From: Deltaproteobacteria bacterium
GTDB lineage: Bacteria > Desulfobacterota > Desulfomonilia > UBA1062
Length of the DNA: 64,000 bases
Direction: 5' to 3'
Assembly: GCA_018434685.1 (NCBI GenBank)
Contig: JAHDOV010000027.1
Span: 1 to 64,000, forward strand
Part shown: in pieces, positions 1 to 64,000 of the stretch
Numbering within the stretch: position 1 is the stretch's first letter
Layout of the letters: each line of letters opens with the position of its first letter
Translations under genes and position numbers: made by a program
Notes under the pieces: model-generated
What the model was told of the DNA's origin: nothing
The model's input: only the letters and a program-made list of their open reading frames with translations
Database searches by the model: none

Positions 1-139
1 AGCCTTGCGGAAGCCCATAGAGCATTACTTCAGTCCTCATGAGGTAAGACCACTAACTGGAGAGCCGGATGCGGGAGATCCGCCAGTCCGGTTCGGAGGG
101 AGGGGCGGTGCAAGCCAATGCACCGTTCCTACCCCTATC
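1..139 (+). mobile_element. 3' end of a group II intron (domains V and VI), rest off window
   Basis: Positions 62-94 fold as group II intron domain V: an outer stem GAGCCGGA/TCCGGTTC around an inner GCGG-GAGA-CCGC-type hairpin. It is followed by a domain VI-like stem (about 99-135, GGGGCGGTGCA pairing with TGCACCG...CCCC) holding a candidate branch-point A near 131, and by CCTACCCCTATC, which is typical of bacterial intron 3' ends. The exact boundary (about 138-139) is uncertain. The reverse transcriptase/maturase ORF would lie upstream, outside the window, so activity cannot be judged. Confidence 0.75.
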
Positions 140-327
140 AGCGTGGTGCACCTGATAACAGTGTAGGAGCGGCTTCAGCCGCGACCTTCGCTGTGGTCGA
201 CGGATTCGCGCAGGCACACGAATGTCAGGCAGCTCGCTACGCTCACAGCCTGACCTACAGTGTGGTGTGCCTGATAACATTGCAGGAGTGGTTTGCCCAT
301 CAACTTTTCTAAAATGTGAGGCTTTGC
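140..327. other. intergenic region with degenerate direct repeat
   Basis: There is no credible gene here. A roughly 30-bp segment (145-175, GGTGCACCTGATAACAGTG...) recurs in degenerate form at 263-292 (GGTGTGCCTGATAACATTG...), about 118 bp apart. A REP-like palindrome (162-186) lies inside the first copy. The region separates the group II intron end from the convergent peroxiredoxin gene. Confidence 0.5.
162..186 (+). repeat. REP-like palindrome
   Basis: The core GTAGGAGCGGCTTCAGCCGC forms a short hairpin (GCGGCT-tc-AGCCGC). The same element recurs at 2400, 35904 and 59599, and in variant form at 5818. It resembles REP sequences known from Pseudomonas and other proteobacteria. Confidence 0.75.
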
Positions 328-780
328 TCAGCCGCTTATTATTGCCAGGATCTCATCGATGTCGGGCAGTTCCTTGATGGGGTAGACCTTTATGAAGATA
401 ACCTTTCCCTGCTCGTCCAGGAGGATGTTCGCCCGCTCGGAGGTGCCGCCGGTCTCCCGGAAGATGCCAAGCGTCCTGGCCAGGCCGCCGTGAGGCCAGA
501 AGTCGCACAGCAGCGGGGTTTTCTCGATCTTGAGCGATTTGGCCCAGGCATCCTTGCAGGGGATGCTGTCCACGCTGATGCCCACGGCAACGGTGTTTGA
601 CTTCTTGAATGCCGCCAGGTTGGCTTCCAGCGATTTCATCTGATTTGCACACACGCTCGTCCATGCCAGGGGGTGAAACGAGAGCAGCACCTTTTTGCCG
701 GAAGATTCCGAGAGCTTGAAATCCTGGGCATTCTGATCCTTCAGGACAAAATCCGCAACCTTTTCTCCGACAGCAACCAT
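328..780 (-). CDS. peroxiredoxin (AhpC/TSA family)
   Basis: A cytoplasmic thiol peroxidase of 150 residues, reducing peroxides with electrons from thioredoxin or a similar donor. The thioredoxin-fold peroxidatic motif is visible as PLAWTSVC (PxxxTxxC) near residue 40. Further Cys residues occur in SIPCKDAW and LLCDFW, so a resolving Cys may exist. The ATG at 780 was chosen because GAGGAGG lies just upstream and the protein then starts MVAVGEKVADF, as the family does. The longer open frame upstream is not coding. For an anaerobe this fits oxidative-stress defence. It is followed on the same strand upstream by the FmdE-like gene. Confidence 0.9.
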   Translation of the reverse strand: MVAVGEKVADFVLKDQNAQDFKLSESSGKKVLLSFHPLAWTSVCANQMKSLEANLAAFKKSNTVAVGISVDSIPCKDAWAKSLKIEKTPLLCDFWPHGGLARTLGIFRETGGTSERANILLDEQGKVIFIKVYPIKELPDIDEILAIISG

Positions 781-865
781 TGCGCGACCTCCTCGAGTTC
801 GTTCTGCCTGAAAAATAAAGCCGGGAGGAGGAAAGTCAAGATGATGCGGGATCGTCCCTCGGGCC

Positions 866-1444
866 TTACCCTGTGCTGGTGTATGGCAATTTGCCCTGGC
901 ATGCCGGGCACAGCTCGCCGAGATCCGCGCTGTATGCCTCGTTGCAGGAGGGGCAGATGGTGATTGCCCGGTGCTTCTTCCTGGTTCCGGCCAGGAACTC
1001 CGGCGAGATCTGCACTTTCTGGGTAGCGTAGATGCTCTGCCCCGCGTCGTGAAAACTCTTGAGGATGCTCTCGAGGCTCTGCTCATGTTTGGGTTTCAGC
1101 CGGAAAAACCAGTTTTTGATGTCGGGCCAGTCTGCAAGATTGTCTGCATCGAGGTACACCCTGATGCCCTCTCCTGTATACTTGTTATACATGGTGATGG
1201 CGTAGCGGGTGGTGTTGATGATCCTGAGCCAGCCGTTCCCGATGGTGCACGGGGTGAGGAGCTGCACCGCATCGGGCAGGCATTTGGCTGATTCGCATAT
1301 GACGTCGAAGAACTCCCCCTCAGGGAGGTTCTGCCGTGCGATGTCCACCATGATGCCGCCTGCTATGATCCCCGGCGCAACGCTTCCATGAAACTTCCTG
1401 ACCTCGTCGACAAAATCATCGAAAGAGTACTGCCCGATATTCAT
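866..1444 (-). CDS. FmdE-like protein with C-terminal zinc ribbon
   Basis: A 192-residue protein of the FmdE family, named after subunit E of molybdenum formylmethanofuran dehydrogenase. Typical family features are FHGSVAPGIIAGG near residue 20 and CESAKCLPDAVQLLTPC near residue 50. The C-terminus carries a Cys4 zinc ribbon (CPSC...CPAC, residues about 170-185). Outside methanogens the role is unknown; association with molybdenum or tungsten enzymes is often suggested, and a molybdopterin oxidoreductase lies 1.2 kb away. The start at 1444 is preferred over an upstream in-frame Met because it gives the family N-terminus and has AAGGGAAG upstream. Confidence 0.8.
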   Translation of the reverse strand: MNIGQYSFDDFVDEVRKFHGSVAPGIIAGGIMVDIARQNLPEGEFFDVICESAKCLPDAVQLLTPCTIGNGWLRIINTTRYAITMYNKYTGEGIRVYLDADNLADWPDIKNWFFRLKPKHEQSLESILKSFHDAGQSIYATQKVQISPEFLAGTRKKHRAITICPSCNEAYSADLGELCPACQGKLPYTSTG

Positions 1445-1505
1445 ATGTCTTCCCTTCTGTTTCGTAAAATGTCCCGGCTCTGCCCCGGGGCAATGATCCA
1501 TCGAT

Positions 1506-1534
1506 GAAGGGCCTTGCTGTGCGCGAGGCCCTTC
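1506..1534. repeat. intergenic inverted repeat
   Basis: GAAGGGCCT (1506-1514) and AGGCCCTTC (1526-1534) form a 9-bp perfect stem with an 11-nt loop between the membrane-protein gene and the FmdE-like gene. There is no T tract on the minus strand, so this is not a clear terminator. Confidence 0.5.
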
Positions 1535-1583
1535 AACCGGTTCACTTTTTCGGCGCGGCTTTTCTCGCCGGGTGAAGCCTGTT

Positions 1584-2285
1584 TCATATGCCGTTATTCA
1601 TGATGGAGGCGGTAATGGCTGCCCAGCACCCCACAATGCCTGCTGCTGCAGTGATATAGCAGGCTGCCGGTTTCTGCATGGCCACGGCGGGCAGCACGTC
1701 TCTCAGGGCAGTCCCGAGCCGGTACCCTGCAGGAAAGAGAAGAGCCGAGAATGCAGCCCATGCAAGGCCTTCTGCCTGCAGGAAGGCTGAAAGCCCGCCA
1801 ACAGAGGCGAAGGAGAGCAGGTACTGGCAGGGGGCCAGGTGAGTGCCCACAGCATAGAACGCCCCGGCAGAGAGCAGTGCCGCAGAAGCACCGGCCGCAG
1901 CCCGGGTGAGAACACTGCCTGCGAGCCGGTGGCCGGCAAAGGCTACAACCGAGCTCAGCGCAAGGCCCTGGATGAGTACGGCTGCGCAGGTGTTTGCCCT
2001 GCACAGTGCTGAACACTGCAGGAGGGGTACCACGAGCTGCTTTGCCGCAATGGTCACCATCGCGATTCCCAGCAGGGGCAGGGCCCTCCTGCTCAAGCCT
2101 GTGGCGATGCCCATGATGCCCAGGCCGATCCCGGTGAGGATGCCTGCGCGCAGTGGAATGCCCTGTGCCCTGATAATGTCGCTGAGAACAACCTCTGAGA
2201 ACCCCCACAGGGAACCGAGCACGAGTATCATGATCGCCAGGTCTCTGCCGGTGCCGGCCCTTGCATCAATTGTATTGGATCGCAT
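1584..2285 (-). CDS. polytopic membrane protein of unknown function
   Basis: A 233-residue hydrophobic protein with about six to seven predicted membrane spans (for example around MILVLGSLWGFSEVVL, ILTGIGLGIMGIATGL, and the C-terminal CYITAAAGIVGCWAAITA). I do not recognise the family. It resembles small energy-coupling or scaffold-type membrane proteins only in composition. Cys residues cluster in LLQCSALCRANTC near the middle. The ATG at 2285 has AAAGGGGG eight bases upstream; a TTG at 2288 is an alternative. Confidence 0.7.
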   Translation of the reverse strand: MRSNTIDARAGTGRDLAIMILVLGSLWGFSEVVLSDIIRAQGIPLRAGILTGIGLGIMGIATGLSRRALPLLGIAMVTIAAKQLVVPLLQCSALCRANTCAAVLIQGLALSSVVAFAGHRLAGSVLTRAAAGASAALLSAGAFYAVGTHLAPCQYLLSFASVGGLSAFLQAEGLAWAAFSALLFPAGYRLGTALRDVLPAVAMQKPAACYITAAAGIVGCWAAITASIMNNGI

Positions 2286-2614
2286 CAAAAAATCCCCCTT
2301 TCAGGAAAGTGTCTGATATATGTTATATACAACATAATATATCAAGTCTTTTTCTCCCACGGAAGCAATTCTCTGCACCAGGTGCCTCCATGCCCCCCCT
2401 GTAGGAGCCGGTTCAGCGGCGACCGGGATCTCCTCCAAAACAACGGATCTGCCCAATGTCACGGCTGAAGCCGCTCCTAAAGAGGTTTTTCTCCTTTATT
2501 CGCACTCAGGTGGTGATCCTGCCCGGGCCTTTGTCAGGGAGCTGCCTCTGGCATCACCCTGACCTACAAACGGGAGCAAGGCACTGTTGCGAATCCTTCG
2601 CGGCCCGCCGTGGA
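2286..2614. other. intergenic region with REP pair
   Basis: About 330 bp between the membrane-protein start and the oxidoreductase stop. It holds an inverted pair of REP-like elements (2400-2479) and an AT-rich stretch near 2310-2350 that may contain the membrane-protein promoter. I see no gene. Confidence 0.5.
2400..2479. repeat. inverted pair of REP-like elements (BIME-like)
   Basis: The first copy (2400-2424) reads GTAGGAGCCGGTTCAGCGGC. The second (2460-2479), on the opposite strand, reads TAGGAGCGGCTTCAGCCG. Back-to-back REPs in opposite orientation are the usual BIME arrangement. Confidence 0.75.
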
Positions 2615-4867
2615 TCATGGCTGGTGCTCCTCCATCGCCTCGATCCGGCACGGTACGAACCTGTGCATCGGCGTGCCCAGGGGGTCCCGATTAGTGTTCT
2701 TGGTCAGGCGATTGACATTGATTCCATAAACGCTGCCATCATAGATCAGGCCAAATCCATGGGGGATCAGCACTGTTCCCTTGCGGATCTGGTCCGATAC
2801 CTGCAGTTCACCGACTTCACTGCCTGCTTCAGTGGTAACTTTCACCTGCTGACCGTCGCTCAATCCCATTGACTGGGCATCCGCGGGATTAACGGAGACC
2901 GTGCAGGCCCGTTTGCCCTTGTTCCACTGAGGGTTGCGCATCAACGTGTTGATATTATAACGGGTATGCCTGCCGGCATTCAGGATCAGGGGGTATTCGT
3001 CGGGCAGCTGCAGGTCTTGTGCTTCACTCTTAGCATCGAGACTCTTTGTGTCCGCTTCCAGTTCCGGAACATAGACTTCGATCTTGCCGGAAGGCGTTTT
3101 GATGGCTCTGAAATTCTCTTGAGGATCCACCTCGCCGACCCAGAGCCCTTCCGGTGTATCCACAAGCGTCTGAAAGATCCTGTCTCCCTGGTCCAGACCG
3201 GGCTCGAAGCCGGCCCTGGCGGCATTTTTTCGAAACATCTTGGGCGCGGTCATGAGCAGGCCCCACAGGGCGGCCAGCGCGGCGCTGTCCCATTCTTTGC
3301 CCAGGGTCTTTGCCAGCACAAAGGGCATGGCAGCCAGGGATTTAGGTTCAGTCGCCGCCCATTCCATGAGCTTCGCGCCGAAGTTCATGCGGTCACCCTT
3401 TGCGGCCTCGTACACTTCATCCGGAATGTGAGGGATCAGTCCCAGTCTGTCCGCCAACAGGGTAAAGATCTGGGATGCCTCCAGGCATTTACCCGGCGGC
3501 GGAACTATCGGGCGGCGCATCTGGAAGAAGACCTTCGGGAATGTCCACGGAAAGAATGTCCCGTCCCAGGATTCATAAAACGTGCGGCAGGGGAGTACAT
3601 AGTGCGCGAGCCTCGCGGTTTCACTCATGACGATATCGTTGACCACCAGCAGGTCCAGACTTGAGAATGCCTTTTCATAGGCCGTCGTGTCAGGGTAAGC
3701 CCTCAGCGGGTTGCAGGCGCTTACATATACCGCACGCAGACGGTCGGGATGATCGTTTAATATTTCTTCGGGCATGACCGCAGGGGGAAACGACCCTGCA
3801 GCTGCCGGCGGCATCCTGGTGATGACGGTGTGCCATGTCTTGGGATCGCGTTCATCCGCATGGAATCCCAGGGGCATAAACATGCCCGGGATGACATTGC
3901 CGCCGCGTACGCCGAATACGCCGCAGAGTGCGCAGAGGATATTCATGAGGTACGAGTTGAGAACGCTCTTTCGTCCCATGTAAATGCCCAGGTCCGGGTG
4001 TATGCACCAGCGCTTCGTGGTCATGAGGCGGCAGAGTTCAAAGACCTGATCATAATCCAGTTCGCACACGGCTATGGCTGTCTGTGCGTCAAAATTTTCA
4101 AACCAGGGGCGGATGGTTTCCCATCCTTCAACGAAGTTGGTGATGTACTCTCTGTTCTCCCAGCCCTGATCGATGATGATGGAAATCATGGCCTTGAGCA
4201 GGAGGGCATCGGTGCCGGGCCTGATAGCGAGGTGCATATTGGCGATGGCCGCGGTCTCGCTCTTTCTCGGGTCAATGACTACCAGTATTTTTTCAGGGTT
4301 CTTGCTGAACTCCCTGAGCACCAGTGGCGCCCGGGGCATCTGATGGCTTTCCATGCCGTTCCACCCCCAGCCGACGAGCATCTCGCTGGCACTCTCGTCC
4401 GGACCTGCGAGGATATACTGCTTGCCGAGCATGCGTCCGAAGAGCCACCAGCTGCTGGAAAATTCCTGGCCGGCTGACGAATAGAAATTCTGAGACCCCA
4501 TGGCCCGTAACATTGACAGGCCGAAAGCGGCTTCAAAATGTCCACCCTGGGAACTGGCGCCCATGTAGGCAAGGCACCTCGGGCCATGTGTTTCAACCAG
4601 CCCCTTCATTTTTTCTGATATTTCATCCATGGCCTGATCCCAGGAGATGGGTTTAAATGTATCGCCGACCCTCTTCAAGGGTTCGGTTATTCTGTCTGCC
4701 GGATACTGGTGATAAATCACGTTCAAGCCCTTGCGGCAGGCATATCCCTGACTGCGGAGATTTGATTTGTCCGGTCTGACCTTGACCATGCGGTTGTCCT
4801 CCACCAGGACCTCAAGTCCGCAGTTCTGAGCACACAGCACACATCCTGTCTTATGCCACTGCCCCAT
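2615..4867 (-). CDS. molybdopterin-dependent oxidoreductase (DMSO reductase family), single-subunit
   Basis: A 750-residue catalytic subunit of the DMSO-reductase superfamily. The N-terminus has a [4Fe-4S] motif (CVLCAQNC at residues 9-16, then YACRKG near 43). Molybdopterin-binding regions follow (GASSQGG near 104; VVIDPRKSETA near 200; SACNPLRAYPD near 395) and a C-terminal molydopterin dinucleotide-binding domain (NAGRHTRYN near 640). There is no twin-arginine signal, so it should be cytoplasmic, and no partner Fe-S or membrane subunit is adjacent. The substrate cannot be told from sequence. The start has GGGAGGG upstream. The divergent-looking neighbour at 4987 is a same-strand TetR gene that probably controls it. 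Confidence 0.88.
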   Translation of the reverse strand: MGQWHKTGCVLCAQNCGLEVLVEDNRMVKVRPDKSNLRSQGYACRKGLNVIYHQYPADRITEPLKRVGDTFKPISWDQAMDEISEKMKGLVETHGPRCLAYMGASSQGGHFEAAFGLSMLRAMGSQNFYSSAGQEFSSSWWLFGRMLGKQYILAGPDESASEMLVGWGWNGMESHQMPRAPLVLREFSKNPEKILVVIDPRKSETAAIANMHLAIRPGTDALLLKAMISIIIDQGWENREYITNFVEGWETIRPWFENFDAQTAIAVCELDYDQVFELCRLMTTKRWCIHPDLGIYMGRKSVLNSYLMNILCALCGVFGVRGGNVIPGMFMPLGFHADERDPKTWHTVITRMPPAAAGSFPPAVMPEEILNDHPDRLRAVYVSACNPLRAYPDTTAYEKAFSSLDLLVVNDIVMSETARLAHYVLPCRTFYESWDGTFFPWTFPKVFFQMRRPIVPPPGKCLEASQIFTLLADRLGLIPHIPDEVYEAAKGDRMNFGAKLMEWAATEPKSLAAMPFVLAKTLGKEWDSAALAALWGLLMTAPKMFRKNAARAGFEPGLDQGDRIFQTLVDTPEGLWVGEVDPQENFRAIKTPSGKIEVYVPELEADTKSLDAKSEAQDLQLPDEYPLILNAGRHTRYNINTLMRNPQWNKGKRACTVSVNPADAQSMGLSDGQQVKVTTEAGSEVGELQVSDQIRKGTVLIPHGFGLIYDGSVYGINVNRLTKNTNRDPLGTPMHRFVPCRIEAMEEHQP

Positions 4868-4986
4868 AGTAACCCTCCCTTTGGGGTGACCCGTGGTGCG
4901 GTCACCCTGCTTTCATCAGTAATTCAGAAGTCGTACACTATTGCGCTGCCGGCCCGGGACGTTCAGCGCATCCCCTGCAGCCGGCT

Positions 4987-5586
4987 TCATGCCTGTTCAT
5001 GCCCCTGCTTGAGGAGCGTGGCAAAGAGCATCTTCTTGAACGTGACCAGCGGCCGGGCGCTCTTTGCCAGTTTCATGTGCATCACCGCCCCCTCCCAGGA
5101 GTCGAAGATATATTCTGCAGCCTCCCGGGCATCGACCCCTTCCGGCAGTGCCCCTGCCTGCCGGGCCTCCAGGATGCACCGGTGGAGAAGAGAGCACAGG
5201 GCATCGTATATGGAGCCGATCTTCTCCCGGAAGGTCTCGTTCAGGTCGCTCATCTCCTGCATGAGGTTGCCGATGGGACAGCCGTAGCAGAGCTGCATGC
5301 TCTCGAAGTGCTGCACCTGATAGTCGAAAAACCGCTCGAGCCTGGTCAGGGGCGGCAGCGTCGTATCACAGAGGATCTCTTCGGCCATTGGCAGGATGAA
5401 CGCCGCGTACGAATCGATGACCTGGAGGCCGAAATCCTCCTTGTTTTTGAAGTAGAAGTAAAACGATCCCTTGGGGATGCCTGCAGCACCGAGAATCTCC
5501 TGCAGGCCGGTGTTGTTGTAGCCTTTTTCGTGAATGAGCCGGGCGCCTTTCTTGATGATCGCCTCTTTTGTGCTTGTCTTTCCCAT
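4987..5586 (-). CDS. TetR-family regulator, NemR/AcuR type
   Basis: A 199-residue repressor. The N-terminal helix-turn-helix covers residues 8-55 (ILGAAGIPKGSFYFYFKNKE). The ligand domain contains LCYGCPIGNLMQE near residue 100, the motif carrying the redox or electrophile-sensing Cys of NemR/AcuR-type proteins. Such regulators respond to quinones, aldehydes, hypochlorite or acrylate. It precedes the molybdopterin oxidoreductase on the same strand, and a palindromic operator lies about 30 bp upstream of its start, implying autoregulation and control of the oxidoreductase. The effector is unknown. Confidence 0.88.
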   Translation of the reverse strand: MGKTSTKEAIIKKGARLIHEKGYNNTGLQEILGAAGIPKGSFYFYFKNKEDFGLQVIDSYAAFILPMAEEILCDTTLPPLTRLERFFDYQVQHFESMQLCYGCPIGNLMQEMSDLNETFREKIGSIYDALCSLLHRCILEARQAGALPEGVDAREAAEYIFDSWEGAVMHMKLAKSARPLVTFKKMLFATLLKQGHEQA

Positions 5587-5612
5587 AAGAATTTCAACCC
5601 TTTGGAATATAG

Positions 5613-5627
5613 TAGACCAGTCGTCTA
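5613..5627. promoter_or_regulatory. palindromic operator for the TetR regulator
   Basis: TAGACCAGTCGTCTA is an inverted repeat (TAGAC-N5-GTCTA) of the type bound by NemR/AcuR-like TetR proteins. It lies 27 bp upstream of the TetR start codon. Confidence 0.65.
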
Positions 5628-5661
5628 TGGTGTGTCAAGAACTGTAAAATTTTCAGGCAGG

Positions 5662-5750
5662 TTCGTGATTCAAGGCAGAGCGAGCAAGATTGTTCGTGAA
5701 CCCAGGCAGGATGAGCCTGCTAGCTCATGACCTCAGGCAGAAGGCAGAAG
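5662..5750 (+). repeat. dispersed repeat, AGGCAGA type
   Basis: GGTTCGTGATTCAAGGCAG (about 5662-5680) and CTCAGGCAGAAGGCAGAA (5732-5750) recur as GGTTCGCGGTACGAGGCAG (58769) and CTCAGGCAGAAGGCAGAA (58848), with similar spacing. Inverted TTCTGCCTTCTGCCTGGGAT copies lie at 6052 and 6090. This is a second dispersed family besides the REPs. Confidence 0.55.
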
Positions 5751-5817
5751 TAAAAGAATCGAAACTCTTAACTGAATTGATTTAAAACCTTCATGTGAAT
5801 GGCTCTATACAATTAAC

Positions 5818-5873
5818 TGTGGGAGCACCTTCAGGTGCGATGTATACGATTCGCGGGTAAACCCGCTCCCACC
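5818..5873. repeat. inverted pair of variant REP-like elements
   Basis: GTGGGAGCACCTTCAGGTGC (5819-5838) and, inverted, GGTGGGAGCGGGTTTACCCG (complement of about 5854-5873). The outer framework matches the other REPs, while the hairpin arms differ with compensating changes. Confidence 0.6.
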
Positions 5874-6051
5874 GAATAAATTGAACCCTGAACAGTGAAT
5901 GGAGGGCCTCTCCCAGCAGGTTAATCTTTCTCCAATCGCCGTCTCCCGATTAAAGAAAAGGTTTGAGAACTCCGCGACCTCTGGGCCTCTGCGGTGAAAA
6001 TCTTATTTTTTTGTTTGTCATTTAGCAGGATTTTTCAATTTTTGGTTTTCC

Positions 6052-6110
6052 CTTCTGCCTTCTGCCTGGGATCATACTCCCCAAGTCCTGTTCTGCCTTC
6101 TGCCTGGGAT
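6052..6110 (-). repeat. two inverted copies of the AGGCAGA dispersed repeat
   Basis: TTCTGCCTTCTGCCTGGGAT occurs at 6052 and again at 6090, separated by 18 bp. Both are reverse complements of the core at 5734 and 58850. Confidence 0.55.
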
Positions 6111-6248
6111 CTTGAGCCTCATTCCGGAGACTTTCCTTAAAGAGATTTACCCGGGGACAATAATTGGGTAGTGTATGCTGGTAGATTCGGTTTGACGTTG
6201 TCTGATTGCAGCACTGAATGTGGACGCAGTAACAAGGAGGATGGTATC

Positions 6249-7901
6249 ATGTCAGTACACCCGCTTGCAGGTAAACCCGCGCCTGAGGAAATGCTCATCG
6301 ATGTCACGGCACTCATCGATGCCTACTATTCGGTCCGCCCGGATGCCGCCAACCCTGCCGAGGCCGTCTCGTTCGGCACCTCGGGACACCGGGGGAGCTC
6401 CCTGAAGGCAGGGTTCAACGAAGACCATATCCTGGCCGTCGCCCAGGCCATCTGCTGCTACCGGGAGGCACGGGGTATCACCGGTCCGCTCTTCATCGGG
6501 ATGGATACCCATGCACTCTCCGGCCCGGCCCAGATGACCGCTATCGAGGTGCTCGCCGCCAACGGGGTGATTGTTATGGTCCAGGAAGCAGGGGGCTTTA
6601 CCCCGACGCCGGTGATCTCCCATGCGATCCTCACCCACAACCGGGGAAGAAGCTCCGGCCTGGCGGACGGGATCGTGGTGACCCCGTCGCACAATCCGCC
6701 TGAAGACGGCGGAATCAAGTACAATCCCCCGGAAGGGGGGCCTGCGGATACCCGGGTGACCGACTGGATCGCGGCAAAGGCGAATGAACTGCTGATGGCC
6801 AAGAATGCGCAGGTCAAGAGGATGCCCTATGAAACGGCGATCCTTGCACCGAAGGTCTATGGCTATGACTATGTCGGGCCATATGTGAAAGACCTGGAGC
6901 ATGTTGTCGACCTGGAAATGATCCGTTCGGCAGGGCTGAGCATCGCGGCCGATGCCTTGGGCGGTTCAGGGTTTGCCTACTGGGGGCGCATTGCCGAACG
7001 CTACGGCCTGAATATCGAGGTGATCAATGCCGTGCACGACCCGACGTTCTCGTTCATGCGCCTCGACCGGGACGGCAAGATCAGGATGGACTGTTCATCC
7101 CCGTATGCCATGGCCGGCCTCATCGGGCTGAAGGACCGGTACGACATTGCCTTTGGCAACGACCCTGATTTCGACCGCCACGGGATCGTCACCAAAAGTG
7201 CCGGGCTCATGAACCCGAACCACTATCTCTGCGTCGCCATCTATTACCTCTTTTCGAACAGGCCGGGATGGCGGAGTGATGCCGCCATCGGCAAGACCCT
7301 GGTGAGCAGCTCCCTGATAGACAGGATCGCAAGGTACCTGGACCGAAGGCTTTCCGAGGTGCCCGTGGGCTTCAAGTGGTTTGTGGACGGCCTCATCGAC
7401 GGGTCGTGCGGTTTCGGCGGGGAAGAGAGCGCCGGTGCATCGTTCCTGCGCAGGGACGGGACGGTCTGGACTACGGACAAGGACGGCATTATTATGGATC
7501 TGCTTGCAGCTGAGATCACCGCGGCTACCGGGATGGACCCCGGACTGCACTATGCAGAGCTCTCGGATATGTTCGGTTCGCCCCTGTACGAGCGGATCGA
7601 TGCGCCTGCCACACCGGCCCAGAAGGCCGTTCTGAAGGATCTCTCCGCCGACTGGGTGAAGACGGCAACGCTCGCAGGCGAGAAGATCGTGGCCACGTTC
7701 ACCGCGGCACCGGGCAATTCCGCTCCCATCGGCGGGCTCAAGGTGGTGACGCAAAACGGGTGGTTTGCTGCACGGCCCTCGGGGACAGAGGACGTGTACA
7801 AGATATACGCGGAGAGTTTCATAGGCAGGGATCACCTGAAACGGCTGCAGAGCGAGGCTCAGGACATTGTGAATGAGGCGTTCGGGCGTGCAGGGGCATG
7901 A
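6249..7901 (+). CDS. pgm: phosphoglucomutase (alpha-D-glucose type)
   Basis: A 550-residue enzyme interconverting glucose 1-phosphate and glucose 6-phosphate, needed for glycogen, trehalose or surface polysaccharide metabolism. The phosphoserine loop is [11 protein letters not shown] (near residue 150), the metal loop is [10 protein letters not shown] (near 300), the sugar-binding loop is GGEESAG (near 392), and the phosphate-binding loop RPSGTED is near 510. The length matches the E. coli Pgm type. The start at 6249 was chosen for AAGGAGG eight bases upstream; an upstream in-frame Met at 6171 lacks a ribosome site. Confidence 0.95.
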
Positions 7902-7986
7902 GGGTGCAGTGAGAGCAGGGCAGGAAGATCGTCATGAACCAGGGACAGGGGACATGAAGAACGTCCGCCGGGAGCATGGTTAAGCC

Positions 7987-8811
7987 ATGGAAAGGCGCAA
8001 GGTTCCGTTTACCCTCCGGCTCAAGGGCCTGCTGAGATCACGGACCCTGCTGGATATCGGTAAATTTCTCCTGGTCACCCTCGGGTTCATCTTCCTCATC
8101 GTACAGGGCACCAGGGCCCTGGGATATCACTGGCAGTGGTACCGGGTGCCGCGATACCTCTTCGTGTACACCGAGGAAGGGTTTGCCACAGGTCCCCTCA
8201 TGCAGGGGTTGTTCGTGACCTTCAGGATAACCGCTGTCGGGCTCGTTCTGGCCTTCACCATCGGGCTTGCCACCGCGCTGTTCCGGATGTCGAGTTCCTT
8301 CACCGCCCATGCGCTCGCCAGGATATATCTTGAGCTGATCAGGAACACGCCGCTGCTCATTCAGCTCTTCTTCATATACTTTGTCCTCTCGCCCATCTTC
8401 GAGATCAATGCCTTCACCTCGGCGGTGCTGGCGTTGAGCATCTTCGAAGGGGCCTATATCTCGGAGATCCTCCGTTCGGGCATCCTCTCGGTTCCGAGGG
8501 GGCAGTGGGAGGCGGCACACAGCTCCGGGCTCAACACCTACGAGGTGTACCGGTTCGTGATCCTGCCCCAGGCCCTGCGGCATATCCTGCCGCCGCTGAC
8601 GAGCCAGGCGATCTCGCTGATCAAGGACTCGGCGCTGGTGAGCACGATCGCGATCTATGACCTGACCATGCAGGGCCAGGCCATCGTGGCCGAGACCTTC
8701 CTGGCCTTCGAGATCTGGTTCACCGTGGCGGCGATATACCTGGTCATCACGCTCAGCCTGTCCACGATCGTCCATGTGATGGAGAAGAGAACAGGGAGTA
8801 GTACTGCGTAA
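7987..8811 (+). CDS. polar amino acid ABC transporter permease
   Basis: A 274-residue inner-membrane permease of the HisM/GlnP family. An N-terminal membrane span (residues about 20-40) precedes the conserved core. The ATPase-docking EAA loop is visible as GQWEAAHSSGLNTYEVYRFVILPQ (residues about 175-198), and LIRNTPLLIQLFF is the family signature. It sits alone: no binding protein or ATPase is adjacent. A second permease of the same architecture and a binding protein lie 27 kb away (36147-37940), across the glycyl radical region, suggesting that one transporter was separated by insertion. Confidence 0.9.
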   Translation: MERRKVPFTLRLKGLLRSRTLLDIGKFLLVTLGFIFLIVQGTRALGYHWQWYRVPRYLFVYTEEGFATGPLMQGLFVTFRITAVGLVLAFTIGLATALFRMSSSFTAHALARIYLELIRNTPLLIQLFFIYFVLSPIFEINAFTSAVLALSIFEGAYISEILRSGILSVPRGQWEAAHSSGLNTYEVYRFVILPQALRHILPPLTSQAISLIKDSALVSTIAIYDLTMQGQAIVAETFLAFEIWFTVAAIYLVITLSLSTIVHVMEKRTGSSTA

Positions 8812-8857
8812 GGCGCGTGCCTGCGAGCAAGCATACCGACAGCTCCTGCACCGGACC

Positions 8858-9790
8858 TTAGAAGGTTTCGAAGAATACAAGATCCTCCTCGGTACGATAG
8901 CGGGTTTTGAACAGGTCAAGTTCCCCGGGAGTGAACTCGCGGTACCTCGTATAGGGATTCGCCAGTCCCAGCCGTTCATACTTGTGTTCGCCCCACCGGT
9001 GAAACGGGAGGAAACAGCATCGCCTGGCTCCTATGCTGTGTGCAAGCTCCACTGTGGCATCGGTGAAGCCGACATCATCGTTGAATCCCGGGATGAGCGG
9101 TATCCTCAACCAGATCTCACACAGGCCGGAGCAGCGCTTCAGGTTGTCCAGGATCAGGGTGTTGTCCACTCCGATGATCTTCCGGTGTTTCTCTGCATCG
9201 AGGTGTTTCACATCGAAGAGCACAAGGTCGACGCAGGACAGGACTTCTTCAAAGACCTGCCATGGGGCGTAGCCTGTGGTGTCCAGCGCTATGTGGATCC
9301 CTTTTTCATGGAGGCCCCGGACAAGGAGGTTCAGGAATTCATGTTGGAGCAGGGGTTCCCCGCCTGAGATGGTCACCCCGCCTCCGGTATGGTCATAAAA
9401 GGCCCTGTCTTTCAGTAACAGTGCCGTTGTTTCGTCAGGAGAAAGGGTCGTCCCGATACTGGTGATGCCGCCGTTTTCACACACGGCAGCGCATGCCATG
9501 CACCGGCTGCACTTCGAATAATCAAGGGCGATCCTGTCAGAAACCAGATTCAGTGCCCCCTGCTCACACACCTCCAGGCATCTCGAGCAGGCCCGGCATC
9601 TCTCCGGGACAATCCTGATCTGGGATGAAGCACACAGCGACTCGGGATTGGAGCACCAGGGACAGTGGAGGGGACAGCCCTTGAGGAACAGGGTGGTCCG
9701 GATGCCCGGACCGTCATGGATACTGAAGTACTGGATGTTGAAGATTGTTCCGGGTTTCTCTGCATGTAATGATTCCTGTAACAACTGCAT
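8858..9790 (-). CDS. glycyl radical enzyme activase (radical SAM)
   Basis: A 310-residue radical SAM activase that would install the glycyl radical on the enzyme encoded just upstream. The SAM-cleaving cluster motif is CPLHCPWC (CxxxCxxC, near residue 37). Two ferredoxin-type [4Fe-4S] motifs follow (CRACSRCLEVC; CSRCMACAAVC), as in activases of non-PFL glycyl radical enzymes. GGGVTISGGEPLLQ is the SAM-binding GGE region. The ATG at 9790 was chosen for GGAG six bases upstream; the longer frame to 9868 adds an unrelated extension. It is second in an operon driven by the sigma-54 promoter at 12467-12452. Confidence 0.92.
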   Translation of the reverse strand: MQLLQESLHAEKPGTIFNIQYFSIHDGPGIRTTLFLKGCPLHCPWCSNPESLCASSQIRIVPERCRACSRCLEVCEQGALNLVSDRIALDYSKCSRCMACAAVCENGGITSIGTTLSPDETTALLLKDRAFYDHTGGGVTISGGEPLLQHEFLNLLVRGLHEKGIHIALDTTGYAPWQVFEEVLSCVDLVLFDVKHLDAEKHRKIIGVDNTLILDNLKRCSGLCEIWLRIPLIPGFNDDVGFTDATVELAHSIGARRCCFLPFHRWGEHKYERLGLANPYTRYREFTPGELDLFKTRYRTEEDLVFFETF

Positions 9791-9860
9791 ATGCGCTCCT
9801 GTCTCGTTACCTGTTTTCATTGCCGTTGCCGGCATGAGGACACGGGGAGGGAGCCCCATG

Positions 9861-9889
9861 GAGGGCACCTCACGACGTGGGATGCCCTC
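9861..9889 (-). promoter_or_regulatory. intercistronic hairpin after the glycyl radical gene
   Basis: GAGGGCA (9861-9867) pairs with TGCCCTC (9883-9889), with inner pairing of CCTCAC and GTGGG. It lies between the enzyme stop (9934) and the activase start (9790). There is no strong T tract, so attenuation or mRNA stabilisation is more likely than full termination. Confidence 0.5.
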
Positions 9890-9933
9890 TCTCTTTAATA
9901 CATGTCAGCCTGTGCAGCCCGGGCATTCTCTTC

Positions 9934-12348
9934 TCAGAAGGTTTGCTCGGTCCGCTTGACAATCTCATCCTGCATACGGTTGTCCAGATCCACGAAGTAT
10001 GCCGAATATCCGGCCACCCGAACGATGAGGTTCTGGTAGTTCTGGGGATTCTGTTGGGCCCGGACAAGGGTGTCGCGATCCACGCAGTTGAACTGGACAT
10101 GGTGGATCTTCATGTCCCGCAGGGTCTTCACATACCCTTCCATGATGTCGTAGTTGGGCGGATCGAAGAACACTGGCATGAATTTCTGATTCAACAGGAG
10201 ATTCCCGGTTTTCAGCGGATCGATCTTGGACACCGAACGGACCGTTGATGTGGGACCTGCTGTGTCTTTGCCCTGAACCGGGGAGATGCTGCCGTCATGG
10301 AAGGGCTCACCAGCCTTGCGTGCATCGCAGGAGGCTGGCAGCAGCATGCCGGCACCGATAGGCGCCGAGGCCGTGGTGCCGTCGAGAACAAAGGGATTGC
10401 CGTAGATATCGGTCCAGTTGTTGCACTCCTGCCTCACCTTTTCCATGATGTCTCTGCTGATGGAATCCACATAGTCGTTGTCATTGCCGAACCTGGGGAC
10501 TTCTTTCTCGATCAGTGCATGGATGCGTTCGTAACCGTTTTCATAATTGTTTTCCAGGGCCTTGACGAAATCTTCCAGGGAGAGTTTATTCTCTTCAAAG
10601 ACCAGTTTCCTGATGGCGGCAAGGCCGTCAGCAGCATTGTTGCATCCGAATACCAGATGGTGTCTCAGGCCGAGGTATTCCCAGTCACGCATGTCGCAGG
10701 CTTTCTCGATGTTTCCGTCCAGGATGGCGGAAAGGAACGGCCGCGGGACATATTCCTTCATGAGCACATCTGCGATGTTCGCGATCATGCCGATTGTCTC
10801 GGCAGCGAACTCCACCTGTCTGCAGAAGGCATTCCAGACATCATCAAAGGTCTTGAAGGTGGAGATGGGCTTCGTGGGGAAGCCAACCTGTTTGCCATCG
10901 AGCTTTCCGCTGGCCATATCCAGCTTTCCCTCGGACAGGGCGAGCGTAAGGCACATGGGAAGGACCAGGCCGCCGCTGTGGCCTGCCCGGTAGTGGACGT
11001 TCCTGCCGGGGATCACGGGCTGCATGCAGTTGTTGATGGAATAGAGCCGGGCTTCCTGCTCAAGACACCCGATCTCGACAAGACGGGGGATGTTGACCTT
11101 GTCATTGAACAGGGCCGGCTGGGAGCAGCCTGAACGGACACACTTGAAGATCCCGTGGTAGAGCTTTTTGGGCGTGCCGTCGTGGATGCGGACCGCGATC
11201 TGCGGGGCAATGGTCTGGAGCTCCCCGGTCACCTCCAGCGCCATGAGGGTCATATCACTCGTGATGTCCTGCCCGTTCTCATCCGTCCCCCCTAAGGTGA
11301 TGGTCTGGAACCCGAGGCCGCCTCCGCCGTTATTCACCCACTGCGGCGGCTGTACATACCCTCCTTCCTGCATCTTGACCCATACCGCCTCCACGAGTTC
11401 CTTCGCCTGCTTGCGGGAGAGTCTCCTCTCTTTAAGGTCTGCTTCCAGGAACGGGGCAAATATCTTGTCAAAGCGGACACCGTTGCCCACCTGGGGCTGG
11501 TCGATGTAGTTGATGATAAAGGTGATGAAGATAAAGCATTGCAGTGCCTCATGCAGGGTTCTGGCAGGGTTCGCCGGGACCTGCCGGCACACCTCGATCA
11601 TCTTTTCAAGCTCCTCGCGCCTCGCCGGATCATCCACGCTCTGCTTGTGCTCTTCGAGCATGCGGGCATAGCGAAGGCCCCAGCGGGCTGTTGCCTCGGT
11701 CGAGAGCTTCATGGCTCTGAGCTCGTCGATCATCTTCATGCGCTGCTCGGTGGGCAGTGAAATATCGGCGAGTACCTCTTTGAGCCTGGCATCGATCTCC
11801 TGGGCGATGCCGTTCAATCCTTTCGAGAAGATCTTCTCGTAGTTGGGGGTGGAAATCTCCCACTGCCACATCCATCCCCCGCTGACAAAATCACCGATCC
11901 TCCAGGATCTCCCTTCCGGGATATAGTCCCGCTCCCTGCCGTGTATGCTCAACGGTTTCCAATATGCATGGATCTCCTGCAGTTCCTGCTTCTCTTCGTC
12001 CGTGAGCATGGCCGAATAGTCCGGCAGATTTTTAACGGCCTTCTCGATCCATCGCCAGTAGAGCTCCGGGTAGGTGGGCAGGCTTTTGTCCGAGCTTGCG
12101 TAGCACCCCACAATGAGCTCGCCTTCCCGGGTGAACAGGGTCATCTTGTCCAGCACCGCAGCCAGGCCCTTTGCCCGCCGGATACACATGGGTTCACCTT
12201 CGGTCTTCTTGAATATGTCAGTCATGATCCGGGCACGCTCCAGGCAGATCCTCAATCCTTCGCGCACAGTGCGTTTGTCAGCTATTCTCCCCAGAGACTT
12301 GATGCAGGTTTCATCCCGCAGGACCTTGTTCCTCAGTGCATATCCCAT
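9934..12348 (-). CDS. glycyl radical enzyme of unassigned subfamily (NNCMQP active site)
   Basis: An 804-residue glycyl radical enzyme. The radical loop is RVAGYSAYFVDL, with Gly780, 25 residues from the C-terminus. The thiyl-radical Cys is probably Cys441 in SINNCMQPVIPG. Eliminases and decarboxylases of the family (diol and glycerol dehydratase, choline lyase, hydroxyphenylacetate decarboxylase) have GCVE at this site, with an essential Glu two residues after Cys. Here that residue is Gln, and neither PFL-type CC nor X-succinate-synthase CMSP is present. I cannot assign a reaction. No small Fe-S subunits accompany it. It shares its activator-binding motif and sigma-54 promoter type with the fumarate-addition operons, so it should act in the same metabolism. 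Start: AAGGAGG upstream of ATG 12348. Confidence 0.9.
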   Translation of the reverse strand: MGYALRNKVLRDETCIKSLGRIADKRTVREGLRICLERARIMTDIFKKTEGEPMCIRRAKGLAAVLDKMTLFTREGELIVGCYASSDKSLPTYPELYWRWIEKAVKNLPDYSAMLTDEEKQELQEIHAYWKPLSIHGRERDYIPEGRSWRIGDFVSGGWMWQWEISTPNYEKIFSKGLNGIAQEIDARLKEVLADISLPTEQRMKMIDELRAMKLSTEATARWGLRYARMLEEHKQSVDDPARREELEKMIEVCRQVPANPARTLHEALQCFIFITFIINYIDQPQVGNGVRFDKIFAPFLEADLKERRLSRKQAKELVEAVWVKMQEGGYVQPPQWVNNGGGGLGFQTITLGGTDENGQDITSDMTLMALEVTGELQTIAPQIAVRIHDGTPKKLYHGIFKCVRSGCSQPALFNDKVNIPRLVEIGCLEQEARLYSINNCMQPVIPGRNVHYRAGHSGGLVLPMCLTLALSEGKLDMASGKLDGKQVGFPTKPISTFKTFDDVWNAFCRQVEFAAETIGMIANIADVLMKEYVPRPFLSAILDGNIEKACDMRDWEYLGLRHHLVFGCNNAADGLAAIRKLVFEENKLSLEDFVKALENNYENGYERIHALIEKEVPRFGNDNDYVDSISRDIMEKVRQECNNWTDIYGNPFVLDGTTASAPIGAGMLLPASCDARKAGEPFHDGSISPVQGKDTAGPTSTVRSVSKIDPLKTGNLLLNQKFMPVFFDPPNYDIMEGYVKTLRDMKIHHVQFNCVDRDTLVRAQQNPQNYQNLIVRVAGYSAYFVDLDNRMQDEIVKRTEQTF

Positions 12349-12451
12349 AGTGACCTCCTTTTCTCATGCCGGATTTCCGGCATCGCGCTTTTTATGAAAA
12401 AAGCCAATCCGCGAACGCTGAAACCGGATACAGGCGCTGACTCCTTGACAG

Positions 12452-12467
12452 AGCAAAGAGGATGCCA
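12452..12467 (-). promoter_or_regulatory. sigma-54 (-24/-12) promoter for the glycyl radical enzyme operon
   Basis: On the minus strand the sequence reads TGGCATCCTCTTTGCT. The -24 GG (12466-12465) and -12 GC (12454-12453) have exact sigma-54 spacing. Transcription would start near 12440, about 90 bp before the ATG at 12348. Confidence 0.85.
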
Positions 12468-12504
12468 GGATTGTATAAATACATAACTTATTGAAAAAAC
12501 GATT

Positions 12505-12517
12505 TAAATCATTGATC
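12505..12517. promoter_or_regulatory. possible IHF site
   Basis: TAAATCATTGATC matches the reverse of the IHF consensus WATCARNNNNTTR at all but the last position. It lies between the activator site (12647) and the minus-strand sigma-54 promoter, where DNA bending is usually needed. Confidence 0.35.
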
Positions 12518-12543
12518 AGGCACTATGGCCAAAACAGCAAACC

Positions 12544-12555
12544 GGGACAGATGTG
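12544..12555 (+). promoter_or_regulatory. repeated motif GGGACAGATGTG, copy 1
   Basis: The 12-bp motif is repeated exactly at 12863-12874. Here it is part of an inverted repeat (GACAGA...TCTGTC, 12546-12566). It lies about 80 bp upstream of the minus-strand sigma-54 promoter. The factor that binds it is unknown. Confidence 0.4.
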
Positions 12556-12646
12556 CACAGTCTGTCGCAGAAACAGTTTGCATAATCATCAGGAAATACT
12601 GAAGATAGTATTCTTTACGAGAAAAAAGGGCCTGTTGTGTCAACCG

Positions 12647-12662
12647 TGCCCAGAGTGGGTCA
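12647..12662 (-). promoter_or_regulatory. upstream activator site for the sigma-54 regulator
   Basis: On the minus strand it reads TGACCCACTCTGGGCA, matching TGACCCANNNTGGGCA, also found at 12782 and 19459. It lies about 180 bp upstream of the minus-strand sigma-54 promoter. Confidence 0.7.
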
Positions 12663-12772
12663 GAAGATTGCCCTGGGACGAGGCAGTCACGTTCCTGACC
12701 CGGGCTCCTCTCCCGGAAGCTGAGATCACCGGAGAGCGGAGCGGAACTCCCCGAGCACTCCTGTCTGGAAAC

Positions 12773-12797
12773 GGGTCATGATGACCCAAAATGGGCT
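12773..12797 (+). promoter_or_regulatory. upstream activator site array for the transcarboxylase operon
   Basis: TGACCCAAAATGGGCT (12782-12797) matches the shared motif with one change. An extra inverted half-site GGGTCA lies at 12773-12778. The array is about 170-190 bp upstream of the plus-strand promoter at 12966. Confidence 0.7.
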
Positions 12798-12862
12798 GGT
12801 GTGGTCCTTTTGGAATTAATATGTAAATACGATAGGTTATACTCTTATTCGGTTTTCGGGCT

Positions 12863-12874
12863 GGGACAGATGTG
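12863..12874 (+). promoter_or_regulatory. repeated motif GGGACAGATGTG, copy 2
   Basis: An exact second copy of the motif at 12544, about 100 bp upstream of the plus-strand sigma-54 promoter, followed by TCTCC so that GGGACA and TGTCTCC form a short dyad. Confidence 0.4.
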
Positions 12875-12965
12875 TCTCCTGGGCGATTGCACCGGTATGG
12901 ATATTCACTGCACCCTCATGCAGCAACACTGTAACTCATTAATATAACGAATAGATATAGTCATA

Positions 12966-12981
12966 TGGCATTATAATTGCT
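12966..12981 (+). promoter_or_regulatory. sigma-54 (-24/-12) promoter for the transcarboxylase operon
   Basis: TGGCATTATAATTGCT has GG at 12967-12968 and GC at 12979-12980 with exact spacing. The predicted start is near 12992, giving an untranslated leader of about 200 bases before the ATG at 13190. Confidence 0.85.
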
Positions 12982-13189
12982 TGAGTCTGGATGGGCCGGC
13001 AGCTCGTTTGCCCGTCACCTCTGCAATGTCACCGTGCGATGATGTCGGATGGAGAGGGTAGGCATGCAGTGCCTCTGCTGAGAAGAGCGAGGCAGGTCGC
13101 AGCTTCAGTGCTGAACGGTGCGCTTACTCTGAGGCCGTCGCAGGACATCGGTTTTCATGGATCTTTTTGAACACAGGGAGGGAACCGAA

Positions 13190-15175
13190 ATGAAAAAGAC
13201 TCGACACGGCACACTCCATGCCGGAATAATGGACCATCCGCCGAAAGACATAACGAATCCGGTCAAGATTCAGGACCTGACCTTGCGGGACGGACATCAG
13301 TCAATCTTTGCCACCCGGGCGAGAACAGAGGATTTCATCCCCATCGCCCAGGAAATGGACAGGGTGGGGTTTTATTCCATGGAGGTCTGGGGCGGTGCCA
13401 CCTTCGACACCATGCACCGCTTTCTTGCGGAAGACCCGTGGGAACGCATCAGGACCCTGAAGAAGTATATAACGAAGACGCCGTTTTCCATGCTGCTTCG
13501 GGGCCAGAATCTGGTAGGATATCGGAACTATCCCGACGATCTTGCCGAGATGTTCGTGGAACGTGCCTGTGAAAACGGCATGGATATCTTTCGGGTCTTT
13601 GATGCACTCAACGATTTTCGAAACTTCGAGACCGTGGTCAGGGTGATCAAAAAGCACGGCAGGCACTTCCAGGGATCGATCTGCTATTCCCTCACGCGGG
13701 AACGGATGGGGGGCGAGGTGTACAGTCTCGAGTATTATGTGGAAAAGGCAAGGCAGCTTGAAGACATGGGTGCCGACACCATCTGCATCAAGGACATGGC
13801 CGGGCTCATCGCCCCCTACGATGCCTATGCCCTCATCAGGGCGCTCAAGGAGACAGTCTCTGTTCCGGTCCACCTCCACAGTCATTTCACCTCGGGCATG
13901 GCGGACATGTCTCTGCTCAAGGCTGTCGAGGCCGGGGTGGATATCGTCGATACCTGTCTGTCTCCGTGGGCCTACAGGACTTCTCACCCGGCAGTGGAAC
14001 CTCTGGTGGCAACGCTCAAGTACACCGACCGGGACACCTGCCTCGACCTGAAGCAGCTTGCGAAGTGTGCCGAGTATTTCGAGAAGATATCGCCGAATTA
14101 TCGGCACCTCCTCGATGACAGGACCTCCATTATCGATATCAACGTGCTGCTGCACCAGACGCCGGGAGGGATGCTGTCAAACCTCATCAATCAGCTCAGG
14201 GAGATGGATGCCCTGGACAGGCTCGACGAGGTCTTCTCTGAGCTTCCTGTCGTGCGGAAAGAGCTGGGAGAGGTGCCGCTGGTAACCCCTACGAGCCAGA
14301 TCGTGGGCATCCAGACCGTGAACAATGTACTCTTCGATACGAAGCAGGAGCGCTACAAGATGATAACCGCCCAGGTGAAAGATCTCTGCTACGGGCTCTA
14401 CGGCCAGACCCCGGTGCCCATTGATCCCGTGGTGCAGAAAAAGGCCCTCACCGATTATCCCCGGGGACAGACCCCGATAACCGTTCGCCCGGCGGACGTG
14501 CTGGAGCCGGAGCTCGAGAAAGCCCGGGTAGAGACTGCCGAGCTGGCCAAAGATATCGATGATGTCCTTACCTATGCCCTCTACCCTTTGACCGGCATGC
14601 GGTTTTTGAAATGGAAGTACGGCCTGGAAGAGGTCCCTCTGGGCCTCGTGCCGAAAAAGCAGAAAGACGGGGATGAAGCAAACGCCGGAAAGGAAGAGGC
14701 CAAAGCCGGGAAGGGCAATGAAGAACAAGACAGTCCGGTACTTTCGCAGGAAAGAGGCATTCAGAGCTTCAATGTGTCCATAAACGGCACCTGCTACAAG
14801 ATCGATATCGAGCAGACCTCCGGGGTGGGGCTCTTCCTTCAGGGGCTCTGCTCGCAGGAGGCCGCAGCGTCTCCTCCACCTTTCCCGGTCAATCTGCAGC
14901 ACGCCGTCCAGCCGCTACAGAATCCTCCACTGCAGCGGCATGCCACCAAAGAAAAGAACCATGGCACCCCCATAACAGCCCCAATGCCCGGTATGATCAT
15001 CCGCTACGAGGTGGAAAAAGGAGCTGCAATCGATGAAGGTGATGTGGTGCTGATCTTGGAGGCCATGAAAATGGAAAACTACATCGTGAGTCCCACCAAG
15101 GGTGTGCTGCAGGATGTCTTTTTCAAAATGGGCGAGAGTGTGAAGAAGAATGACGTCCTGGCTGTCGTTGTTTGA
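13190..15175 (+). CDS. biotin-dependent carboxyltransferase, 5S-like domain fused to biotin carrier
   Basis: A 661-residue protein of the oxaloacetate decarboxylase alpha / transcarboxylase 5S / pyruvate carboxylase B family. The TIM-barrel starts with LTLRDGHQS (near residue 30), has the metal site HLHSHFTSG (near 225), and a candidate carboxylated Lys in CIKDMAG. A charged linker (near 495-520, rich in K/E/G) leads to a C-terminal biotinyl domain with EAMKMEN; biotin Lys is residue 627. It would move CO2 between biotin and pyruvate/oxaloacetate. With the next gene it forms a complete transcarboxylase. No biotin carboxylase or membrane decarboxylase subunit is adjacent, which favours CO2 transfer over ATP-driven carboxylation. 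Start 13190 has AGGGAGGG upstream. Confidence 0.9.
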   Translation: MKKTRHGTLHAGIMDHPPKDITNPVKIQDLTLRDGHQSIFATRARTEDFIPIAQEMDRVGFYSMEVWGGATFDTMHRFLAEDPWERIRTLKKYITKTPFSMLLRGQNLVGYRNYPDDLAEMFVERACENGMDIFRVFDALNDFRNFETVVRVIKKHGRHFQGSICYSLTRERMGGEVYSLEYYVEKARQLEDMGADTICIKDMAGLIAPYDAYALIRALKETVSVPVHLHSHFTSGMADMSLLKAVEAGVDIVDTCLSPWAYRTSHPAVEPLVATLKYTDRDTCLDLKQLAKCAEYFEKISPNYRHLLDDRTSIIDINVLLHQTPGGMLSNLINQLREMDALDRLDEVFSELPVVRKELGEVPLVTPTSQIVGIQTVNNVLFDTKQERYKMITAQVKDLCYGLYGQTPVPIDPVVQKKALTDYPRGQTPITVRPADVLEPELEKARVETAELAKDIDDVLTYALYPLTGMRFLKWKYGLEEVPLGLVPKKQKDGDEANAGKEEAKAGKGNEEQDSPVLSQERGIQSFNVSINGTCYKIDIEQTSGVGLFLQGLCSQEAAASPPPFPVNLQHAVQPLQNPPLQRHATKEKNHGTPITAPMPGMIIRYEVEKGAAIDEGDVVLILEAMKMENYIVSPTKGVLQDVFFKMGESVKKNDVLAVVV

Positions 15176-15240
15176 AACAGGAGGTGGTTCGTCTGTTGAG
15201 GTCCTGCCTTTTGGCGGACCAGACAGGAAGGGGGCATGGA

Positions 15241-16869
15241 ATGAGTGTTGCCGGTAAACCCAAGGGAAAGATCAGTGATGGAAACAAGCCCGGTGAGGGA
15301 GAAACGGACAGGAAATATACCGGACGTATCGATCAGTTGCGCCAGATCAGGTCTGCAGCGTATCAATGCGGGGGAAAGGACAAGATAGACCGCCTCCACA
15401 GCAGAGGGAAATTGACTGCACGGGAACGGATAAACGTTCTCCTGGACGAGGGGAGTTTCGTGGAGACCAACCTGATTATCGGGCACCTGGAGGGCATTCC
15501 CGCAGACGGTCTTGTTGCAGGCTACGGAAAGATACACGGCAGAACTGTCTGTGTATATGCCCAGGATGCCACGGTCAAGGGTGGATCCGTCGGGCCGGTC
15601 CACGGGTTCAAGATGTACCGCACCGTGGAGATGGCCCTTGACATGGGTGTGCCGTTCATCGGGCTCCATGATTCCCCGGGCGCACGCATCCCGGACATGA
15701 ATTCAAAGAGCGTGTTCGGCGAGGCCATGGAGAAGCACGGCGGGTCGCTGTTCTATCCGAACACGCAGGCCTCAGGCCTTATCCCCCAGATATCGGCCAT
15801 CATGGGGAGCTGTGCCGGGATCTCGGTCTATTCCCCCGCACTGACCGACTTCATCTTCATGGTGGACGGGCAGAGCCACATGTTCATTACCGGCCCCGGC
15901 ACCGTGGAGGTGGTCATGGGGGAGCGCCTGAGCAAGGATGAACTCGGCGGAGCCGAGGTCCACTGCAAGATTTCGGGAGTGGCGGACCGGAGATACAAGA
16001 GCGAACAGGAACTGCTGAACGCCATTCGGGAGCTGCTTTGTTACCTGCCGGACAATGCCGATAGTGTCCCACCCTGTGACAACCTGGGAGACGATCCGGG
16101 TCGCATGACCGACGAACTCACCGCGATCGTCCCCTCTGATGCTACGAAGGCGTACGATGTCCGCAAGGCCATTGCCGTCATCGTGGATGCGGGGAGATTC
16201 TTTGAGATCAAGCCGGAGTTCGCCCCGGAGATCGTGGTGGGCTTTGCACGCCTCGGTGGCCGGGTGGTGGGGATTGTGGCCAACCAGCCGTGTTTTCTTG
16301 CCGGCAGCCTCACCGTAGACAGTTCGGACAAGCAGACCAGGTTCATGCGTTTCTGCGACTGCTTCAACATCCCCATTGTCCTGCTGGTTGATACCTCTGC
16401 CTATCTGCCGGGGCGAGACCAGGAGCACAGCGGCATCATCCGTCACGGGGCCAAGGTCCTCTATGCCCTGTGCGAGTCCACCGTGGCCCGGATCGGCCTG
16501 GTGATGCGCAAGGCCTATGGCGGCGGGAACCTGGGCATGGGGGTGATCCCCGCCCAGGTGGGCACGGATTTCCTGTTCTACTGGCCCATAACAGAGCTTG
16601 GCGTCATGGGGGCAAAGGCCGCCGTGGAGCTGTTCTTCGGGGAGACCATCCGGACGTCGCCCGAACCGGACAAGATGCGCGCTCAGCTGCTGGCAGAGTA
16701 TGAACAGCGGTATGCCAATCCCATGCGGGAGGCTGCCTACAATCCCTTTATTACCGATGTAATCGAACCGAGGGAAACTCGCAGGACCCTGATCAGTGCC
16801 CTGGAATTCCTGTCAACAAAGAAAAGGCCCCCGAGATACCCCAAGCGGCACGGAAACATTCCCATGTAA
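15241..16869 (+). CDS. acyl-CoA carboxyltransferase (12S / PccB-like)
   Basis: A 542-residue carboxyltransferase acting on (substituted) malonyl-CoA. Both crotonase-fold halves are present: HDSPGARIPDM (near residue 145) and VDTSAYLPGRDQEHSGIIRHG (near 380-400). In propionyl-CoA carboxylases and Propionibacterium 12S the second site is usually VDVPGFLPG; here it is DTSAY, near the oxyanion and acyl pocket, so the acyl specificity may be unusual. It is paired with the 5S-1.3S fusion 65 bp upstream. The likely role is removing CO2 from the malonyl-CoA made by the mutase of the neighbouring operon. ATG 15241 has AGGAAGGGGG upstream; a TTG at 15172 is less likely. Confidence 0.9.
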   Translation: MSVAGKPKGKISDGNKPGEGETDRKYTGRIDQLRQIRSAAYQCGGKDKIDRLHSRGKLTARERINVLLDEGSFVETNLIIGHLEGIPADGLVAGYGKIHGRTVCVYAQDATVKGGSVGPVHGFKMYRTVEMALDMGVPFIGLHDSPGARIPDMNSKSVFGEAMEKHGGSLFYPNTQASGLIPQISAIMGSCAGISVYSPALTDFIFMVDGQSHMFITGPGTVEVVMGERLSKDELGGAEVHCKISGVADRRYKSEQELLNAIRELLCYLPDNADSVPPCDNLGDDPGRMTDELTAIVPSDATKAYDVRKAIAVIVDAGRFFEIKPEFAPEIVVGFARLGGRVVGIVANQPCFLAGSLTVDSSDKQTRFMRFCDCFNIPIVLLVDTSAYLPGRDQEHSGIIRHGAKVLYALCESTVARIGLVMRKAYGGGNLGMGVIPAQVGTDFLFYWPITELGVMGAKAAVELFFGETIRTSPEPDKMRAQLLAEYEQRYANPMREAAYNPFITDVIEPRETRRTLISALEFLSTKKRPPRYPKRHGNIPM

Positions 16870-16896
16870 TGAACAAGAACGAGGAGGTGAATGCGG

Positions 16897-17379
16897 ATGG
16901 ATCTTCAAATCTACAGCCCCTCATTTGAGAATGGGGGAAAGATCCCCCGGAAGTACACGTGCCAGGGTGAGAATATATCGCCTCAGATCTGCTGGGATGG
17001 AGTCCCGCCAGGAACCAGGAGCATCGTTGTCATGATGGAGGACCCGGACATCCCCATGCCCAGATTTCTCATTCCCTGCTGGACACACTGGATCGTCTAC
17101 GAGATCGATCCGGAAGAAACCATGCTCCCGGAGGGCCTGTCCCACGGGGAAATCATCGGCAGCAGGTTCAGACAGGGGCTGACGTCGTACAGGAAATCCG
17201 GATACGGCGGTCCATGTCCGCCCTTTGGGATTCACCGGTACTTCTTCAGGATCTATGCCCTGGATACGAATCTCAGCATTGAGCCGGGACGTGCCTCTCG
17301 GAAGAAGGTTCTCACGTCCATGCAGGGGCATATTCTCAACCGGGGTGAGCTGATGGGGACCTATACCAGGCTGAAATGA
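16897..17379 (+). CDS. YbhB/YbcL-type PEBP family protein
   Basis: A 160-residue phosphatidylethanolamine-binding-protein-like (Raf kinase inhibitor-like) protein. Family features are the N-terminal F-x-NGGKIPRKYTCQGENISPQ, MEDPDIP near residue 50, THWIVYEID near 68 and GGPCPPFGIHRYFF near 110. Its biochemical role in bacteria is unknown; a small-molecule binding pocket is inferred. It follows the 12S gene by 27 bp and is the last gene of the transcarboxylase operon, so it is probably co-transcribed. ATG 16897 is nine bases after AGGAGG; an ATG at 16891 is only three bases from it. Confidence 0.88.
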   Translation: MDLQIYSPSFENGGKIPRKYTCQGENISPQICWDGVPPGTRSIVVMMEDPDIPMPRFLIPCWTHWIVYEIDPEETMLPEGLSHGEIIGSRFRQGLTSYRKSGYGGPCPPFGIHRYFFRIYALDTNLSIEPGRASRKKVLTSMQGHILNRGELMGTYTRLK

Positions 17380-17547
17380 GGTGAAAGGGGAAACACGAAA
17401 GGATATCAGGGGAGGTGTATAGAGGGGGAGAGACAGATCATGGCAGGTCGCCGCGTACGTGCATGGCATGGTGCAGGCAACAAAGATATGAATGGTGGAG
17501 TACAACGCCTGCAGTAAATTTTATTATCCTTTATCTATTGCAATTTA

Positions 17548-17576
17548 TTGGGATAAAATTAATATTACATTATACA
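17548..17576 (+). promoter_or_regulatory. sigma-70-type promoter for the sigma-54 activator gene
   Basis: TTGGGA (17548-17553) and TATACA (17571-17576) are separated by 17 bp in AT-rich DNA, 40 bp before the GTG at 17620. The activator gene thus seems expressed independently of the operons it controls. Confidence 0.5.
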
Positions 17577-17619
17577 ATGATATGCCCTTGTATGGATTGG
17601 ATAAAAACGGGGGTGCGAG

Positions 17620-19461
17620 GTGACTTCCTCCTTCATGAAGCATGTTATGGAAGATGAAATCCAGAGTGTAGATAAACTCCAGAATTTCTCTGAAAAGCAG
17701 ATCGATTTTCAGCAGAGGAACACCTTTTTCGAGATGCTCATTAAGAGTCTGCCAGGCATCTTTTACGTAATCGATGACCATCTGAACCTCTATATGTGGA
17801 ACAAGAATGCAGAAAGCGTCACCGGGTATACGTATGATGATATCAGCAAGACGGGCATCTATGAGATCTTTGAACCCGAGTATCTGCAGCTCGTGAAAGA
17901 GGCCATTGAAAAGGCATTCAGCCATGGGGAGGGATCCGTTGAAGCGGTGATCCGTACCAAGGAGGGCTGTCTGATCCCCTACCTGTTCACCGGGGTAAGT
18001 GCCGGGATTGAAAATGTTCCGTATCTTCTGGGAATCGGCATAGACATCAGCAAGCGCAAACAGGCGGAAGACGGCCTGCGGGAGAGCGAGACACTGTACC
18101 GCATCTTTGCCCAGTGGATGACAGAGGGCGTTGCCCTCCTGTTCTCTTCACAGATACTCTTCACAAACAAGGCCTTTTCCCTCATCTTAGGTTGCGAAGA
18201 ACCGAACCAGCTCCTGGGCGAAGATATCATGAGCTATATTCACAAAGATTTCGAGATTTACTTCAAGGAGCTTATCTCTTCGGTAGAGGAAGGCCAGTCC
18301 AGGGAGCGCTATTTTCAGGCACGCTGGCTGAAAGGGCTCAAGGAGGAAATCTGGGTCGAGGGTCGGGGAGTGTTCATCCGCTGGAAGGGTAAACCCGCCG
18401 TTCTCATGACCTCGCGGGACATTACCGAGGCGAAGCTCAAAGAGATTTCCATGCAGGAAGAAGCTGCCCACCTCAGGAGAGAGAATATTACGCTGCGCAG
18501 TTCCATCATCAAGGACCGCTATCGCCTGGGCAATATCATAGGCAAGAGCCACTCCATGCAGGAGGTTTATGAGCTGATTCTCAATTCGTCGGCTACCAAT
18601 GCCAATGTGATCATCTATGGCGAGTCGGGTACCGGCAAGGAACTGGTGGCCCAGGCCATTCATGAGATGAGCAGCAGATCGTCGAAACCCTTTGTTGCGG
18701 TGAACTGCGCGGCCATCCCGGAGAATCTCATCGAGAGCGAATTCTTCGGGTACAAGAAGGGTGCCTTCACCGGTGCTGTAAATGACAAGCCCGGGTACCT
18801 GGACATGGCAGACGGCGGAACCCTCTTCCTCGATGAGGTGGGAGAGGTTGGGATGAACATCCAGGCCAAGCTGCTGCGTGCCATCGAGGGGGGCGGGTAT
18901 TCACCGGTGGGCGCCAACTGCGCCAAATTCTCTGATTTCAGGATCATTGCTGCCACCAACAAGAATCTCTTAGACCGGTCGAAACGAGGGCTGTTCCGGG
19001 AGGATTTCTTCTACCGCATCCATATCATCCCCATCACCCTGCCGCCGCTTCGGAACCGCAAGGAAGATATCCCGCTGCTGTTGGAGAGGTTTCTCCGCAT
19101 GTATTCATCAGGCAAGATGATACCGTCGCTGCCAGGCCACATGATAGATGCCTTCATCAACTATGACTGGCCGGGCAATGTCCGTGAACTGCAGAATGTC
19201 GTCCAGCGGTATCTCTCCGTCGGTACCATCGATTTTTTCACCCCGACAGACACAAAGCAGGCTGGTCCGCACACCCTCATCCCGGCACAGGTCGACCAAT
19301 CGAGTACCTTCGATCTCCAGGAGCATACCGGTAATCTGGAGAAGACCATCATCATGGAGGTCTTGAAAAAACATCACTGGAACAAGAGCAAGTCTGCACA
19401 GGCGCTCAATATCTCACGCAAGACCCTTTCCAGAAAGATAAAACGTCTCGGTTTATTGTGA
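17620..19461 (+). CDS. sigma-54 transcriptional activator with two PAS domains
   Basis: A 613-residue enhancer-binding protein. Two PAS domains (about residues 35-150 and 155-280, the first ending in the PAC-like [14 protein letters not shown]) precede a short coiled coil (about 270-300) and the AAA+ domain. It has Walker A GESGTGKE (near 332), the sigma-54 contact loop GAFTGA (near 385), Walker [12 protein letters not shown] (near 402) and a C-terminal Fis-type helix-turn-helix ([22 protein letters not shown]). There is no response-regulator receiver domain, so it should sense a ligand or redox signal through PAS. It lies between the two plus-strand operons whose sigma-54 promoters share its putative binding motif. 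The GTG start is tentative; ATG 17635 is possible. Confidence 0.93.
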
Positions 19462-19494
19462 CCCAAAGTGGGCAGGTTGTGCCCACTTTGGTCA
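19459..19494. promoter_or_regulatory. paired upstream activator sites (large inverted repeat)
   Basis: TGACCCAAAGTGGGCA (19459-19474) and, inverted, TGACCAAAGTGGGCA (19494-19480) form two sites with centres about 21 bp apart, i.e. two helical turns. They lie 160-195 bp upstream of the sigma-54 promoter at 19653. The first three bases are the stop codon of the activator gene. As RNA, the repeat would also form a 14-15-bp hairpin, so it may stop or stabilise the regulator mRNA as well. Confidence 0.75.
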
Positions 19495-19560
19495 AGCTGT
19501 CCCGTATGCTCTCATTATTCAATGAATTCAGTAAGATATTCAAACATGCCTGGTGGCATG

Positions 19561-19580
19561 CTTGGGCACATGTGTCCAAG
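19561..19580. promoter_or_regulatory. 20-bp palindrome upstream of the main promoter
   Basis: CTTGGGCACATGTGTCCAAG is a palindrome with one mismatched pair. It lies about 75 bp upstream of the -24 element and resembles the GGGACAGATGTGTC motif found before the other two promoters. The binding factor is unknown. Confidence 0.45.
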
Positions 19581-19623
19581 CACCATGTGGCTGTTTCAGT
19601 CTCATTGTTTAATAAGCTAATTA

Positions 19624-19636
19624 AATCAGTTACTTG
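19624..19636 (+). promoter_or_regulatory. IHF binding site
   Basis: AATCAGTTACTTG matches the IHF consensus WATCARNNNNTTR fully. It lies between the activator sites and the promoter, the expected place for IHF bending in sigma-54 systems. Confidence 0.55.
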
Positions 19637-19652
19637 TAGAGTCTTTTTCGCT

Positions 19653-19668
19653 TGGCACCAACCTTGCT
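19653..19668 (+). promoter_or_regulatory. sigma-54 (-24/-12) promoter for the mutase/X-succinate synthase operon
   Basis: TGGCACCAACCTTGCT has GG at 19654-19655 and GC at 19666-19667, an essentially consensus sigma-54 promoter. The start would be near 19679. All genes to 35633 are on this strand with short gaps, so it could drive the whole operon. Confidence 0.9.
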
Positions 19669-19861
19669 TTATACCTGATGGTTTCTGATGAAGATGTAAT
19701 GAAGTTCATTCACTAACAAGTACACACAGTTTTTCATCCGGTTTTGCATCTGTCTCGAGCGTCGGCCTGAGGCCTGTCCCGGGCTGTATGCGAGTGATGA
19801 ATCAGCTGATTATATTGGTGTTGTTACTATTTAGTCTGGCGTGTTGGGGGGGTGGAAACCT

Positions 19862-20296
19862 ATGAATGAGAACAGGAAGATCAGGGTGCTCATATCAAAG
19901 CCCGGCCTCGACGGACACGAACGCGGTGCCATGGTTGTGGCCTACGGACTGCGGGATGAAGGCTTCGAGGTCATCTATACCGGTCTGCGGCAGACGCCTG
20001 AGCAGATTGTCAATGCCGCCATCCAGGAGGACGTGGATGTACTCGGGCTCTCGATCCTGTCCGGGGCACATCTGGGACTTACCCGGAAGGTGATCGATGG
20101 TCTGGGCGCCCAGCAGGCGGATGACATCCTCGTTCTCCTGGGCGGTATCATCCCGGAAGAAGATATCCCGGCCCTGAAAGAGATGGGGGTTGACGAGATC
20201 TTCACTGCCGGGACTCCCATCAAGGATATCAGCGATTTCATCCGGTCTCACCTTCCGCGTTCGCCGGAACAGGAGCCGGTTATCGAAAAGCCGTAG
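19862..20296 (+). CDS. acyl-CoA mutase, cobalamin-binding subunit
   Basis: A 144-residue B12-binding domain protein. The base-off/His-on motif is DGHERG (Asp17, His19, Gly22), followed by LSILSGAH and LLGGIIP, the remaining cobalamin-binding signatures. It is the separate small subunit of a split mutase, as in isobutyryl-CoA, hydroxyisobutyryl-CoA and archaeal methylmalonyl-CoA mutases. The large subunit starts 10 bp downstream. The ATG at 19862 has GGGGGGTGG upstream. It is the first gene of the sigma-54 operon. Confidence 0.93.
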   Translation: MNENRKIRVLISKPGLDGHERGAMVVAYGLRDEGFEVIYTGLRQTPEQIVNAAIQEDVDVLGLSILSGAHLGLTRKVIDGLGAQQADDILVLLGGIIPEEDIPALKEMGVDEIFTAGTPIKDISDFIRSHLPRSPEQEPVIEKP

Positions 20297-20305
20297 GGAC
20301 AGGGT

Positions 20306-22060
20306 ATGGGCAGAGACGGGTATATAAAGAAGATAGAGACGGCTGCCAGGCAGTGGGAAGAACAGGTGCTCGGTCCCCGCATAAAGAGGTTCAACCTCGC
20401 CGAGAGTCCCACCAGGTTCTATTCACCCCTGAACGTCAGGAATTCAGACTTCCTCGAAAAGGTGGGTTTTCCGGGTGAGTACCCGTACACTGCAGGAAAC
20501 TCCCCTTTTGATTTCTGGAAGGCATTTGCAGCAGACGCTGCAAAGACCGGATACCGCCCTGATTGGGGCGGGGCCGGCAAGGTGGGGAAATATGGAGGAT
20601 TCGGAACGGCCTCCGACTACCGCGATTATCTGCTGCGCATGCAGTCCATGGGGAGAAAGGGCGGGCCCAATATTGCCTTCGATCTGGCGACCCAGTGCGG
20701 CTACGATTCCGACAGTCCCTATGCAGAAGGAGAGGTTGGGCGGGTCGGTGTCGCCATAGATTCGTTCCGGGACTTCCAGGTGATCTACGAGGCATACACC
20801 GGAGATCTCGACATCGACAAGGTGCCTTCCAATTACACCATCAATGCGCCTGCAGCGGTAATCATCGCAATGTATGCCACACTGGCAAAGAAACGCGGGA
20901 TAGCGATCGACAGATTGCAGGGCACCCCGCAGAATGATATCCTCAAGGAATTTATCGCACGGGGCACGTATATCTATCCACCCCGGCCTTCCATTCGCCT
21001 GTTCAGGGACATCTGCGTATTCTGCACGCACTATCTGCCGCGCCTGAACATCAACAGTATCGGGGGCTACCACATCAGGGAGGCCGGGGCCACCCATATA
21101 CAGGACCTGGCATTCTCCTTTGCAAACGGCATTGCCTATATTGAGGCCGGTCTGGCTGGCGGGCTCGATATCGATGCCTTTGCCCCGAGGATCACGTTCA
21201 ACGCCTTTGGCGGCAGCATGGAGATGTACAAGGAGATCGCCCTGCAGCGTGCAGCCAGAAGGATCTGGGCGAGAATACTCAAGGAACGTTTCGGGGCGAG
21301 AGATCCCCGCAGCATGATGATCCGTCAGCCTATCACGGCGCATATCGGGTGTTCGAGCACGACCCTGCAGCGGCCGTTGAACAATCTTGCACGGGCGGTG
21401 ATCGGGGGGATTGCCGCAGGGATGTCCGGCGGTATCCCCGGAGCCTTTCCCCCCTTTGATGAACCGTTGGGACTGGGTCATTCCCAGGAGGCAACCCAGC
21501 TGCAGATCGATGCTACCCGCATCATGATCTATGAGGCAAAGGTCGCTGATGTGAATGATCCGTGGGCAGGGTCGTATTTCATGGAGTCGCTCACCGATGA
21601 GACCGAAGAAGCGGCGCTCGCGGAGATGGAAAAGATCGAGAACATGGGCGGCGCTGTTGCAGCTATCGAGAACGGCTACATGCCGCGCTGTGTTGCCAAG
21701 AGTGCCTATGAGAAGCAGAAACTTGTCGAACAGCTCAAGGAATTCATAGTCGGGGTCAACTGCTTTACCTCGGACAATGAGATCGAGGTATCGGTGAACC
21801 GCATCGTCGAAGCAACCTATGACCCCGAACGCATGAAAACCGCTGAAGACCGGCAGAAGAAGAGCCTTGCCCGACTCAAGCGTGAACGGAACGGCACTGC
21901 GGTTTCCACAGCGTTGAAGACGCTGTGTGTGCACGCACGGGACGATTCGTACAACCTCATGCCCGACATCATTGAATGCGTTGAAAACGAAGCCACCCTC
22001 CAGGAGATCTCTGACGTGTTGCGCCAGGTCTTCGGGGAGGCGCAGCCAATAAAACTCTAG
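20306..22060 (+). CDS. acyl-CoA mutase large subunit, divergent methylmalonyl-CoA mutase type
   Basis: A 584-residue TIM-barrel subunit of a B12-dependent carbon-skeleton mutase. Tyr96 (KYGGF), Arg231 (PRPSIRLF) and His256 (GGYHIREAGAT) align with Tyr89, Arg207 and His244 of Propionibacterium methylmalonyl-CoA mutase. Tyr and Arg bind the free carboxylate, so a (substituted) succinyl-CoA/malonyl-CoA pair is the likely substrate rather than isobutyryl-CoA. Other usually invariant parts differ: the PWTIRQ segment is GAGKVG, and the QSLHTNSFDEALALP region is replaced by a PGAFPPFDEPLGLG-type segment. That suggests a different acyl chain. In an alkane-type pathway it would convert (1-methylalkyl)succinyl-CoA into (2-methylalkyl)malonyl-CoA. 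Confidence 0.9.
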   Translation: MGRDGYIKKIETAARQWEEQVLGPRIKRFNLAESPTRFYSPLNVRNSDFLEKVGFPGEYPYTAGNSPFDFWKAFAADAAKTGYRPDWGGAGKVGKYGGFGTASDYRDYLLRMQSMGRKGGPNIAFDLATQCGYDSDSPYAEGEVGRVGVAIDSFRDFQVIYEAYTGDLDIDKVPSNYTINAPAAVIIAMYATLAKKRGIAIDRLQGTPQNDILKEFIARGTYIYPPRPSIRLFRDICVFCTHYLPRLNINSIGGYHIREAGATHIQDLAFSFANGIAYIEAGLAGGLDIDAFAPRITFNAFGGSMEMYKEIALQRAARRIWARILKERFGARDPRSMMIRQPITAHIGCSSTTLQRPLNNLARAVIGGIAAGMSGGIPGAFPPFDEPLGLGHSQEATQLQIDATRIMIYEAKVADVNDPWAGSYFMESLTDETEEAALAEMEKIENMGGAVAAIENGYMPRCVAKSAYEKQKLVEQLKEFIVGVNCFTSDNEIEVSVNRIVEATYDPERMKTAEDRQKKSLARLKRERNGTAVSTALKTLCVHARDDSYNLMPDIIECVENEATLQEISDVLRQVFGEAQPIKL

Positions 22061-22076
22061 GAGATGAGTACAGCTC

Positions 22077-23048
22077 ATGCAGCGGGAAGTATCAGAGATG
22101 ATCGATGCTATGAAAAGGGGTGATACCCGGGCGCTCGCCCGCACGATCACCCTGGTGGAAAACAGGAGTCCCGGCTGGAAAGAGGCCATGCAGGCCATCT
22201 ATGGGGATACCGGATCTGCCTGTGTGTTCGGGATCACGGGGTCGCCCGGTGCCGGCAAGAGCACCCTCACCAACGAGATCGCACTGAGGTTGCACGATCA
22301 GGGGTATTCCCTCGGCATCATAGCAGTCGATCCGTCAAGCCCGTTTTCCGGCGGGGCACTGCTGGGAGATCGTTTGCGGATGCGCAATATCTGTATGAAA
22401 ACGGATATCTTTATCCGGTCCATGGCAACCAGGGGGGTCCTGGGAGGACTCTGCCAGGCAGCCAGGGACGTGGTCCGCATTCTCGATGCCGCGGGAAAGG
22501 ATATCATCCTTATCGAAACCGTGGGTGCCGGGCAGGACGAGATCGATGTGGTCAGGGTCTCAAACTTTGTCATGGTGGTGTGCATCCCCGGGCAGGGAGA
22601 CGGGATTCAGGCAATCAAGGCAGGGATCATGGAGATAGCGGACCTGTTTATCGTAAACAAGGCAGACCTCGGAGGTGCAGATGAGATCGTCGCCGATATC
22701 AACGGCATGCTCGATCTGTGCACCCATAATGGAATACCGCGCCCGCCCATCATGAAGACCTCTACTGAAACCAAAGAAGGCCTCGATGCTCTCGTGGAGA
22801 ACCTCATCGCGTATGCCCGAGAGAGGAAGGCTGCCACTGAGGTAAACAGGAATCACGTAAAGGAAGAGATCCTGAGCCTCTTGGAGAGAGAGGTCTTTCA
22901 TTTCGTTCGTGAGGAGCTCAGCGGGAACGGACGGTTCGAAGAGGCTGTCGAACAGGTGCTGAGCCACAGGGCGGATCCGTACTCCACGGTGGAGGAACTG
23001 CTCGGGTCGTTTCCCCTGTACCGGGGGATGAAAACCAGGGAGAAATGA
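22077..23048 (+). CDS. meaB: MeaB/ArgK-type GTPase, mutase chaperone
   Basis: A 323-residue G3E-family GTPase that protects and reloads B12-dependent acyl-CoA mutases. Walker A is GSPGAGKST (near residue 58), VDPSSPFSGGALLGDR (near 82) is the family switch region, ETVGAGQ near 145 and NKAD near 195 are the remaining GTPase motifs. A C-terminal helical dimerisation segment follows. It lies 16 bp after the mutase large subunit, as is usual for mutase operons, supporting a working mutase. Confidence 0.93.
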   Translation: MQREVSEMIDAMKRGDTRALARTITLVENRSPGWKEAMQAIYGDTGSACVFGITGSPGAGKSTLTNEIALRLHDQGYSLGIIAVDPSSPFSGGALLGDRLRMRNICMKTDIFIRSMATRGVLGGLCQAARDVVRILDAAGKDIILIETVGAGQDEIDVVRVSNFVMVVCIPGQGDGIQAIKAGIMEIADLFIVNKADLGGADEIVADINGMLDLCTHNGIPRPPIMKTSTETKEGLDALVENLIAYARERKAATEVNRNHVKEEILSLLEREVFHFVREELSGNGRFEEAVEQVLSHRADPYSTVEELLGSFPLYRGMKTREK

Positions 23049-23049
23049 T

Positions 23050-24435
23050 ATGGCCGAATCCACAGACCAGGTTACCCGGAAGCTCGGGCAGTTCATAGCC
23101 GGAACCAAGACATCGGATATACCCGAATGGGCCTTTGAACATGCTCGCGTTGCCTTTATGGACTGGATCGCGGTGACCATGGCAGGGAAGGATGATCCGC
23201 TTGTTGGAAAGCTGATCCAATACGCACGCATGATGGGCGGCCAGGAGCAGGCGACCATTATCGGGCATGGGATGAAAAATAATGTAAGTCATGCCGCACT
23301 CATCAACGGGGCGGCCTCCCATGCCCTTGATTACGACGACACCCTCGTGTCCTTCCTCGGACATCCTTCAGTCACCCTCTTTCCTGCACTCCTTGCTCTC
23401 TCCGAGTGGCGATCAGAGACGGGGCGGGATTTTCTCGCCGCCTACCTCATCGGTCTCCAGGTGGGAGGTGCCGTCGGTGCGTGTGCAAGCCTGGATCATT
23501 ACATGGCCGGATGGCACGCCACCTCTACGCTCGGTCATCTTGCCTCTGCAGCAGGGTGTGCCCGTCTTCTCGGGCTCGATGAAGACAGCTGTGTCCATGC
23601 ACTCGGCATCGGGGCAACCCAGTCTTCAGGCCTCAAGAGGGTATTCGGGAGCATGTGCAAACCCTTCCATGCGGGGAGGTCTTCCCAGTCAGGGCTCATG
23701 GCTGCTCTGCTCGCCCGGGATGGTTTCACCTCTGCTGAGGACATTCTCGAGGGTCCCCAGGGGTTTTTCCAGGTGCTCAAGGGGAGCGTGAACGAGGATG
23801 CACTATCCCTGCTCGGCATGGGCTGGGATGTGCAGAATCTCACCCAGAAATATCATGCATCGTGCCATGCCACCCACTCACCGCTCGAGGCGGCACTGGC
23901 GGTTGTGAACGAGCAGGGGATCGCTGTGGAAACCATACAGGCCATCTACGTCCATTCATCACAGCTGGCACTCGATGCTGCCGGGAAAATTCACCCGTCA
24001 ACAGGCACCGAGGGAAAATTCAGCATACCCTACTGCGTGGCAAACGCGCTTTTAAGGAAAGAAACCGGCACCCAGGCGTTTACCGACGAGAAGGTGAACG
24101 ATCCCCAGGTACGAGAATTCATGAAAAGAATCGTGGTTGAACTGGATGAGGAGATGAAGGCCCTCGAATCACGGGTGGATATCGAAACATCTGACGGGAA
24201 CATGTATTCAGGATTTTCGGATATTCTCCAGGAGATCCCCCCTCTTGAAATCAAGAAGCAGCGGGTTCGAAGCAAGTTCATGGATCTGTGCGATCCTGTT
24301 GCCGGCCCCGAGAAAACCCTGAGACTCGCGGAGGCGATTGAGCATCTCGAGGAGCTTCAGGACATGAACGAGATCACTCAGGATCTGTATCTGGATACTG
24401 GTGAGACAGGCACAAAGAAGTATTTGAGGAGATGA
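23050..24435 (+). CDS. MmgE/PrpD family protein
   Basis: A 461-residue protein of the MmgE/PrpD family, which includes 2-methylcitrate dehydratase, cis-aconitate decarboxylase and some isomerising hydro-lyases. Family features are the N-terminal PEWAFEHARVAFMDWIAVTMAG, INGAASHALDYDD (near 80-92), GWHATSTLGHLASAA (near 155) and KRVFGSMCKPFHAGR (near 195-209). It begins 2 bp after the MeaB gene, so it belongs to the operon. Its substrate here is unclear: nothing else suggests a methylcitrate cycle. Acting on a di- or tricarboxylic acid formed in the pathway is plausible. Confidence 0.88.
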   Translation: MAESTDQVTRKLGQFIAGTKTSDIPEWAFEHARVAFMDWIAVTMAGKDDPLVGKLIQYARMMGGQEQATIIGHGMKNNVSHAALINGAASHALDYDDTLVSFLGHPSVTLFPALLALSEWRSETGRDFLAAYLIGLQVGGAVGACASLDHYMAGWHATSTLGHLASAAGCARLLGLDEDSCVHALGIGATQSSGLKRVFGSMCKPFHAGRSSQSGLMAALLARDGFTSAEDILEGPQGFFQVLKGSVNEDALSLLGMGWDVQNLTQKYHASCHATHSPLEAALAVVNEQGIAVETIQAIYVHSSQLALDAAGKIHPSTGTEGKFSIPYCVANALLRKETGTQAFTDEKVNDPQVREFMKRIVVELDEEMKALESRVDIETSDGNMYSGFSDILQEIPPLEIKKQRVRSKFMDLCDPVAGPEKTLRLAEAIEHLEELQDMNEITQDLYLDTGETGTKKYLRR

Positions 24436-24439
24436 GCAG

Positions 24440-25417
24440 GTGGAGCGGAAGGTCCTGGTTACAGACATTGCCCGCTTTTGTGTAAATGACGGGCCGGGAT
24501 TCAGGACAAACGTCTACCTCAAGGGGTGTCCGCTACACTGCAGCTGGTGCCATAATCCGGAGACCATCGATCCCGAACCCGAGATCTACTGGAAAAGGCG
24601 TTTGTGCACTCAGTGCGGGAAATGCCTCGATGCGTGTCCGAAAGACGCCATCAACCCTCCGGTGGACCCTTCCCTGACGCGGTCAGAGAAGTATGCCTGC
24701 CACAAGATTATTCGCAGCAGGTGCGAGAGCTGCATGAAGTGCGTTGAGGTATGCCCGTCCGGTGCCCTGCAGATTGTCGGGCAGCCTATGGGTATCACTG
24801 AGATCCTCGACGAGGTGGAACGGGACCGGTTGTTCTATGACAACTCCGGTGGGGGCATGACCCTGAGCGGAGGGGAGCCCACCCTCCACGTTCGTTTTGC
24901 TGAGGACCTGCTCGGCCAGGCCAGGTCGCGATCCATCCATACCTGTCTCGATACGAACGGCCACTGTGTGTGGGAGGATCTTGAACGTATCGCCCGGGAA
25001 GCGGACATCATCCTGTTTGACCTGAAGCACCTCGATACCCGAAAACACCGGGAACAAACCGGCGTGAACAACGAAATTATCCTTGAAAATCTTGGAAAGC
25101 TCAGCTCGATGTCCGTGGAAATCTGGGTGCGCATTCCGGTGATCCCGGGGTTCAATGATGCACTCGACTATCACCGGCACGTAGCAGACTATCTTGCCGG
25201 CCTCCCGGGCTCCATCGACCGGATCGATCTGCTGGCCTACCATAACTGGTGCCAGGACAAGTACGGCTGGCTCGGGAGAGACTGGATTTACCGTGACGTG
25301 GAGGCACTGGATCCGAACCTGTTGGAGGTTCACGTGCGGATCTACCGCAAACATGGGTTCAGAGCCACGATAGGAGGTTCAGGGTTTGAGGAAATGGAAA
25401 GTAGGAGAAGTCTCTAG
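24440..25417 (+). CDS. X-succinate synthase activase (radical SAM)
   Basis: A 325-residue activase for the glycyl radical enzyme encoded downstream (AssD/BssD-like). The radical SAM motif is CPLHCSWC (near residue 30). Two ferredoxin-like clusters follow (CTQCGKCLDAC; CESCMKCVEVC), separated by an insertion of about 30 residues (PVDPSLTRSEKYACHK...). GGGMTLSGGEPTLH is the SAM-binding region. The GTG start at 24440 has AGGAG eight bases upstream. It is clearly distinct from the activase at 8858-9790, so each radical enzyme seems to have its own partner. Confidence 0.93.
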   Translation: MERKVLVTDIARFCVNDGPGFRTNVYLKGCPLHCSWCHNPETIDPEPEIYWKRRLCTQCGKCLDACPKDAINPPVDPSLTRSEKYACHKIIRSRCESCMKCVEVCPSGALQIVGQPMGITEILDEVERDRLFYDNSGGGMTLSGGEPTLHVRFAEDLLGQARSRSIHTCLDTNGHCVWEDLERIAREADIILFDLKHLDTRKHREQTGVNNEIILENLGKLSSMSVEIWVRIPVIPGFNDALDYHRHVADYLAGLPGSIDRIDLLAYHNWCQDKYGWLGRDWIYRDVEALDPNLLEVHVRIYRKHGFRATIGGSGFEEMESRRSL

Positions 25418-25449
25418 GAACAATTCTTTAGACAAAGGAGGTGATGAGG

Positions 25450-25614
25450 ATGCCTACATGCAAGCAGTGCAAGAAGTTCTTTCCCCTGGAAGACAACCCC
25501 AACAAGGGTGATTGTGTCCAGAGAGTGATAGACCCTCGGCAGACATACTACAAGGCAAAATCCGTAGATGCTGAGAGTGATGCAGCCAAGTGCTCTGAGT
25601 TTGAAAAGAAATGA
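25450..25614 (+). CDS. X-succinate synthase gamma-like subunit (small Fe-S protein)
   Basis: A 54-residue Cys-rich protein with Cys4, Cys7, Cys22 and Cys48 (CKQC...GDC...KCSEF), the layout of BssC/AssC-type small subunits, which bind a [4Fe-4S] cluster and attach to the large subunit. It sits directly between the activase and the catalytic subunit, as in bss and ass operons (DCAB order). AAAGGAGGTG eight bases upstream of ATG 25450 is one of the strongest ribosome sites in the window, implying high expression. Confidence 0.85.
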   Translation: MPTCKQCKKFFPLEDNPNKGDCVQRVIDPRQTYYKAKSVDAESDAAKCSEFEKK

Positions 25615-25689
25615 CAGAAAAATATCCCGGTCATTTTAGCCACAGCGCATGTGAGGCCGGTGGCCGGGAAGGAGAAAAAGGGGAACGTT

Positions 25690-28191
25690 ATGGGCGTAAC
25701 AGCTGAAACCGTAAAAGAACTTGAACAGAAACAGGAGTGGTGGTGGGCTGCCGAAAAAAAACGATCAAAGAGGCTTGACTACCTCAGAAAGGCCATGTGG
25801 AAGAAAGGCGCCATCGGCGGCCTCTATCCGGCAGGCCTGTATATCGATCTCGAACGGCCGGTGCTGCAGACCGAAAAGGCAAAGGAACTCGAGTCTTCTC
25901 CTGATCCCTATGTCATCAAGTTTGCCAAGATGCTTGCGCATGTACTCGACAACAAAACGATTTTCATTACCGACCACTCCCAGCTCGTGGGATACCTGGG
26001 AAGCCATCCCAACATGATTACCTGGGATCCGACCCTGGCCGCGATCCTGAATCATGAGGTGGTAAACGATCCGACGGCAATCCCTCAGCCCGTGGAAGAG
26101 AATCTGAAGATCATTTCAGAAGTGGTCAGCTACTGGGGAGGAAAATCGGATCTCGACAAGATCCTGCCGCATATGGATCTCGACGATTCCATGAAGGTCC
26201 TCTCCGGTGCCATCGGATGGGGTGTTCCGCTCTCCAGGGGCGGGTATTCCGGAAAGGACTATGAGTACATCATGACCGGTGTGCGGGCCTTCGAGGATGT
26301 AATTGCCGAACTCGACAGAAGGATCGACGAGGCGGATGCCAGGGCCCATGAACCCGGAGCAACAAGAGAGATATGCGACCTGTACGACAAGATGAACATG
26401 TGGGAGGCGATGAAGATCACCCTGGAAGCCGGAATCCGTCACGCCAGACGCTATGCGCGCCTCGCGAGGATCATTGCGGAAAACTTCGAGACAGACACTG
26501 AAAGAAGGGTGGAACTCTTACAGATTGCAGAGACCTGCGAACGCGTACCGGCGAAGCCTGCGAGGACACTGCAGGAATCACTCCAGTACGATCTCTTTAT
26601 TCAGCTGTTCAGCCGGAACGAGGCAATCGAAGGGGCATGGCCGGCACGCCCGGATTATTACCACGGTCCCTATTACGAGCAGGAGGTGAACATCGACAAG
26701 ACCCTGACAGAACAGGAGGCCCTCGATCTCACCGGGGAATTCCTTATCCGTGCCGCAGAGGTCTCCCAGTACAAGCCCAAGTGGTCCCGCGAAGGTCTCC
26801 AGGGCATCGAGGGAACGTGGGTATGGACGCTGGGCGGTGTGAACAAAGACGGGAGCGATGCCTGCAACGGCATGACCATCGCGCTCCTCCAGGCGGCCCG
26901 GCTCGTGAGGGTGGCGAACCCCACCTTTGCGTTCAGATGGCACCCCAAGGTGAAAGACGAGGTTATGAGGGAGATCTTTGAATGCATACGCCAGGGTCTG
27001 GGATATCCCTCCATGAGAAACGATCCGATCCTCATTGCAAATGCCATGAACTGGCACGGACATCCCATAGAAGAGGCGAGGACATGGGCGCATCAGGCAT
27101 GCATGTCTCCCTCCCCGTGCACCAAGCATGGATTCCAGCCCATGAGGATGGCAAATGCCACTGCCAATTGTGCGAAGATCATTGAATATGTATTTACCAG
27201 CGGCTTCGACAACATCGTGAACATGCAGATCGGTGCCGAGACGCCGCTTGCAGAGGCCTTCACCAGCTACGAACAGTTCTTCGATGCGTGGGTAACCCAG
27301 ATGAAGACCATCTTCAGCATCCTGGTCCGTCCCGTGAACAGGGCCCGCATGCTCGCACCGAAGATGACGCCGAGGCCGTTTTTGTCGGCCATCTCGGAGC
27401 GCTCGGTGGAGAGCGGACTGGATGTGTGCGACCCGTCCATAAGCCGTGGAAATGCATGGATAACAGCGTTTACCTGGGTCGAGAACGCTGACAGCCTGGC
27501 TGCGGTCAAAAAGTTGGTTTTCGACGAGAAGAAGTATACCATGGCCGATCTCACGGGCGCCCTTGCAGCCAACTGGGAAGGCAAAGAGGAGATGCGCCTT
27601 GATTTCGTCAAGAATGCCCCCAAATGGGGCAACGACGACGACTATGTGGACAGCATCATGCTGGACTGCCTGCACGAGGCAGCGAGGTTCTCGCGGGAAC
27701 TCAAGTGCCCCAGTGGAAATAACTGGCCGATCCTGCCTGAGAACGTCAGCGGAAATATCCACTATGCAAATATCGTTGGTGCCCTGCCCAACGGACGCAG
27801 GCTCGGTGACGCGCTGTACGACGGCGGCATATCTCCGGGGCCGGGGCTCGATAAGAAGGGACCCACCGCGGTTCTGAAGTCCTGTTCCAAGATCGACCAT
27901 ATCTCCGACGGCCGTGCCTTCCTCCTGAACCAGAGGTTGTCACCGATCCAGCTCGCAGGGGAAAAGGGGTACCAGCTCTGGAAATCGTACATGAAAACCT
28001 GGGCCGATCTCGGACTGGATCATGTTCAGTTCAACTGTGTGTCCGACGAGACCCTCAGGAGTGCCCAGCGGGATCCGGAGAAATACCAGGAGGTCATTGT
28101 CCGGGTAGCCGGATACAGCGCTCATTTCGTGGATATAAGCCGTAAGACGCAGGACAACATCATTCAGAGGACAGTCCAGGGTCTGGCATGA
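25690..28191 (+). CDS. assA: X-succinate synthase catalytic subunit (alkylsuccinate synthase-like)
   Basis: An 833-residue glycyl radical enzyme of the fumarate-adding class. The thiyl-radical Cys is Cys471 in QACMSPSPCTKHGFQP; CMSP replaces the GCVE of other glycyl radical enzymes and is diagnostic for benzylsuccinate, alkylsuccinate and related synthases. The radical loop RVAGYSAHFVDI has Gly808. Known members as I recall them read CMSPCPTTKHG; the SPC order here is a small deviation. It would add a substrate C-H across fumarate to make a substituted succinate. Mutase, carboxyltransferase and ligase genes in the regulon match the n-alkane route better than the toluene (bbs) route. Start: ATG 25690 after AAGGGG, excluding an upstream GTG. 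Confidence 0.88.
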   Translation: MGVTAETVKELEQKQEWWWAAEKKRSKRLDYLRKAMWKKGAIGGLYPAGLYIDLERPVLQTEKAKELESSPDPYVIKFAKMLAHVLDNKTIFITDHSQLVGYLGSHPNMITWDPTLAAILNHEVVNDPTAIPQPVEENLKIISEVVSYWGGKSDLDKILPHMDLDDSMKVLSGAIGWGVPLSRGGYSGKDYEYIMTGVRAFEDVIAELDRRIDEADARAHEPGATREICDLYDKMNMWEAMKITLEAGIRHARRYARLARIIAENFETDTERRVELLQIAETCERVPAKPARTLQESLQYDLFIQLFSRNEAIEGAWPARPDYYHGPYYEQEVNIDKTLTEQEALDLTGEFLIRAAEVSQYKPKWSREGLQGIEGTWVWTLGGVNKDGSDACNGMTIALLQAARLVRVANPTFAFRWHPKVKDEVMREIFECIRQGLGYPSMRNDPILIANAMNWHGHPIEEARTWAHQACMSPSPCTKHGFQPMRMANATANCAKIIEYVFTSGFDNIVNMQIGAETPLAEAFTSYEQFFDAWVTQMKTIFSILVRPVNRARMLAPKMTPRPFLSAISERSVESGLDVCDPSISRGNAWITAFTWVENADSLAAVKKLVFDEKKYTMADLTGALAANWEGKEEMRLDFVKNAPKWGNDDDYVDSIMLDCLHEAARFSRELKCPSGNNWPILPENVSGNIHYANIVGALPNGRRLGDALYDGGISPGPGLDKKGPTAVLKSCSKIDHISDGRAFLLNQRLSPIQLAGEKGYQLWKSYMKTWADLGLDHVQFNCVSDETLRSAQRDPEKYQEVIVRVAGYSAHFVDISRKTQDNIIQRTVQGLA

Positions 28192-28199
28192 TCATGAGA

Positions 28200-28242
28200 T
28201 GACGGGAGGCCGTTTCCTCACTGGAACGGTTCTCCCCTCGTC
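28200..28242 (+). promoter_or_regulatory. intercistronic hairpin after the synthase gene
   Basis: TGACGGGAG...CCGTTTCC pairs imperfectly with GGAACGG...CTCCCCTCGTCA. It lies just after the catalytic-subunit stop and has no T tract. It may protect the upstream mRNA or reduce read-through, raising synthase levels relative to maturation genes. Confidence 0.5.
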
Positions 28243-28275
28243 AATGCATGTGAAAGGAGTAAAGGAGGCGGGAGC

Positions 28276-28644
28276 ATGGCGAGGAAAAGTCGCGAAGAAT
28301 ACGCAAAGGCATCGGGGGTATTCGGCCTGCAGCCTGGAACGCTGAACAGTCACGAGGATACGGAAACCGTTCCGGAGAGGCCCTGTGGATTATGTAAACA
28401 TTTTTCGGAAAGCGCATGGTCAAGCGACGGAAGGGGAAGCTGCAAGGTTCTGAAGGAGGGCTCGGATATCACCCGCGATCCCCCGGTATTCAGTCTGGAG
28501 GGGAAGAACGGCTATATGCTGAGGATCCTGACCGATGCCAAGCAGTGTACGTATTACGAGCGGAATGAATTCATCGACAAGGACGGGTACGAATGCAGCG
28601 ACCCTGCGTACAGAAGGTTCATACGGCAGCTGAGGGACAAATGA
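28276..28644 (+). CDS. X-succinate synthase beta-like subunit (HiPIP-type Fe-S protein)
   Basis: A 122-residue protein with Cys37, Cys40, Cys56 and Cys91 (CGLCKHF...GSCKVL...KQCTYY), the pattern of BssB/AssB small subunits with a HiPIP-like [4Fe-4S] cluster. In benzylsuccinate synthase this subunit is needed for activation of the catalytic subunit. An N-terminal extension of about 35 polar residues and a C-terminal extension make it longer than BssB. AAAGGAGG precedes the ATG. It follows the synthase gene after an 84-bp gap with a hairpin. Confidence 0.8.
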   Translation: MARKSREEYAKASGVFGLQPGTLNSHEDTETVPERPCGLCKHFSESAWSSDGRGSCKVLKEGSDITRDPPVFSLEGKNGYMLRILTDAKQCTYYERNEFIDKDGYECSDPAYRRFIRQLRDK

Positions 28645-28680
28645 ACGTCCTGAACAGACAGGAAGGAAAAGGAGGACTCT

Positions 28681-28911
28681 ATGAATTGTCCTGAATGTGG
28701 ATACGAGGCCCCTGTGGCGAATTTCCGGTATCTCTACAATGCGCGGATCGATGCTTCCGTAAGTATCAGGCAATGCACCCAATGTGAGGCCTGGCTTGCG
28801 GTTGACGAACTGCAGGGCACGGCGAGCAAGAAGATCGGTCCGGGAGAGGCGCCGTGGGGAAAGTCGGCAGGGATAGAAGATCTCGCAACAGATATTCGTC
28901 CCGGCAAATAG
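28681..28911 (+). CDS. small zinc-ribbon protein of unknown function
   Basis: A 76-residue protein with two CxxC pairs, CPEC (residues 3-6) and CTQC (near 34-37), expected to bind zinc or iron. I do not recognise a named family. It starts 36 bp after the beta-like subunit, with AAAGGAGG upstream, so it is translated well and in the same operon. Small accessory ORFs also occur in bss/ass operons (for example bssF), which is a possible but unproven relation. Confidence 0.75.
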   Translation: MNCPECGYEAPVANFRYLYNARIDASVSIRQCTQCEAWLAVDELQGTASKKIGPGEAPWGKSAGIEDLATDIRPGK

Positions 28912-28939
28912 TTCTTGAGATCCGCTATGGGAGAGTGAC

Positions 28940-29278
28940 ATGAACCTCACGTGCCATGAGTGCGGGTTCACCGCCGGCTATCTCGATTTTGCCTACCTGT
29001 GCCAGAACGGCTGCCCTGCCTGCGGCGAGTCTGACCTCCGGCAATGCCCGGCCTGCGGAGCCAGATGTGTCTTCTCCCGGGCTGAATCCCTCGAGGATGA
29101 ACAGGAACGCATGAAGGAGCTCTCCATGCAGCTCGCAGCCATAAGCAGAACGGACGACCCGGTGATGCGCAAGGAGGCGAAACGTCTCATAGCGACGCTT
29201 AACGCTATGAATATGCGCTGGAATAGCGAGTCGCTCAACGCATTCCTCCTCAAGAAGCAGGAGGAGCTGTTTTTCTGA
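28940..29278 (+). CDS. small Cys-rich protein with helical tail
   Basis: A 112-residue protein. The N-terminal half has three CxxC knuckles (CHEC at residues 4-7, CPAC near 26-29, CPAC near 35-38) plus a single Cys in ARCVF. The C-terminal half is a charged amphipathic helix, probably a coiled coil (EDEQERMKELSMQLAAISR). Its ribbon resembles that of the previous small protein, and both are wedged between the synthase subunits and the MoxR ATPase. A role in assembly or metal-cluster delivery is an inference. Confidence 0.72.
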   Translation: MNLTCHECGFTAGYLDFAYLCQNGCPACGESDLRQCPACGARCVFSRAESLEDEQERMKELSMQLAAISRTDDPVMRKEAKRLIATLNAMNMRWNSESLNAFLLKKQEELFF

Positions 29279-29321
29279 CAGGCAGAAGCGGGGATGAAGG
29301 AGCATGGGGAGAGAGAATAAA

Positions 29322-30197
29322 ATGAAGAAACACTGCCAGGGGGAAAAGCTTAAGAATTTCAACCACAACCTGAACGTGCCTGCTCCGGAAGAACACTTCT
29401 ATCTCAAGGCCGAGACGAGGGAGAACCTCGAACGGATCAGCAGACTGAGCGAAGCCCACCCGGTAAATGTCCTTGTTGCCGGGAAACAGGGGTGCGGAAA
29501 GTCCACCCTGGTCCGGCAGTTCGCTGCACGGAACAGCAGGCCGCTCGCCACGTTCCAGGTGGGGATTCTCTCGGAGCCGGGCCAGCTGTTCGGGGAGCAC
29601 AGGCTCAGAGACGGACAAACCTATTTCCAGCCGTTTCTTTTTCCCCAAGCCATTCAGACACCGGGATGCGTGGTTCACCTGGAGGAGATCAACCGGCCGG
29701 AACACCCGAAGGCCCTGAATATGCTGTTTTCCGTGCTCTCCGAAGACCGGTCTGTCTGGACCGATGAACTTGGGTATATCGAGGTTGCCCCGGGCGTGAT
29801 CTTTTTCGCGACCCTCAACGAGGGTGATGAATTCATCGGCACAGAGATGCTCGACGCTGCGCTGAGAGACCGTTTCTTTGTGACGATTCTCGATTACCTG
29901 CCAATGGATGTCGAGACGAAGGTCCTTTTTGAAAAAACCGGTATCGATGAAGGCGATGCGCTGACGATTGTAAACCTGGCAAACAGGCTGCGGACTAATA
30001 CCCAGGAGCCCATAATCATTTCCACCCGCCACACGCTCATGATTGCAGAGATGGTAGCGGTGGGGGCCTCGGTGAAAGAGGCTGTGGTGGGCAGCCTTCA
30101 GATGAACTCCGATGTCCTGGAGTCGGTTCTGCTCTCGCTCCATCTCGAGCTCGGCATGCGGGAGAAGAGCCCTGATAAAGGGTATGTCGCCTACTGA
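29322..30197 (+). CDS. MoxR-family AAA+ ATPase (BssE-like)
   Basis: A 291-residue AAA+ chaperone ATPase. Walker A is GKQGCGKST (near residue 55), Walker B is VVHLEEINR (near 118) and sensor 1 is FFATLNEGDEF (near 160). MoxR ATPases work with VWA proteins to insert cofactors or remodel complexes; in benzylsuccinate operons the bssE product is a related ATPase of uncertain role. The VWA partner is the next gene. ATG 29322 was chosen because GGGAGAG lies eight bases upstream; ATG 29304 is only one or two bases from its AAGGAG. Confidence 0.88.
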   Translation: MKKHCQGEKLKNFNHNLNVPAPEEHFYLKAETRENLERISRLSEAHPVNVLVAGKQGCGKSTLVRQFAARNSRPLATFQVGILSEPGQLFGEHRLRDGQTYFQPFLFPQAIQTPGCVVHLEEINRPEHPKALNMLFSVLSEDRSVWTDELGYIEVAPGVIFFATLNEGDEFIGTEMLDAALRDRFFVTILDYLPMDVETKVLFEKTGIDEGDALTIVNLANRLRTNTQEPIIISTRHTLMIAEMVAVGASVKEAVVGSLQMNSDVLESVLLSLHLELGMREKSPDKGYVAY

Positions 30198-30226
30198 AGA
30201 TAAGGTACGAGGGAGGAGTACCCGCC

Positions 30227-31975
30227 GTGATAACACAGGTGAGAGAAGCCGAACACGTATCTGAACGCCCGACGCTTTCAGATTTCTGGAGGAAGAACGT
30301 TGCGTATCAGGAAGCGGCGGAGCTTGCGTGTGTGTTGAAGGCATTGCGGAAGGTTGCCGGGAATATCGGCGAGAATGTCGGTCTGGTGGAGTATGCAGGC
30401 ATGTCCGATCAGAGCAGCGGGAATATTATTCTCGATCCCGGTACGATTATGGGCGCATATCCTGTGCCTCCGGACAAGATCGATGCCCTGGTGGGTCTGG
30501 TGACCCACGAGGCGCTCCACCGGAAACACTGGAGTGCATACGTGTGGAAACTCCTCGAGAGAGAGTTTTCCGGCATGTCACGGCGCAGCGTTATCGGCTT
30601 CCAGAAAATGATTCATACTGGCGAGGACATCTATGTGGACAGCACCGTAGACAGTTCGATACTCGGGGCCTATCTGAAGAAGGTGCGCTCGCATGCACTC
30701 GAAGTGGAGGCCAGGAGGCTGCCCGACGGGGACACATGTGTCGATACGCTGTTCTGGCTGTGGTGGGCGGCAGCGAGCGGATACACTGGTTGCTCAACGT
30801 TGCGGGACGCGTACCGTACGCCTCTGAGGGTTCTCGATGAGCTGTCAGAAGATCTGCTTTTGCTCAGTTGCCGATCTTCGGGAATGACAGACCGGTGCAC
30901 CATCCGGGCGGATCTCTACCGGGCATCCTGGGGGGAGATTGAAGGAATGATCCGCTCCTTCGAGATGGTGGACAAGAGACTCTATTGGTCGGCATCTCCG
31001 GGGAAAGACCTATCATGCCCCCAGGCACAGGGAAACCCGGAGAAGGGGCACAAGGCCATCCTGTCACAGGATCTCGCCAGGAGCATCAATATACAGCTTG
31101 CCGCTACGTCGGCGGATATTACCCTGCTGATTCACTCGGTTGTCGGTCATGATTGTGCGGACGTCGTCCCCATATCCAGATGGGACTATCATATTCCTGC
31201 CCATCCGGTGGTTGACCGCCGAATGGTGAACAGGCTGAGATCGTTGTTCTACAGCTATTCAGATCGGACTGTTCATGTAAACCGGGGGATTGCAAGCGGA
31301 AGGCTGGACAAACGCCGGCTATACCGTGCGCCGCTGGACGGAAACTGTTTTTTCCAGAGAGAGCAGGTCCCCTCCCTGGACTGGAACGTAACGCTCCTGG
31401 TGGATGCCAGCGGTTCCATGCGGGGCAATAAATGGCGGATGGTGGAGAACACCATAGCAACCATCCACAAGGCACTCCTCAATTGCGGTGTGTATTTCAA
31501 GGCATGGGCATATTTCGAGATCGACGGCGTGTGTATGCTCTCCTCTCTCGTAAAAGGCTCCAGGCTCTTTTCTGTCCCTCCGTGCGGCCAGACTGCATCG
31601 GGTCAGGCTATTCTGGCCGCCTCGCTGTTCATGCCGCGGGACCGCAAAAAGAAGGTGCTCGTACACATCACCGACGGACAGTGCAATTACGGCCTCGATG
31701 TACAGTACGGGATCGAGCACTGTCTGAAGAACAACATCGTTCTTATCACCCTTGGGTGCGGTTGCAATCAGCAGGAAGAGATGTCCAGACAGTATGGCAC
31801 TACCGTGCAGTTCATACGCAGATTCAGTCAATTGCCCGATGCAATAGAGAACCTGTTCAAATGGACAGTTGTGTACCGGGGGAACGAACGCCGTATCAGG
31901 CGGTGTCTCGCAGACAATCCGCAGAGCCTCGGGATGAACCGGATTCTTCGCGGCACGGCACATGCGCGTGCCTGA
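30227..31975 (+). CDS. VWA-domain protein with N-terminal HExxH motif
   Basis: A 582-residue protein, probably cytoplasmic as no signal peptide is seen. The N-terminal part has a zincin-type motif HEALH (His94, Glu95, His98) like the putative metallopeptidase half of DUF2201-type proteins. The C-terminal part is a von Willebrand A domain with a complete MIDAS DASGS (Asp393, Ser395, Ser397) and later HITDGQ. It is the usual partner of a MoxR ATPase, encoded 30 bp upstream. A joint role in maturing the radical enzyme or its Fe-S subunits is inferred from position. The GTG start follows GGGAGGAG by nine bases. Confidence 0.85.
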   Translation: MITQVREAEHVSERPTLSDFWRKNVAYQEAAELACVLKALRKVAGNIGENVGLVEYAGMSDQSSGNIILDPGTIMGAYPVPPDKIDALVGLVTHEALHRKHWSAYVWKLLEREFSGMSRRSVIGFQKMIHTGEDIYVDSTVDSSILGAYLKKVRSHALEVEARRLPDGDTCVDTLFWLWWAAASGYTGCSTLRDAYRTPLRVLDELSEDLLLLSCRSSGMTDRCTIRADLYRASWGEIEGMIRSFEMVDKRLYWSASPGKDLSCPQAQGNPEKGHKAILSQDLARSINIQLAATSADITLLIHSVVGHDCADVVPISRWDYHIPAHPVVDRRMVNRLRSLFYSYSDRTVHVNRGIASGRLDKRRLYRAPLDGNCFFQREQVPSLDWNVTLLVDASGSMRGNKWRMVENTIATIHKALLNCGVYFKAWAYFEIDGVCMLSSLVKGSRLFSVPPCGQTASGQAILAASLFMPRDRKKKVLVHITDGQCNYGLDVQYGIEHCLKNNIVLITLGCGCNQQEEMSRQYGTTVQFIRRFSQLPDAIENLFKWTVVYRGNERRIRRCLADNPQSLGMNRILRGTAHARA

Positions 31976-32113
31976 GAGGACTCGTAAGATGAATGATCGA
32001 ATACAGTCATATCGGAAAAACCAGGATGTGATGGAGGGGCAGGAGGTCTTTCGTAAAGAGGCGTAAACCTAATTTCACTGGACACGAACGGATGTGTTCG
32101 AAAGGCGGGAGAC

Positions 32114-32998
32114 ATGGAAGAGACATATCGGCAGGCGGCAGATGTCATATCACACTCCGGCTACGGGGTTGTCTTGAGCTGTGCCGGCATGTCAGCAGAA
32201 ACCGAGACCGTGACATGCCGGCATCGAAAAGGTCTATGGAAACGCTATCCGGAGGTCGGCAGGTACGGGATACTTGGTCTGCTCGGACAGTACCCTGAAG
32301 ACACCTACACAATCATTCGCGATTTTATCTCTGTTCTGAAGAAGGCACAACCGAATGCAACGCACAGGGCCCTAGTGGAACTGGAAGAAAAGGGGTATCT
32401 GGGGGCTGTTATCACCCAGAATATCGATGGTCTTCACCGAATGGCAGGCAACAGCCAGGTCTATGAACTGCACGGGAATATATATCGCCTTCGATGTCTT
32501 GTGTGCGGGAACCGGGTCACCCTGGCGGAAGACGAGTTCTTCGGGCTGGCCGACAAGGTGATCGGTACAACCTCGTTTTCCCCCGAAGCCTTGCTTTCCT
32601 CGATTCCCAGGTGCGAATGCGGCGGTTTGATGCGGCCCGATATCGTTGGGTTCGGTGAGCCGGTTCAGGATTTCGAGGCTGCCTGCGAACAGGTATGCAT
32701 GTGCTCATGGATGATGATTGTCGGGACATCGGGCATCGTGTATCCGGCTGCAAGCCTGCCGTACCTGGCCAGGGAGAACAATGCCTTCATCATCGAGGTG
32801 AATGCCGAGAGAAGTAAACTGAGTCATCTTGCTGATATAGTTCTTCTCGGGACTGTCGAGAATGTTTTGCCCCTGGTCATGGAAGGGCTTGGCTCTGCGG
32901 ATGAATCGGCCCCGGGCAGGTTTTCCCGCAGAAAGAGACTGCGGAGCATATCCTGCTTGCATGATCGAAGAGACAGAGACGAAAGGAGGCGGGTCTAA
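32114..32998 (+). CDS. Sir2-family (sirtuin) protein with degenerate NAD-binding loop
   Basis: A 294-residue sirtuin-like deacylase. Conserved parts are TQNIDGLH and the catalytic His in ELHGN (near residue 120), four zinc Cys (RCLVCG; RCECGG) and RPDIVGFGEPV. The N-terminal NAD-binding signature is altered: GAGxS is CAGMS, and the following GIPDFRG segment reads TVTCRHRKG before GLW. NAD chemistry may be modified or lost. The acyl-CoA synthetase gene starts on its last stop base. Since bacterial sirtuins often reactivate acetylated AMP-forming acyl-CoA synthetases, it may control that enzyme. A C-terminal Arg-rich tail (RSISCLHDRRDRDERRR) is unusual. Confidence 0.82.
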   Translation: MEETYRQAADVISHSGYGVVLSCAGMSAETETVTCRHRKGLWKRYPEVGRYGILGLLGQYPEDTYTIIRDFISVLKKAQPNATHRALVELEEKGYLGAVITQNIDGLHRMAGNSQVYELHGNIYRLRCLVCGNRVTLAEDEFFGLADKVIGTTSFSPEALLSSIPRCECGGLMRPDIVGFGEPVQDFEAACEQVCMCSWMMIVGTSGIVYPAASLPYLARENNAFIIEVNAERSKLSHLADIVLLGTVENVLPLVMEGLGSADESAPGRFSRRKRLRSISCLHDRRDRDERRRV

Positions 32999-34638
32999 TG
33001 AGCATTGAATGGAGTGTCGGATACATTCCCTACAAACGGGCCTTGATGGCACCGCATAAGAAAGCAGTTATTTACGAGGATTGTCCGGTAACATACCAGG
33101 AACTCAATGAACGGATCAACCGGTGTGCCCACTTCCTCGTGAAAAAGGGCATCAAGAAGGGAGACAGGGTGGCGGTAGTGCTGCTCAACTGTCTCGAATT
33201 CCTGGAGCTCTATTTTGCTTCGGCCAAGCTCGGGATCATCTTTGTCCCCTTGAACTGGCGTCTGGCAGGACCTGAGCTTGAGTATCAGCTCAATGATTCC
33301 GGGGCGCGTATGCTCGTCTTTCATGACTCTTTCCTGGGCAGTGTAGACCTGATCAGAATGAGCCTGAAGGTGGAACGGGACAAGTTCATTTACTTGAGGA
33401 GTGACAGCACCCTTCCGCCGGGGTTTGAACTGCCGAAATGTCCGGACTGGGCAGAGGATTACCGGGTGCTGGTGCAGGAAAATCCCAGGGACGAGGTGAT
33501 CCCGGACTGTCCGGTGGTCCTGGATGATCCGCTGGCAATCGTCTATACCTCGGGTGTGACGGGAAACCCGAAGGGGACGATTGTTTCACACCTCCAGACA
33601 TTCTTTAAGAATTTCCAGGTAGGTATCTATGTTGACGGTCACGCCGACGATGTATTGATCGCCCAGATGCCCCTGTTTCATTCCGGAGGGCTGTTCATCG
33701 TGTCTACCCCGGCACTGAATATGGGCATGACAATGGTCATGCGAAGAGGCTTCGATGCAAACGAGTTCGCCGAGGATATCCAGCGCTACAAGGGGACCAT
33801 CGTTTTCGCCCTGACCACCATGTGGCGGCTTATCCTCGAAACCGGCAAGCTCGATCAGATTGATGTAGGCAGTGTGCGTTGTGTCATCGGGGGAGGTGAA
33901 CGTACGCCGCCAAGTCTGTTCGATGAACTGGCAAAACGTGGACTTTTCATGCAGCAGGGGTTCGGTCAGACGGAGAACTCGGCCATGATGCTGCTTCCCC
34001 GTGATGATATCCACCGGAAGATGGGATCCATCGGCAAGCCCGGTTTCTTCACCGAGACCTGGATTGCAGGTGAAGACGGGAGGAGACTGCCGCCCGGGGA
34101 GATCGGAGAGATAATGGCCAAGGGACCTACGGTGATGAGCGGATACTGGAACATGCACGATGAAACCGCAGCAACCATCAATGACGGGGCGCTCCACACG
34201 GGTGATCTCGGGTATATGGATGAAGAAGGATACTACTACATAGTCGACAGGGCCAAGGACATGTACCGTTCCGGCGGTGAGAATGTGTACCCTGCAGAGG
34301 TGGAGAAGGTCCTGGCCACTCATCCCAGAATATCACAGGTGGCCATCATCGGGGTCCCTGATGAGAAGTGGGGGGAGGTGGGCATGGGTTTCATCGTGCC
34401 TGTAGACAACCAGGAGATTCCCCTTTCCGAGATACAGGATTTTCTCAAGGGGAAGGTGGCCAGATACAAGTTTCCGCGCACGTATCATTTTGTCAAGGAG
34501 CTGCCGCTGACAGCCACCATGAAGGTAAAAAAGAGCGAGCTCAAGGCGAAATACGGGGGGGGTGAGTTCATTGCGGGTATCCGAGCCGGGGGATGGGGAG
34601 AGAGTGAATATCGGGAGATGAAAGGAAGGATGCCATGA
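32998..34638 (+). CDS. AMP-forming acyl-CoA synthetase
   Basis: A 546-residue ANL-superfamily ligase that would make the CoA thioester of the fumarate-addition product. The P-loop is [12 protein letters not shown] (near residue 183), GFGQTENS is near 323, [13 protein letters not shown] near 402 and the hinge [16 protein letters not shown] near 417. The C-terminal catalytic Lys region is [12 protein letters not shown], where the usual TGK has become TMK but Lys remains; this is the Lys normally acetylated and removed by sirtuins. It overlaps the sirtuin gene by one base and the dehydrogenase gene by four, so coupling is tight. An AssK-like function is inferred. Confidence 0.9.
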
Positions 34639-35633
34639 GAAAAAAGATAGCATTGATCGGTTCAGGAAATGTCGGGCAGATTGTAGCCCTTCGTCTTGCG
34701 GAGATGGATCTGGCCGACATCGTGCTGATCGGCGGAATACATATGGGGAGGACCGCAGGCCGGGCCCTTGACCTTGCCGAGGCAGCACCTCTCGAGGGAT
34801 ACCATAAGCGGATTGTGGGGTACACCGGAGAGTTTGCCGCCATACGGGATTCGGATATTGTTGTGATATCGGCGGGTATCCCCCGGAGACCGGGCATGAG
34901 CAGGGATGATCTGCTGGGTATGAATACTTCGATAGTGCGGATGGTGTCTGAGAAGGTTGCAGAACTTGCTCCGAACGCCATTGTGATCGTGGTTACCAAT
35001 CCTCTGGATGCCATGTGTCACGTGGCCTACGAGGCAACGGGATTCCCACGGCACCGGATCATCGGGATGGCAGGAGTACTGGATTCGGCACGGTTTGCCA
35101 CCTTCATCGGGATGGAGCTCAATGTTTCCGTTGAAAATGTCTCGGCATGTGTCCTGGGGGGGCATGGAGACAGCATGGTGCCGTTGCCGCGGTACACCTC
35201 CGTTGCCGGGATACCGCTGACCCATCTGCTGCATGAAGAACAGATAGAGGCCCTGGTGAGAAGGACACGCACGGGCGGGGCAGAGATCGTCAATCTCTTG
35301 AAGACCGGCAGCGCCTACTTTGCGCCGGCGTGCGCCGTCAAGGAGATGGTGGAGGCAATTATCAAGGACAAGAAAAAGATCCTCCCCTGTTCCGCCTATC
35401 TTGAGGGCGAGTATGGTATTCACGGGGTTTTTGTCGGGGTCCCGGTAAAACTGGGTGAAGAGGGGATCGAGGAGATTCTGGAGATCGAGCTCAGTGCAGA
35501 CGAACAGGGTGCACTGCTGGACTCGGCAAATTCCGTGAAGACCCTTGTGGATAAGATAAGAAAGATGGCCCAGGGGAAAGAAACCATCGTGGCTCTCGGT
35601 CGTAAATCAAAGGCCCGCCAGGTTCATAGCTGA
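34635..35633 (+). CDS. mdh: malate dehydrogenase (LDH-like type)
   Basis: A 332-residue NAD-dependent dehydrogenase. The Rossmann motif is GSGNVG (residues 9-14). [14 protein letters not shown] carries the Arg that selects dicarboxylates, typical of malate rather than lactate dehydrogenase, and [12 protein letters not shown] contains the catalytic His. A C-terminal extension of about 15 residues is slightly unusual. It is the last gene of the sigma-54 operon, overlapping the ligase by ATGA. Its inclusion suggests recycling of oxaloacetate made by the transcarboxylase to malate, and then fumarate through a fumarase encoded elsewhere. Confidence 0.93.
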
Positions 35634-35903
35634 TCACGAATCTGGTGATACTTCTCTGTTGACGCCCGGGATTACATTTCGGCAGGACAGCCGAATTGGA
35701 CGAATCTCAGTTTCACCCGGAGGGAGAGGACTCCGCCGCGGCGGAATTGCCCGAGATCACAATAACCCGTCTCATTGAATCCGTCTTAGCATCCGCTTCC
35801 CGCAGTACAGGGTCCAGGGCCTGCCCTGGGGTTTATACCATTGAACCCACATTTTAGAGGTGAATACATTGATAATGTCCAACATCCTCTTATGTCCTTG
35901 TTC

Positions 35904-35928
35904 TGTAGGAGCGGCTTCAGCCGCGACC
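35904..35928 (+). repeat. REP-like palindrome
   Basis: GTAGGAGCGGCTTCAGCCGC is identical in its 20-bp core to the copy at 162-186. Confidence 0.75.
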
Positions 35929-36003
35929 TGGTCCTTGGAATGTGAGCTCAATTTCGCACACAGCAGTTGACAACAGGCCGCCCTCATCATGGTTCCCGAA
36001 GGG

Positions 36004-36031
36004 TTGACATTAAATGACCGGGGGCTATTGT
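36004..36031 (+). promoter_or_regulatory. sigma-70-type promoter for the amino acid transporter genes
   Basis: TTGACA (36004-36009) and TATTGT (36026-36031) are spaced 16 bp apart, about 115 bp before the ATG at 36147, which has AAGGAGGTAG upstream. Confidence 0.5.
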
Positions 36032-36146
36032 AGTATGCAGGTCGTTCATTCTTTCTTTATATACAGGATGTTCTCCTGGCAGAGGGTGGTTTCAGCCTCG
36101 ATACAGGGGCGGGCAATGATCTGGGAAATAAGGAGGTAGATGTCAT

Positions 36147-36980
36147 ATGAAGAAACTAGGCATAGTACTGACGGCGGTGATTGCAGTAGTGTTCAGCATG
36201 GTTGTCTCCGGGAGTCTGTCTGCAAAGAGCCTCATGGCTGACCTCACCAATGAAAGCACCGTGGAGCAGGTGCTCAAGCGCGGAGTTCTGCGGGTGGGCA
36301 TGTCCACCTTTGTGCCCTGGGCAATGAAAGACAAGACCGGCAAGCTGGTCGGCTTCGAGATCGATGTGGCCACCAGGCTGGCCGAGGATATGGGCGTGAA
36401 GGTCGAGTTCATTCCCACCAAGTGGTCGGGCATCATCCCGGCGCTCCTGACCGGCAAGTTCGACATCATCATCGGGGGCATGGGTATTCTGCCCGAACGG
36501 AGCATCAAGGTGAATTTCTCCAACCCGTACGACTATACGGGCATGTCCATCGTGGCGCACAAGGAGCTTGCCGCGGGGTTCGACTCCCTCGACGACTTCG
36601 ACAAGCCCGAGGTAACCATTGCCGCACGCATCGGGACAACCGCGGCTGCCGCGGTAAAGAAGCACTGCCCGAAGGCACAGCTAAGGCTCTTCGACGATGA
36701 ATCCCAGGCAGTGCAGGAACTGCTGAACGGCAGGGTACATGCCATGGTCGCATCGGCGCCGCTGCCCGCATTCCAGGCGCTCAAATATCCCGACAGGCTG
36801 TTCCTGCCGCTCAAGGGAAACTTTACCAGGGAACCCATCGGTTTTGCCGTGGTCAAAGGCGATGTGGACACGCTCAATTACCTGAACAGCTGGATCTACG
36901 TGGTGGAGTCGGAAGGATGGCTTGCCGAACGCAAACAGTACTGGTTCGAGACAGACCAGTGGGAGAGCCTGGTCAAATAG
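36147..36980 (+). CDS. amino acid ABC transporter substrate-binding protein (family 3)
   Basis: A 277-residue periplasmic binding protein with a Sec signal peptide (MKKLGIVLTAVIAVVFSMVV, cleaved near residue 27). SBP family 3 features are VLKRGVLRVGMSTFVPWAMKD (near 42), GFEIDVATRLAEDMGVKVEFIP (near 70), DIIIGGMGILPERSIKVNFSNPY (near 108) and the hinge AARIGTTAAAA near 155. Its ligand is likely a polar amino acid or related carboxylate. It is followed 84 bp later by a permease gene. A second permease of the system is probably the one at 7987-8811; no ATPase is found in the window. Confidence 0.92.
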   Translation: MKKLGIVLTAVIAVVFSMVVSGSLSAKSLMADLTNESTVEQVLKRGVLRVGMSTFVPWAMKDKTGKLVGFEIDVATRLAEDMGVKVEFIPTKWSGIIPALLTGKFDIIIGGMGILPERSIKVNFSNPYDYTGMSIVAHKELAAGFDSLDDFDKPEVTIAARIGTTAAAAVKKHCPKAQLRLFDDESQAVQELLNGRVHAMVASAPLPAFQALKYPDRLFLPLKGNFTREPIGFAVVKGDVDTLNYLNSWIYVVESEGWLAERKQYWFETDQWESLVK

Positions 36981-37064
36981 TCTTCGCCACAGACGGACCT
37001 GTCCTTCGACCCTGCGACCATGCTCCCTTGACGGGGTGAACACCAGGAGATTTCAGGGGTATTT

Positions 37065-37940
37065 TTGGAACGAAGAAGAAAGATTACGCTGCTCGATATT
37101 GTCCTTATCGTGCTCCTCACCGGTGCCTGCGTGTGGCTGTTTCACCGCATCCGGGTGGAGCTCAACTACCGGTGGAACTGGTCTGTCATTCCCCAGTACC
37201 TCTTCCGGTACGACCCGGAAAAGGGTTATTTCGTACCCAACCTGCTCATGAAGGGATTCTTTACGACCCTGAAGCTGAGCGTGTGGGCAACCGTTTTTGC
37301 CACCCTGCTCGGGTCCGTCATGGCCCTGTTCAGGTTGAGCAGAAGCCTGTTCAAGCGCATGATCGGCAGGACGTATGTGGAGCTGGTGAGGAACATGCCG
37401 CCGCTCGTCCTGGTCTTCATCCTCTACTTTTTCATCAGCGACCAGATACTGTCCCTGCTCGGCATAGAGGAGTTCCTGCGATCGCTGTCGCCTTCCATGC
37501 AGAAACTCCTCACGTGGTGTTTTTCCACCCCGGCACAGTTTCCGGTCTTTGCCTCGGGATTGTTCACCCTGGTGCTGTACGAGGGGGCATACATCACCGA
37601 GATCATCAGGGCCGGGATTCAGTCCATTGACCGGGGACAGTGGGAGGCATCGAGTGCCATGGGGCTGTCGTGGTGGCAGCAGATGCGCCATGTCATCGTT
37701 CCCCAGGCAACGGTGAGAATCCTGCCGTCGCTTGCAGGTCAGCTCATCTCCACGATAAAAGACTCTGCCATCGTGAGCGTGATTTCCATCCAGGAGCTGA
37801 CATTCCAGGGCATGGAGCTCATGGCGGCAACCTACCTGACGTTTGAGGTGTGGATCACCATCACTGCCCTGTACTTCATCGTTACCTTCGGCTGTTCGCT
37901 CGGGGTCAGGAGAATGGAGCTCTCCCTGCGGAGATACTGA
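37065..37940 (+). CDS. polar amino acid ABC transporter permease
   Basis: A 291-residue inner-membrane permease. An N-terminal span (residues 8-25) is followed by VIPQYLFRYDPEKGYF, then the core with LVRNMPPLVLVFILYF, YEGAYITEIIRAGI and the EAA loop GQWEASSAMGLSWWQQMRHVIVPQ. It parallels the permease at 7987-8811, including the PQYLF/PRYLF segment, suggesting that the two are partners. The start appears to be TTG at 37065, as no ATG or GTG fits. It is the downstream partner of the binding protein. Confidence 0.88.
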   Translation: MERRRKITLLDIVLIVLLTGACVWLFHRIRVELNYRWNWSVIPQYLFRYDPEKGYFVPNLLMKGFFTTLKLSVWATVFATLLGSVMALFRLSRSLFKRMIGRTYVELVRNMPPLVLVFILYFFISDQILSLLGIEEFLRSLSPSMQKLLTWCFSTPAQFPVFASGLFTLVLYEGAYITEIIRAGIQSIDRGQWEASSAMGLSWWQQMRHVIVPQATVRILPSLAGQLISTIKDSAIVSVISIQELTFQGMELMAATYLTFEVWITITALYFIVTFGCSLGVRRMELSLRRY

Positions 37941-38061
37941 CCGGTTCTGCCAAAACCAAGAGGGGACAGTGCGTTGCGGGTGCAGGTGGCGAATGAATTT
38001 CCATTTTTGTCCCAAGGTGTGGTATGAACAGGGTATTATATACACATCAGAGGAGGGAATG

Positions 38062-38778
38062 ATGGCTTTAGTAGAATGGAAAAAGGATGGCACCGTTGCG
38101 ATTATCACCATGAATACCGAGGAGAACAGGCACAACCCTGATTTTGCAAAAGGCATGCTGGACGCCTTTGATGCAATCGAGCAGGACCAGGAAATCAAAT
38201 CCGTGGTGATTGCCTCGAGCAGCGAGAAGAACTGGTCTTTGGGTATCGATCTGGCATGGATCACCGGGGCGATGACCAACCAGGAACTGGATTCCATCAG
38301 GGGGTTCATGTATGACATGAACAGCGTGTTCCGCAAGGCACTGACCCTGCCCATGCCCGTGATTGCCGCCATGAACGGCCACACCTTCGGCAACGGCAGC
38401 ATCCTGGCCTGCTCCTGCGACTACCGGTTCATGAAGGCCGACCGGGGCTACTTCTGTTTCCCCGAGGTGGATATCAACATCCCCTTCCTCCCGAGCATGC
38501 TGGCAACCATGAAAAAGTCCATTCCGTATTATAAAGTCGAGGAACTCGTGTTCAGCGGCAGGCGCATCGGTGCAAAAGAAATGGAAGAACACCATATCAT
38601 CGTCAAGGCATGCGACAATGCCGATGCCCTCATGGAAGAGGCTGTAGCCTTTGCACGGACCTATACAAAGGGCAGGACCATATTCGCACAGCACAAGCTG
38701 CGGCTTCACAAGCACATCGTCGAGATCATGGAAAAGGAAGACCCGGAATTCATCGAGCCGCTGAACCTCATGGTATAG
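38062..38778 (+). CDS. enoyl-CoA hydratase/isomerase family protein
   Basis: A 238-residue crotonase-fold protein. The oxyanion loop is WSLGIDLAW (near residue 58), and NGHTFGNGSILACSCDYRFMKADRGYFCFPEVDINIPF (residues about 110-148) resembles delta3,delta2-enoyl-CoA isomerases. These shift double bonds during beta-oxidation of unsaturated acyl-CoAs. AGGAGGG precedes ATG 38062. It lies 120 bp after the permease gene and may act on acyl-CoAs produced by the neighbouring pathway, but it is outside the sigma-54 operon. Confidence 0.82.
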   Translation: MALVEWKKDGTVAIITMNTEENRHNPDFAKGMLDAFDAIEQDQEIKSVVIASSSEKNWSLGIDLAWITGAMTNQELDSIRGFMYDMNSVFRKALTLPMPVIAAMNGHTFGNGSILACSCDYRFMKADRGYFCFPEVDINIPFLPSMLATMKKSIPYYKVEELVFSGRRIGAKEMEEHHIIVKACDNADALMEEAVAFARTYTKGRTIFAQHKLRLHKHIVEIMEKEDPEFIEPLNLMV

Positions 38779-38875
38779 ACCCGACAAACTCCACGGGCGG
38801 CTGTTTCCCCTTGACATCACGGCAGCCCGGTGCTTTTTCTCCAGGGTGACCTGACTGCCGGGTAAAAGGGGTTGT

Positions 38876-39871
38876 ATGGAAGAGAACAGTGCATTTTTGC
38901 CGCCTGTGGGTCTGAGGTGGGTGTATACACAGACCATTCTGGCAAGCTCGGGGATTCGCACCCTGGGGGCCAATCCCATGTGCGATGCCTCCAGCGAGAT
39001 GATCCTTGATGCCGGAGACGGGGTGCGGCTGCAGGGATTCTTTTCTCCCCAGGTCCATCGAGAGGCAAAGGGGCTTGTAATATTGCTCCACGGATGGGAG
39101 GGGAGCTCGTCCTCCACGTATATCCTCCATACCGGCAGACTGCTCTACAACCTCGGCTATGCCGTCTTCCGGTTGAATCTCAGGGACCACGGCGAATCAC
39201 ATCATCTCAATGAGGGCATGTTCTACGGGACCCTGCTGGATGAGGTCTTCGTATCGATACAGAAGGCAGCTTTACTCTCCGGGGGCAGGGGAGTCTTCGT
39301 GGCGGGCTTTTCCCTGGGGGGCAATTTTGCCCTGCGCGTGGCCAGGAGGGCTTCGGTTGAGCCCATTAACAACCTCGGGGGGATAATGGCCATCAGCCCT
39401 GCTCTCGACCCGAGCAGGGCCACCGATGCGATAGACGGCAACCCGCTCCTTCGATGGTACTTCCTGAAGAAGTGGAGAAGGTCGCTCGACACAAAGCAGA
39501 GGCTCTATCCCGGCCTCTATGATTTCTCCGGCATCGTCAGTCTCGACACCACCCGGGCGATGACCGATGTCCTGGTTGCCCGCTACGGGATATACCGGGA
39601 TTCGGAAGAATATTTCAAGGGTTATACGCTCGGCCCCGATTCCCTGAAGGATGTGCGTGTTCCTCTCACGATCGTGATCTCACGTGATGACCCGGTCATT
39701 CCCATTGACGATTTCTACCGCCTCCGGCTGAGTGAGACAACGGATCTCGTGGTCCATGACTACGGGGGGCACAACGGGTTTATCTACGGGGTATTTTCGC
39801 CCACGTGGTATGAACGCAGGATGATGGAGCTCCTTGACGGTGGAGTCCCAGGCCACGGGACGAAGACCTGA
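38876..39871 (+). CDS. alpha/beta hydrolase (YheT-like)
   Basis: A 331-residue hydrolase. The oxyanion loop is LLHGWEGSSSS (near residue 65), the nucleophile elbow GFSLGG (near 145), and the catalytic His lies in YGGHNGF (near 307). FRLNLRDHGESHH is typical of YheT/AbhD-type carboxylesterases. No signal peptide is seen. The substrate is unknown. It is followed 6 bp later by the NfeD-like gene. Confidence 0.85.
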   Translation: MEENSAFLPPVGLRWVYTQTILASSGIRTLGANPMCDASSEMILDAGDGVRLQGFFSPQVHREAKGLVILLHGWEGSSSSTYILHTGRLLYNLGYAVFRLNLRDHGESHHLNEGMFYGTLLDEVFVSIQKAALLSGGRGVFVAGFSLGGNFALRVARRASVEPINNLGGIMAISPALDPSRATDAIDGNPLLRWYFLKKWRRSLDTKQRLYPGLYDFSGIVSLDTTRAMTDVLVARYGIYRDSEEYFKGYTLGPDSLKDVRVPLTIVISRDDPVIPIDDFYRLRLSETTDLVVHDYGGHNGFIYGVFSPTWYERRMMELLDGGVPGHGTKT

Positions 39872-39876
39872 TACCT

Positions 39877-40287
39877 ATGAGCATGCACGGGGTAACCACA
39901 AAAATAGTTCTCAGGTATGTGTTTATCCAGACGCTCGAAACCTGTGCGTTTATCGGCATCCTCCTGCTCGTGCAGAACTGGGTCGCCATTCCTTCCTGGC
40001 TGTTCGTCTGCCTCGTTGTGGTCTGGATCGTCAAGGACGGGATACTGTTTCCCTTCGTGTGGCGGGCCTATGACTGGGACCACCACGAGGAAGCCAATCC
40101 CATGGTGGGGATGCTGGGCGTGGTACAGGAACGGCTCGACCCGGGCGGATACATCCTGGTTCGGGGGGAATTGTGGCATGCCGAGGTTGACCAGAGCGGC
40201 ACCATGGTAGAAAAAGGTGCGAGCGTCAGGGTGGTCGGGAGGAATGGGCTCACCCTGTTTGTGGAACCGGAAAACGATCAGGAATAG
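39877..40287 (+). CDS. NfeD-like membrane protein
   Basis: A 136-residue protein with two membrane spans (residues about 10-32 and 35-58) and a C-terminal NfeD OB-fold (GMLGVVQERLDPGGYILVRGELWHAE...VVGRNGLTLFVEP). NfeD proteins act with membrane SPFH proteins or proteases; none is adjacent here. The close spacing to the hydrolase gene implies co-transcription. Confidence 0.85.
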   Translation: MSMHGVTTKIVLRYVFIQTLETCAFIGILLLVQNWVAIPSWLFVCLVVVWIVKDGILFPFVWRAYDWDHHEEANPMVGMLGVVQERLDPGGYILVRGELWHAEVDQSGTMVEKGASVRVVGRNGLTLFVEPENDQE

Positions 40288-40403
40288 CAAGAGGCCTCCA
40301 GCGCTCTCCCTCGGATCTGTTCTAGGCGCATTGAAAATACCGCTGCAGAGCACTATTTTAAATATAGCTGGCGTGCAGGAATGCGAAAGGAAAAGAAAAC
40401 GAA

Positions 40404-41159
40404 ATGAGCAGGATGGTACCCATGAAACAGTGGATCGCCGATAAGCTCCTCCGGGTGCTGGCAGCCCAGGACCCTCAAGAGCTGTCGCAGGTGTGCAGTG
40501 AGTCGGCGCAAAAGCAGATCGAGATATACGAGAGCCTGATCCAGCACTGTGCCGTGGCCATATTTGCCATCGATACGAAGCACCGGGTTATCCACTGGAA
40601 CAGGGCCTGTGAGGAGCTTACCGGTGTGAAGGCCGCGGAAATCATGGGGACAACAGACCACTGGAAACCCTTCTACGATCACAAGCGCCCCTGTCTTTCA
40701 GATCTCCTGATAGCCGGGGAGACGGAAAAGATGCCGGAGCATTACACAATGTCCGGACCCTCCGTGCTCCTTCCCCACGGCCTCCACGCCGAAGGGTGGT
40801 ACCCGAATGTCGGGGGCAGGCAGCGGTACGTGATCTTCGATGCAGCACCCATCTACAGCCACACCGGTGAACTGGTGGCGGCCATCGAAACCCTGCAGGA
40901 TATAACGAAGCGCAAGCAGATCGAGGAAGAGAGAGAGAAGCTCAATGTCGAGCTGAAAGAGGCCCTCGACAAGATAAAGACCTTGAGCGGTCTTATCCCC
41001 ATCTGTGCGGGGTGCAAGAAGATCCGTGACGACAAGGGGTACTGGAACCAGCTCGAGCAGTACGTGGAAGATCATTCCGATGCAGTGTTCAGTCATGGGC
41101 TCTGCCCGGAATGTTTCCAGAGGTATTTTCCCGAGGCGGCAAAACCGAAAAAAAGCTAG
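40404..41159 (+). CDS. PAS-domain protein with C-terminal Cys motif (copy 1)
   Basis: A 251-residue cytoplasmic sensor without an output domain. A PAS domain spans about residues 38-170 (YESLIQHCAVAIFAIDTKHRVIHWNRACEELTG). A coiled coil (about 170-195) leads to a C-terminal module LIPICAGCKKIRDDKG...LCPECFQRYFP with two CxxC pairs, common in deltaproteobacterial PAS proteins. It probably senses a small molecule or redox state and acts through protein contacts. It is nearly identical to the next gene, so this is a tandem duplication. Confidence 0.85.
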   Translation: MSRMVPMKQWIADKLLRVLAAQDPQELSQVCSESAQKQIEIYESLIQHCAVAIFAIDTKHRVIHWNRACEELTGVKAAEIMGTTDHWKPFYDHKRPCLSDLLIAGETEKMPEHYTMSGPSVLLPHGLHAEGWYPNVGGRQRYVIFDAAPIYSHTGELVAAIETLQDITKRKQIEEEREKLNVELKEALDKIKTLSGLIPICAGCKKIRDDKGYWNQLEQYVEDHSDAVFSHGLCPECFQRYFPEAAKPKKS

Positions 41160-41207
41160 GGCTGTCATGGCTGACCCTGCAAATCACGTGAGCAGAAAGG
41201 TGGCGAG

Positions 41208-41963
41208 ATGAGCATCATAGAAGACGTGAAGAGGTGGATCGTCGATAAGCTTGGCAGGGTGCTGGCCGTCCAGGAGCCGTCAGCGCTGGTCCGGGAGTGC
41301 AGTGAGTCGGCACAAGAGCAGATCGAGATCTATGAGCACATGATTCAGAACTGTGCCGTGGCTGTATACGCCATCGACACGAAGCACCGGGTTATCCACT
41401 GGAACAGGGCCTGTGAGGAGCTTACCGGGATCAAGGCCGAAGAAATCATGGGTACGACAGACCACTGGAAACCCGTGTATGACCACAAGCGCCCCTGTCT
41501 CTCGGATCTGTTGATAACCGGTGAGACCGAGAAGATGCCGGGAGAATACACGGTGTATGAACCATCCGTGCTCCTTCCCCACGGTCTCCACGCCGAAGGG
41601 TGGTATCCGAATGTCGGGGGCTCTCAGCGCTACGTGATCTTCGATGCAGCACCCATCTACAGCCACACCGGCGAGCTGGCCGCGGTAATAGAAACTCTGC
41701 AGGATATAACGAAGCGCAAGCAGATCGAGGAGGAGCTCGAGAAGCTCAATGCCGAGCTGAAAGAGGCCCTCGACAGGATAAAGACACTGACCGGTCTCAT
41801 CCCCATCTGTGCCGGGTGCAAGAAGATCCGCGACGACAAGGGCTACTGGAACCAGCTCGAGCAGTACGTGGAAGAACACTCCGATGCGGTATTCAGTCAT
41901 GGGCTCTGCCCGGAATGTTTCCAGCGGTATTTCCCCGAGGCTGCAAAACCGAAGAATGACTGA
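41208..41963 (+). CDS. PAS-domain protein with C-terminal Cys motif (copy 2)
   Basis: A 251-residue paralogue of the preceding gene with the same length and layout: N-terminal helix, PAS domain (about 38-170), coiled coil and CAGC...CPEC metal-binding tail. Differences concentrate in the first 35 residues and around residue 110 (GEYTVYEPS against EHYTMSGPS). The start ATG follows GGTGGCGAG. The pair may form heterodimers or represent a recent duplication. Confidence 0.85.
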   Translation: MSIIEDVKRWIVDKLGRVLAVQEPSALVRECSESAQEQIEIYEHMIQNCAVAVYAIDTKHRVIHWNRACEELTGIKAEEIMGTTDHWKPVYDHKRPCLSDLLITGETEKMPGEYTVYEPSVLLPHGLHAEGWYPNVGGSQRYVIFDAAPIYSHTGELAAVIETLQDITKRKQIEEELEKLNAELKEALDRIKTLTGLIPICAGCKKIRDDKGYWNQLEQYVEEHSDAVFSHGLCPECFQRYFPEAAKPKND

Positions 41964-42178
41964 GAAGCCGCCGGTCACTGCGAAGCGGCGGCTGAAAACA
42001 GGACATGGCCGAGGCGGCATCGGGAGACAAGGTATCCCTGTTTTTGCGTTTCGAGAGATCGGAGCGCGTTGTGGCGAAAAAGGCCGGGTTTATCGAACGG
42101 GCCGGTTATGATTTTTACACGGCGGCTCCAATCTGATATATTCCAAACCACACACGCTTGACCATATGGGGGAGGGCC

Positions 42179-42808
42179 ATGACACAGACACGAGTGCCTG
42201 ACTGGCTGCACTGGGCCCGCGAGATACAGTCCATGTGCCAGACAGGTCTTGCCTACAGCGCTTCCGACTACGAGACAAAGCGGTACGAGCGTCTCCTTCA
42301 GATCGCAGCTCAAATCGTCGAGACCCACACCGGGCTGCCGGTAGAGACCCTGGTTGAGAACTTTTCGGCACAGCCCGGTTATGCAACGGTAAAGGTCGAT
42401 GTCCGCGGGGCAGTGATCAGGCAGGGCAGGATCCTCCTTGTGCAGGAACGCAAGGACCATCGCTGGGCCATGCCCGGGGGGTGGGCCGATGTGGGGGAGG
42501 TGCCCTCGGAGATGGTGGCGCGGGAGGTTCTTGAAGAAAGCGGCTTTGTCGTGGTTCCCAGAAAGGTGATCGGGGTATACGATGCGAACCGCGCACCGGT
42601 CCACCTGGAATTTTTCCACGCATACAAGATTGTCTTTCTGTGCGAGATAACCGGAGGCCAGCCCCGTGCGGGCGATGAGACCATGGATGTCGGATTCTTC
42701 GGCTTCGATGACCTGCCCGAGCTGTCCAGATACCGGACCAATGAACGGCATCTCCAGGAGGTATCCGCCCACCTGCAGGACCCGGGCCGCAGGGCAGCCT
42801 TCGACTGA
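42179..42808 (+). CDS. Nudix hydrolase
   Basis: A 209-residue hydrolase acting on nucleoside-diphosphate derivatives. The N-terminal 60 residues form the helical domain typical of ADP-ribose pyrophosphatase-like YjhB proteins (PDWLHWAREIQSMCQTGLAY). The Nudix box is complete: GWADVGEVPSEMVAREVLEESG (near residues 99-120). The ATG at 42179 follows GGGAGGG. Its stop overlaps the next start by one base. Confidence 0.9.
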   Translation: MTQTRVPDWLHWAREIQSMCQTGLAYSASDYETKRYERLLQIAAQIVETHTGLPVETLVENFSAQPGYATVKVDVRGAVIRQGRILLVQERKDHRWAMPGGWADVGEVPSEMVAREVLEESGFVVVPRKVIGVYDANRAPVHLEFFHAYKIVFLCEITGGQPRAGDETMDVGFFGFDDLPELSRYRTNERHLQEVSAHLQDPGRRAAFD

Positions 42809-43929
42809 TGAAGAAAAGGGCCGGCCTGGCTGCCTGCATCATCGCGGTGCTCCTGCTGTTTCCGGGCTGCGCACTTTTCCGGGGCGGGCAGCCTCCACCA
42901 TCCTCATGGGATGAAACCTCACGCGATGCCCTGCTGTGCAGCACAGGAGACTTTGTCTTCAGGGACGAGTTTAGGGGGATTCTCGGCAATCTCATAACGC
43001 ACTGCTGGGATCCGAGCGGCAACTGGAAGGGAGACCTGCAGGGTGATGCAACGCTGTTTGCCTCCATGCTCCTGTTCTCCCTGGGCAATGACACACAGGA
43101 CCAGGCCATGATCACCATGGCACACCAGAGCGTGTCCTATGAGGCATCACTGGTGCGCAGGTTTTTTCTCTATCCGGTGGTACACATGGACCTGGTCATG
43201 GGATACCCCGCCCTGGCCCAGCAATACCTGCATACCGGGGAGGATATGTACCGGCTCGTCTTCCTCGCCGGTGTCCGCACGGGCAATATCATGATCTCGC
43301 TCATGCCGGGGACGTTTGTCTCTTTTGTGCACGACTACGCAACGCTGTGCGGCACGACCGCCTACCTCTGCTTTCTCGCCGGCGAGATCGCACAATCCGG
43401 CTCCGAGAAGAACGCCTTCAGGAAGAAAGGCCTTGCCTGGATAGAGAAGGCCGAGAAGGAATGCTGGAATGAAGAGACCGGCCTGTATACCTACTCGCAG
43501 ATCCTGGACTGGCCTCAGACGACCATGATGATGGCGCTTGTGGCCGCCTATAAGGCCACCGGGGATGCCGCATATCTCGACCGCTGCCTCGTGGTCCTGG
43601 ATTCCATGGAGGCCCTGTGCCGGGACCGGGACCGTGGGGGATACTGGGGTCACCCGGACCTGTCGAGAAAAGGATTGTCCGGGAACAACACCATGGCATG
43701 GGTGCTGCTCGACCTGTACGAGGCGACCAATGAGAGGACGTATCTCGACAGGGCCTGCTCGGTCCTCGAGTGGATCGTTTCGGAAGACCTCTATGATGAC
43801 CGGCAGCACGTCATTTATCACCACTGGGATGACCGGGAGGGCAGGGCCGATTACTTTTGCACCGGCTGCAATTTCCAGACGCTCTACAACATTTACCGGT
43901 TGAACCGCGCACTCCATCCGGCCCGATGA
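42808..43929 (+). CDS. lipoprotein with six-hairpin (alpha/alpha barrel) fold
   Basis: A 373-residue protein with a lipoprotein signal peptide and lipobox (LLLFPGC, Cys near 17). The rest is rich in repeated helical hairpins with aromatic and Asp/Glu pairs (WNEETGLYTYSQILDWPQTTMMMALVAAY; TYLDRACSVLEWIV), like six-hairpin glycosidases and related thioredoxin-domain-associated barrels. A hydrolytic role on a sugar or glycan is possible but not shown. It is translationally coupled to the Nudix gene. Confidence 0.7.
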   Translation: MKKRAGLAACIIAVLLLFPGCALFRGGQPPPSSWDETSRDALLCSTGDFVFRDEFRGILGNLITHCWDPSGNWKGDLQGDATLFASMLLFSLGNDTQDQAMITMAHQSVSYEASLVRRFFLYPVVHMDLVMGYPALAQQYLHTGEDMYRLVFLAGVRTGNIMISLMPGTFVSFVHDYATLCGTTAYLCFLAGEIAQSGSEKNAFRKKGLAWIEKAEKECWNEETGLYTYSQILDWPQTTMMMALVAAYKATGDAAYLDRCLVVLDSMEALCRDRDRGGYWGHPDLSRKGLSGNNTMAWVLLDLYEATNERTYLDRACSVLEWIVSEDLYDDRQHVIYHHWDDREGRADYFCTGCNFQTLYNIYRLNRALHPAR

Positions 43930-44237
43930 ATGATCGCCCGGGCGGATTTCTCTGGGATAAGGCCCCTTCTTTCCTGTGCCCCGATGCTGTTCGTGGCCTC
44001 GGGCGGTTATGGACAAAAAGGTTCCGCATACAGCCACGGCACCGTACCCTCTATTGATTATTCACCGACCGGGCATATATTTTAGGGAAACAGGAGTAAG
44101 GTGACAGGATTCACAACGACAGTAACCTGTCTCCAATACATATTTTCGCCTGTTCATGCTTTGTTGCGGCCCGAAGGCCTTGACGGCCGGGGAATAACCA
44201 TGGTGGCCGTGAAGAGACAATGTCCTGGAGGGGAACA
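43930..44237. other. intergenic region, nothing distinctive
   Basis: About 310 bp between the lipoprotein gene and the UspA gene. I see no gene, RNA or clear promoter. GGAGGGG near 44227 is the UspA ribosome site. Confidence 0.4.
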
Positions 44238-44669
44238 ATGTTTGAGAGAATTCTTTACCCTACGGATTTCTCCGATGTTTCGAAGAAGGTACTTGACTGT
44301 GTGAAAGAACTGCGGAAATCGGGCACGCAGGAGGTGGTGATCCTCCACGTGATCGACCAGAAGCAACTCGATTTCATGTTCTACGACACCGTGAAATCCC
44401 TCGATACCGAGGCCGAACTTCATCGACGGGCCCAGGAGGACATGAGGCCCATCGTGGATGAATTGAACCGGTGGGGCTTGACCACCAAGGTGAGAACCGA
44501 GACTGCCGATCCGTTCAGGGAGATCGTGCGCATCGAAGAGGAGGAGGGGGTATCTCTCATCGTCATCGGTTCTCACGGAAAGAGCAACCTGGAAGAGATG
44601 CTGCTGGGTTCGGTGTCGGAAAAGGTTGTGAGAAAGGCCAGGGGGCCGGTGCTCGTGGTGAAGAGGTAG
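44238..44669 (+). CDS. universal stress protein (UspA family)
   Basis: A 143-residue UspA-fold protein. The ATP-binding motif is GSHGKSNLEEMLLGSVSEKVVRKARGPVLVV (G2xG9GS type, residues about 112-142). The N-terminus is MFERILYPTDFSDVSKK. It closely resembles the UspA gene at 55881-56318. Probably a stress-induced nucleotide-binding regulator. Confidence 0.93.
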   Translation: MFERILYPTDFSDVSKKVLDCVKELRKSGTQEVVILHVIDQKQLDFMFYDTVKSLDTEAELHRRAQEDMRPIVDELNRWGLTTKVRTETADPFREIVRIEEEEGVSLIVIGSHGKSNLEEMLLGSVSEKVVRKARGPVLVVKR

Positions 44670-44692
44670 CTTAAGGGTTGAAAGATGCACTG

Positions 44693-45433
44693 ATGAATCT
44701 CTCATCATGGGTGCTCATTGTGCTGCTGCTGCCCATACTCCTCGTGCAGGGTCTCTGGGTAAAGCTCCGTACGCCGATCCTGCCGGAGGCCACGGGCGAT
44801 TCATGGGGGATCGTAGAGGGAGAGGGAGAATCGCTCCATCTGCTCGTGCTCGGTGAGTCCACGGTGGCGGGCGTCGGCGTGGATACCCGTGATCAGGCCA
44901 TTGCCTGCCGGACAGCAACGGCCGTGGGAAAGACCATGGCCCGCCCGGTGAGGTGGCATGCCGTGGGCCGGATCGGCATGATGGTGCATCAGCTGCGCAG
45001 AGAGTATCTCGGCGGCGTGGCATGCCTTTCGCCGGACCTCATCATGATCTGTGTGGGGGTGAACGATGTCCTTCACCTGCGCAGCCCCAAGAGGTATGCA
45101 CGGGAACTGCGCGGCCTCATCGCAGACCTTCGCGAACTGTTCGGAGACATACCCGTCATGATCGCCGGGATAGCGCCGCTCGGTCTATTTCCCGCCATAC
45201 CCCAGCCGCTTCGATACATACTGGGCCTGCGGGCCAGGGTGCTCGACAGGGCCGCAGGGCGGCTCACAAGATCACTCTACAGGACAAGCCACTGCCCCAC
45301 GCCTGCGCCGGCAGACCTGATACGGGCATTGTTTGCCGGTGACGGGTTTCACCCGAATACTTTAGGCTACGCCCTCATGAGTGATCTCCTCGGGAACTGT
45401 GCGGTTCACTGTCTCAGGCAGGACAAGACCTGA
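44693..45433 (+). CDS. SGNH/GDSL-type hydrolase
   Basis: A 246-residue membrane-anchored esterase or lipase-like protein. One N-terminal membrane segment (SSWVLIVLLLPILLVQGLW) precedes block I LGESTVAG (GDSL-type Ser), block III GVNDV and block V DGFHPNTLGY, which carries the catalytic Asp and His. Likely facing the periplasm. The start is uncertain: ATG 44693 is used, with a TTG at 44678 also open. Confidence 0.82.
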   Translation: MNLSSWVLIVLLLPILLVQGLWVKLRTPILPEATGDSWGIVEGEGESLHLLVLGESTVAGVGVDTRDQAIACRTATAVGKTMARPVRWHAVGRIGMMVHQLRREYLGGVACLSPDLIMICVGVNDVLHLRSPKRYARELRGLIADLRELFGDIPVMIAGIAPLGLFPAIPQPLRYILGLRARVLDRAAGRLTRSLYRTSHCPTPAPADLIRALFAGDGFHPNTLGYALMSDLLGNCAVHCLRQDKT

Positions 45434-45566
45434 TCTTTGATCATCGGTTCTGGCAGGGAAGGCAAAGATGTGATACCTCAATGTCCTGGGAGATGAGAGA
45501 GAGCCGTGTGACGGGATCTCCCGGGTTGTTCATCTCCACACATCTGCCGGAGAGAGGGGTCGGTCA

Positions 45567-46064
45567 GTGGGGTATCTGGACAGGGAACCGAAGATCGGAA
45601 AAGATGTCTTTATTGCACCGGGGGCTGTGGTCCTGGGCGATGTCGAGATTGGTGACGGCTCGAGTATCTGGTATGGGGCCGTGGTGCGAGGGGATCAGGC
45701 CAAAATCCGTATCGGGAGCAACACCAACATACAGGACAACTGCACGCTTCATGCAGATCCGCCGAGCCCGCTCACCATCGGTGACAACGTGACGGTGGGG
45801 CACAATGCGGTCCTCCATGGGTGCACCATAGAGGATGACTGTCTCATCGGGATCGGCTCCATAATCCTCAATGATGCCCATATAAAGGCAGGCTCCATTG
45901 TCGCCTCCGGCACGGTGGTGAAGGAAGGGCAGGTGGTGGGCCCGAAACAGCTTGTGGCAGGTATCCCTGCTGTGGTGAAGAAAGAGCTCGGTGCAGCGGA
46001 TGTGGAGAAGAACAGGGACAATGCACGAACCTATTGCCTGCTCGCTCAGAAACACCGGTCATAG
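45567..46064 (+). CDS. gamma-class carbonic anhydrase family protein
   Basis: A 165-residue left-handed beta-helix protein. Hexapeptide turns run through residues 10-130, and the metal-ligand His lie in LHAD (near 62) and GHNAVLHG (near 78-85). It interconverts CO2 and bicarbonate, or is a related metal-binding homologue (YrdA/PaaY). The GTG start follows GAGAGAGGGG by about seven bases. Confidence 0.9.
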   Translation: MGYLDREPKIGKDVFIAPGAVVLGDVEIGDGSSIWYGAVVRGDQAKIRIGSNTNIQDNCTLHADPPSPLTIGDNVTVGHNAVLHGCTIEDDCLIGIGSIILNDAHIKAGSIVASGTVVKEGQVVGPKQLVAGIPAVVKKELGAADVEKNRDNARTYCLLAQKHRS

Positions 46065-46093
46065 GGGGGCATGCATGGAAAAGGAGGCAGGCC

Positions 46094-47266
46094 ATTTCAT
46101 TTGATTTTGACACACCGGTGAGCAGGGTCGGCACTGCGAGCCTCAAGTGGGATAAGTATAAGGGCAGCGATGTCATACCGCTGTGGGTTGCCGACATGGA
46201 TTTTGTATCTCCCCCGGCAATACTCGAAGCCCTCAAAAAGCGCGTGGATCACGGGGTGTTCGGCTACACCGTGACCCCTGAAGAGCTCTCGGAAACCATC
46301 ATCGCGATGCTGTGGCAGGAATATGCGTGGTCTGTGGAGCCCGATTGGATTGTCTGGCTGCCGGGGCTGGTTACGGGGCTCAACGTGATGTGCCGCAGCG
46401 TGGGCCGCGGCGGTGACGAGGTGATGACCGCGGTGCCAGTGTATCCCCCGTTTCTGAGCGCGCCGGAATTTTCCCGCAGGGGATGTGTGACCACGCCCCT
46501 TGTCGAGGAGGACGGACGCTTCGTATTCGATTTCGACAACCTCAAGGATTCCATCACCTCCCGCACACGGCTCTTTCTGCTGTGCAACCCGCACAACCCG
46601 GCCGGCCGTGTCTTTACCGTAGACGAGCTCCTGAAACTTGCGGAGATCTGTGAACACGACGAGATGGTGATCTGCTCGGACGAGATACACTGCGGTCTCG
46701 TTCTGGACCGTGAGAAGCGGCATATTCCCATAGCCACCCTGGGGGAGGACATTGCCCGCCGTACCGTGACGCTCATGGCGCCGAGCAAGACGTTCAATAT
46801 CCCGGGGCTCGGATGTTCGTTTGCCGTTATTCCCGGGCAGGGGCTGAGGAAGGCGTTTCTCAGAGAGATGGAGGGGATCGTGCCCCATGTGAATACTCTC
46901 GGGTACACGGCCGCGCTCGCAGCATACCGGCACGGGAAGGCCTGGCACGAGGAACTGCTCGAATACCTCCGGGAGAACCGCGATGTGGTTGAATGCGCCG
47001 TTGAAGCCATGCCGGGGCTTTCCATGACCCACGTGGAGGCAACCTACCTTGCATGGATCGATGTGCGGGGGACCGGGCTTGCCGATCCCGTGGGGTTCTT
47101 CGAGGAAGCCGGGGTTGGACTGTCGGACGGGGCATACTTCGGGGGTCCGGGGTATGTCAGGCTCAATTTCGGTTGTGCCCGGTCCACCCTGGCAGAGGCC
47201 CTGGCGAGGATGGAACGTGCACTGCAGGGCTTAGAGGGGACACCGGTGAGGGGCCTGGAGAAATGA
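46094..47266 (+). CDS. PatB/MalY-type PLP aminotransferase / C-S lyase
   Basis: A 390-residue fold-type I PLP enzyme, probably cystathionine beta-lyase or a related C-S lyase. The start region reads FDFDTPVSRVGTASLKWD, the PLP phosphate and ring contacts include NPHNPAGRVF and SDEIHCGL, and the PLP Lys lies in APSKTFNIPGL. Homologues start with Met just before FDFDTP. Here the codon at that position is ATT (46094-46096), six bases after AAGGAGG, with no ATG/GTG/TTG suitably placed. A rare ATT start, or a sequence error, is implied. Confidence 0.85.
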   Translation: MSFDFDTPVSRVGTASLKWDKYKGSDVIPLWVADMDFVSPPAILEALKKRVDHGVFGYTVTPEELSETIIAMLWQEYAWSVEPDWIVWLPGLVTGLNVMCRSVGRGGDEVMTAVPVYPPFLSAPEFSRRGCVTTPLVEEDGRFVFDFDNLKDSITSRTRLFLLCNPHNPAGRVFTVDELLKLAEICEHDEMVICSDEIHCGLVLDREKRHIPIATLGEDIARRTVTLMAPSKTFNIPGLGCSFAVIPGQGLRKAFLREMEGIVPHVNTLGYTAALAAYRHGKAWHEELLEYLRENRDVVECAVEAMPGLSMTHVEATYLAWIDVRGTGLADPVGFFEEAGVGLSDGAYFGGPGYVRLNFGCARSTLAEALARMERALQGLEGTPVRGLEK

Positions 47267-47394
47267 ACGGGCATGTCGGTGCGTTCACAGGATTCAGGTG
47301 AGAATTCAGCATTTCTGGGAAAATACCGAAGAAAGCTTGTATGAGATTGCCTATTTCTGATACATGAACACTTATCAAGCAACAGGAGATCCGT

Positions 47395-48594
47395 ATGCTC
47401 ACACAAAAGCATCTTGAACGCTACGCCGATGTTCTCTTATGGGGCCTCAAGACAGCCAGGGCAGGGAAATTCAAGAAAGATGACATTGTCCTTCTCCGGT
47501 ACGACTTGTCTGCCCTCGGCCTTGCGGAGGTGATCTATCCGCGTCTCCTGGACATGGGAATATGCCCGGTTGTCCGGGCCGGCCTGAGCGAGCCCATGGA
47601 ACAGGCATTTTACGAGAGATCAGGTCCGAAACAGCTCGTTTTCAAGACCCCGGGTGACCAGGAACTCTTCAGCACCCTCAACGGGAGCATCTCGCTGCGG
47701 GGACCGAATTCCATTACCCACCTCGGGGGCGTGGATCCCGGCAGGATAGGACAGGCAGCTGTTGCGAGAAAATACCTGAACGATATCCTCGATGTCCGGG
47801 AAGCGGAAGGGTTGTTCGGCTGGACCCTGTGCGTCTATCCCACCGAGGAACTCGCCAGGCACGCCAATCTCTCCATCGATGAATACAGCGACCAGATCAT
47901 AAAGGCGTGCTTCCTGTACAAGAAAGATCCGGTTTCTCTCTGGCAGGAGATATTCAAGAACGCGCAGTCCATCAAGAGGTGGCTCAACGGCATGAAGGTG
48001 AAGTTCTACAAGGTTGAATCGAACAATATCGACCTGGAGATATTCCCGGGCGAATGCAGGAAATGGATTGGCATCTCCGGGCATAACATACCAAGTTTCG
48101 AGTTGTTTCTTTCGCCCGACTGGCGAGGCACGAACGGCATCTACTATGCGGATCAGCCCACGTACAGGAGCGGCAACTTTGCCCGCGGAGTCCGTCTTGA
48201 GTTCAGGAACGGCTCGGTGATCAAGGTGGATGCAGAGGTGGGGCAGGATTTCGTGAGGAAACAGCTCGAGATGGACGAGGGGGCGAACAAGCTGGGAGAG
48301 TTCTCGCTGACCGACAAGCGGTTCTCAAAGATAAACAAGTTCATGGCCAACACCCTCTTCGACGAAAACTATGGCGGGAACAGCGGAAACTGCCATATCG
48401 CCCTGGGCGCATCGTATTCGGATACCTATGAGGGAAATCCCGCTGAACTGACAAAAGAAAAGAAGGTCAAGCTCGGGTTCAACGATTCAGCCCTGCACTG
48501 GGATCTGGTGAATACCGAAAAGAAACGGGTTACGGCCTATCTCGCTAACGGCAAGAAAAAGACCATCTACGAAAACGGCATGTTCGCCTGTTAA
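47395..48594 (+). CDS. M29-family aminopeptidase
   Basis: A 399-residue metallo-aminopeptidase of the AmpS/AmpT (M29) type, removing N-terminal residues from peptides in the cytoplasm. Matching segments are ISGHNIPSFELFLSPDWRGTNG (near residue 225-245), GVRLEFRNGSVIKVDAE, LGEFSLTD, the metal-site region NTLFDENYGGNSGNCHIALG, and DLVNTEKKRVTAYLANGKKKTIYENG at the end. It stands alone in its transcription unit. Confidence 0.9.
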   Translation: MLTQKHLERYADVLLWGLKTARAGKFKKDDIVLLRYDLSALGLAEVIYPRLLDMGICPVVRAGLSEPMEQAFYERSGPKQLVFKTPGDQELFSTLNGSISLRGPNSITHLGGVDPGRIGQAAVARKYLNDILDVREAEGLFGWTLCVYPTEELARHANLSIDEYSDQIIKACFLYKKDPVSLWQEIFKNAQSIKRWLNGMKVKFYKVESNNIDLEIFPGECRKWIGISGHNIPSFELFLSPDWRGTNGIYYADQPTYRSGNFARGVRLEFRNGSVIKVDAEVGQDFVRKQLEMDEGANKLGEFSLTDKRFSKINKFMANTLFDENYGGNSGNCHIALGASYSDTYEGNPAELTKEKKVKLGFNDSALHWDLVNTEKKRVTAYLANGKKKTIYENGMFAC

Positions 48595-48833
48595 GGCAGG
48601 TGCCGGGGAAGCTGTGACCTGAGACGAGAACACCCTGCGGTTCTGATCCGGGAATAGATACGATAAAGGCCTTGTGCCCGGACTGGGAACCCTCTTCAGC
48701 CATACACATCCGCCGGTGACAGAAAACATATTGCCAACACGGGTAATATTCTCTAACATAGTAAGTCCTCATTGCTTGAAGCCATCATGAACTGTCTCAG
48801 TGTAATCATGGATTATGATTATTGGAGATGCAT

Positions 48834-49766
48834 ATGGCACAACCCCCGTATGAAGATCTCGAACAGAGAGTCAGGGACCTGGAGGCTGAAACACGCAGAC
48901 TCCGGCAGGTCGAACATGAATTGTACCAGGACCATGAAAGGTACCGCATTCATTTCACCCTTACCAACGATGTGATCTACTCGCTCGATCCGGAATTCAG
49001 GGTGTTGAGCGTCTCTCCGAGTGCTGAAAAGATGCTGGGATACAGGCCCGAGGAGTTGATCGGGCGGCCGTTCCAGGAACTGAACGTATTGGCTCCCGAG
49101 TACCTGGAGCGGGCAGCCTCCGATGTGTTCAAGGTGCTGTCCGGGAAAAAGATCGATGCGACTGTGTATCAGTTCATCGCCAGGGACGGAAGGAGGATCT
49201 TCGGGGAGGTCAGCGGCGTGCCCCTGGTCCACGACGGCAAAGCCGTGGCTGTCGTGTCGGTGGCCCGTGACATCACCGAGCGGAAACAGTTTGAAGATGT
49301 ATTGTGCAGCAAGGAAAAAGAGCTGGAGGTGCGGAAGAGGCATCTCGAGGAAGTGAATACCGCACTGAAGGTGCTGCTCGATCACCGGGAAGAGGAAAAG
49401 AAAAAGGCCCAGGATGATCTCGTATCAACGGTGGAAAAATTGATCTGCCCGTATCTGGAAAAGATGGAGACAGCCGGCCTGACCGACGAAGGAAAGGTCT
49501 ACCTCGATATCCTCAGGACCAATCTCGAGGAAATGATCTCACCGTACATGAGGGGGAATTCCCGGCAGTACCAGCACCTGACCCCGACCGAGATCCAGAT
49601 AGCCGACCTTGTCAAACAGGGGAAAACCACCAAGGAGATTGCCTGCATCGCCAATGTCTCATTGCATGCAGTATCGTTCCACCGGGCAAATATCCGGAAG
49701 AAACTGGGCCTGCTCCATGCCAAGACGAACCTGAGGTCGTACCTTCACTGCGCCGACCACCCCTGA
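48834..49766 (+). CDS. PAS-LuxR transcriptional regulator
   Basis: A 310-residue one-component regulator. An N-terminal coiled coil (PYEDLEQRVRDLEAETRRLR) is followed by a PAS domain (about residues 30-150, ending VARDITERKQFEDVL), a second coiled coil, and a LuxR-type helix-turn-helix (LTPTEIQIADLVKQGKTTKEIACIANVSLHAV, residues about 245-278). No receiver or kinase is adjacent. Its target is unknown; the minus-strand surface genes lie convergently downstream. Confidence 0.9.
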   Translation: MAQPPYEDLEQRVRDLEAETRRLRQVEHELYQDHERYRIHFTLTNDVIYSLDPEFRVLSVSPSAEKMLGYRPEELIGRPFQELNVLAPEYLERAASDVFKVLSGKKIDATVYQFIARDGRRIFGEVSGVPLVHDGKAVAVVSVARDITERKQFEDVLCSKEKELEVRKRHLEEVNTALKVLLDHREEEKKKAQDDLVSTVEKLICPYLEKMETAGLTDEGKVYLDILRTNLEEMISPYMRGNSRQYQHLTPTEIQIADLVKQGKTTKEIACIANVSLHAVSFHRANIRKKLGLLHAKTNLRSYLHCADHP

Positions 49767-49880
49767 TCACCAGAATAGTAGGTGAATCCTACAAATATCC
49801 TCCTGGTTTTTTAGCATTCAATTGTATGCGGAATATGGCATAGTAGCGCGGTAAGGGAGGTCTCAGACACACTTGTTGTG

Positions 49881-49930
49881 GGGCTTCATTGCCGTCCCCC
49901 AAGGGCAATGAAGCCCTTCCCTTCTCTTTC
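49881..49930. terminator. bidirectional hairpin between convergent genes
   Basis: GGGCTTCATTGCC (49881-49893) pairs perfectly with GGCAATGAAGCCC (49904-49916), followed on the plus strand by a pyrimidine tract TTCCCTTCTCTTTC. It lies between the convergent LuxR-type gene (ends 49766) and the beta-barrel gene (ends 50009). Confidence 0.65.
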
Positions 49931-50008
49931 GCACCCCTTAAAGGCGCACGATCCGGGTCAGGCGCTTGTCCCTCCACCCGGGCATCGCTACTGATATGGG
50001 CAGGAGAA

Positions 50009-51136
50009 TCAGAAGGTGCAGCTTATGGTTCCTCCGAGGGAGAACCCGGTATATTGCAGGTCTTCGAGCGGGTGATACCAGTTCTTCTCATCGTCCATGT
50101 AGAATCCTCTGAAGGTCAGTGCCCCGGTTATATCCGGCCGGAATGATCTTGTCATGCCGCACCCAAGGGTGATTTTCTGCCGGGTCCCGATATAGTAGGG
50201 TGATGCGGAAGGATACTCGTTGCTGTCGATCCAGAGGATCTGCAGACCTGCCTGCAGTGTTGTCTCATCGGTCATGAAATACCGGTAGGTGAGATCTCCG
50301 ATCCATTCATCCCCATGGCTGTTGTATTTTTCTGTGGGCAGGCCGGCGCCGTCGGTGATCTTGCTCTTGTCCCTGAAGATGCTCATCAGGTTGAAGTCCA
50401 GGTCCCACATGGACCGGTCATACCCGGCACCGAACCCGATGAGCCAGACAGTGCCTTCCTGGTAGAATTCGTTGCCATCCGCTTCATCTTTGCCATAGGA
50501 AAGATATTCGCCGAACACCCTGGCCTGCCACGTGGTCGAAAGATCGTGGCGGATCTCGAAGGTCGTGCTGAAGATGTCCCCGGGGTCGTAGTCCTGCACG
50601 TCAGTGCTGTAGTCGTACTTGTCCCGCCAGGTATATCCCAGGCCGATCCCGGCCACCCAGTCCTCCCACTGCCTGGTGATGACGATGGTTGGGTTGACGT
50701 TCAGACCTTCTCCGAAGGTGGTGATGGAGATGAGGTCCGGCGGCAGGACGAGAGCGAGTTCGCTTTGCCTGAGATCCGTGTAGCCGGTGGGGAGGTTGAA
50801 GCCCAGGCCAAAGAGCAGGTCGAAGTCGTACTGATCCAGCAGTTCATAGGAAAGATTCACCTTGGTATCGGTAAAGTTGCTGAGAGACTCTTTCTGCCCC
50901 CCTGACAGATCAACCTCTGTGTAGGCATACGAGCCGAGGACCCGCAAAGATATATCGTTGATTTTAGTTCCGACTTCAATGGGGAGGTAAAACTGCATGC
51001 CGCTGTCATCCTCATCGCTCGCCCAGAAGTCATAGTGGAACCCGGTCTGGAAGTACGAATCAGCTGCATGGCTGTTCATTGGCCAGGCCAGCATGACCAG
51101 TGCTACGATGATGACCGATGATAGAATCCTTTTCAC
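50009..51136 (-). CDS. outer-membrane beta-barrel protein
   Basis: A 375-residue exported protein with a signal peptide (KRILSSVIIVALVMLAWPMNSHAA). The mature part alternates amphipathic strands (GSYAYTEVDLSG; IGFGAGYDRSMWDLDFNLMS) and ends with a C-terminal Phe (ISCTF), as outer-membrane barrels do. It has no recognised family. The GTG at 51136 follows GAGGAG; an upstream ATG at 51181 would add 15 residues. It is the last gene of a three-gene minus-strand cluster with a repeat lipoprotein and a CsgG-like protein. Confidence 0.8.
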   Translation of the reverse strand: MKRILSSVIIVALVMLAWPMNSHAADSYFQTGFHYDFWASDEDDSGMQFYLPIEVGTKINDISLRVLGSYAYTEVDLSGGQKESLSNFTDTKVNLSYELLDQYDFDLLFGLGFNLPTGYTDLRQSELALVLPPDLISITTFGEGLNVNPTIVITRQWEDWVAGIGLGYTWRDKYDYSTDVQDYDPGDIFSTTFEIRHDLSTTWQARVFGEYLSYGKDEADGNEFYQEGTVWLIGFGAGYDRSMWDLDFNLMSIFRDKSKITDGAGLPTEKYNSHGDEWIGDLTYRYFMTDETTLQAGLQILWIDSNEYPSASPYYIGTRQKITLGCGMTRSFRPDITGALTFRGFYMDDEKNWYHPLEDLQYTGFSLGGTISCTF

Positions 51137-51184
51137 CGCTACTGTTCTCCTCAACCCCTGCGGGACCGAGCTGTTTTTCATCCC

Positions 51185-54034
51185 TCAGTTCATGAATTCA
51201 TCAATGCCGAGATCCGCTGCCCCTCCGATGACGCGGGGATCCCCTTCAAAATCGCTTAGAGGCAGGCAGGGCGCCAGGTCCGTTCCCCTGTCGATGCACG
51301 GTGAATCCTGCAGCAGGTGGAAGTCGTGATTCAAAGGGTCGACAAACCCCGGCTCCAGAGACAGGCAGTTCTCGCCCCATGCCAGGTGCTGCAGATCGCA
51401 GTAGTCGACGTTCAGGAAGGAAGCGCTGCCGTCGATGTCATCCCCGCCCATTGCCGAGGTGTTGTTCCAGATAATGGAGTTCGTGACCATTACCGTACTG
51501 TCGCTGGTGTAGATACCGCCACCTAAGGATGCCGTGTTGCCCGTGATGGTGCAGTTTGTTATCGAACTGTTGCTGCCTGAGCGGATTTCTACGGCTCCGC
51601 CACCGGTATCGCTCAGGGTGGTATCGCAGGAGTTTTCAGTAAAGAGGCAGTTGACGATGCATGCGTCGGGCCCGGCGCAGCTTATGCCGCCGCCTCTTCC
51701 TGCACGGTTGCCCGTGAAGGTACAGCCGGCTATCTCCGTGGAGGCTGAGCTGCTCAGGATTCCCCCGCCGCTACGGTCATCTGCTGCAGCGTTGTTTTCG
51801 AACAGACAGCCTATGACCCTGAGCAGAGAAGTATCGTTCATGGTGGATATGCCGCCGCCTTCAAGGGCGGAGTTGTTTCTCAGGGTGCAGGTGACCACGG
51901 TCAGTGATGCGGCTTCACCCTGGCTGTATATGCCTCCCCCGCTGCCGGAGGAAGAATGGCCGTTGACGATACTCAGGCCGTCTATCACGACCCTGCCCGC
52001 CGGAGCCGATATGGAGATGCAGCGTACGATGCCGTTTCCATCCACGCACGTAACATTGCCGGAGACGTCCCGTTCATCGAGATCCTCCTCGGTGCCGTCA
52101 AAGCCGCCGTAGAGCGTGACGCCCCTTGTCACTTCCAACTGTACCGGGAGGGAATAGACCCCCCTCTTTATCCAGAGTTCATCGTCTTCGTCGGCAATGT
52201 CGAGGGCCTCCTGGATGGTGGGCACTGCCTGATCCCAGCTTCTGCCAGTGTTCCCGGTCCTGCCGTTATCCTGGTCGACGTAGACCCGGGTTTCTCCATC
52301 GGCAGCCAGCTGCATGAAGGCCATCGGAGGCGGGCAGGTATCTTCGCCGTCACAGTCCTGGTCAATGCCGTCGCATTCAATCTCTGCAGCCCCGGGGTAT
52401 ACGGCCGCATCACCATCATCGCAGTCGGTATTGTTGCTCACATAGCCGGCGGGCTGCGTTGCGGCCTGGGTGGAATCAGCGGGGTTGCCGTAGGAGTCGT
52501 CGTCGCTATCGCGGTACCATGTCGGGGGGCAGGGGAGATCTGAGCCGCTGCAGTCCTGGTCGATGCCGTCGCCGCAGATTTCTGTGGCACCGGGGTGAAC
52601 GGTTGCATCGCTGTCGTCGCAGTCGGTATTGTCGCTCACATAACCAGCGGGCTGTGTTGCGGCCTGGGTGGAATCAGCGGGGTTGCCATAGGTGTCACCG
52701 TCGCTATCCCGGTACCAGGTCAGGGGGCAGGGGAGATCTGAGCCGCTGCAGTCCTGGTCGATGCCGTCGCCGCAGATTTCCGCGGCACCGGGGTGAACGG
52801 TTGCATCGCTGTCGTTGCAGTCGGTATTGTCGCTCACATAACCGTCGGGCCGTTCCACAGCCTGGACCGAACTGGCGGGGTTGCCATAGCCGTCACCATC
52901 GGCATCCCGGTACCAGGTCGTGAGACAGGGGGGATCAATGCCGTCGCAGTTCTGGTCGATGCCGTCGCCGCAGATCTCTGTGGCACCGGGGTGAACGCCC
53001 GCATTGCCATCGTCGCAGTCGGTGTTGTTCCTCACATAGCCTGCAGGCTGCGTCACGGCCTCGGTCGAAACAGCCGGATTACCGTAGGAGTCACCGTCGG
53101 CATCGCGGTACCAGGTCGTGGGGCAGGGGGGATCAATGCCGTTGCAGTCCTGGTCGATGCCGTCGCCGCAGATCTCGGTGGCACCGGGGTGAACACCCGC
53201 ATCGGTGTCGTCGCAGTCGGTATTGTCGCTCACGTAGCCGGGAGGCTGCGTTACGGCCTCGGTCGAAACAGCCGGATTGCCGTAGGAGTCGCCGTCGGCA
53301 TCGCGGAACCACGTTGTGGGGCAGGGGAGATCAGTGCCGTCGCAATTCTGGTCGATGCCGTCGCCGCAGATCTCAATGGCACCGGGATGAACACCCGCAT
53401 CGGTGTCGTCGCAGTCGGTATTGTCGCTCACGTACCCCTCAGGTTGAGAAAACCCCTGGGTCGAGCCAACCGGATCTCCGTAGGTGTCACCGTCGGCATC
53501 GCGGTACCAGGTAAGGTATTCGTCCGGATTAACCAGTTCGAGTTCGATTACCCCCACAGGTGTTGTCTGACCGGCCGTAACGGTGATATCGGTAACGGTC
53601 CCGGAGAGGATCACCCTGCCGTCACCATCGCTGAGATCGACGATCAGGGTCCTGCCCGTTCCCTGCTGGATGCCGGTGATACTCCCCCTGCCTGCACTGC
53701 AATCCCAGGGGCCGCCAAAAGCGAGTTCGGTGCCGTTCTCGTCCAGCACCCGTGCTTCCACCCGGCTCACGCCGTAGTGGTCGCAGGTGATGGGAGACTG
53801 CTTGTAGAGGGCGGCTGCCGTTGCCGCAGGTGCTGTATCTTCAGGCAGTTGGATGGAAAAAGAGACCGAACCGGTATCAGGCGGCGTATCAGAACCGCTG
53901 CAGGAACAGAGCAGGACCACGAGACAGGCAAGGATAAACCGCAGGGGCATGGTCCGGATTTGAACGGGTCTGCATCGGATTTTCCCTGCATGCCCCGCTG
54001 CCGTCTGGGTGGAATCAAAAAGGAACCGGTACAT
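51185..54034 (-). CDS. MopE-type repeat lipoprotein with right-handed beta-helix domain
   Basis: A 949-residue surface protein. A long N-terminus leads to a lipoprotein signal (FILACLVVLLCSC). After a short domain come six tandem repeats of about 66 residues (DADGDSYGNP...TDCDD...VHPGA-EICGDGIDQDCDG), the MopE putative metal-binding motif; the Asp-rich parts resemble calcium-binding DxDxDG loops. The C-terminal third is a parallel beta-helix (repeats of the GGGIYSQGEA and TNCTITGNTA type) as in polymorphic outer-membrane proteins. It probably binds metals or adheres at the cell surface. It is flanked by a CsgG-like and a barrel protein. The start is uncertain among several Met codons; ATG 54034 with AAGGAGCG is used. 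Confidence 0.85.
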   Translation of the reverse strand: MYRFLFDSTQTAAGHAGKIRCRPVQIRTMPLRFILACLVVLLCSCSGSDTPPDTGSVSFSIQLPEDTAPAATAAALYKQSPITCDHYGVSRVEARVLDENGTELAFGGPWDCSAGRGSITGIQQGTGRTLIVDLSDGDGRVILSGTVTDITVTAGQTTPVGVIELELVNPDEYLTWYRDADGDTYGDPVGSTQGFSQPEGYVSDNTDCDDTDAGVHPGAIEICGDGIDQNCDGTDLPCPTTWFRDADGDSYGNPAVSTEAVTQPPGYVSDNTDCDDTDAGVHPGATEICGDGIDQDCNGIDPPCPTTWYRDADGDSYGNPAVSTEAVTQPAGYVRNNTDCDDGNAGVHPGATEICGDGIDQNCDGIDPPCLTTWYRDADGDGYGNPASSVQAVERPDGYVSDNTDCNDSDATVHPGAAEICGDGIDQDCSGSDLPCPLTWYRDSDGDTYGNPADSTQAATQPAGYVSDNTDCDDSDATVHPGATEICGDGIDQDCSGSDLPCPPTWYRDSDDDSYGNPADSTQAATQPAGYVSNNTDCDDGDAAVYPGAAEIECDGIDQDCDGEDTCPPPMAFMQLAADGETRVYVDQDNGRTGNTGRSWDQAVPTIQEALDIADEDDELWIKRGVYSLPVQLEVTRGVTLYGGFDGTEEDLDERDVSGNVTCVDGNGIVRCISISAPAGRVVIDGLSIVNGHSSSGSGGGIYSQGEAASLTVVTCTLRNNSALEGGGISTMNDTSLLRVIGCLFENNAAADDRSGGGILSSSASTEIAGCTFTGNRAGRGGGISCAGPDACIVNCLFTENSCDTTLSDTGGGAVEIRSGSNSSITNCTITGNTASLGGGIYTSDSTVMVTNSIIWNNTSAMGGDDIDGSASFLNVDYCDLQHLAWGENCLSLEPGFVDPLNHDFHLLQDSPCIDRGTDLAPCLPLSDFEGDPRVIGGAADLGIDEFMN
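52330..53515 (-). repeat. six tandem repeats of about 198 bp inside the MopE-type gene
   Basis: Six DNA units of about 198 bp encode the 66-residue MopE repeats. Neighbouring units are highly similar, especially the two at about 52340-52740 and the two at about 52920-53330, suggesting recent duplication or gene conversion. Such repeats may vary in number between strains and can also cause assembly collapse. Confidence 0.8.
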
Positions 54035-54060
54035 CATCGCTCCTTCCTTTCCCTCATGGT

Positions 54061-54987
54061 TCACCACTCGAAGTCTATGCTGCCTGCCTGGCTCTGTCTC
54101 TTCTCGAGATCGCCCGGAGTGCGTGCCTGCCTGGTCGAGTAATCCTCAACGAGGCTGTCCGTCTTTGATGTCCTGGCTTCCAGGGCCTTGAGCAGGGACT
54201 GGCTTTTTTTCCTCTGGTTGATCAGGCTCAGTCTCTGGAGCTCTTTCAAGCCTTCTTGTGCCGGCCCCAGGTTCGGGTCTTCTTTCAGTGCATTGGTATA
54301 GTAGGTCTCCGCACGGATGTAATCTCTGCGGTCAGAGCTGTCTATGGCCCTGCACAGGTTGAACAGTGCCTCCTCGCTGGTGGTCAGCGGTTTTTCCAGT
54401 CTCTTTCTCTTCTCCGCAGAGAGTTTTATGTTCAGGAGCTCTATGATATCGAAGAGGAGCTGTTTCTCAATGGTGACGATGCTTGAGAGAAATCCCTCTG
54501 CCGTGGGCTGTCCCACAATGCGTTCCTTTTCCCCGTCGATCAGGGTCGCTTTTATGCTGATTTCTGCAACTGCGCTGTAATGGATATCTCCCCGTATCAC
54601 GTAGCGTGCACCCAGTAACCGTCCGATCCGTGGTGCTGTACTCGCGTCGACCAGGCCTGAGATGCCGAAGTCCATTTCTTCCATGAGGGCCTGGATCTTC
54701 ACCCGCTCCACCGGGCGGAGACCCTGCAGCTGAGAAAGGTCTGACGAAAGCATGCAGGGAAGGCCTTTCTGAAGGAGGTCGAATCTTTTTTCTCCGGTAT
54801 TGTTCTTAAAGTAGAGGACTGCAATCGTATCGGGGGAAAACACGAAATCGTAGGTGTACTCTCTGTTCAGAACCTGTTGTGCCCATATTCTCTCCTGCTG
54901 CGTAACCACCTGTCCGGCATGTGAGGCGGGAGCCCAGGCAATTACAAATGACAAGCACAGAATAAAAACAAATGTAATATTCTTCAT
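54061..54987 (-). CDS. CsgG/TolB-like exported protein with TPR-like tail
   Basis: A 308-residue exported protein with a signal peptide (NITFVFILCLSFVIAWAPASHA). The central part (IAVLYFKNNTGEKRFDLLQKGLPCMLSSDLSQLQGLRPVERVKIQALMEE) is the CsgG/TolB-N-type domain, and ARYVIRGDIHY follows. The C-terminus has a TPR-like helical segment (ALFNLCRAIDSSDRRDYIRAETYYTNALKEDPNLGPAQEGL). CsgG forms secretion pores for surface fibres; here an export or assembly role for the following MopE-like protein is a reasonable inference. Start 54987 follows AAGGTGA. Confidence 0.8.
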   Translation of the reverse strand: MKNITFVFILCLSFVIAWAPASHAGQVVTQQERIWAQQVLNREYTYDFVFSPDTIAVLYFKNNTGEKRFDLLQKGLPCMLSSDLSQLQGLRPVERVKIQALMEEMDFGISGLVDASTAPRIGRLLGARYVIRGDIHYSAVAEISIKATLIDGEKERIVGQPTAEGFLSSIVTIEKQLLFDIIELLNIKLSAEKRKRLEKPLTTSEEALFNLCRAIDSSDRRDYIRAETYYTNALKEDPNLGPAQEGLKELQRLSLINQRKKSQSLLKALEARTSKTDSLVEDYSTRQARTPGDLEKRQSQAGSIDFEW

Positions 54988-55189
54988 GTGATGAATCACC
55001 TTTATCGAGAATAAGCAGGCGGTCTGCCCCTTTCTTCTCCAACCATCATAGTACAAACATGCTCGTTACCTGTGGACGAGGGGATTGTATTACAGTCAGA
55101 AAATCTCAGATTGCATCTAAACGGGCAAAGGTGGACCGGGCACTGGTGCGCATGGTGAGAACCAATAGCAAAATATCAAGTATAACAAT

Positions 55190-55217
55190 ATAATATAACT
55201 CAGAATATGAATGTCAA
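55190..55217 (-). promoter_or_regulatory. sigma-70-type promoter for the surface-protein cluster
   Basis: On the minus strand TTGACA (55217-55212) and TATTAT (55195-55190) are 16 bp apart in AT-rich DNA. The leader to the CsgG-like gene would be about 190 bases. Confidence 0.5.
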
Positions 55218-55359
55218 GATTTGAGGGTGAGTGTCTTTGAAAATAAAACCTTCTCATTTGTCCATCTCCTGGTGCCTCGATGATAACCACAGTGCAGCCC
55301 ATTGAAATCGATAACTATTCCAAGGTGCTGTAAGGACTGTTTTTCAGCGAAAATATCCT

Positions 55360-55388
55360 TTGACTCTTTGCTATCATTTCATTATACC
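55360..55388 (+). promoter_or_regulatory. sigma-70-type promoter for the FKBP gene
   Basis: TTGACT (55360-55365) and TATACC (55383-55388) have a 17-bp spacer. The transcript would begin about 20 bases before ATG 55414, which follows GGGGGG. Confidence 0.55.
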
Positions 55389-55413
55389 TCTTGTGCTTAC
55401 ACGGGGGGCACAC

Positions 55414-55875
55414 ATGAGTCACAAAGCGCAGCAGGGTGATACTGTCAGGGTGAATTATACCGGGAAGTCAGAGGATGGGAGCGTTTTCGAATCCTCCGTA
55501 GGGGTGATGCCCCTGAAGTTCACCATCGGATCGGGAGAGGTGGTCAGCGGTTTCGAGAATGCGGTGATCGGAATGCTCCCCGGAGAGAAGAAGACCGTTG
55601 TGGTGGAACCGGAAGAAGGATTCGGGCTCTATGATGAAGATCTGGTCTTCGAGGTTTTGAACGAAGAACTACCCGAAGGGGTAGCCCCTCATATCGGCAT
55701 GGATTTCGAGATGGTGGACGAAGAAGGGTATGAGCTGTCCGCCGTTGTCATCGATATATCCGAGGACTCGGTCACCATCGATGCCAATGCCCCGCTGGCA
55801 GGCAAGACCGTGATCTACGACATCGAACTCATCGAGATCGTCCCGGACAGAAAAACACACAGCAGGGTATCGTAA
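55414..55875 (+). CDS. FKBP-type peptidyl-prolyl isomerase (SlyD-like)
   Basis: A 153-residue FKBP with an insert-in-flap chaperone domain: GDTVRVNYTGKSEDGSVFESS at the start, GMLPGEKKTVVVEPEEGFG around residue 55-75, then the flap domain and the returning FKBP strands (PLAGKTVIYDIELIEI). It lacks the His-rich metal tail of E. coli SlyD. It speeds proline isomerisation and protein folding in the cytoplasm. Confidence 0.92.
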   Translation: MSHKAQQGDTVRVNYTGKSEDGSVFESSVGVMPLKFTIGSGEVVSGFENAVIGMLPGEKKTVVVEPEEGFGLYDEDLVFEVLNEELPEGVAPHIGMDFEMVDEEGYELSAVVIDISEDSVTIDANAPLAGKTVIYDIELIEIVPDRKTHSRVS

Positions 55876-55880
55876 GGGGT

Positions 55881-56318
55881 TCACCTTTTCACGACAAGGA
55901 CCGGGTTTTTTGCCTTCCGTACCACTTTTTCGGACACAGAGCCCAGGAGCATCTCCTGAATGTTGCTCTTGCCGTGAGAGCCGATCACAATGACCGAGAA
56001 ATTTCCTTCATCGGCGATCCTGAGGATCTCCCGTATGGGAAAACCTTTTTCGATCCTCGTGGTAACCTTGTACCCTACCTCTTTGAGTTCGTTCTCGATG
56101 AACTTCATCTCCTCAGATGCCCGGGCCTCGAGATCTTTCTCAATGGTGAGATAATCCGGGACACTCCTGATGGCACTCAGGGTGTCGAGGCTCGACTGAT
56201 CGAGGACATGCATCACGGTCACCTCCTCGGCACCGGCAGTTCTCAGCTGTTTTACAAAGCTCAGGGCCTTTTTTGCAACGTCTGAGAAATCTGTTGGGAA
56301 TAGGATTTTTTCAAACAT
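55881..56318 (-). CDS. universal stress protein (UspA family)
   Basis: A 145-residue UspA-fold protein, with MFEKILFPTDFSDVAKKAL at the start and the nucleotide-binding GSHGKSNIQEMLLGSVSEKVVRKAKNPVLVV at the end. It is a close paralogue of the gene at 44238-44669. AGGAGG precedes the ATG. It converges with the FKBP gene with only 5 bp between stops. Confidence 0.93.
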   Translation of the reverse strand: MFEKILFPTDFSDVAKKALSFVKQLRTAGAEEVTVMHVLDQSSLDTLSAIRSVPDYLTIEKDLEARASEEMKFIENELKEVGYKVTTRIEKGFPIREILRIADEGNFSVIVIGSHGKSNIQEMLLGSVSEKVVRKAKNPVLVVKR

Positions 56319-56533
56319 ATCCTGCCTCCTTTTATGATAAAACCCAAGCGGCCTTGCATACATATTAATCCGGACGAGGTGTAAGTCAATCTCTCGATTA
56401 TTATTGGTTTTCTTTCCCGGAACATGAAACGAGCCACCCGGGCTGTCCCGTAAAAAGCCGCCTTTTTCAGGTTCTCGTCTTACCTTGCAGGAATAAAAGG
56501 GGTATACTAGGCACGGGCCTAGAAAACTCGAAG

Positions 56534-57130
56534 GTGGCGGTGTTGAACAGCAGACTCTATACGATCGGGTATTCTCCTTTCTCAACCGCGGGGTTTATCG
56601 ATGTGCTCCGCAGGTATGCCATCTCTTCTGTATGCGACGTCAGGTCTGCGCCCTACAGCAGGTACAAGCCGGAATTCAACAGGACCGTGCTCGAAGAAGT
56701 CCTTGCATCACATGAGATCGGGTACTTGTTTCTCGGCGGCATGCTCGGCGGCCGGCCGACCGACCCGGAACTGTACGAGGACGGGAAGGTGCGGTTCGAG
56801 AGGGTTGCACGAAGCAGGATGTTTGTCGAAGGCCTGGAGAGGCTGCGCGAGACAGCCCGGGACCACACCGCCGTGCTCATGTGCGCGGAGAAGGACCCTG
56901 TTGTGTGTCACCGGATGATCCTGGTGTGCAGGCAGCTTCGATGCGAGTTCGATATCGTCCACATCCTGGAAGACGGCTGTGTGGAGGCACACCGGGATGC
57001 AGAGAGACGGCTCGTGAAGCTTCTCCATATCCCCACCGACGACCTTTTCAGGGCCGAGGACGAGCTCATCGAGAGTGCCTATGAGGTGCAGGGGGAGAAG
57101 ATCGGCTATGTAAGGAGAGAGCGGGAATAA
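56534..57130 (+). CDS. DUF488 family protein
   Basis: A 198-residue protein of the DUF488 family, seen by YTIGYSPFSTAGFIDVLRRY at the start, CDVRSAPYSRYKPEFN (near 35-50), FLGGMLGGRP and CAEKDPVVCHR (near 118-128). The function is unknown; the Cys and basic motif recall small nucleotide-modifying enzymes. The start is one of GTG 56534, GTG 56540 or TTG 56543, all after GAAGGTGG. Confidence 0.88.
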   Translation: MAVLNSRLYTIGYSPFSTAGFIDVLRRYAISSVCDVRSAPYSRYKPEFNRTVLEEVLASHEIGYLFLGGMLGGRPTDPELYEDGKVRFERVARSRMFVEGLERLRETARDHTAVLMCAEKDPVVCHRMILVCRQLRCEFDIVHILEDGCVEAHRDAERRLVKLLHIPTDDLFRAEDELIESAYEVQGEKIGYVRRERE

Positions 57131-57150
57131 GCAAGAAGTCGGGATCTTCT

Positions 57151-57861
57151 TCAGAACAGTTTCCCGCTGCCATTTCCCCCGGGTGCACGCGGGCGTATGA
57201 CCTCCGGGGTGTCGTTGCCTGGGCTGTTCACCAGGCGGGATATCTCGTAGGCCTCCATCTCTTCGGGCGGGTAGGTCTTGAGGCAGTCCATGAGGACAGC
57301 ATCGTCGGGGCTGCCGGGGCTGAGCCAGGCGGAATAAGCCTCCCTGTTCAGTATCACCGGCATCCTGGTGTGGATCTGCGCGATGAGGTCATTGGGGGAG
57401 GTGGTGATGATGGTGCTCGACTGCACGATCCGGCCGTCCGACGTGTCTGTCCACTGGTCCCACAGCCCTGCCAGGGCAAAGGGTTCGGAGTCTTTCATGC
57501 GGATGAAGTAAGGGGTCCTGCTCTTGTCCAGCGTCTTCCATTCATAGAATCCGTCGGCAAAGATGATGCAGCGGTGTTTCCTCAGCGGGGTCCTGAAGGA
57601 GGGCTTTTCCAGCAGGGTCTCGGCGCGGGCATTGATCATCCTGGAGCCGATGGAGATGTCCTTTGCCCAGAACGGGACGAGCCCCCAGCGGGTACAGGCC
57701 AGTGTCGGCACCTGGTAATTGAGCACGGTCAGGATATTCTGCGTCGGGGCTATGTTGTAATGCGGTGTGAATGCAGCCTTCACCTCATCGCTGATCTCGA
57801 GTTCGGAGATCTTTACCCTGATCCTGTGTGGATTCGATATCTGGATAAATCTGCCGCACAT
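57151..57861 (-). CDS. yedK: SOS response-associated peptidase (YedK/HMCES family)
   Basis: A 236-residue protein that crosslinks to abasic sites in single-stranded DNA through its N-terminal Cys. The start MCGRF places Cys2 correctly after Met removal, and GGGGG six bases upstream supports ATG 57861. NARAETLLEKPSF (Asn and Glu) and FYEWK are near residues 75-110, and the active-site His lies in HTRMPVIL (near 167). It converges with DUF488. Confidence 0.93.
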   Translation of the reverse strand: MCGRFIQISNPHRIRVKISELEISDEVKAAFTPHYNIAPTQNILTVLNYQVPTLACTRWGLVPFWAKDISIGSRMINARAETLLEKPSFRTPLRKHRCIIFADGFYEWKTLDKSRTPYFIRMKDSEPFALAGLWDQWTDTSDGRIVQSSTIITTSPNDLIAQIHTRMPVILNREAYSAWLSPGSPDDAVLMDCLKTYPPEEMEAYEISRLVNSPGNDTPEVIRPRAPGGNGSGKLF

Positions 57862-58099
57862 GGCCATCCCCCTGCCGGGACTCTCCTGTATCTCAAGGAG
57901 TGTGACAATAAAGATAGCATGTGTTCATCAGTAATACCAGGGGTGAACGCAGGAGGAATGCCTGTCAATGCTCTGTTCGTGGGTGAACGAGACGGTCAGC
58001 TCCTTAAAAAAACGGGGCGAACTTTCAGGTTCCATCTTTGAGAAATTCCCTGTACATAATTCCCAGGTGGCTGCTCTATGTTATTAGGGGGGTAATTCT

Positions 58100-58756
58100 A
58101 TGAGGAGATATGCATGGTTTGTAGTGCTTGCACTGTTCGTGGCTGCAGGGCCTTGTTTTGCAGCTGATCCCGGCGAAGGCTGGAAGCCGGCCAAGCAGGG
58201 GGACGGCATCCAGGTGTATACGAGGCCGGTTGCAGATTCGGCTTCCAACGAGTTCCTGGGGATCACCAATGTCGATGCGCCGATGAGGGTGATCCTGGAG
58301 GTCTTCAGAGACATCGCTTCATTCCCGCAGTGGTTCGGCTTCTGCCGGGATATCCGGTTATTGAAGAGCCTTTCCGACACCCACGAGGTAGTGTATTTCA
58401 TCCTGGCAACCCCATGGCCGGTAAGCGACCGCGACATGATCATCGATGTGGTGTTCGATGTCCGGGATGGAGAGGGCAAGGCCGAGATCTCCCTGAATGC
58501 CCTGCAGGAGGACCTGGTACCCGTTCAGGACCAGTACGTGAGGATGATCAGGCTCATCGGGAAGGCCACGCTCACCAGGATAGATGAGAAGACGACCCAT
58601 GTCACCTACACGGTCAATTCCGATCCTGCAGGATACATTCCTGCCGCCATCTCCAACATCCTGGCCAAGGACCAGCCGTATCTGACGCTGAAGGGCCTCA
58701 AGGAGATGGTCAAGCTCGACAAGTACTACGAACTCGCCGGGATACCGAAAGAGTGA
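58100..58756 (+). CDS. exported START-domain protein
   Basis: A 218-residue protein with a signal peptide (RRYAWFVVLALFVAAGPCFA) and one START/SRPBCC lipid-binding domain (GIQVYTRPVADSASNEFLGITNVDAP; FPQWFGFCRDIRLLK; PWPVSDRDMIIDVVF). Bacterial members of this group are thought to bind lipids or hydrophobic ligands in the periplasm. GGGGG precedes the ATG. Confidence 0.88.
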   Translation: MRRYAWFVVLALFVAAGPCFAADPGEGWKPAKQGDGIQVYTRPVADSASNEFLGITNVDAPMRVILEVFRDIASFPQWFGFCRDIRLLKSLSDTHEVVYFILATPWPVSDRDMIIDVVFDVRDGEGKAEISLNALQEDLVPVQDQYVRMIRLIGKATLTRIDEKTTHVTYTVNSDPAGYIPAAISNILAKDQPYLTLKGLKEMVKLDKYYELAGIPKE

Positions 58757-58768
58757 TACGGGCAGGCG

Positions 58769-58868
58769 GGTTCGCGGTACGAGGCAGGGCGAGCCAGTCA
58801 GCTCGAGATGCGAGGCAGAAGTCAGTTGGTCAAGATAGACCGGGATCTCAGGCAGAAGGCAGAACAGG
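58769..58868 (+). repeat. dispersed repeat, AGGCAGA type
   Basis: A second copy of the element at 5662-5750: GGTTCGCGGTACGAGGCAG followed about 80 bp later by CTCAGGCAGAAGGCAGAA. Confidence 0.55.
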
Positions 58869-58921
58869 ATTTATGGTGCCAGAAAACAGATGCTCTGGAC
58901 GCTTGGGAAAATATGATGAAG

Positions 58922-58963
58922 AAGGTGCAAGGTTTAAGGTCTAAGGTCCAAGGTGTAAGGTTT
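58922..58963 (+). repeat. six tandem heptamers AAGGTNN
   Basis: AAGGTGC, AAGGTTT, AAGGTCT, AAGGTCC, AAGGTGT and AAGGTTT follow one another without gaps: a fixed AAGGT with two variable bases. It lies 40 bp upstream of the Nudix gene start. Confidence 0.9.
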
Positions 58964-59001
58964 TTAGAGATTCCCAATTTTATTCGTGAAGCAGGAATGA
59001 T

Positions 59002-59565
59002 ATGAGTGATCCGGTGACGAATTCTTTCCCACAAAATGTTTTCAAATTCTGTCCGGCCTGCAGCTCAGGGAACTTTTCTTTCCGGCAGGACAACTCCTTT
59101 TTGTGTGATGCGTGCGGGTTTGAGTTCTTCATCAATGCCGCTGCCGCTGTGGCAGCCCTGATCGAGGACGATAACGGGAGGCTCCTTTTCACGAAGAGGG
59201 CGAAGGACCCCATGAAGGGAACGCTCGACCTGCCCGGGGGGTTCGTGGATATCATGGAGACGGCCGAAGATGCCCTGCGGCGGGAGCTCAAGGAGGAGCT
59301 GAACCTGGAAACGAGCGAGGAGGTCTACTTCACCTCGTGTCCCAACACCTATGAGTACGGCGGCATCACCTACTTTACCCTGGATCTCGCCTTTGTCTGC
59401 AGGGTCATGAGCTTTGAGGGGATAACAGCCGATGACGAGGTCGAGGGATATCGTTTCATCCCCATCGATGAAATCGACCTGGGTGAGATCGGCCTTGTCT
59501 CCATCAGGAAGATTGTCTCGCTCTACCTCGTCTCCAAGGGGATCAGGCCGGAAGAACGGCTGTAA
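59002..59565 (+). CDS. Nudix hydrolase with N-terminal zinc ribbon
   Basis: A 187-residue hydrolase. A CPAC...CDAC zinc ribbon (residues 18-41) precedes a Nudix fold with box GGFVDIMETAEDALRRELKEELN (near 78-100), complete except that the last Gly is replaced. The ribbon-Nudix layout resembles NudC-like and YjhB-type enzymes acting on NAD or ADP-ribose derivatives. The tandem AAGGT array lies directly upstream. Confidence 0.88.
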   Translation: MSDPVTNSFPQNVFKFCPACSSGNFSFRQDNSFLCDACGFEFFINAAAAVAALIEDDNGRLLFTKRAKDPMKGTLDLPGGFVDIMETAEDALRRELKEELNLETSEEVYFTSCPNTYEYGGITYFTLDLAFVCRVMSFEGITADDEVEGYRFIPIDEIDLGEIGLVSIRKIVSLYLVSKGIRPEERL

Positions 59566-59598
59566 TTCGCTCCTGCAGTGTTGTCAGGTATACCCCCC

Positions 59599-59623
59599 TG
59601 TAGGAGCCGCTTCAGCGGCGACC
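59599..59623 (+). repeat. REP-like palindrome
   Basis: GTAGGAGCCGCTTCAGCGGC has the same framework as the copies at 162 and 35904, with compensated changes in the hairpin arms. Confidence 0.75.
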
Positions 59624-59784
59624 AAGTCTTTTTCCGCAGCAAAGCATGGCCGGTGTTCGCGACTTGAACCCCGCTCCTCCCTTTTTCACCCGCGTTAGAC
59701 ATACATCCCGGGTGAATACACAACCCTGCGCCTGAAGCCCTGCTCCTCCTTGCATCTTGACGGCATACCGGTATTTGGACTACC

Positions 59785-60021
59785 ATGCTGACCAGTCGGT
59801 TTATGCATGTGTGTGGTGTGATTATGGGGGGAACAAGAGCTTCTGCCGAAATCGTTTCTGCCCTGCTGCGCCAGGGACAAGCCCGAGGAGAATTCACCGT
59901 GCCGGATATCAAGGTGTTCTCGAGAGTCACGATTGCCATGATCGAAGGTCTCATCGTGCGGCAGGTCATGGGCGCATCTCTCGACCTGCCGGAATCCCCC
60001 AGGGGATATGCGCCGTCGTGA
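59785..60021 (+). pseudogene. remnant of a TetR-family regulator (C-terminal part)
   Basis: A 78-codon open frame. Residues about 20-65 (AEIVSALLRQGQARGEFTV...AMIEGLIVRQVMG) resemble the end of TetR ligand domains, but the helix-turn-helix and most of the protein are absent. MGGTRAS just before looks like a TetR N-terminus joined to it, suggesting an internal deletion. It sits directly before the RND transporter gene, where a TetR regulator is usual. Confidence 0.5.
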
Positions 60022-60121
60022 ACAGGCTTTTTTCCGGAGCCTGAGGGCTGCCCGGCAGCAACCGGCTTTTGACTGTGAGGGCAGCTAAAAGTGAAATGAA
60101 TCTCGTTGAGCGAGGGTCTCT

Positions 60122-63031
60122 ATGGAGAAGGCTTTAAAGAGAGCTATCGACACTATTATCCGCTACCGCTTCGTATTCCTCGCCGCGGTGGTCTTCATCA
60201 CCGCAGCCATGATCTATGCGAGCCGTGACCTGCAGATCAATAACGACTATGAGACCTGGCTGCCCACGAACGACCGGGTCGGTGATCTCCTGCGCACCGT
60301 TGACCGCGAGTTCTCCAACGGGTCTCTCATGTTCGTGGTGCTCGATTTTTCCGACGAGGGGGTCTTTTCTCCGGAAGCTCTCGCCCTGGTGCAGCGCCTC
60401 ACCCGGAAGCTCGAAGGAATGGAAGAGCTCTTCCAGGTGACCAGTCTCACCAATATCATGGATATCAGAAAGACACAGGGCGGCATCGAGGTCTCCGACC
60501 TGATCCCTACTCCCTTTCCTGCAGACAGGGACGAGATGCAGGCACTTCAGCGGTATGTGCTCTCGAAGGAGACGTTCAGGGACTCGCTCGTCTCGTCCGA
60601 TGCCCGTTATACCGTAGTGGCAACGAGCATCGAGAGCCAGTATGACGAGGTGGAGATCACCGGGCATCTTCTGTGCATCGTTGAGGAAATGATGGGCCAG
60701 AGGCCCTACTATGTGGGCGGTGACGTGGTCATTGCCTATTTCATGGACTTTTACATGAAGCAGGACCTCACGGTCCTGGTGCCCATCATCCTGATCGGCA
60801 TGGTGCTTGTCCTCGTCTACGGCCTGCGGCGCCTGTCGGGCATCATCCTTTCGTTCACCGTCGTATTCATCGCCATTATCTGGACCATCGGGGTCAAGGC
60901 CATATTCGGCTATCCGTTCAACATACTCTCTCCGGCGGTCGTCGTGCTGCTCATGGCCGTAGGATCGGACTATGCCGTCCACATGTACAACCACTACCTG
61001 AAGAAAGGCGACATTCGACTGTCCACCGGCGAGATTGCCCTGCCTGTTCTCATGAGCGCCATGACCACGGTTGCCGGGCTCGCCACCTTCTCGGTCACCA
61101 AGATCGAGGTGCTCAAGAATTTCGGTATCGAGCTTGCCTTCGGACTCGGTGCTGCATGCCTCCTCTCCTTACTCCTCCTTACCATAGGCATGGACATGGT
61201 CAAGGGCACTCCGGCCCCGAGAACGCAGGAGCGCGCACACCGTGAGCACAGTCTCACGCGGGCCATGGGTGCCGCAGGAGGCTGGGTCCACGACCATCCC
61301 GGGTTTATCCTGGGTGTTGTCTCGGTCTTCCTGGTGGTCATGGGGTTTGGAATAGCCCGGATCAATACGAGCGTCGATTTCGTTGAGATGATGCCCAAGG
61401 ACAGTCCGCCGCGCAGCGGCTCCCAGGTGCTCGAAGAATATTTCAACGGCATGTACCGGGTAAGCATGTATGTCAAGGGAGATATCGAAGACCCGAAGAC
61501 CATGACCGTGATGAACTACCTGGAGAACAATCTGCGGTCGAATGACCTCCTGGGCGGGTTCATGTCCATAAACGATCTCATTGCAGAAGAAAACTGGCTT
61601 CTAAACGGCGTGTTCGCAATCCCGGAGACAAGGCCTGGCATCGCAAACCTGTGGTTCATGCTCGAGGGGCAGGATATCCTGAAGACCTTTGTGACGCAAG
61701 ACCGCGGGCAGGCCGTGATAAATGCCGTGATGAAAGAACACGATACCGGCTATATGAAGAAGATCTCGGAAGGCATTGAAAGGTTCCTTGACCTGAACGT
61801 CTCCGATGCCCTTGTCCGGGTCGACCGTGCGAGTCTCAGCCCCGAAGGACGCACGGCCGTGGACAGCATCCTCATGTATAACACGGCGCGGCAGCTTGCC
61901 TGGCTCGCGCGGAGTTATGACCGGTCCGGTTCCTATGATCCCGAGGCGTTCCAGGCACTCCTGGAACAGGCAATGGCCCGGCTCGATACGAGCGTTGATC
62001 TGGCGCCTGTCTGGGATGAGGTGCGCAGGTACCTGGAAGAAGAGACCGTTGAGATCCTCCCGCCCGGGATCGTCATGGAGCTGCTGGCCTACACCAGGGA
62101 TCACTGGGAGAATCGTCACGGGGAGATGTTCCTGAACGACCTCACGGGTGTCATCACCTCGAGCGGGGTAATGAATGCCGAAGATGCCGCCATGACCGTG
62201 GCGGGCATGGTGGGAAGGGCAGATGGTTCTTTCCGTATGCAGAAAGTGGCTGTACTGCGTCTGGGGTACCTCGAGGGTGTTCCCGAACAGCTCAGGCAGA
62301 ACGAAGATTTCAGCAAGAGGGCGGACGGGGCTGTATGGAGACTCTTCTCGGACAAACCCGTGCTCTTCAGCCATGAGGTTCGCGCCACCCCTGGCATCGA
62401 TCAGGCAATAGTTGAATCCTCACCGATTGAGATAGACCAGACAGGGGCACACGAGATGTTCAGCCGTTTCGACAAGCTCCTCTATCAGAGCCAGATCCAG
62501 AGCCTCATCCTGGCCTCCATAATCGTTCTCATCATGATCTCGATCACCCAGAAATCCATCCGGCGGGGTGCGATATCGCTCATCTCCGTGCTGGTCCCCC
62601 TGGAGTTCACGCTAGGATTCATGGGGTGGGTGGGCATCCCCCTGGATTTCGGCACCGTGCTGTGCAGCGCCCTGATCATCGGGCTCGGTGTCGACGGGTC
62701 CATCCACTTTCTCCACTACTACCACCGGCAGCATAAGGAGGGGCTGCGGGGCAGGGAATCACTCCAGGCGACCCTGGGACATGTGGGCAGGGCGGTCATC
62801 ACCGCCAATGCCACCTCCCTCCTCGGCTTTGTGGTGCTCATGTTCTCCAAGACCACCGAGCTGAGAAATTTTGCCATTATCAATGCGCTGGCCATCTTCC
62901 TGGTAACGGTTTCCGTGCTGACCCTGCTGCCCTCACTGGCATCGCTCATCCGCCTGGAAGACAGGACGTGGAACTTCGCCCTGTGCATCGATGAGAACCA
63001 GATATTCGACAATATTTTCGAGGAAGAATAG
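60122..63031 (+). CDS. RND/MMPL-family transporter
   Basis: A 969-residue inner-membrane exporter of the MMPL/HpnN-like RND group, which moves lipids or hydrophobic compounds. The architecture is a single span (residues 16-33), a large periplasmic loop (about 34-215), five spans (about 216-360), a second span and periplasmic loop (about 390-790), and five more spans to the C-terminus. The motif GSDYAVHMYNHY (near 280) and its counterpart GVDGSIHFLHYYH (near 860) are the paired proton-relay regions. It is followed 11 bp later by a lipoprotein-sorting-like gene and then an outer-membrane protein gene, the usual set for this family. Confidence 0.92.
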   Translation: MEKALKRAIDTIIRYRFVFLAAVVFITAAMIYASRDLQINNDYETWLPTNDRVGDLLRTVDREFSNGSLMFVVLDFSDEGVFSPEALALVQRLTRKLEGMEELFQVTSLTNIMDIRKTQGGIEVSDLIPTPFPADRDEMQALQRYVLSKETFRDSLVSSDARYTVVATSIESQYDEVEITGHLLCIVEEMMGQRPYYVGGDVVIAYFMDFYMKQDLTVLVPIILIGMVLVLVYGLRRLSGIILSFTVVFIAIIWTIGVKAIFGYPFNILSPAVVVLLMAVGSDYAVHMYNHYLKKGDIRLSTGEIALPVLMSAMTTVAGLATFSVTKIEVLKNFGIELAFGLGAACLLSLLLLTIGMDMVKGTPAPRTQERAHREHSLTRAMGAAGGWVHDHPGFILGVVSVFLVVMGFGIARINTSVDFVEMMPKDSPPRSGSQVLEEYFNGMYRVSMYVKGDIEDPKTMTVMNYLENNLRSNDLLGGFMSINDLIAEENWLLNGVFAIPETRPGIANLWFMLEGQDILKTFVTQDRGQAVINAVMKEHDTGYMKKISEGIERFLDLNVSDALVRVDRASLSPEGRTAVDSILMYNTARQLAWLARSYDRSGSYDPEAFQALLEQAMARLDTSVDLAPVWDEVRRYLEEETVEILPPGIVMELLAYTRDHWENRHGEMFLNDLTGVITSSGVMNAEDAAMTVAGMVGRADGSFRMQKVAVLRLGYLEGVPEQLRQNEDFSKRADGAVWRLFSDKPVLFSHEVRATPGIDQAIVESSPIEIDQTGAHEMFSRFDKLLYQSQIQSLILASIIVLIMISITQKSIRRGAISLISVLVPLEFTLGFMGWVGIPLDFGTVLCSALIIGLGVDGSIHFLHYYHRQHKEGLRGRESLQATLGHVGRAVITANATSLLGFVVLMFSKTTELRNFAIINALAIFLVTVSVLTLLPSLASLIRLEDRTWNFALCIDENQIFDNIFEEE

Positions 63032-63042
63032 AGGAGGTATCT

Positions 63043-63819
63043 ATGAACATCAGGCTTCATCAGGGTGTGCTCCTGCTGCTTGGCATGGCCCTCGCCCTGA
63101 TCGCGGCATCACCCGCTGCGGCAATGACCGGGGACGAGGTCCTCGCGAAGGTCGACGCGGTGCTGTCTGCCTCGGACAATTCGGTTGCCCTGGCAACCAT
63201 GACGCTGATAGACCGGGACGGCAGGGAAAAAGAACGCAGACTCAAGGTGTGGACCAGGCACTTTAAGGACAGGGACGACGTGTCGATGCTGAAATTTCTC
63301 TCGCCTGCAGACATACGCAATCTCGGGTTTTTGAGCCTTGCCGACGACCAGATGTACCTGTACCTGCCCGCATTCGACCGGGACCGGCGCATTGCCTCCC
63401 ATGCGCGCAAAGAGAGTTTTGCCGGCAGCGACCTGTCCAACGACGATCTGAGTACCGGAAAATACACCACCCACTACACGGCCGGGATCACCGGCCAGAC
63501 CGAGACGGAATACATCCTCGAGCTCAAGAGAAGGCCTGGTTCAGACCGTATCTATCCCAGGGTTGTGGCATGGGTGAACAAGGAGCATTTCTATGCCGAT
63601 AAGATGGAGCTCTACGATGACCAGGACAAGCTCTGGAAGGTAAACGACATGGAACACGAGAAGATCCAGGGATACTGGACCCCGAAACAGATCCGGATGA
63701 AAGACGTGCAGAAGGATCACACCACGGTCATGAAGATAACGAGCATCGAGTACGATTGCGACCTCGATGAGGCGGTCTTTACCAAGAGGTTTCTCAAGAG
63801 GAGGCTCAAGGATGAATAG
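63043..63819 (+). CDS. outer-membrane lipoprotein-sorting-like protein (LolA-like fold)
   Basis: A 258-residue periplasmic protein with a signal peptide (LLLLGMALALIAASPAAA). The core (ATMTLIDRDGREKERRLKVWTR; SMLKFLSPADIRNLGFL; MYLYLPAFDRDRRI) is the LolA/LolB-like half-barrel domain found beside MMPL-type RND exporters. It probably carries a hydrophobic substrate across the periplasm for the upstream transporter. GAGGAGG precedes the ATG. Confidence 0.88.
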   Translation: MNIRLHQGVLLLLGMALALIAASPAAAMTGDEVLAKVDAVLSASDNSVALATMTLIDRDGREKERRLKVWTRHFKDRDDVSMLKFLSPADIRNLGFLSLADDQMYLYLPAFDRDRRIASHARKESFAGSDLSNDDLSTGKYTTHYTAGITGQTETEYILELKRRPGSDRIYPRVVAWVNKEHFYADKMELYDDQDKLWKVNDMEHEKIQGYWTPKQIRMKDVQKDHTTVMKITSIEYDCDLDEAVFTKRFLKRRLKDE

Positions 63820-64000
63820 AGCGGGCAGGATGCTGCCCGGCATCCTGCTGCTGTTGGGTGGGATGCTTATCAGCGTGCCGGCGGTCCATGCAGAAAGCTC
63901 GGTAAAGCTTGAAGGCACAGTCAAGTTCTTCAGCTCGTTCTATATGCAACAGAGCCCGGACGACGCCTTTGAGCCCCATGATCCGGGAGACTACAGTCTC
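63812..64000 (+). CDS. exported outer-membrane protein, partial (runs off window)
   Basis: The first 63 codons of a gene overlapping the preceding stop by eight bases. It has a signal peptide (MLPGILLLLGGMLISVPAVHA), then GTVKFFSSFYMQQSPDD, typical of the start of a DUF1302-like or other outer-membrane barrel. It is likely the outer-membrane partner of the RND exporter. The family cannot be fixed from the visible part. Confidence 0.7.
   Translation, partial: MNRAGRMLPGILLLLGGMLISVPAVHAESSVKLEGTVKFFSSFYMQQSPDDAFEPHDPGDYSL

Follow-up and report, generated by a model that had tools for sequence, protein, structure and literature searches.

A predicted glycyl radical enzyme of an uncharacterised subfamily, encoded alongside the alkylsuccinate pathway of a deltaproteobacterium

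Anaerobic alkane degradation, in oil reservoirs as in syntrophic cultures, is taught as a single radical step, the addition of fumarate, followed by CoA chemistry. The DNA analysed here (the window, a stretch of 64,000 nucleotides) contains a largely complete alkylsuccinate pathway: the synthase with gamma, beta and delta subunits, an activase, a MoxR/VWA-like pair and a CoA ligase, together with a mutase, MeaB, carboxyltransferases and a malate dehydrogenase. It also contains the gene of a second glycyl radical enzyme (GRE), with the unusual catalytic loop NNCMQP. To which subfamily does this enzyme belong, is it part of the alkane pathway, and what reaction might it catalyse? The subfamily that it represents is called family 1 below.

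9934 to 12348, minus strand: family-1 GRE gene, 804 aa, an intact ORF (12348 to 9934) with an ATG start
11028 to 11026, minus strand: codon of Cys441
11022 to 11020, minus strand: codon of Gln443
10989 to 10987, minus strand: codon of Arg454
10011 to 10009, minus strand: codon of Gly780
8858 to 9868, minus strand: radical SAM activase of the GRE, next gene downstream (TIGR02494, 312 bits against a cut-off of 174)

A previous sequence-only reading had the coordinates of the gene right by the ORF and omitted its strand, which is minus. It had placed Cys441 and Gly780 in the two GRE loops, and translation and alignment bear this out. The active-site loop is SINNCMQPVIPG; Cys441 lies within YSINNCMQPVIPGRNVHYRAGH and aligns with the catalytic Cys of all GREs compared. 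Gly780 lies within IVRVAGYSAYF, a C-terminal radical loop of the RVxGY type (IVRVAGY), and is invariant across the family-1 homologues. Residues N439, N440, C441, M442, Q443, P444, I446, P447 and G448, and likewise N450, H452, Y453, R454, A455, G456 and H457, are identical in 14 of 14 aligned homologues (63-86% identity); the NNCMQP motif is therefore no sequencing accident. His563 and His564 are equally unvarying in these 14 proteins. The activase that the same reading had assigned to the enzyme is the TIGR02494 match in the list; its true start is likely nearer 9790 (ATG), and it is the conserved next gene in most homologous family-1 loci. In a six-peptide scan of 85,000 species genomes, all the close relatives of the enzyme came from Smithella, Syntrophaceae and Desulfobacterales-type genomes; one further match has 33% identity and a GCLEP loop.

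From its sequence, the gene is predicted to encode a single-subunit GRE of an uncharacterised subfamily, in agreement with the earlier view that no subfamily could be assigned. Twelve NCBIfam GRE models match the protein and none reaches its cut-off, the best scoring 477.8 against 678.2. The family profile, scored against solved structures, gives 488.8 bits for glycerol dehydratase, 449 for propanediol dehydratase, 443 for HypD, 442.5 for BSS and 391 for MasD, values that are not decisive alone. The aryl acetate decarboxylases were considered and rejected: HPAD and indoleacetate decarboxylase score 201.5 and 308.2 bits against NCBIfam equivalog cut-offs of 1150 and 1100. No description of the subfamily was found in the open-access papers searched, whose coverage of Smithella work is incomplete.

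A family-profile search of 395 genomes of the phylum found two sister groups. Group 2 scores about 850-890 bits and its loop is mostly NNCM(Y/F/L/V)PxIPGKN, while group 3 scores about 600-720 bits with a loop that is mostly GCVY(L/M)(E/D)xPGKNxxRR. These groups (for example L041 and L062; L033 and L047), themselves uncharacterised, share with family 1 the clade, the IPGKN loop and usually an Arg at Cys+13. They differ in having Tyr, Phe, Leu, Val or Arg rather than Gln at Cys+2, in their neighbouring genes, and in occurring also in AssA-negative genomes.

A maximum-likelihood tree (LG+C20) was built from 54 proteins. Family 1 and groups 2 and 3 form one clade with support of 99/97, and this clade is sister to the X-succinate synthases (XSS; BSS plus MASS) at 100/99, with the dehydratases, HypD, IslA and PFL2 outside. 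Family 1 does not fall within the BSS plus MASS clade, and the 100/100 support of an XSS clade that excludes it argues against family 1 being nested in XSS. A grouping with glycerol and propanediol dehydratase to the exclusion of XSS was rejected, being 76.6 log units worse when forced (AU p = 1.05e-5). When long branches were removed in a thinned tree, the divergent L056 moved, its place being unsure, and the rest of the clade was kept; resting on outgroups with long branches, the sister relation to XSS calls for caution. The phylogeny that the sequence-only reading had called for thus places the enzyme outside every characterised clade among the 54 proteins.

The pocket was compared by alignment to BSS, MASS and glycerol dehydratase on the catalytic Cys. 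Gln443, at Cys+2, aligns with Glu435 of the eliminases, the Glu of their GCVE motif, as had been claimed when Gln was said to occupy the place of the base. It also aligns with the Ser of the XSS CMSP loop, which reads CMQP in family 1, Met and Pro being kept. His164 of the eliminases falls in a gap, Asp447 is replaced by Ala455 and Tyr640 by Thr658. In XSS, Arg508 (BSS) or Arg492 (MASS), Gln707/Glu690 and Asn615/Thr598 have roles at the fumarate site (PMC12358834). The fumarate Arg aligns with Gly456 in family 1, Gln707/Glu690 with Thr658, Trp613 with His563 and Asn615/Thr598 with Leu565. The conserved Arg454 stands two residues before the aligned fumarate Arg, in a shorter loop, and may or may not take over its place in the pocket. 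As read from the alignment, the predicted pocket matches none of the characterised sets compared. An AlphaFold2 model made from 14 sequences (mean pLDDT 64, active-site loops poor) is too weak to read the pocket, and a fold search with it places eliminases and BSS about level (TM about 0.65-0.69, rmsd about 8-9). Placement within a characterised subfamily with a matching pocket was looked for and was not found.

The comparison with known enzymes can be drawn together as follows. MasD/AssA (PDB 9o8u) and TutD (PDB 4pkc), the nearest characterised clade in the tree, share with family 1 the GRE fold, the Cys-Met-x-Pro loop and the pathway context; family 1 has Gln for Ser at Cys+2, keeps, at the aligned positions, neither the fumarate Arg nor the Gln/Glu, Trp and Asn/Thr, lacks gamma, beta and delta subunits and stands outside the XSS clade. 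Glycerol and 1,2-propanediol dehydratase (PDB 1r8w, 5i2a, 9rco) have a similar overall score, a single subunit and an activase of their own, whereas family 1 has Gln for Glu at Cys+2, lacks the active-site His and Asp and forms a separate clade. The eliminases HypD, IslA, 8id1 (N-methyl-cis-4-hydroxy-L-proline dehydratase) and CutC have the GRE fold and activation in common with family 1 and branch outside the group of XSS and the new clade; unlike family 1, the HypD, IslA and 8id1 representatives all have Glu at Cys+2 in an alignment without CutC.

A connection to the alkane pathway is seen in the promoters. The sigma-54 consensus was fixed beforehand and the 64 kb were scanned with at most one mismatch allowed.

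12452 to 12467, minus strand: sigma-54 (-24/-12) promoter TGGCATCCTCTTTGCT, some 104 bp upstream of the start codon of the GRE gene
12544 to 12558, minus strand: upstream element GTGCACATCTGTCCC, an imperfect inverted repeat, 91 bp upstream of the -24 box of the GRE promoter
12647 to 12662, minus strand: upstream element TGACCCACTCTGGGCA, 195 bp upstream of the same -24 box
12966 to 12981, plus strand: sigma-54 promoter TGGCATTATAATTGCT, serving the divergent carboxyltransferase operon; the two elements lie at 12863-12878 and 12782-12797
19653 to 19668, plus strand: sigma-54 promoter TGGCACCAACCTTGCT of the mutase-alkylsuccinate synthase operon, no mismatch, with elements at 19564-19578 and 19459-19474
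17620 to 19461, plus strand: PAS-containing sigma-54-dependent activator (profile match)

The window holds four sites at this threshold against 2.0 expected, and three of the four precede the GRE gene, the carboxyltransferase operon and the mutase-alkylsuccinate synthase operon, each in the correct orientation. All three promoters carry GGGCACATNTGTCCC-like and TGACCCANNNTGGGCA-like elements, 89-102 and 184-195 bp upstream. The layout of promoter and two elements has no other occurrence in the window, where the presence of the elements is not independent evidence, since they were read from the three promoters themselves. The composite layout recurs, complete or partial, in L011, L012 and L018, where it precedes the GRE and also a second promoter. 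A sigma-54 match (at least 9 of 11) is present in 12 of 18 homologous upstream regions; the other six loci, three pairs of relatives, have no such site, and a homologue of the regulator is also missing in the neighbourhoods examined. The activator in the list is likely the regulator of all three promoters, and in several other genomes its homologues adjoin the GRE gene or lie close to it. By its promoter layout, the GRE gene would belong to the sigma-54 regulon of the alkylsuccinate pathway of Syntrophaceae/Smithella-type alkane degraders, and the common promoter and enhancer layout supports the proposal, made from the sequence alone, of shared control with the fumarate-addition operon. The identity of the enzyme and its membership of the regulon, taken jointly, are held with high confidence.

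The genes under the other two promoters are the following.

13157 to 15175, plus strand: carboxyltransferase/biotin carrier protein, pyruvate carboxylase B/OadA-like (profile match)
15172 to 16869, plus strand: methylmalonyl-CoA decarboxylase alpha-like carboxyltransferase (profile match)
19841 to 20296 and 20306 to 22060, plus strand: small and large subunits of an acyl-CoA mutase (large by profile, small by homology and position)
22077 to 23048, plus strand: MeaB-type GTPase (profile match)
23050 to 24435, in the alkylsuccinate operon: MmgE/PrpD-family protein, far below the PrpD cut-off
24440 to 25417, plus strand: activase of alkylsuccinate synthase (profile match)
25441 to 25614, plus strand: alkylsuccinate synthase gamma-like small subunit
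25651 to 28191, plus strand: alkylsuccinate synthase catalytic subunit AssA/MasD, 1250 bits to the solved MasD 9o8u
28276 to 28644 and 28681 to 28911: alkylsuccinate synthase small subunits beta and delta

A fourth small Cys-rich ORF (28940-29278) follows beta and delta and is kept beside AssA elsewhere (54-77% identity). The MmgE/PrpD gene is kept beside the pathway in L012, L016, L018 and L023, and its product might act in the alkylsuccinate pathway as an epimerase or dehydratase. The two carboxyltransferase genes lie in the same gene region as a malate dehydrogenase (34635-35633); together these enzymes might transfer a carboxyl group to pyruvate and supply fumarate via oxaloacetate and malate, bypassing succinate oxidation. 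For a 96-aa Cys-rich ORF at 12491-12781, no relative was found beyond the same genome. An XSS whose small subunits had been overlooked was considered: the surrounding loci were searched with gamma, beta, delta and the fourth small ORF, and matches were found only beside AssA, never beside family 1, so that the GRE stands without small subunits as originally described.

A context survey, as suggested by the first reading, extends to other genomes. Family 1 lies near mutase, MeaB, MmgE/PrpD, acyl-CoA dehydrogenase, enoyl-CoA hydratase and carboxyltransferase genes; other contexts are a regulator with a biotin operon (Smithella) and an AtuA-type branched acyl-CoA cluster. In L019, L020, L025 and L079, all Smithella, the set of GRE, activase and regulator is followed directly by the biotin operon (bioB-bioF-bioD-bioA-like genes), and in L021 biotin-type genes lie upstream of the GRE. 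The neighbours of groups 2 and 3 are 2-oxoacid:ferredoxin oxidoreductases (adjoining the group-2 GREs of L065, L066 and L068), NMO-type flavoproteins, acyl-CoA genes and once mutase genes, the group-2 GRE of L071 being followed by those of the large and small subunits. In group 3, L075 and L077 have one activase gene between two paralogous GRE genes, an arrangement that suggests heterodimers or two substrates. The same genome as the window encodes another GRE (L001, G000:C57:107258-109207) of 1007 aa, whose N-terminal extension of about 200 residues looks, by eye, like a sterol-carrier (SCP2) domain.

Co-occurrence with the synthase points the same way as the promoters. Family 1 is present in 7 of 395 sampled genomes of the phylum and all seven have AssA, against 19 of 395 overall (Fisher 1.8e-10); the genome samples overlap in part and are phylogenetically non-independent, and p-values are indicative only. 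Within the taxonomic family of the source genome, AssA is found in 5/5 genomes with family 1 against 7/24 overall, and inside genera the two vary together in presence and absence. In nine of 12 further genomes the AssA match is stronger than the cross-match of the GRE itself, and the remaining three are MAGs that may be incomplete. The functional link to fumarate addition that had been read from the window is supported by this co-occurrence. In two close relatives, L085 (G006) and L113 (G014), the AssA gene has one in-frame stop each (TAA and TGA, respectively), which may reflect an assembly error, decay or recoding.

What would the enzyme do? By analogy with the superfamily, the activase would set a radical on Gly780, the radical would move to Cys441, and the thiyl radical would abstract a hydrogen from the substrate. 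With the Glu at Cys+2 replaced and the eliminase His and Asp both missing, the reaction can probably do without a general base in the customary position. A carboxylate substrate may be held by the conserved Arg454, His452 and His457 together with Arg562-His563-His564. The substrate would be some carboxylated compound of the alkane pathway, and the reaction radical C-C chemistry akin to fumarate addition in a different pocket. Its likeliest forms are addition to an unsaturated acid and the rearrangement of an acid of the alkylsuccinate type, either of which would complement the adjoining alkylsuccinate synthase. A role in the alkane pathway is probable, whereas radical C-C chemistry of this kind is put forward tentatively, at somewhat under even chances. 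The explanation as a whole, an uncharacterised GRE of the alkane-pathway regulon performing base-free radical C-C chemistry on a carboxylate, comes near to an even chance without reaching it. Against it count the fumarate contacts that are not conserved in the alignment, the absent small subunits, the 6 of 18 loci without a sigma-54 site, and the group 2 and 3 relatives in genomes without AssA. As its nearest relatives are XSS, some variant form of radical addition is no less likely than a new class of reaction. That family 1 catalyses a radical reaction not described for GREs (one other than fumarate addition, elimination, decarboxylation and pyruvate cleavage) as a regular, co-regulated step of anaerobic alkane degradation is a conjecture with the chances leaning against it.

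Four other explanations were weighed. First, a radical isomerase, epimerase or carbon-skeleton enzyme could act on the synthase product or a later acid and make unusable isomers usable. The nesting of family 1 inside AssA-positive genomes, the promoter architecture common with the pathway and the many conserved carboxylate-type ligands (Arg454, His452, His457, Arg562, His563, His564) would fit; the pathway, however, already has a B12 mutase, an MmgE/PrpD protein and a CoA ligase, the sister groups occur without AssA, and to our knowledge there is no precedent among GREs for an enzyme of this type. This reading is unlikely. Second, the enzyme could be a true hydrocarbon-activating XSS whose pocket has changed, in which Arg454 stands in for Arg508 and which joins hydrocarbons of a second class (branched, cyclic or longer) to fumarate. 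Its clade is sister to XSS, Met and Pro of CMSP are kept, an Arg follows closely after the Cys loop, mutase genes directly follow its group-2 relative in L071 and the promoter layout is that of the alkane pathway. Yet all four aligned residues of the fumarate site differ, though limonenylsuccinate synthase is reported to conserve its fumarate-binding residues (PMC12583861); small subunits are missing; and no reasonably complete genome was found to have family 1 and lack AssA, a surprising pattern for an activating enzyme that works independently. This reading is rather unlikely. Third, the enzyme might eliminate from or decarboxylate some unrelated small molecule by means of an unusual base, its co-regulation being a coincidence. 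The score of glycerol dehydratase is slightly above that of BSS (488.8 against 442.5 bits), and Glu164, His563 or His564 could serve as bases; but the eliminase Glu, His and Asp are all replaced, the AU test rejects the grouping with the dehydratases and no NCBIfam equivalog cut-off is reached. This is quite improbable. Fourth, an ordinary formate C-acetyltransferase, as gene 839_13 is annotated in the Smithella M82 paper (PMC5606693; L019 lies on a scaffold of that number), is contradicted by the sequence, which has Asn-Cys where pyruvate formate-lyase has its Cys-Cys pair and scores 87.3 bits against a cut-off of 994.2, and can be practically dismissed.

The preferred reading remains that of a companion to alkylsuccinate synthase. 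Family 1 has so far been found almost only in alkane degraders; in the window its gene lies beside alkane-activation genes and apparently under the same control system. A second radical enzyme that accompanies the first in Smithella and related bacteria, under the same promoter layout, may point to a missing step or to a wider substrate range. The new clade beside XSS, with named and testable proteins, may show how base-free radical chemistry diversified, and the family-1 gene is a candidate companion marker to assA.

Follow-up and report, generated by a model that had tools for sequence, protein, structure and literature searches.

A probable alpha subunit of a (1-methylalkyl)succinate synthase with ordinary Cys-loop variation, and a candidate epimerase gene in its operon

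The closest described system to the locus presented here is the (1-methylalkyl)succinate synthase (MASS) of Azoarcus sp. HxN1, formed by the subunits MasD, MasC, MasB and MasE (9o8u). Next to it we find the AssA enzymes of anaerobic alkane degraders (Desulfatibacillaceae, relatives of Syntrophales), and at a larger distance the benzyl-type synthases BssA/TutD (4pkc, 5bwe). The window, that is, the whole stretch of 64,000 nucleotides of a Deltaproteobacteria bacterium analysed in this work, contains an intact open reading frame of 833 amino acids from the ATG at 25690, or of 846 from an upstream GTG at 25651. The original prediction regarded its product as an X-succinate synthase, an identity that was borne out by a best match in the PDB to MasD of Azoarcus HxN1 (1250 bits, against 489 bits for BssA/TutD) and by its placement among AssA/MasD enzymes in the tree. 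The gene and the residues discussed below are:

25690..28191, + strand: alpha subunit of (1-methylalkyl)succinate synthase, AssA/MasD type (MasD match, loop and radical motif, tree)
27100-27102, + strand: codon of Cys471 of alpha
27112, + strand: Ser475 of alpha
27118, + strand: Cys477 of alpha
26236, + strand: Arg183 of alpha
26239, + strand: Gly184 of alpha
28111, + strand: Gly808 of alpha

For the comparison with relatives, 98 matches gave 78 distinct rows, of which 70 were long enough; together with MasD, TutD and the window counted once they make 72. A tree of 71 rows (L021 excluded) located the window inside nested sets of 7, 16 and 25 rows within AssA/MasD, with SH-aLRT supports of 99, 100 and 100. 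Placement on the benzyl branch, one of the outcomes against which the original prediction had set its reading, was not found: in a more careful tree of 19 rows, a grouping of the window protein with TutD plus its closest Bss row was forced, and the log-likelihood dropped by 508 units (p-AU 8.5e-51). Holding it with all Bss rows gave a p-AU of 0.067, a test that in an unrooted tree asks only where the BSS branch attaches. The neighbouring activase reached 253 bits with the BssD-type model TIGR04003, below its cut-off of 496.

Six of the seven active-site residues given for MASS in the available part of PMC12358834 are kept, namely W177, Y186, R486, T592, F594 and E684 (W185, Y194, R492, T598, F600 and E690 in MasD), as are the Cys and Gly loops, the latter with the glycyl radical motif RVAGYSAHF around Gly808. 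The seventh, Phe192, is replaced by Gly184, at a position that varies across the AssA/MasD family. Full-length AssA rows are 64-92% identical to the window protein and share the same operon plan. In contrast, BssA/TutD, despite having CMSP, the fumarate Arg, a gamma subunit and, in one Bss-type locus (L020), AAA/VWA neighbours, show about 36% identity, a different beta subunit and no delta, and their fumarate-site Gln707 and Asn615 correspond to Glu684 and Thr592 in the window. A Foldseek search also ranked MasD first, with an AlphaFold model of low confidence that adds little beyond the sequence result (16 sequences, mean pLDDT 68.8, below 50 at 465-493 and 683-750 and so unusable at the active site). 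We consider it very probable that this is an alkyl-type synthase.

The original prediction drew its interest from a Cys said to be shifted next to the active site. Its letters were read correctly: the Cys471 codon is TGC at 27100 and the subsequent codons specify Met-Ser-Pro-Ser475-Pro-Cys477-Thr-Lys-His-Gly, i.e., CMSP and then SPCTKHG. The sequence CPTTKHG, given there as the norm, is broadly so and forms the majority among AssA enzymes, with Cys at +4 and Thr at +6 each in 45 of 62 distinct AssA/MasD rows (the 72 rows without five Bss-like loci, TutD, L016_12848, L021, L070 and L071). It is nonetheless not universal, as MasD, whose structure has been solved, reads CMSPNPTTKHG (NPT where the window has SPC) and TutD/BssA read CMSPGIHGRR. 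What did not hold is the shift itself, given that the 62 rows align through the Cys loop with zero gaps. In comparison with the family norm, the window carries two substitutions, C475S and T477C, at both variable sites of a nearly invariant CMSPxPxT, where all 62 rows share C471, S473, P474, P476 and T478, and 61 share M472. At position 475 there is C in 45 rows, A in 8, S in 7 and N in 2, and at position 477 T in 45, P in 6, A in 5, C in 4, S in 1 and V in 1, the state of the window being uncommon at each of them. Cys at +6 appears in three additional rows from three other genomes (G006, G506 and G504), a recurrence that makes a sequencing error unlikely.

Close relatives display several combinations at these sites: SPS in an enzyme 92% identical, SPC at 90%, APC at 89% (two genomes), SPA at 88% and APT at 86%. 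Since both positions vary among enzymes 86-92% identical, the loop gives no evidence for new chemistry and lends no support to a shifted Cys as a meaningful feature next to the active site. Ser475 and Cys477 are probably neutral or nearly neutral swaps, to judge from this variation. A catalytic thiol relocated to position 477 is unlikely, because Cys, Ser, Ala and Thr all occur there in such similar enzymes. A milder proposal would be that Cys477 is functional, as a second thiol of the loop that would tune the fumarate site or the transfer of the radical. Only six residues separate it from Cys471, and four of the seven rows in the smallest supported clade of the window have it, but the remaining three carry Ser, Ala or Thr, MasD has neither the +4 nor the +6 Cys, and the available text of PMC4681840 describes, for MAS/ASS and BSS alike, just one conserved Cys in the active site. 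The concentration of non-Cys residues at +4 in one clade also speaks for it: they occur in 15 of 25 rows having Arg or Lys at 183 versus 2 of 37 others (Fisher p 3e-6, with the relatedness of rows ignored). Loss of the +4 Cys, confined to some branches, may accompany a functional change, even if a role for Cys477 is improbable. The variation of the loop seems ordinary, and with this the false lead of a relocated active-site Cys is closed; the gene call was sound and the family right, and it is the motif that had been over-read.

The same clade raises a second question, that of the alkane pocket. Where MasD has Ala191-Phe192, the supported clade of 25 rows that includes the window has Arg183-Gly184 or similar pairs, with Arg/Lys at 183 in 25 of 25 rows and Gly (20), Ser (3), Thr (1) or Leu (1) at 184. 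It is possible, although we hold it as a tentative reading, that the clade differs in specificity because its pocket is longer or otherwise altered, the loop changes simply coming along. In this regard, the MASS pocket extends towards Phe192 (PMC12358834, available part), a Gly there might lengthen it, and five genomes (G414, G560, G562, G341 and G375) carry both the clade enzyme and another AssA type. Against it, the family f37, including the genome of the named Desulfatibacillaceae record L013 (same sequence), also carries Ala-Tyr enzymes, and D. aliphaticivorans grows on C13-C18 alkanes (PMC4681840, available text), the tie to Ala-Tyr being made at the level of family f37. An aromatic residue at the 184/192 position may therefore be no bar to long chains. 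Reading the chain length from residue 192, a candidate rule, is weakened by these Desulfatibacillaceae rows and the C13-C18 range. In any case, two AssA types, which sometimes share a genome, are now defined for work on substrate range.

The genes around alpha fit, in order and content, the scheme published for Smithella and AK-01 (PMC5606693, available part). As the original prediction said, mutase and carboxyltransferase genes are present in the window, and we agree that these genes suggest an alkyl substrate without fixing its chain length. The following features were annotated:

25450..25614, + strand: gamma subunit, MasC-like, starting at ATG 25450 after GGAGGTGA (9o8u_C 47.5 bits, E 1.1e-11; TutF 25.1 bits)
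28276..28644, + strand: beta subunit, MasB-like, with CX2CXnCXnC (9o8u_B 99.4 bits)
28681..28911, + strand: delta subunit, MasE-like and rubredoxin-like (9o8u_D 83.1 bits)
24440..25417, + strand: glycyl-radical activating enzyme (TIGR02494 323 bits, cut-off 174)
19841..20296, + strand: B12-binding small subunit of acyl-CoA mutase (TIGR00640 164 bits, cut-off 57)
20306..22060, + strand: large subunit of acyl-CoA mutase (TIGR00641 474 bits, cut-off 304)
22077..23048, + strand: MeaB-type mutase GTPase (TIGR00750 304 bits, cut-off 241)
13157..15175, + strand: biotin carboxyltransferase subunit of 5S/BCCP type (NF006761 729 bits, cut-off 402)
15172..16869, + strand: carboxyltransferase subunit of 12S type (TIGR01117 576 bits, under the cut-off of 999)
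28940..29278, + strand: Cys-rich protein of 112 amino acids, absent from the solved MASS complex (13 of 20 loci; PDB matches only at E 0.09 and worse)
29304..30197, + strand: CbbQ/NorQ-like AAA ATPase (PF07728, PF08406; 14 of 20 loci)
30227..31975, + strand: VWA-domain partner of the AAA ATPase (PF00092; 14 of 20 loci)
32998..34638, + strand: acyl-CoA ligase, presumed alkylsuccinate--CoA ligase (PF00501, PF13193; 12 of 20 loci)
34635..35633, + strand: malate dehydrogenase, presumed partner for fumarate regeneration (TIGR01763 422 bits, cut-off 352; 5 of 20 loci)

Homologues of all four MASS subunits are hence found together, in an operon that, unlike MASS, additionally has mutase, PrpD-like, AAA/VWA and ligase genes. 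Conservation was surveyed by tblastn in 20 loci, each 15-20 kb long and together representing 17 genomes, which were picked among the places with AssA; some of these stretches stop before the end of the operon. A match had to cover at least 0.4 of the query and, in the case of alpha, activase, mutase and ligase, to reach 50% identity. Among the loci, the relatives that bear a name are Deltaproteobacteria assembled from metagenomes, together with their kin. Alpha and gamma were detected in 20 loci each, beta in 18, delta in 17 and the large mutase subunit in 14. The carboxyltransferase genes of the window are rare in these loci, the 12S type occurring in 1 of 20 loci and the 5S type in 0 of 20. 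Altogether, we put at roughly 85% the probability that the product of the open reading frame is the catalytic alpha subunit of a MASS-type synthase with four subunits, in which Ser475 and Cys477 are neutral or nearly so, the reaction and the pathway being drawn from homology and published schemes. The genome that harbours this full alkane-activation operon is 99% complete, and its best dsrA match reaches 86.8 bits for a family cut-off of 392.85. With no dsrA attaining the cut-off, a syntrophic lifestyle of the host is plausible.

By analogy with the described systems, catalysis would start with the activase encoded at 24440, which would place the radical on Gly808. This residue would then take a hydrogen from Cys471, and the resulting thiyl radical the subterminal hydrogen of an n-alkane. 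The alkyl radical would add to fumarate, kept in place by Arg486 and the Cys loop, and the hydrogen would be returned from Cys471 to the product, while beta and delta would gate substrate entry and the radical domain on the model proposed for HxN1. The product would be converted to its CoA ester, whose carbon skeleton the B12 mutase would rearrange; decarboxylation and beta-oxidation would follow.

A missing part of this scheme concerns stereochemistry. Degraders of n-alkanes contain two C2 epimers of (1-methylalkyl)succinate, for which an epimerase has been postulated (PMC4561516, PMC3653055, available excerpts); a paper from 2025, in its accessible portion, still calls this enzyme unknown (PMC12358834). 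One gene of the window, located after the mutase genes and ahead of the activase, deserves attention in this respect:

23050..24435, + strand: MmgE/PrpD-family protein, candidate (1-methylalkyl)succinate C2-epimerase (iminodisuccinate, or IDS, epimerase 187 bits; catalytic set; linkage; co-occurrence)

Two members of this family are of particular relevance, IDS epimerase (2hp0) and an enzyme that work from 2025 identified as an (S)-(R)-methylsuccinate isomerase acting on the acid and not on the CoA ester (PMC12290011, available part); both catalyse inversion at C2 in succinates substituted at position 2. All seven residues that make up the catalytic set of IDS epimerase (H85, D88, H99, Y145, H150, K198 and K266) are kept in the PrpD-like protein as H91, D94, H105, Y151, H156, K204 and K267, and also in 36 of 36 relatives. 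The identity in the Foldseek alignment is 26%, and the gene, unlike that of IDS epimerase, lies in an alkane operon. On balance we lean towards identifying this protein with the postulated epimerase, which would invert C2 of (1-methylalkyl)succinate on the free diacid before CoA ligation, like methylsuccinate isomerase. Such an order differs from the view expressed in 2015 (PMC4561516, as far as its available text goes), where epimerisation comes after formation of the CoA ester.

The competing reading, to which we give less weight but which remains a serious contender, is that of an ordinary dehydratase of the propionate cycle, or else a decarboxylase, with no part in the epimerisation of alkane products. 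By sequence, the nearest PDB entry is IDS epimerase (187 bits), ahead of the B. subtilis IRG1 homologue (167) and mouse CAD (120), and mouse CAD has Ile in place of the epimerase Tyr present in 36 of 36 relatives. The 2-methylcitrate dehydratase equivalog PrpD (TIGR02330) gives only 30.4 bits for a cut-off of 458. Structural comparison is kinder to the dehydratase or decarboxylase: with a mediocre AlphaFold model (mean pLDDT 65.8), Foldseek places mouse IRG1/CAD and IDS epimerase level and also finds 2-methylcitrate dehydratases, so that the fold does not discriminate.

Linkage and distribution argue for the epimerase. The PrpD-like gene and the activase occur in an identical set of 15 of the 20 loci, being present or absent together in 20 of 20. 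Across the phylum (395 genomes), 18 of the 19 genomes with AssA carry a homologue that is 54% identical or more, versus 6 of 376 others (Fisher p 4e-25, the genomes not being independent), the exception being G168, an AssA genome with a partial match only. This count leaves aside G169 and G326, which have only Bss-like matches and lack the homologue, and G008 and G132, with PrpD matches of 43% identity. Similarly, the gene was not found in the Bss-type loci L018-L020 (13.5-22.4 kb), L046 and L048 (5.4 kb). The six genomes with a close homologue and no AssA detected favour the dehydratase or decarboxylase; in three of them the gene is located beside an alkane-type ligase (L119, L124 and L129). 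The literature search found, within the partial texts it covered, no paper linking MmgE/PrpD with alkylsuccinate epimerisation; an earlier mention is possible, the AK-01 genome paper lying outside that search. If correct, the epimerase would explain the (2R,1'R)/(2S,1'R) pairs of n-alkane degraders and complete the pathway of fumarate addition, and a concrete gene is hereby named for a step that papers from 2015 and 2025 ascribe, in their available parts, to an unidentified epimerase (PMC4561516, PMC12358834).

Regulation of the locus may involve sigma-54, as indicated by these features:

17620..19461, + strand: sigma-54-dependent activator preceding the mutase genes (several sigma-54 activator models, best NF041552 with 333 bits, under the equivalog cut-offs shown)
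19653..19668, + strand: sigma-54 promoter-like site before the mutase genes (1 mismatch)
12966..12981, + strand: sigma-54 promoter-like site before the carboxyltransferase genes (2 mismatches; window copy only)
12452..12467, - strand: sigma-54 promoter-like site before a second glycyl radical enzyme (2 mismatches)

Across the whole window the sigma-54 pattern is found 10 times against a mean of 9.5 in shuffled sequences, which is at chance, and its case rests therefore on position and conservation; a sigma-70 scan of the window was also at chance (9 found, mean 11.5). In relatives, where up to 2 mismatches and up to 400 bases upstream were allowed, a site precedes mutC in 10 of 11 related loci (shuffles with a mean of 0.25 and at most 1) and, counting the window, 7 of 10 regions have one ahead of the second glycyl radical enzyme (mean 0.2, at most 2). 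In comparison, the stretch before the regulator contained it in 0 of 8 cases, that before gamma in 1 of 21 and that before the second activase in 0 of 3. The promoter would switch the operon on via the activator encoded at 17620, and the second glycyl radical enzyme looks like a member of the same sigma-54 regulon as the alkane operon. Together with the epimerase candidate, this second enzyme makes the locus more interesting than the Cys motif.

The alpha subunit of the alkane-type X-succinate synthase (AssA, 25690-28191, forward strand) is not the only glycyl radical enzyme encoded in the window, where a second one is found together with its activase:

9934-12348, reverse strand: second glycyl radical enzyme, with the Cys loop NNCMQPVIPG
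8858-9868, reverse strand: activase of this enzyme

The loop lacks the CMSP motif of the X-succinate synthases, and it also differs from that of the GCVE dehydratases, whose Glu is absent. Homologues with at least 62% identity occur in seven of the 395 genomes of the phylum, all seven of which carry AssA, as well as in genome G014, and they form a separate clade (10 rows, support 100/100). The gene lies at most about 20 kb from the ass genes in the window and in G014, G018, G341 and G375, while in G015, G393 and G168 both are on different contigs. A sigma-54-like site precedes seven of the 10 copies. Over the whole genome of the window, ten places match the alpha subunit, all of them glycyl radical enzymes or parts thereof, and no dsrA above the family cut-off was found in this 99% complete assembly.

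Other loci encode divergent glycyl radical enzymes, here given with their identity to the window's alpha subunit:

L071 (genome G218), directly 3' of an AssA gene: loop CMAPAPDTK, 47%
L070 (genome G420): loop CMSPAPDTK, 47%, one internal stop
L016, 12848-15244, 3' of an AssA gene: loop CMVPTIPGK, 33%

These three could belong to the X-succinate synthases as well, or else be related to the window's second radical enzyme.

Comparison of 20 ass loci (15-20 kb stretches from 17 genomes) revealed recurrent neighbours of the alpha subunit:

28940-29278, forward strand: Cys-rich protein of 112 aa, in 13 of the 20 loci
29304-31975, forward strand: CbbQ-like AAA/VWA pair, in 14 of the 20 loci

The Cys-rich protein is absent from the solved complex of the (1-methylalkyl)succinate synthase of Azoarcus sp. 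HxN1. As for the AAA/VWA pair, it also occurs in L020 (from 14926 onward; 59% and 29% identity), next to a gene of the benzylsuccinate synthase (Bss) type, and may therefore serve the two enzyme types alike. Genomes G504 and G506 belong to another order of the phylum. Their AssA (L058, L059, L094 and L095) is 89% identical to that of the window, branches in the tree from within the window's family and is surrounded by genes in an identical order, which altogether suggests horizontal transfer of the operon. No match to the mutase GTPase MeaB was found in these four loci.

Elsewhere in the window, three further features were observed:

40404-41963, forward strand: two adjacent PAS-domain proteins of 251 aa each
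51185-54067, reverse strand: large protein with a beta-helix region and repeated MopE-type metal-binding motifs
60-138, forward strand: group II intron match (51.6 bits versus a gathering score of 40)

The PAS-domain proteins share 211 of 251 residues and are thus a recent tandem duplication.
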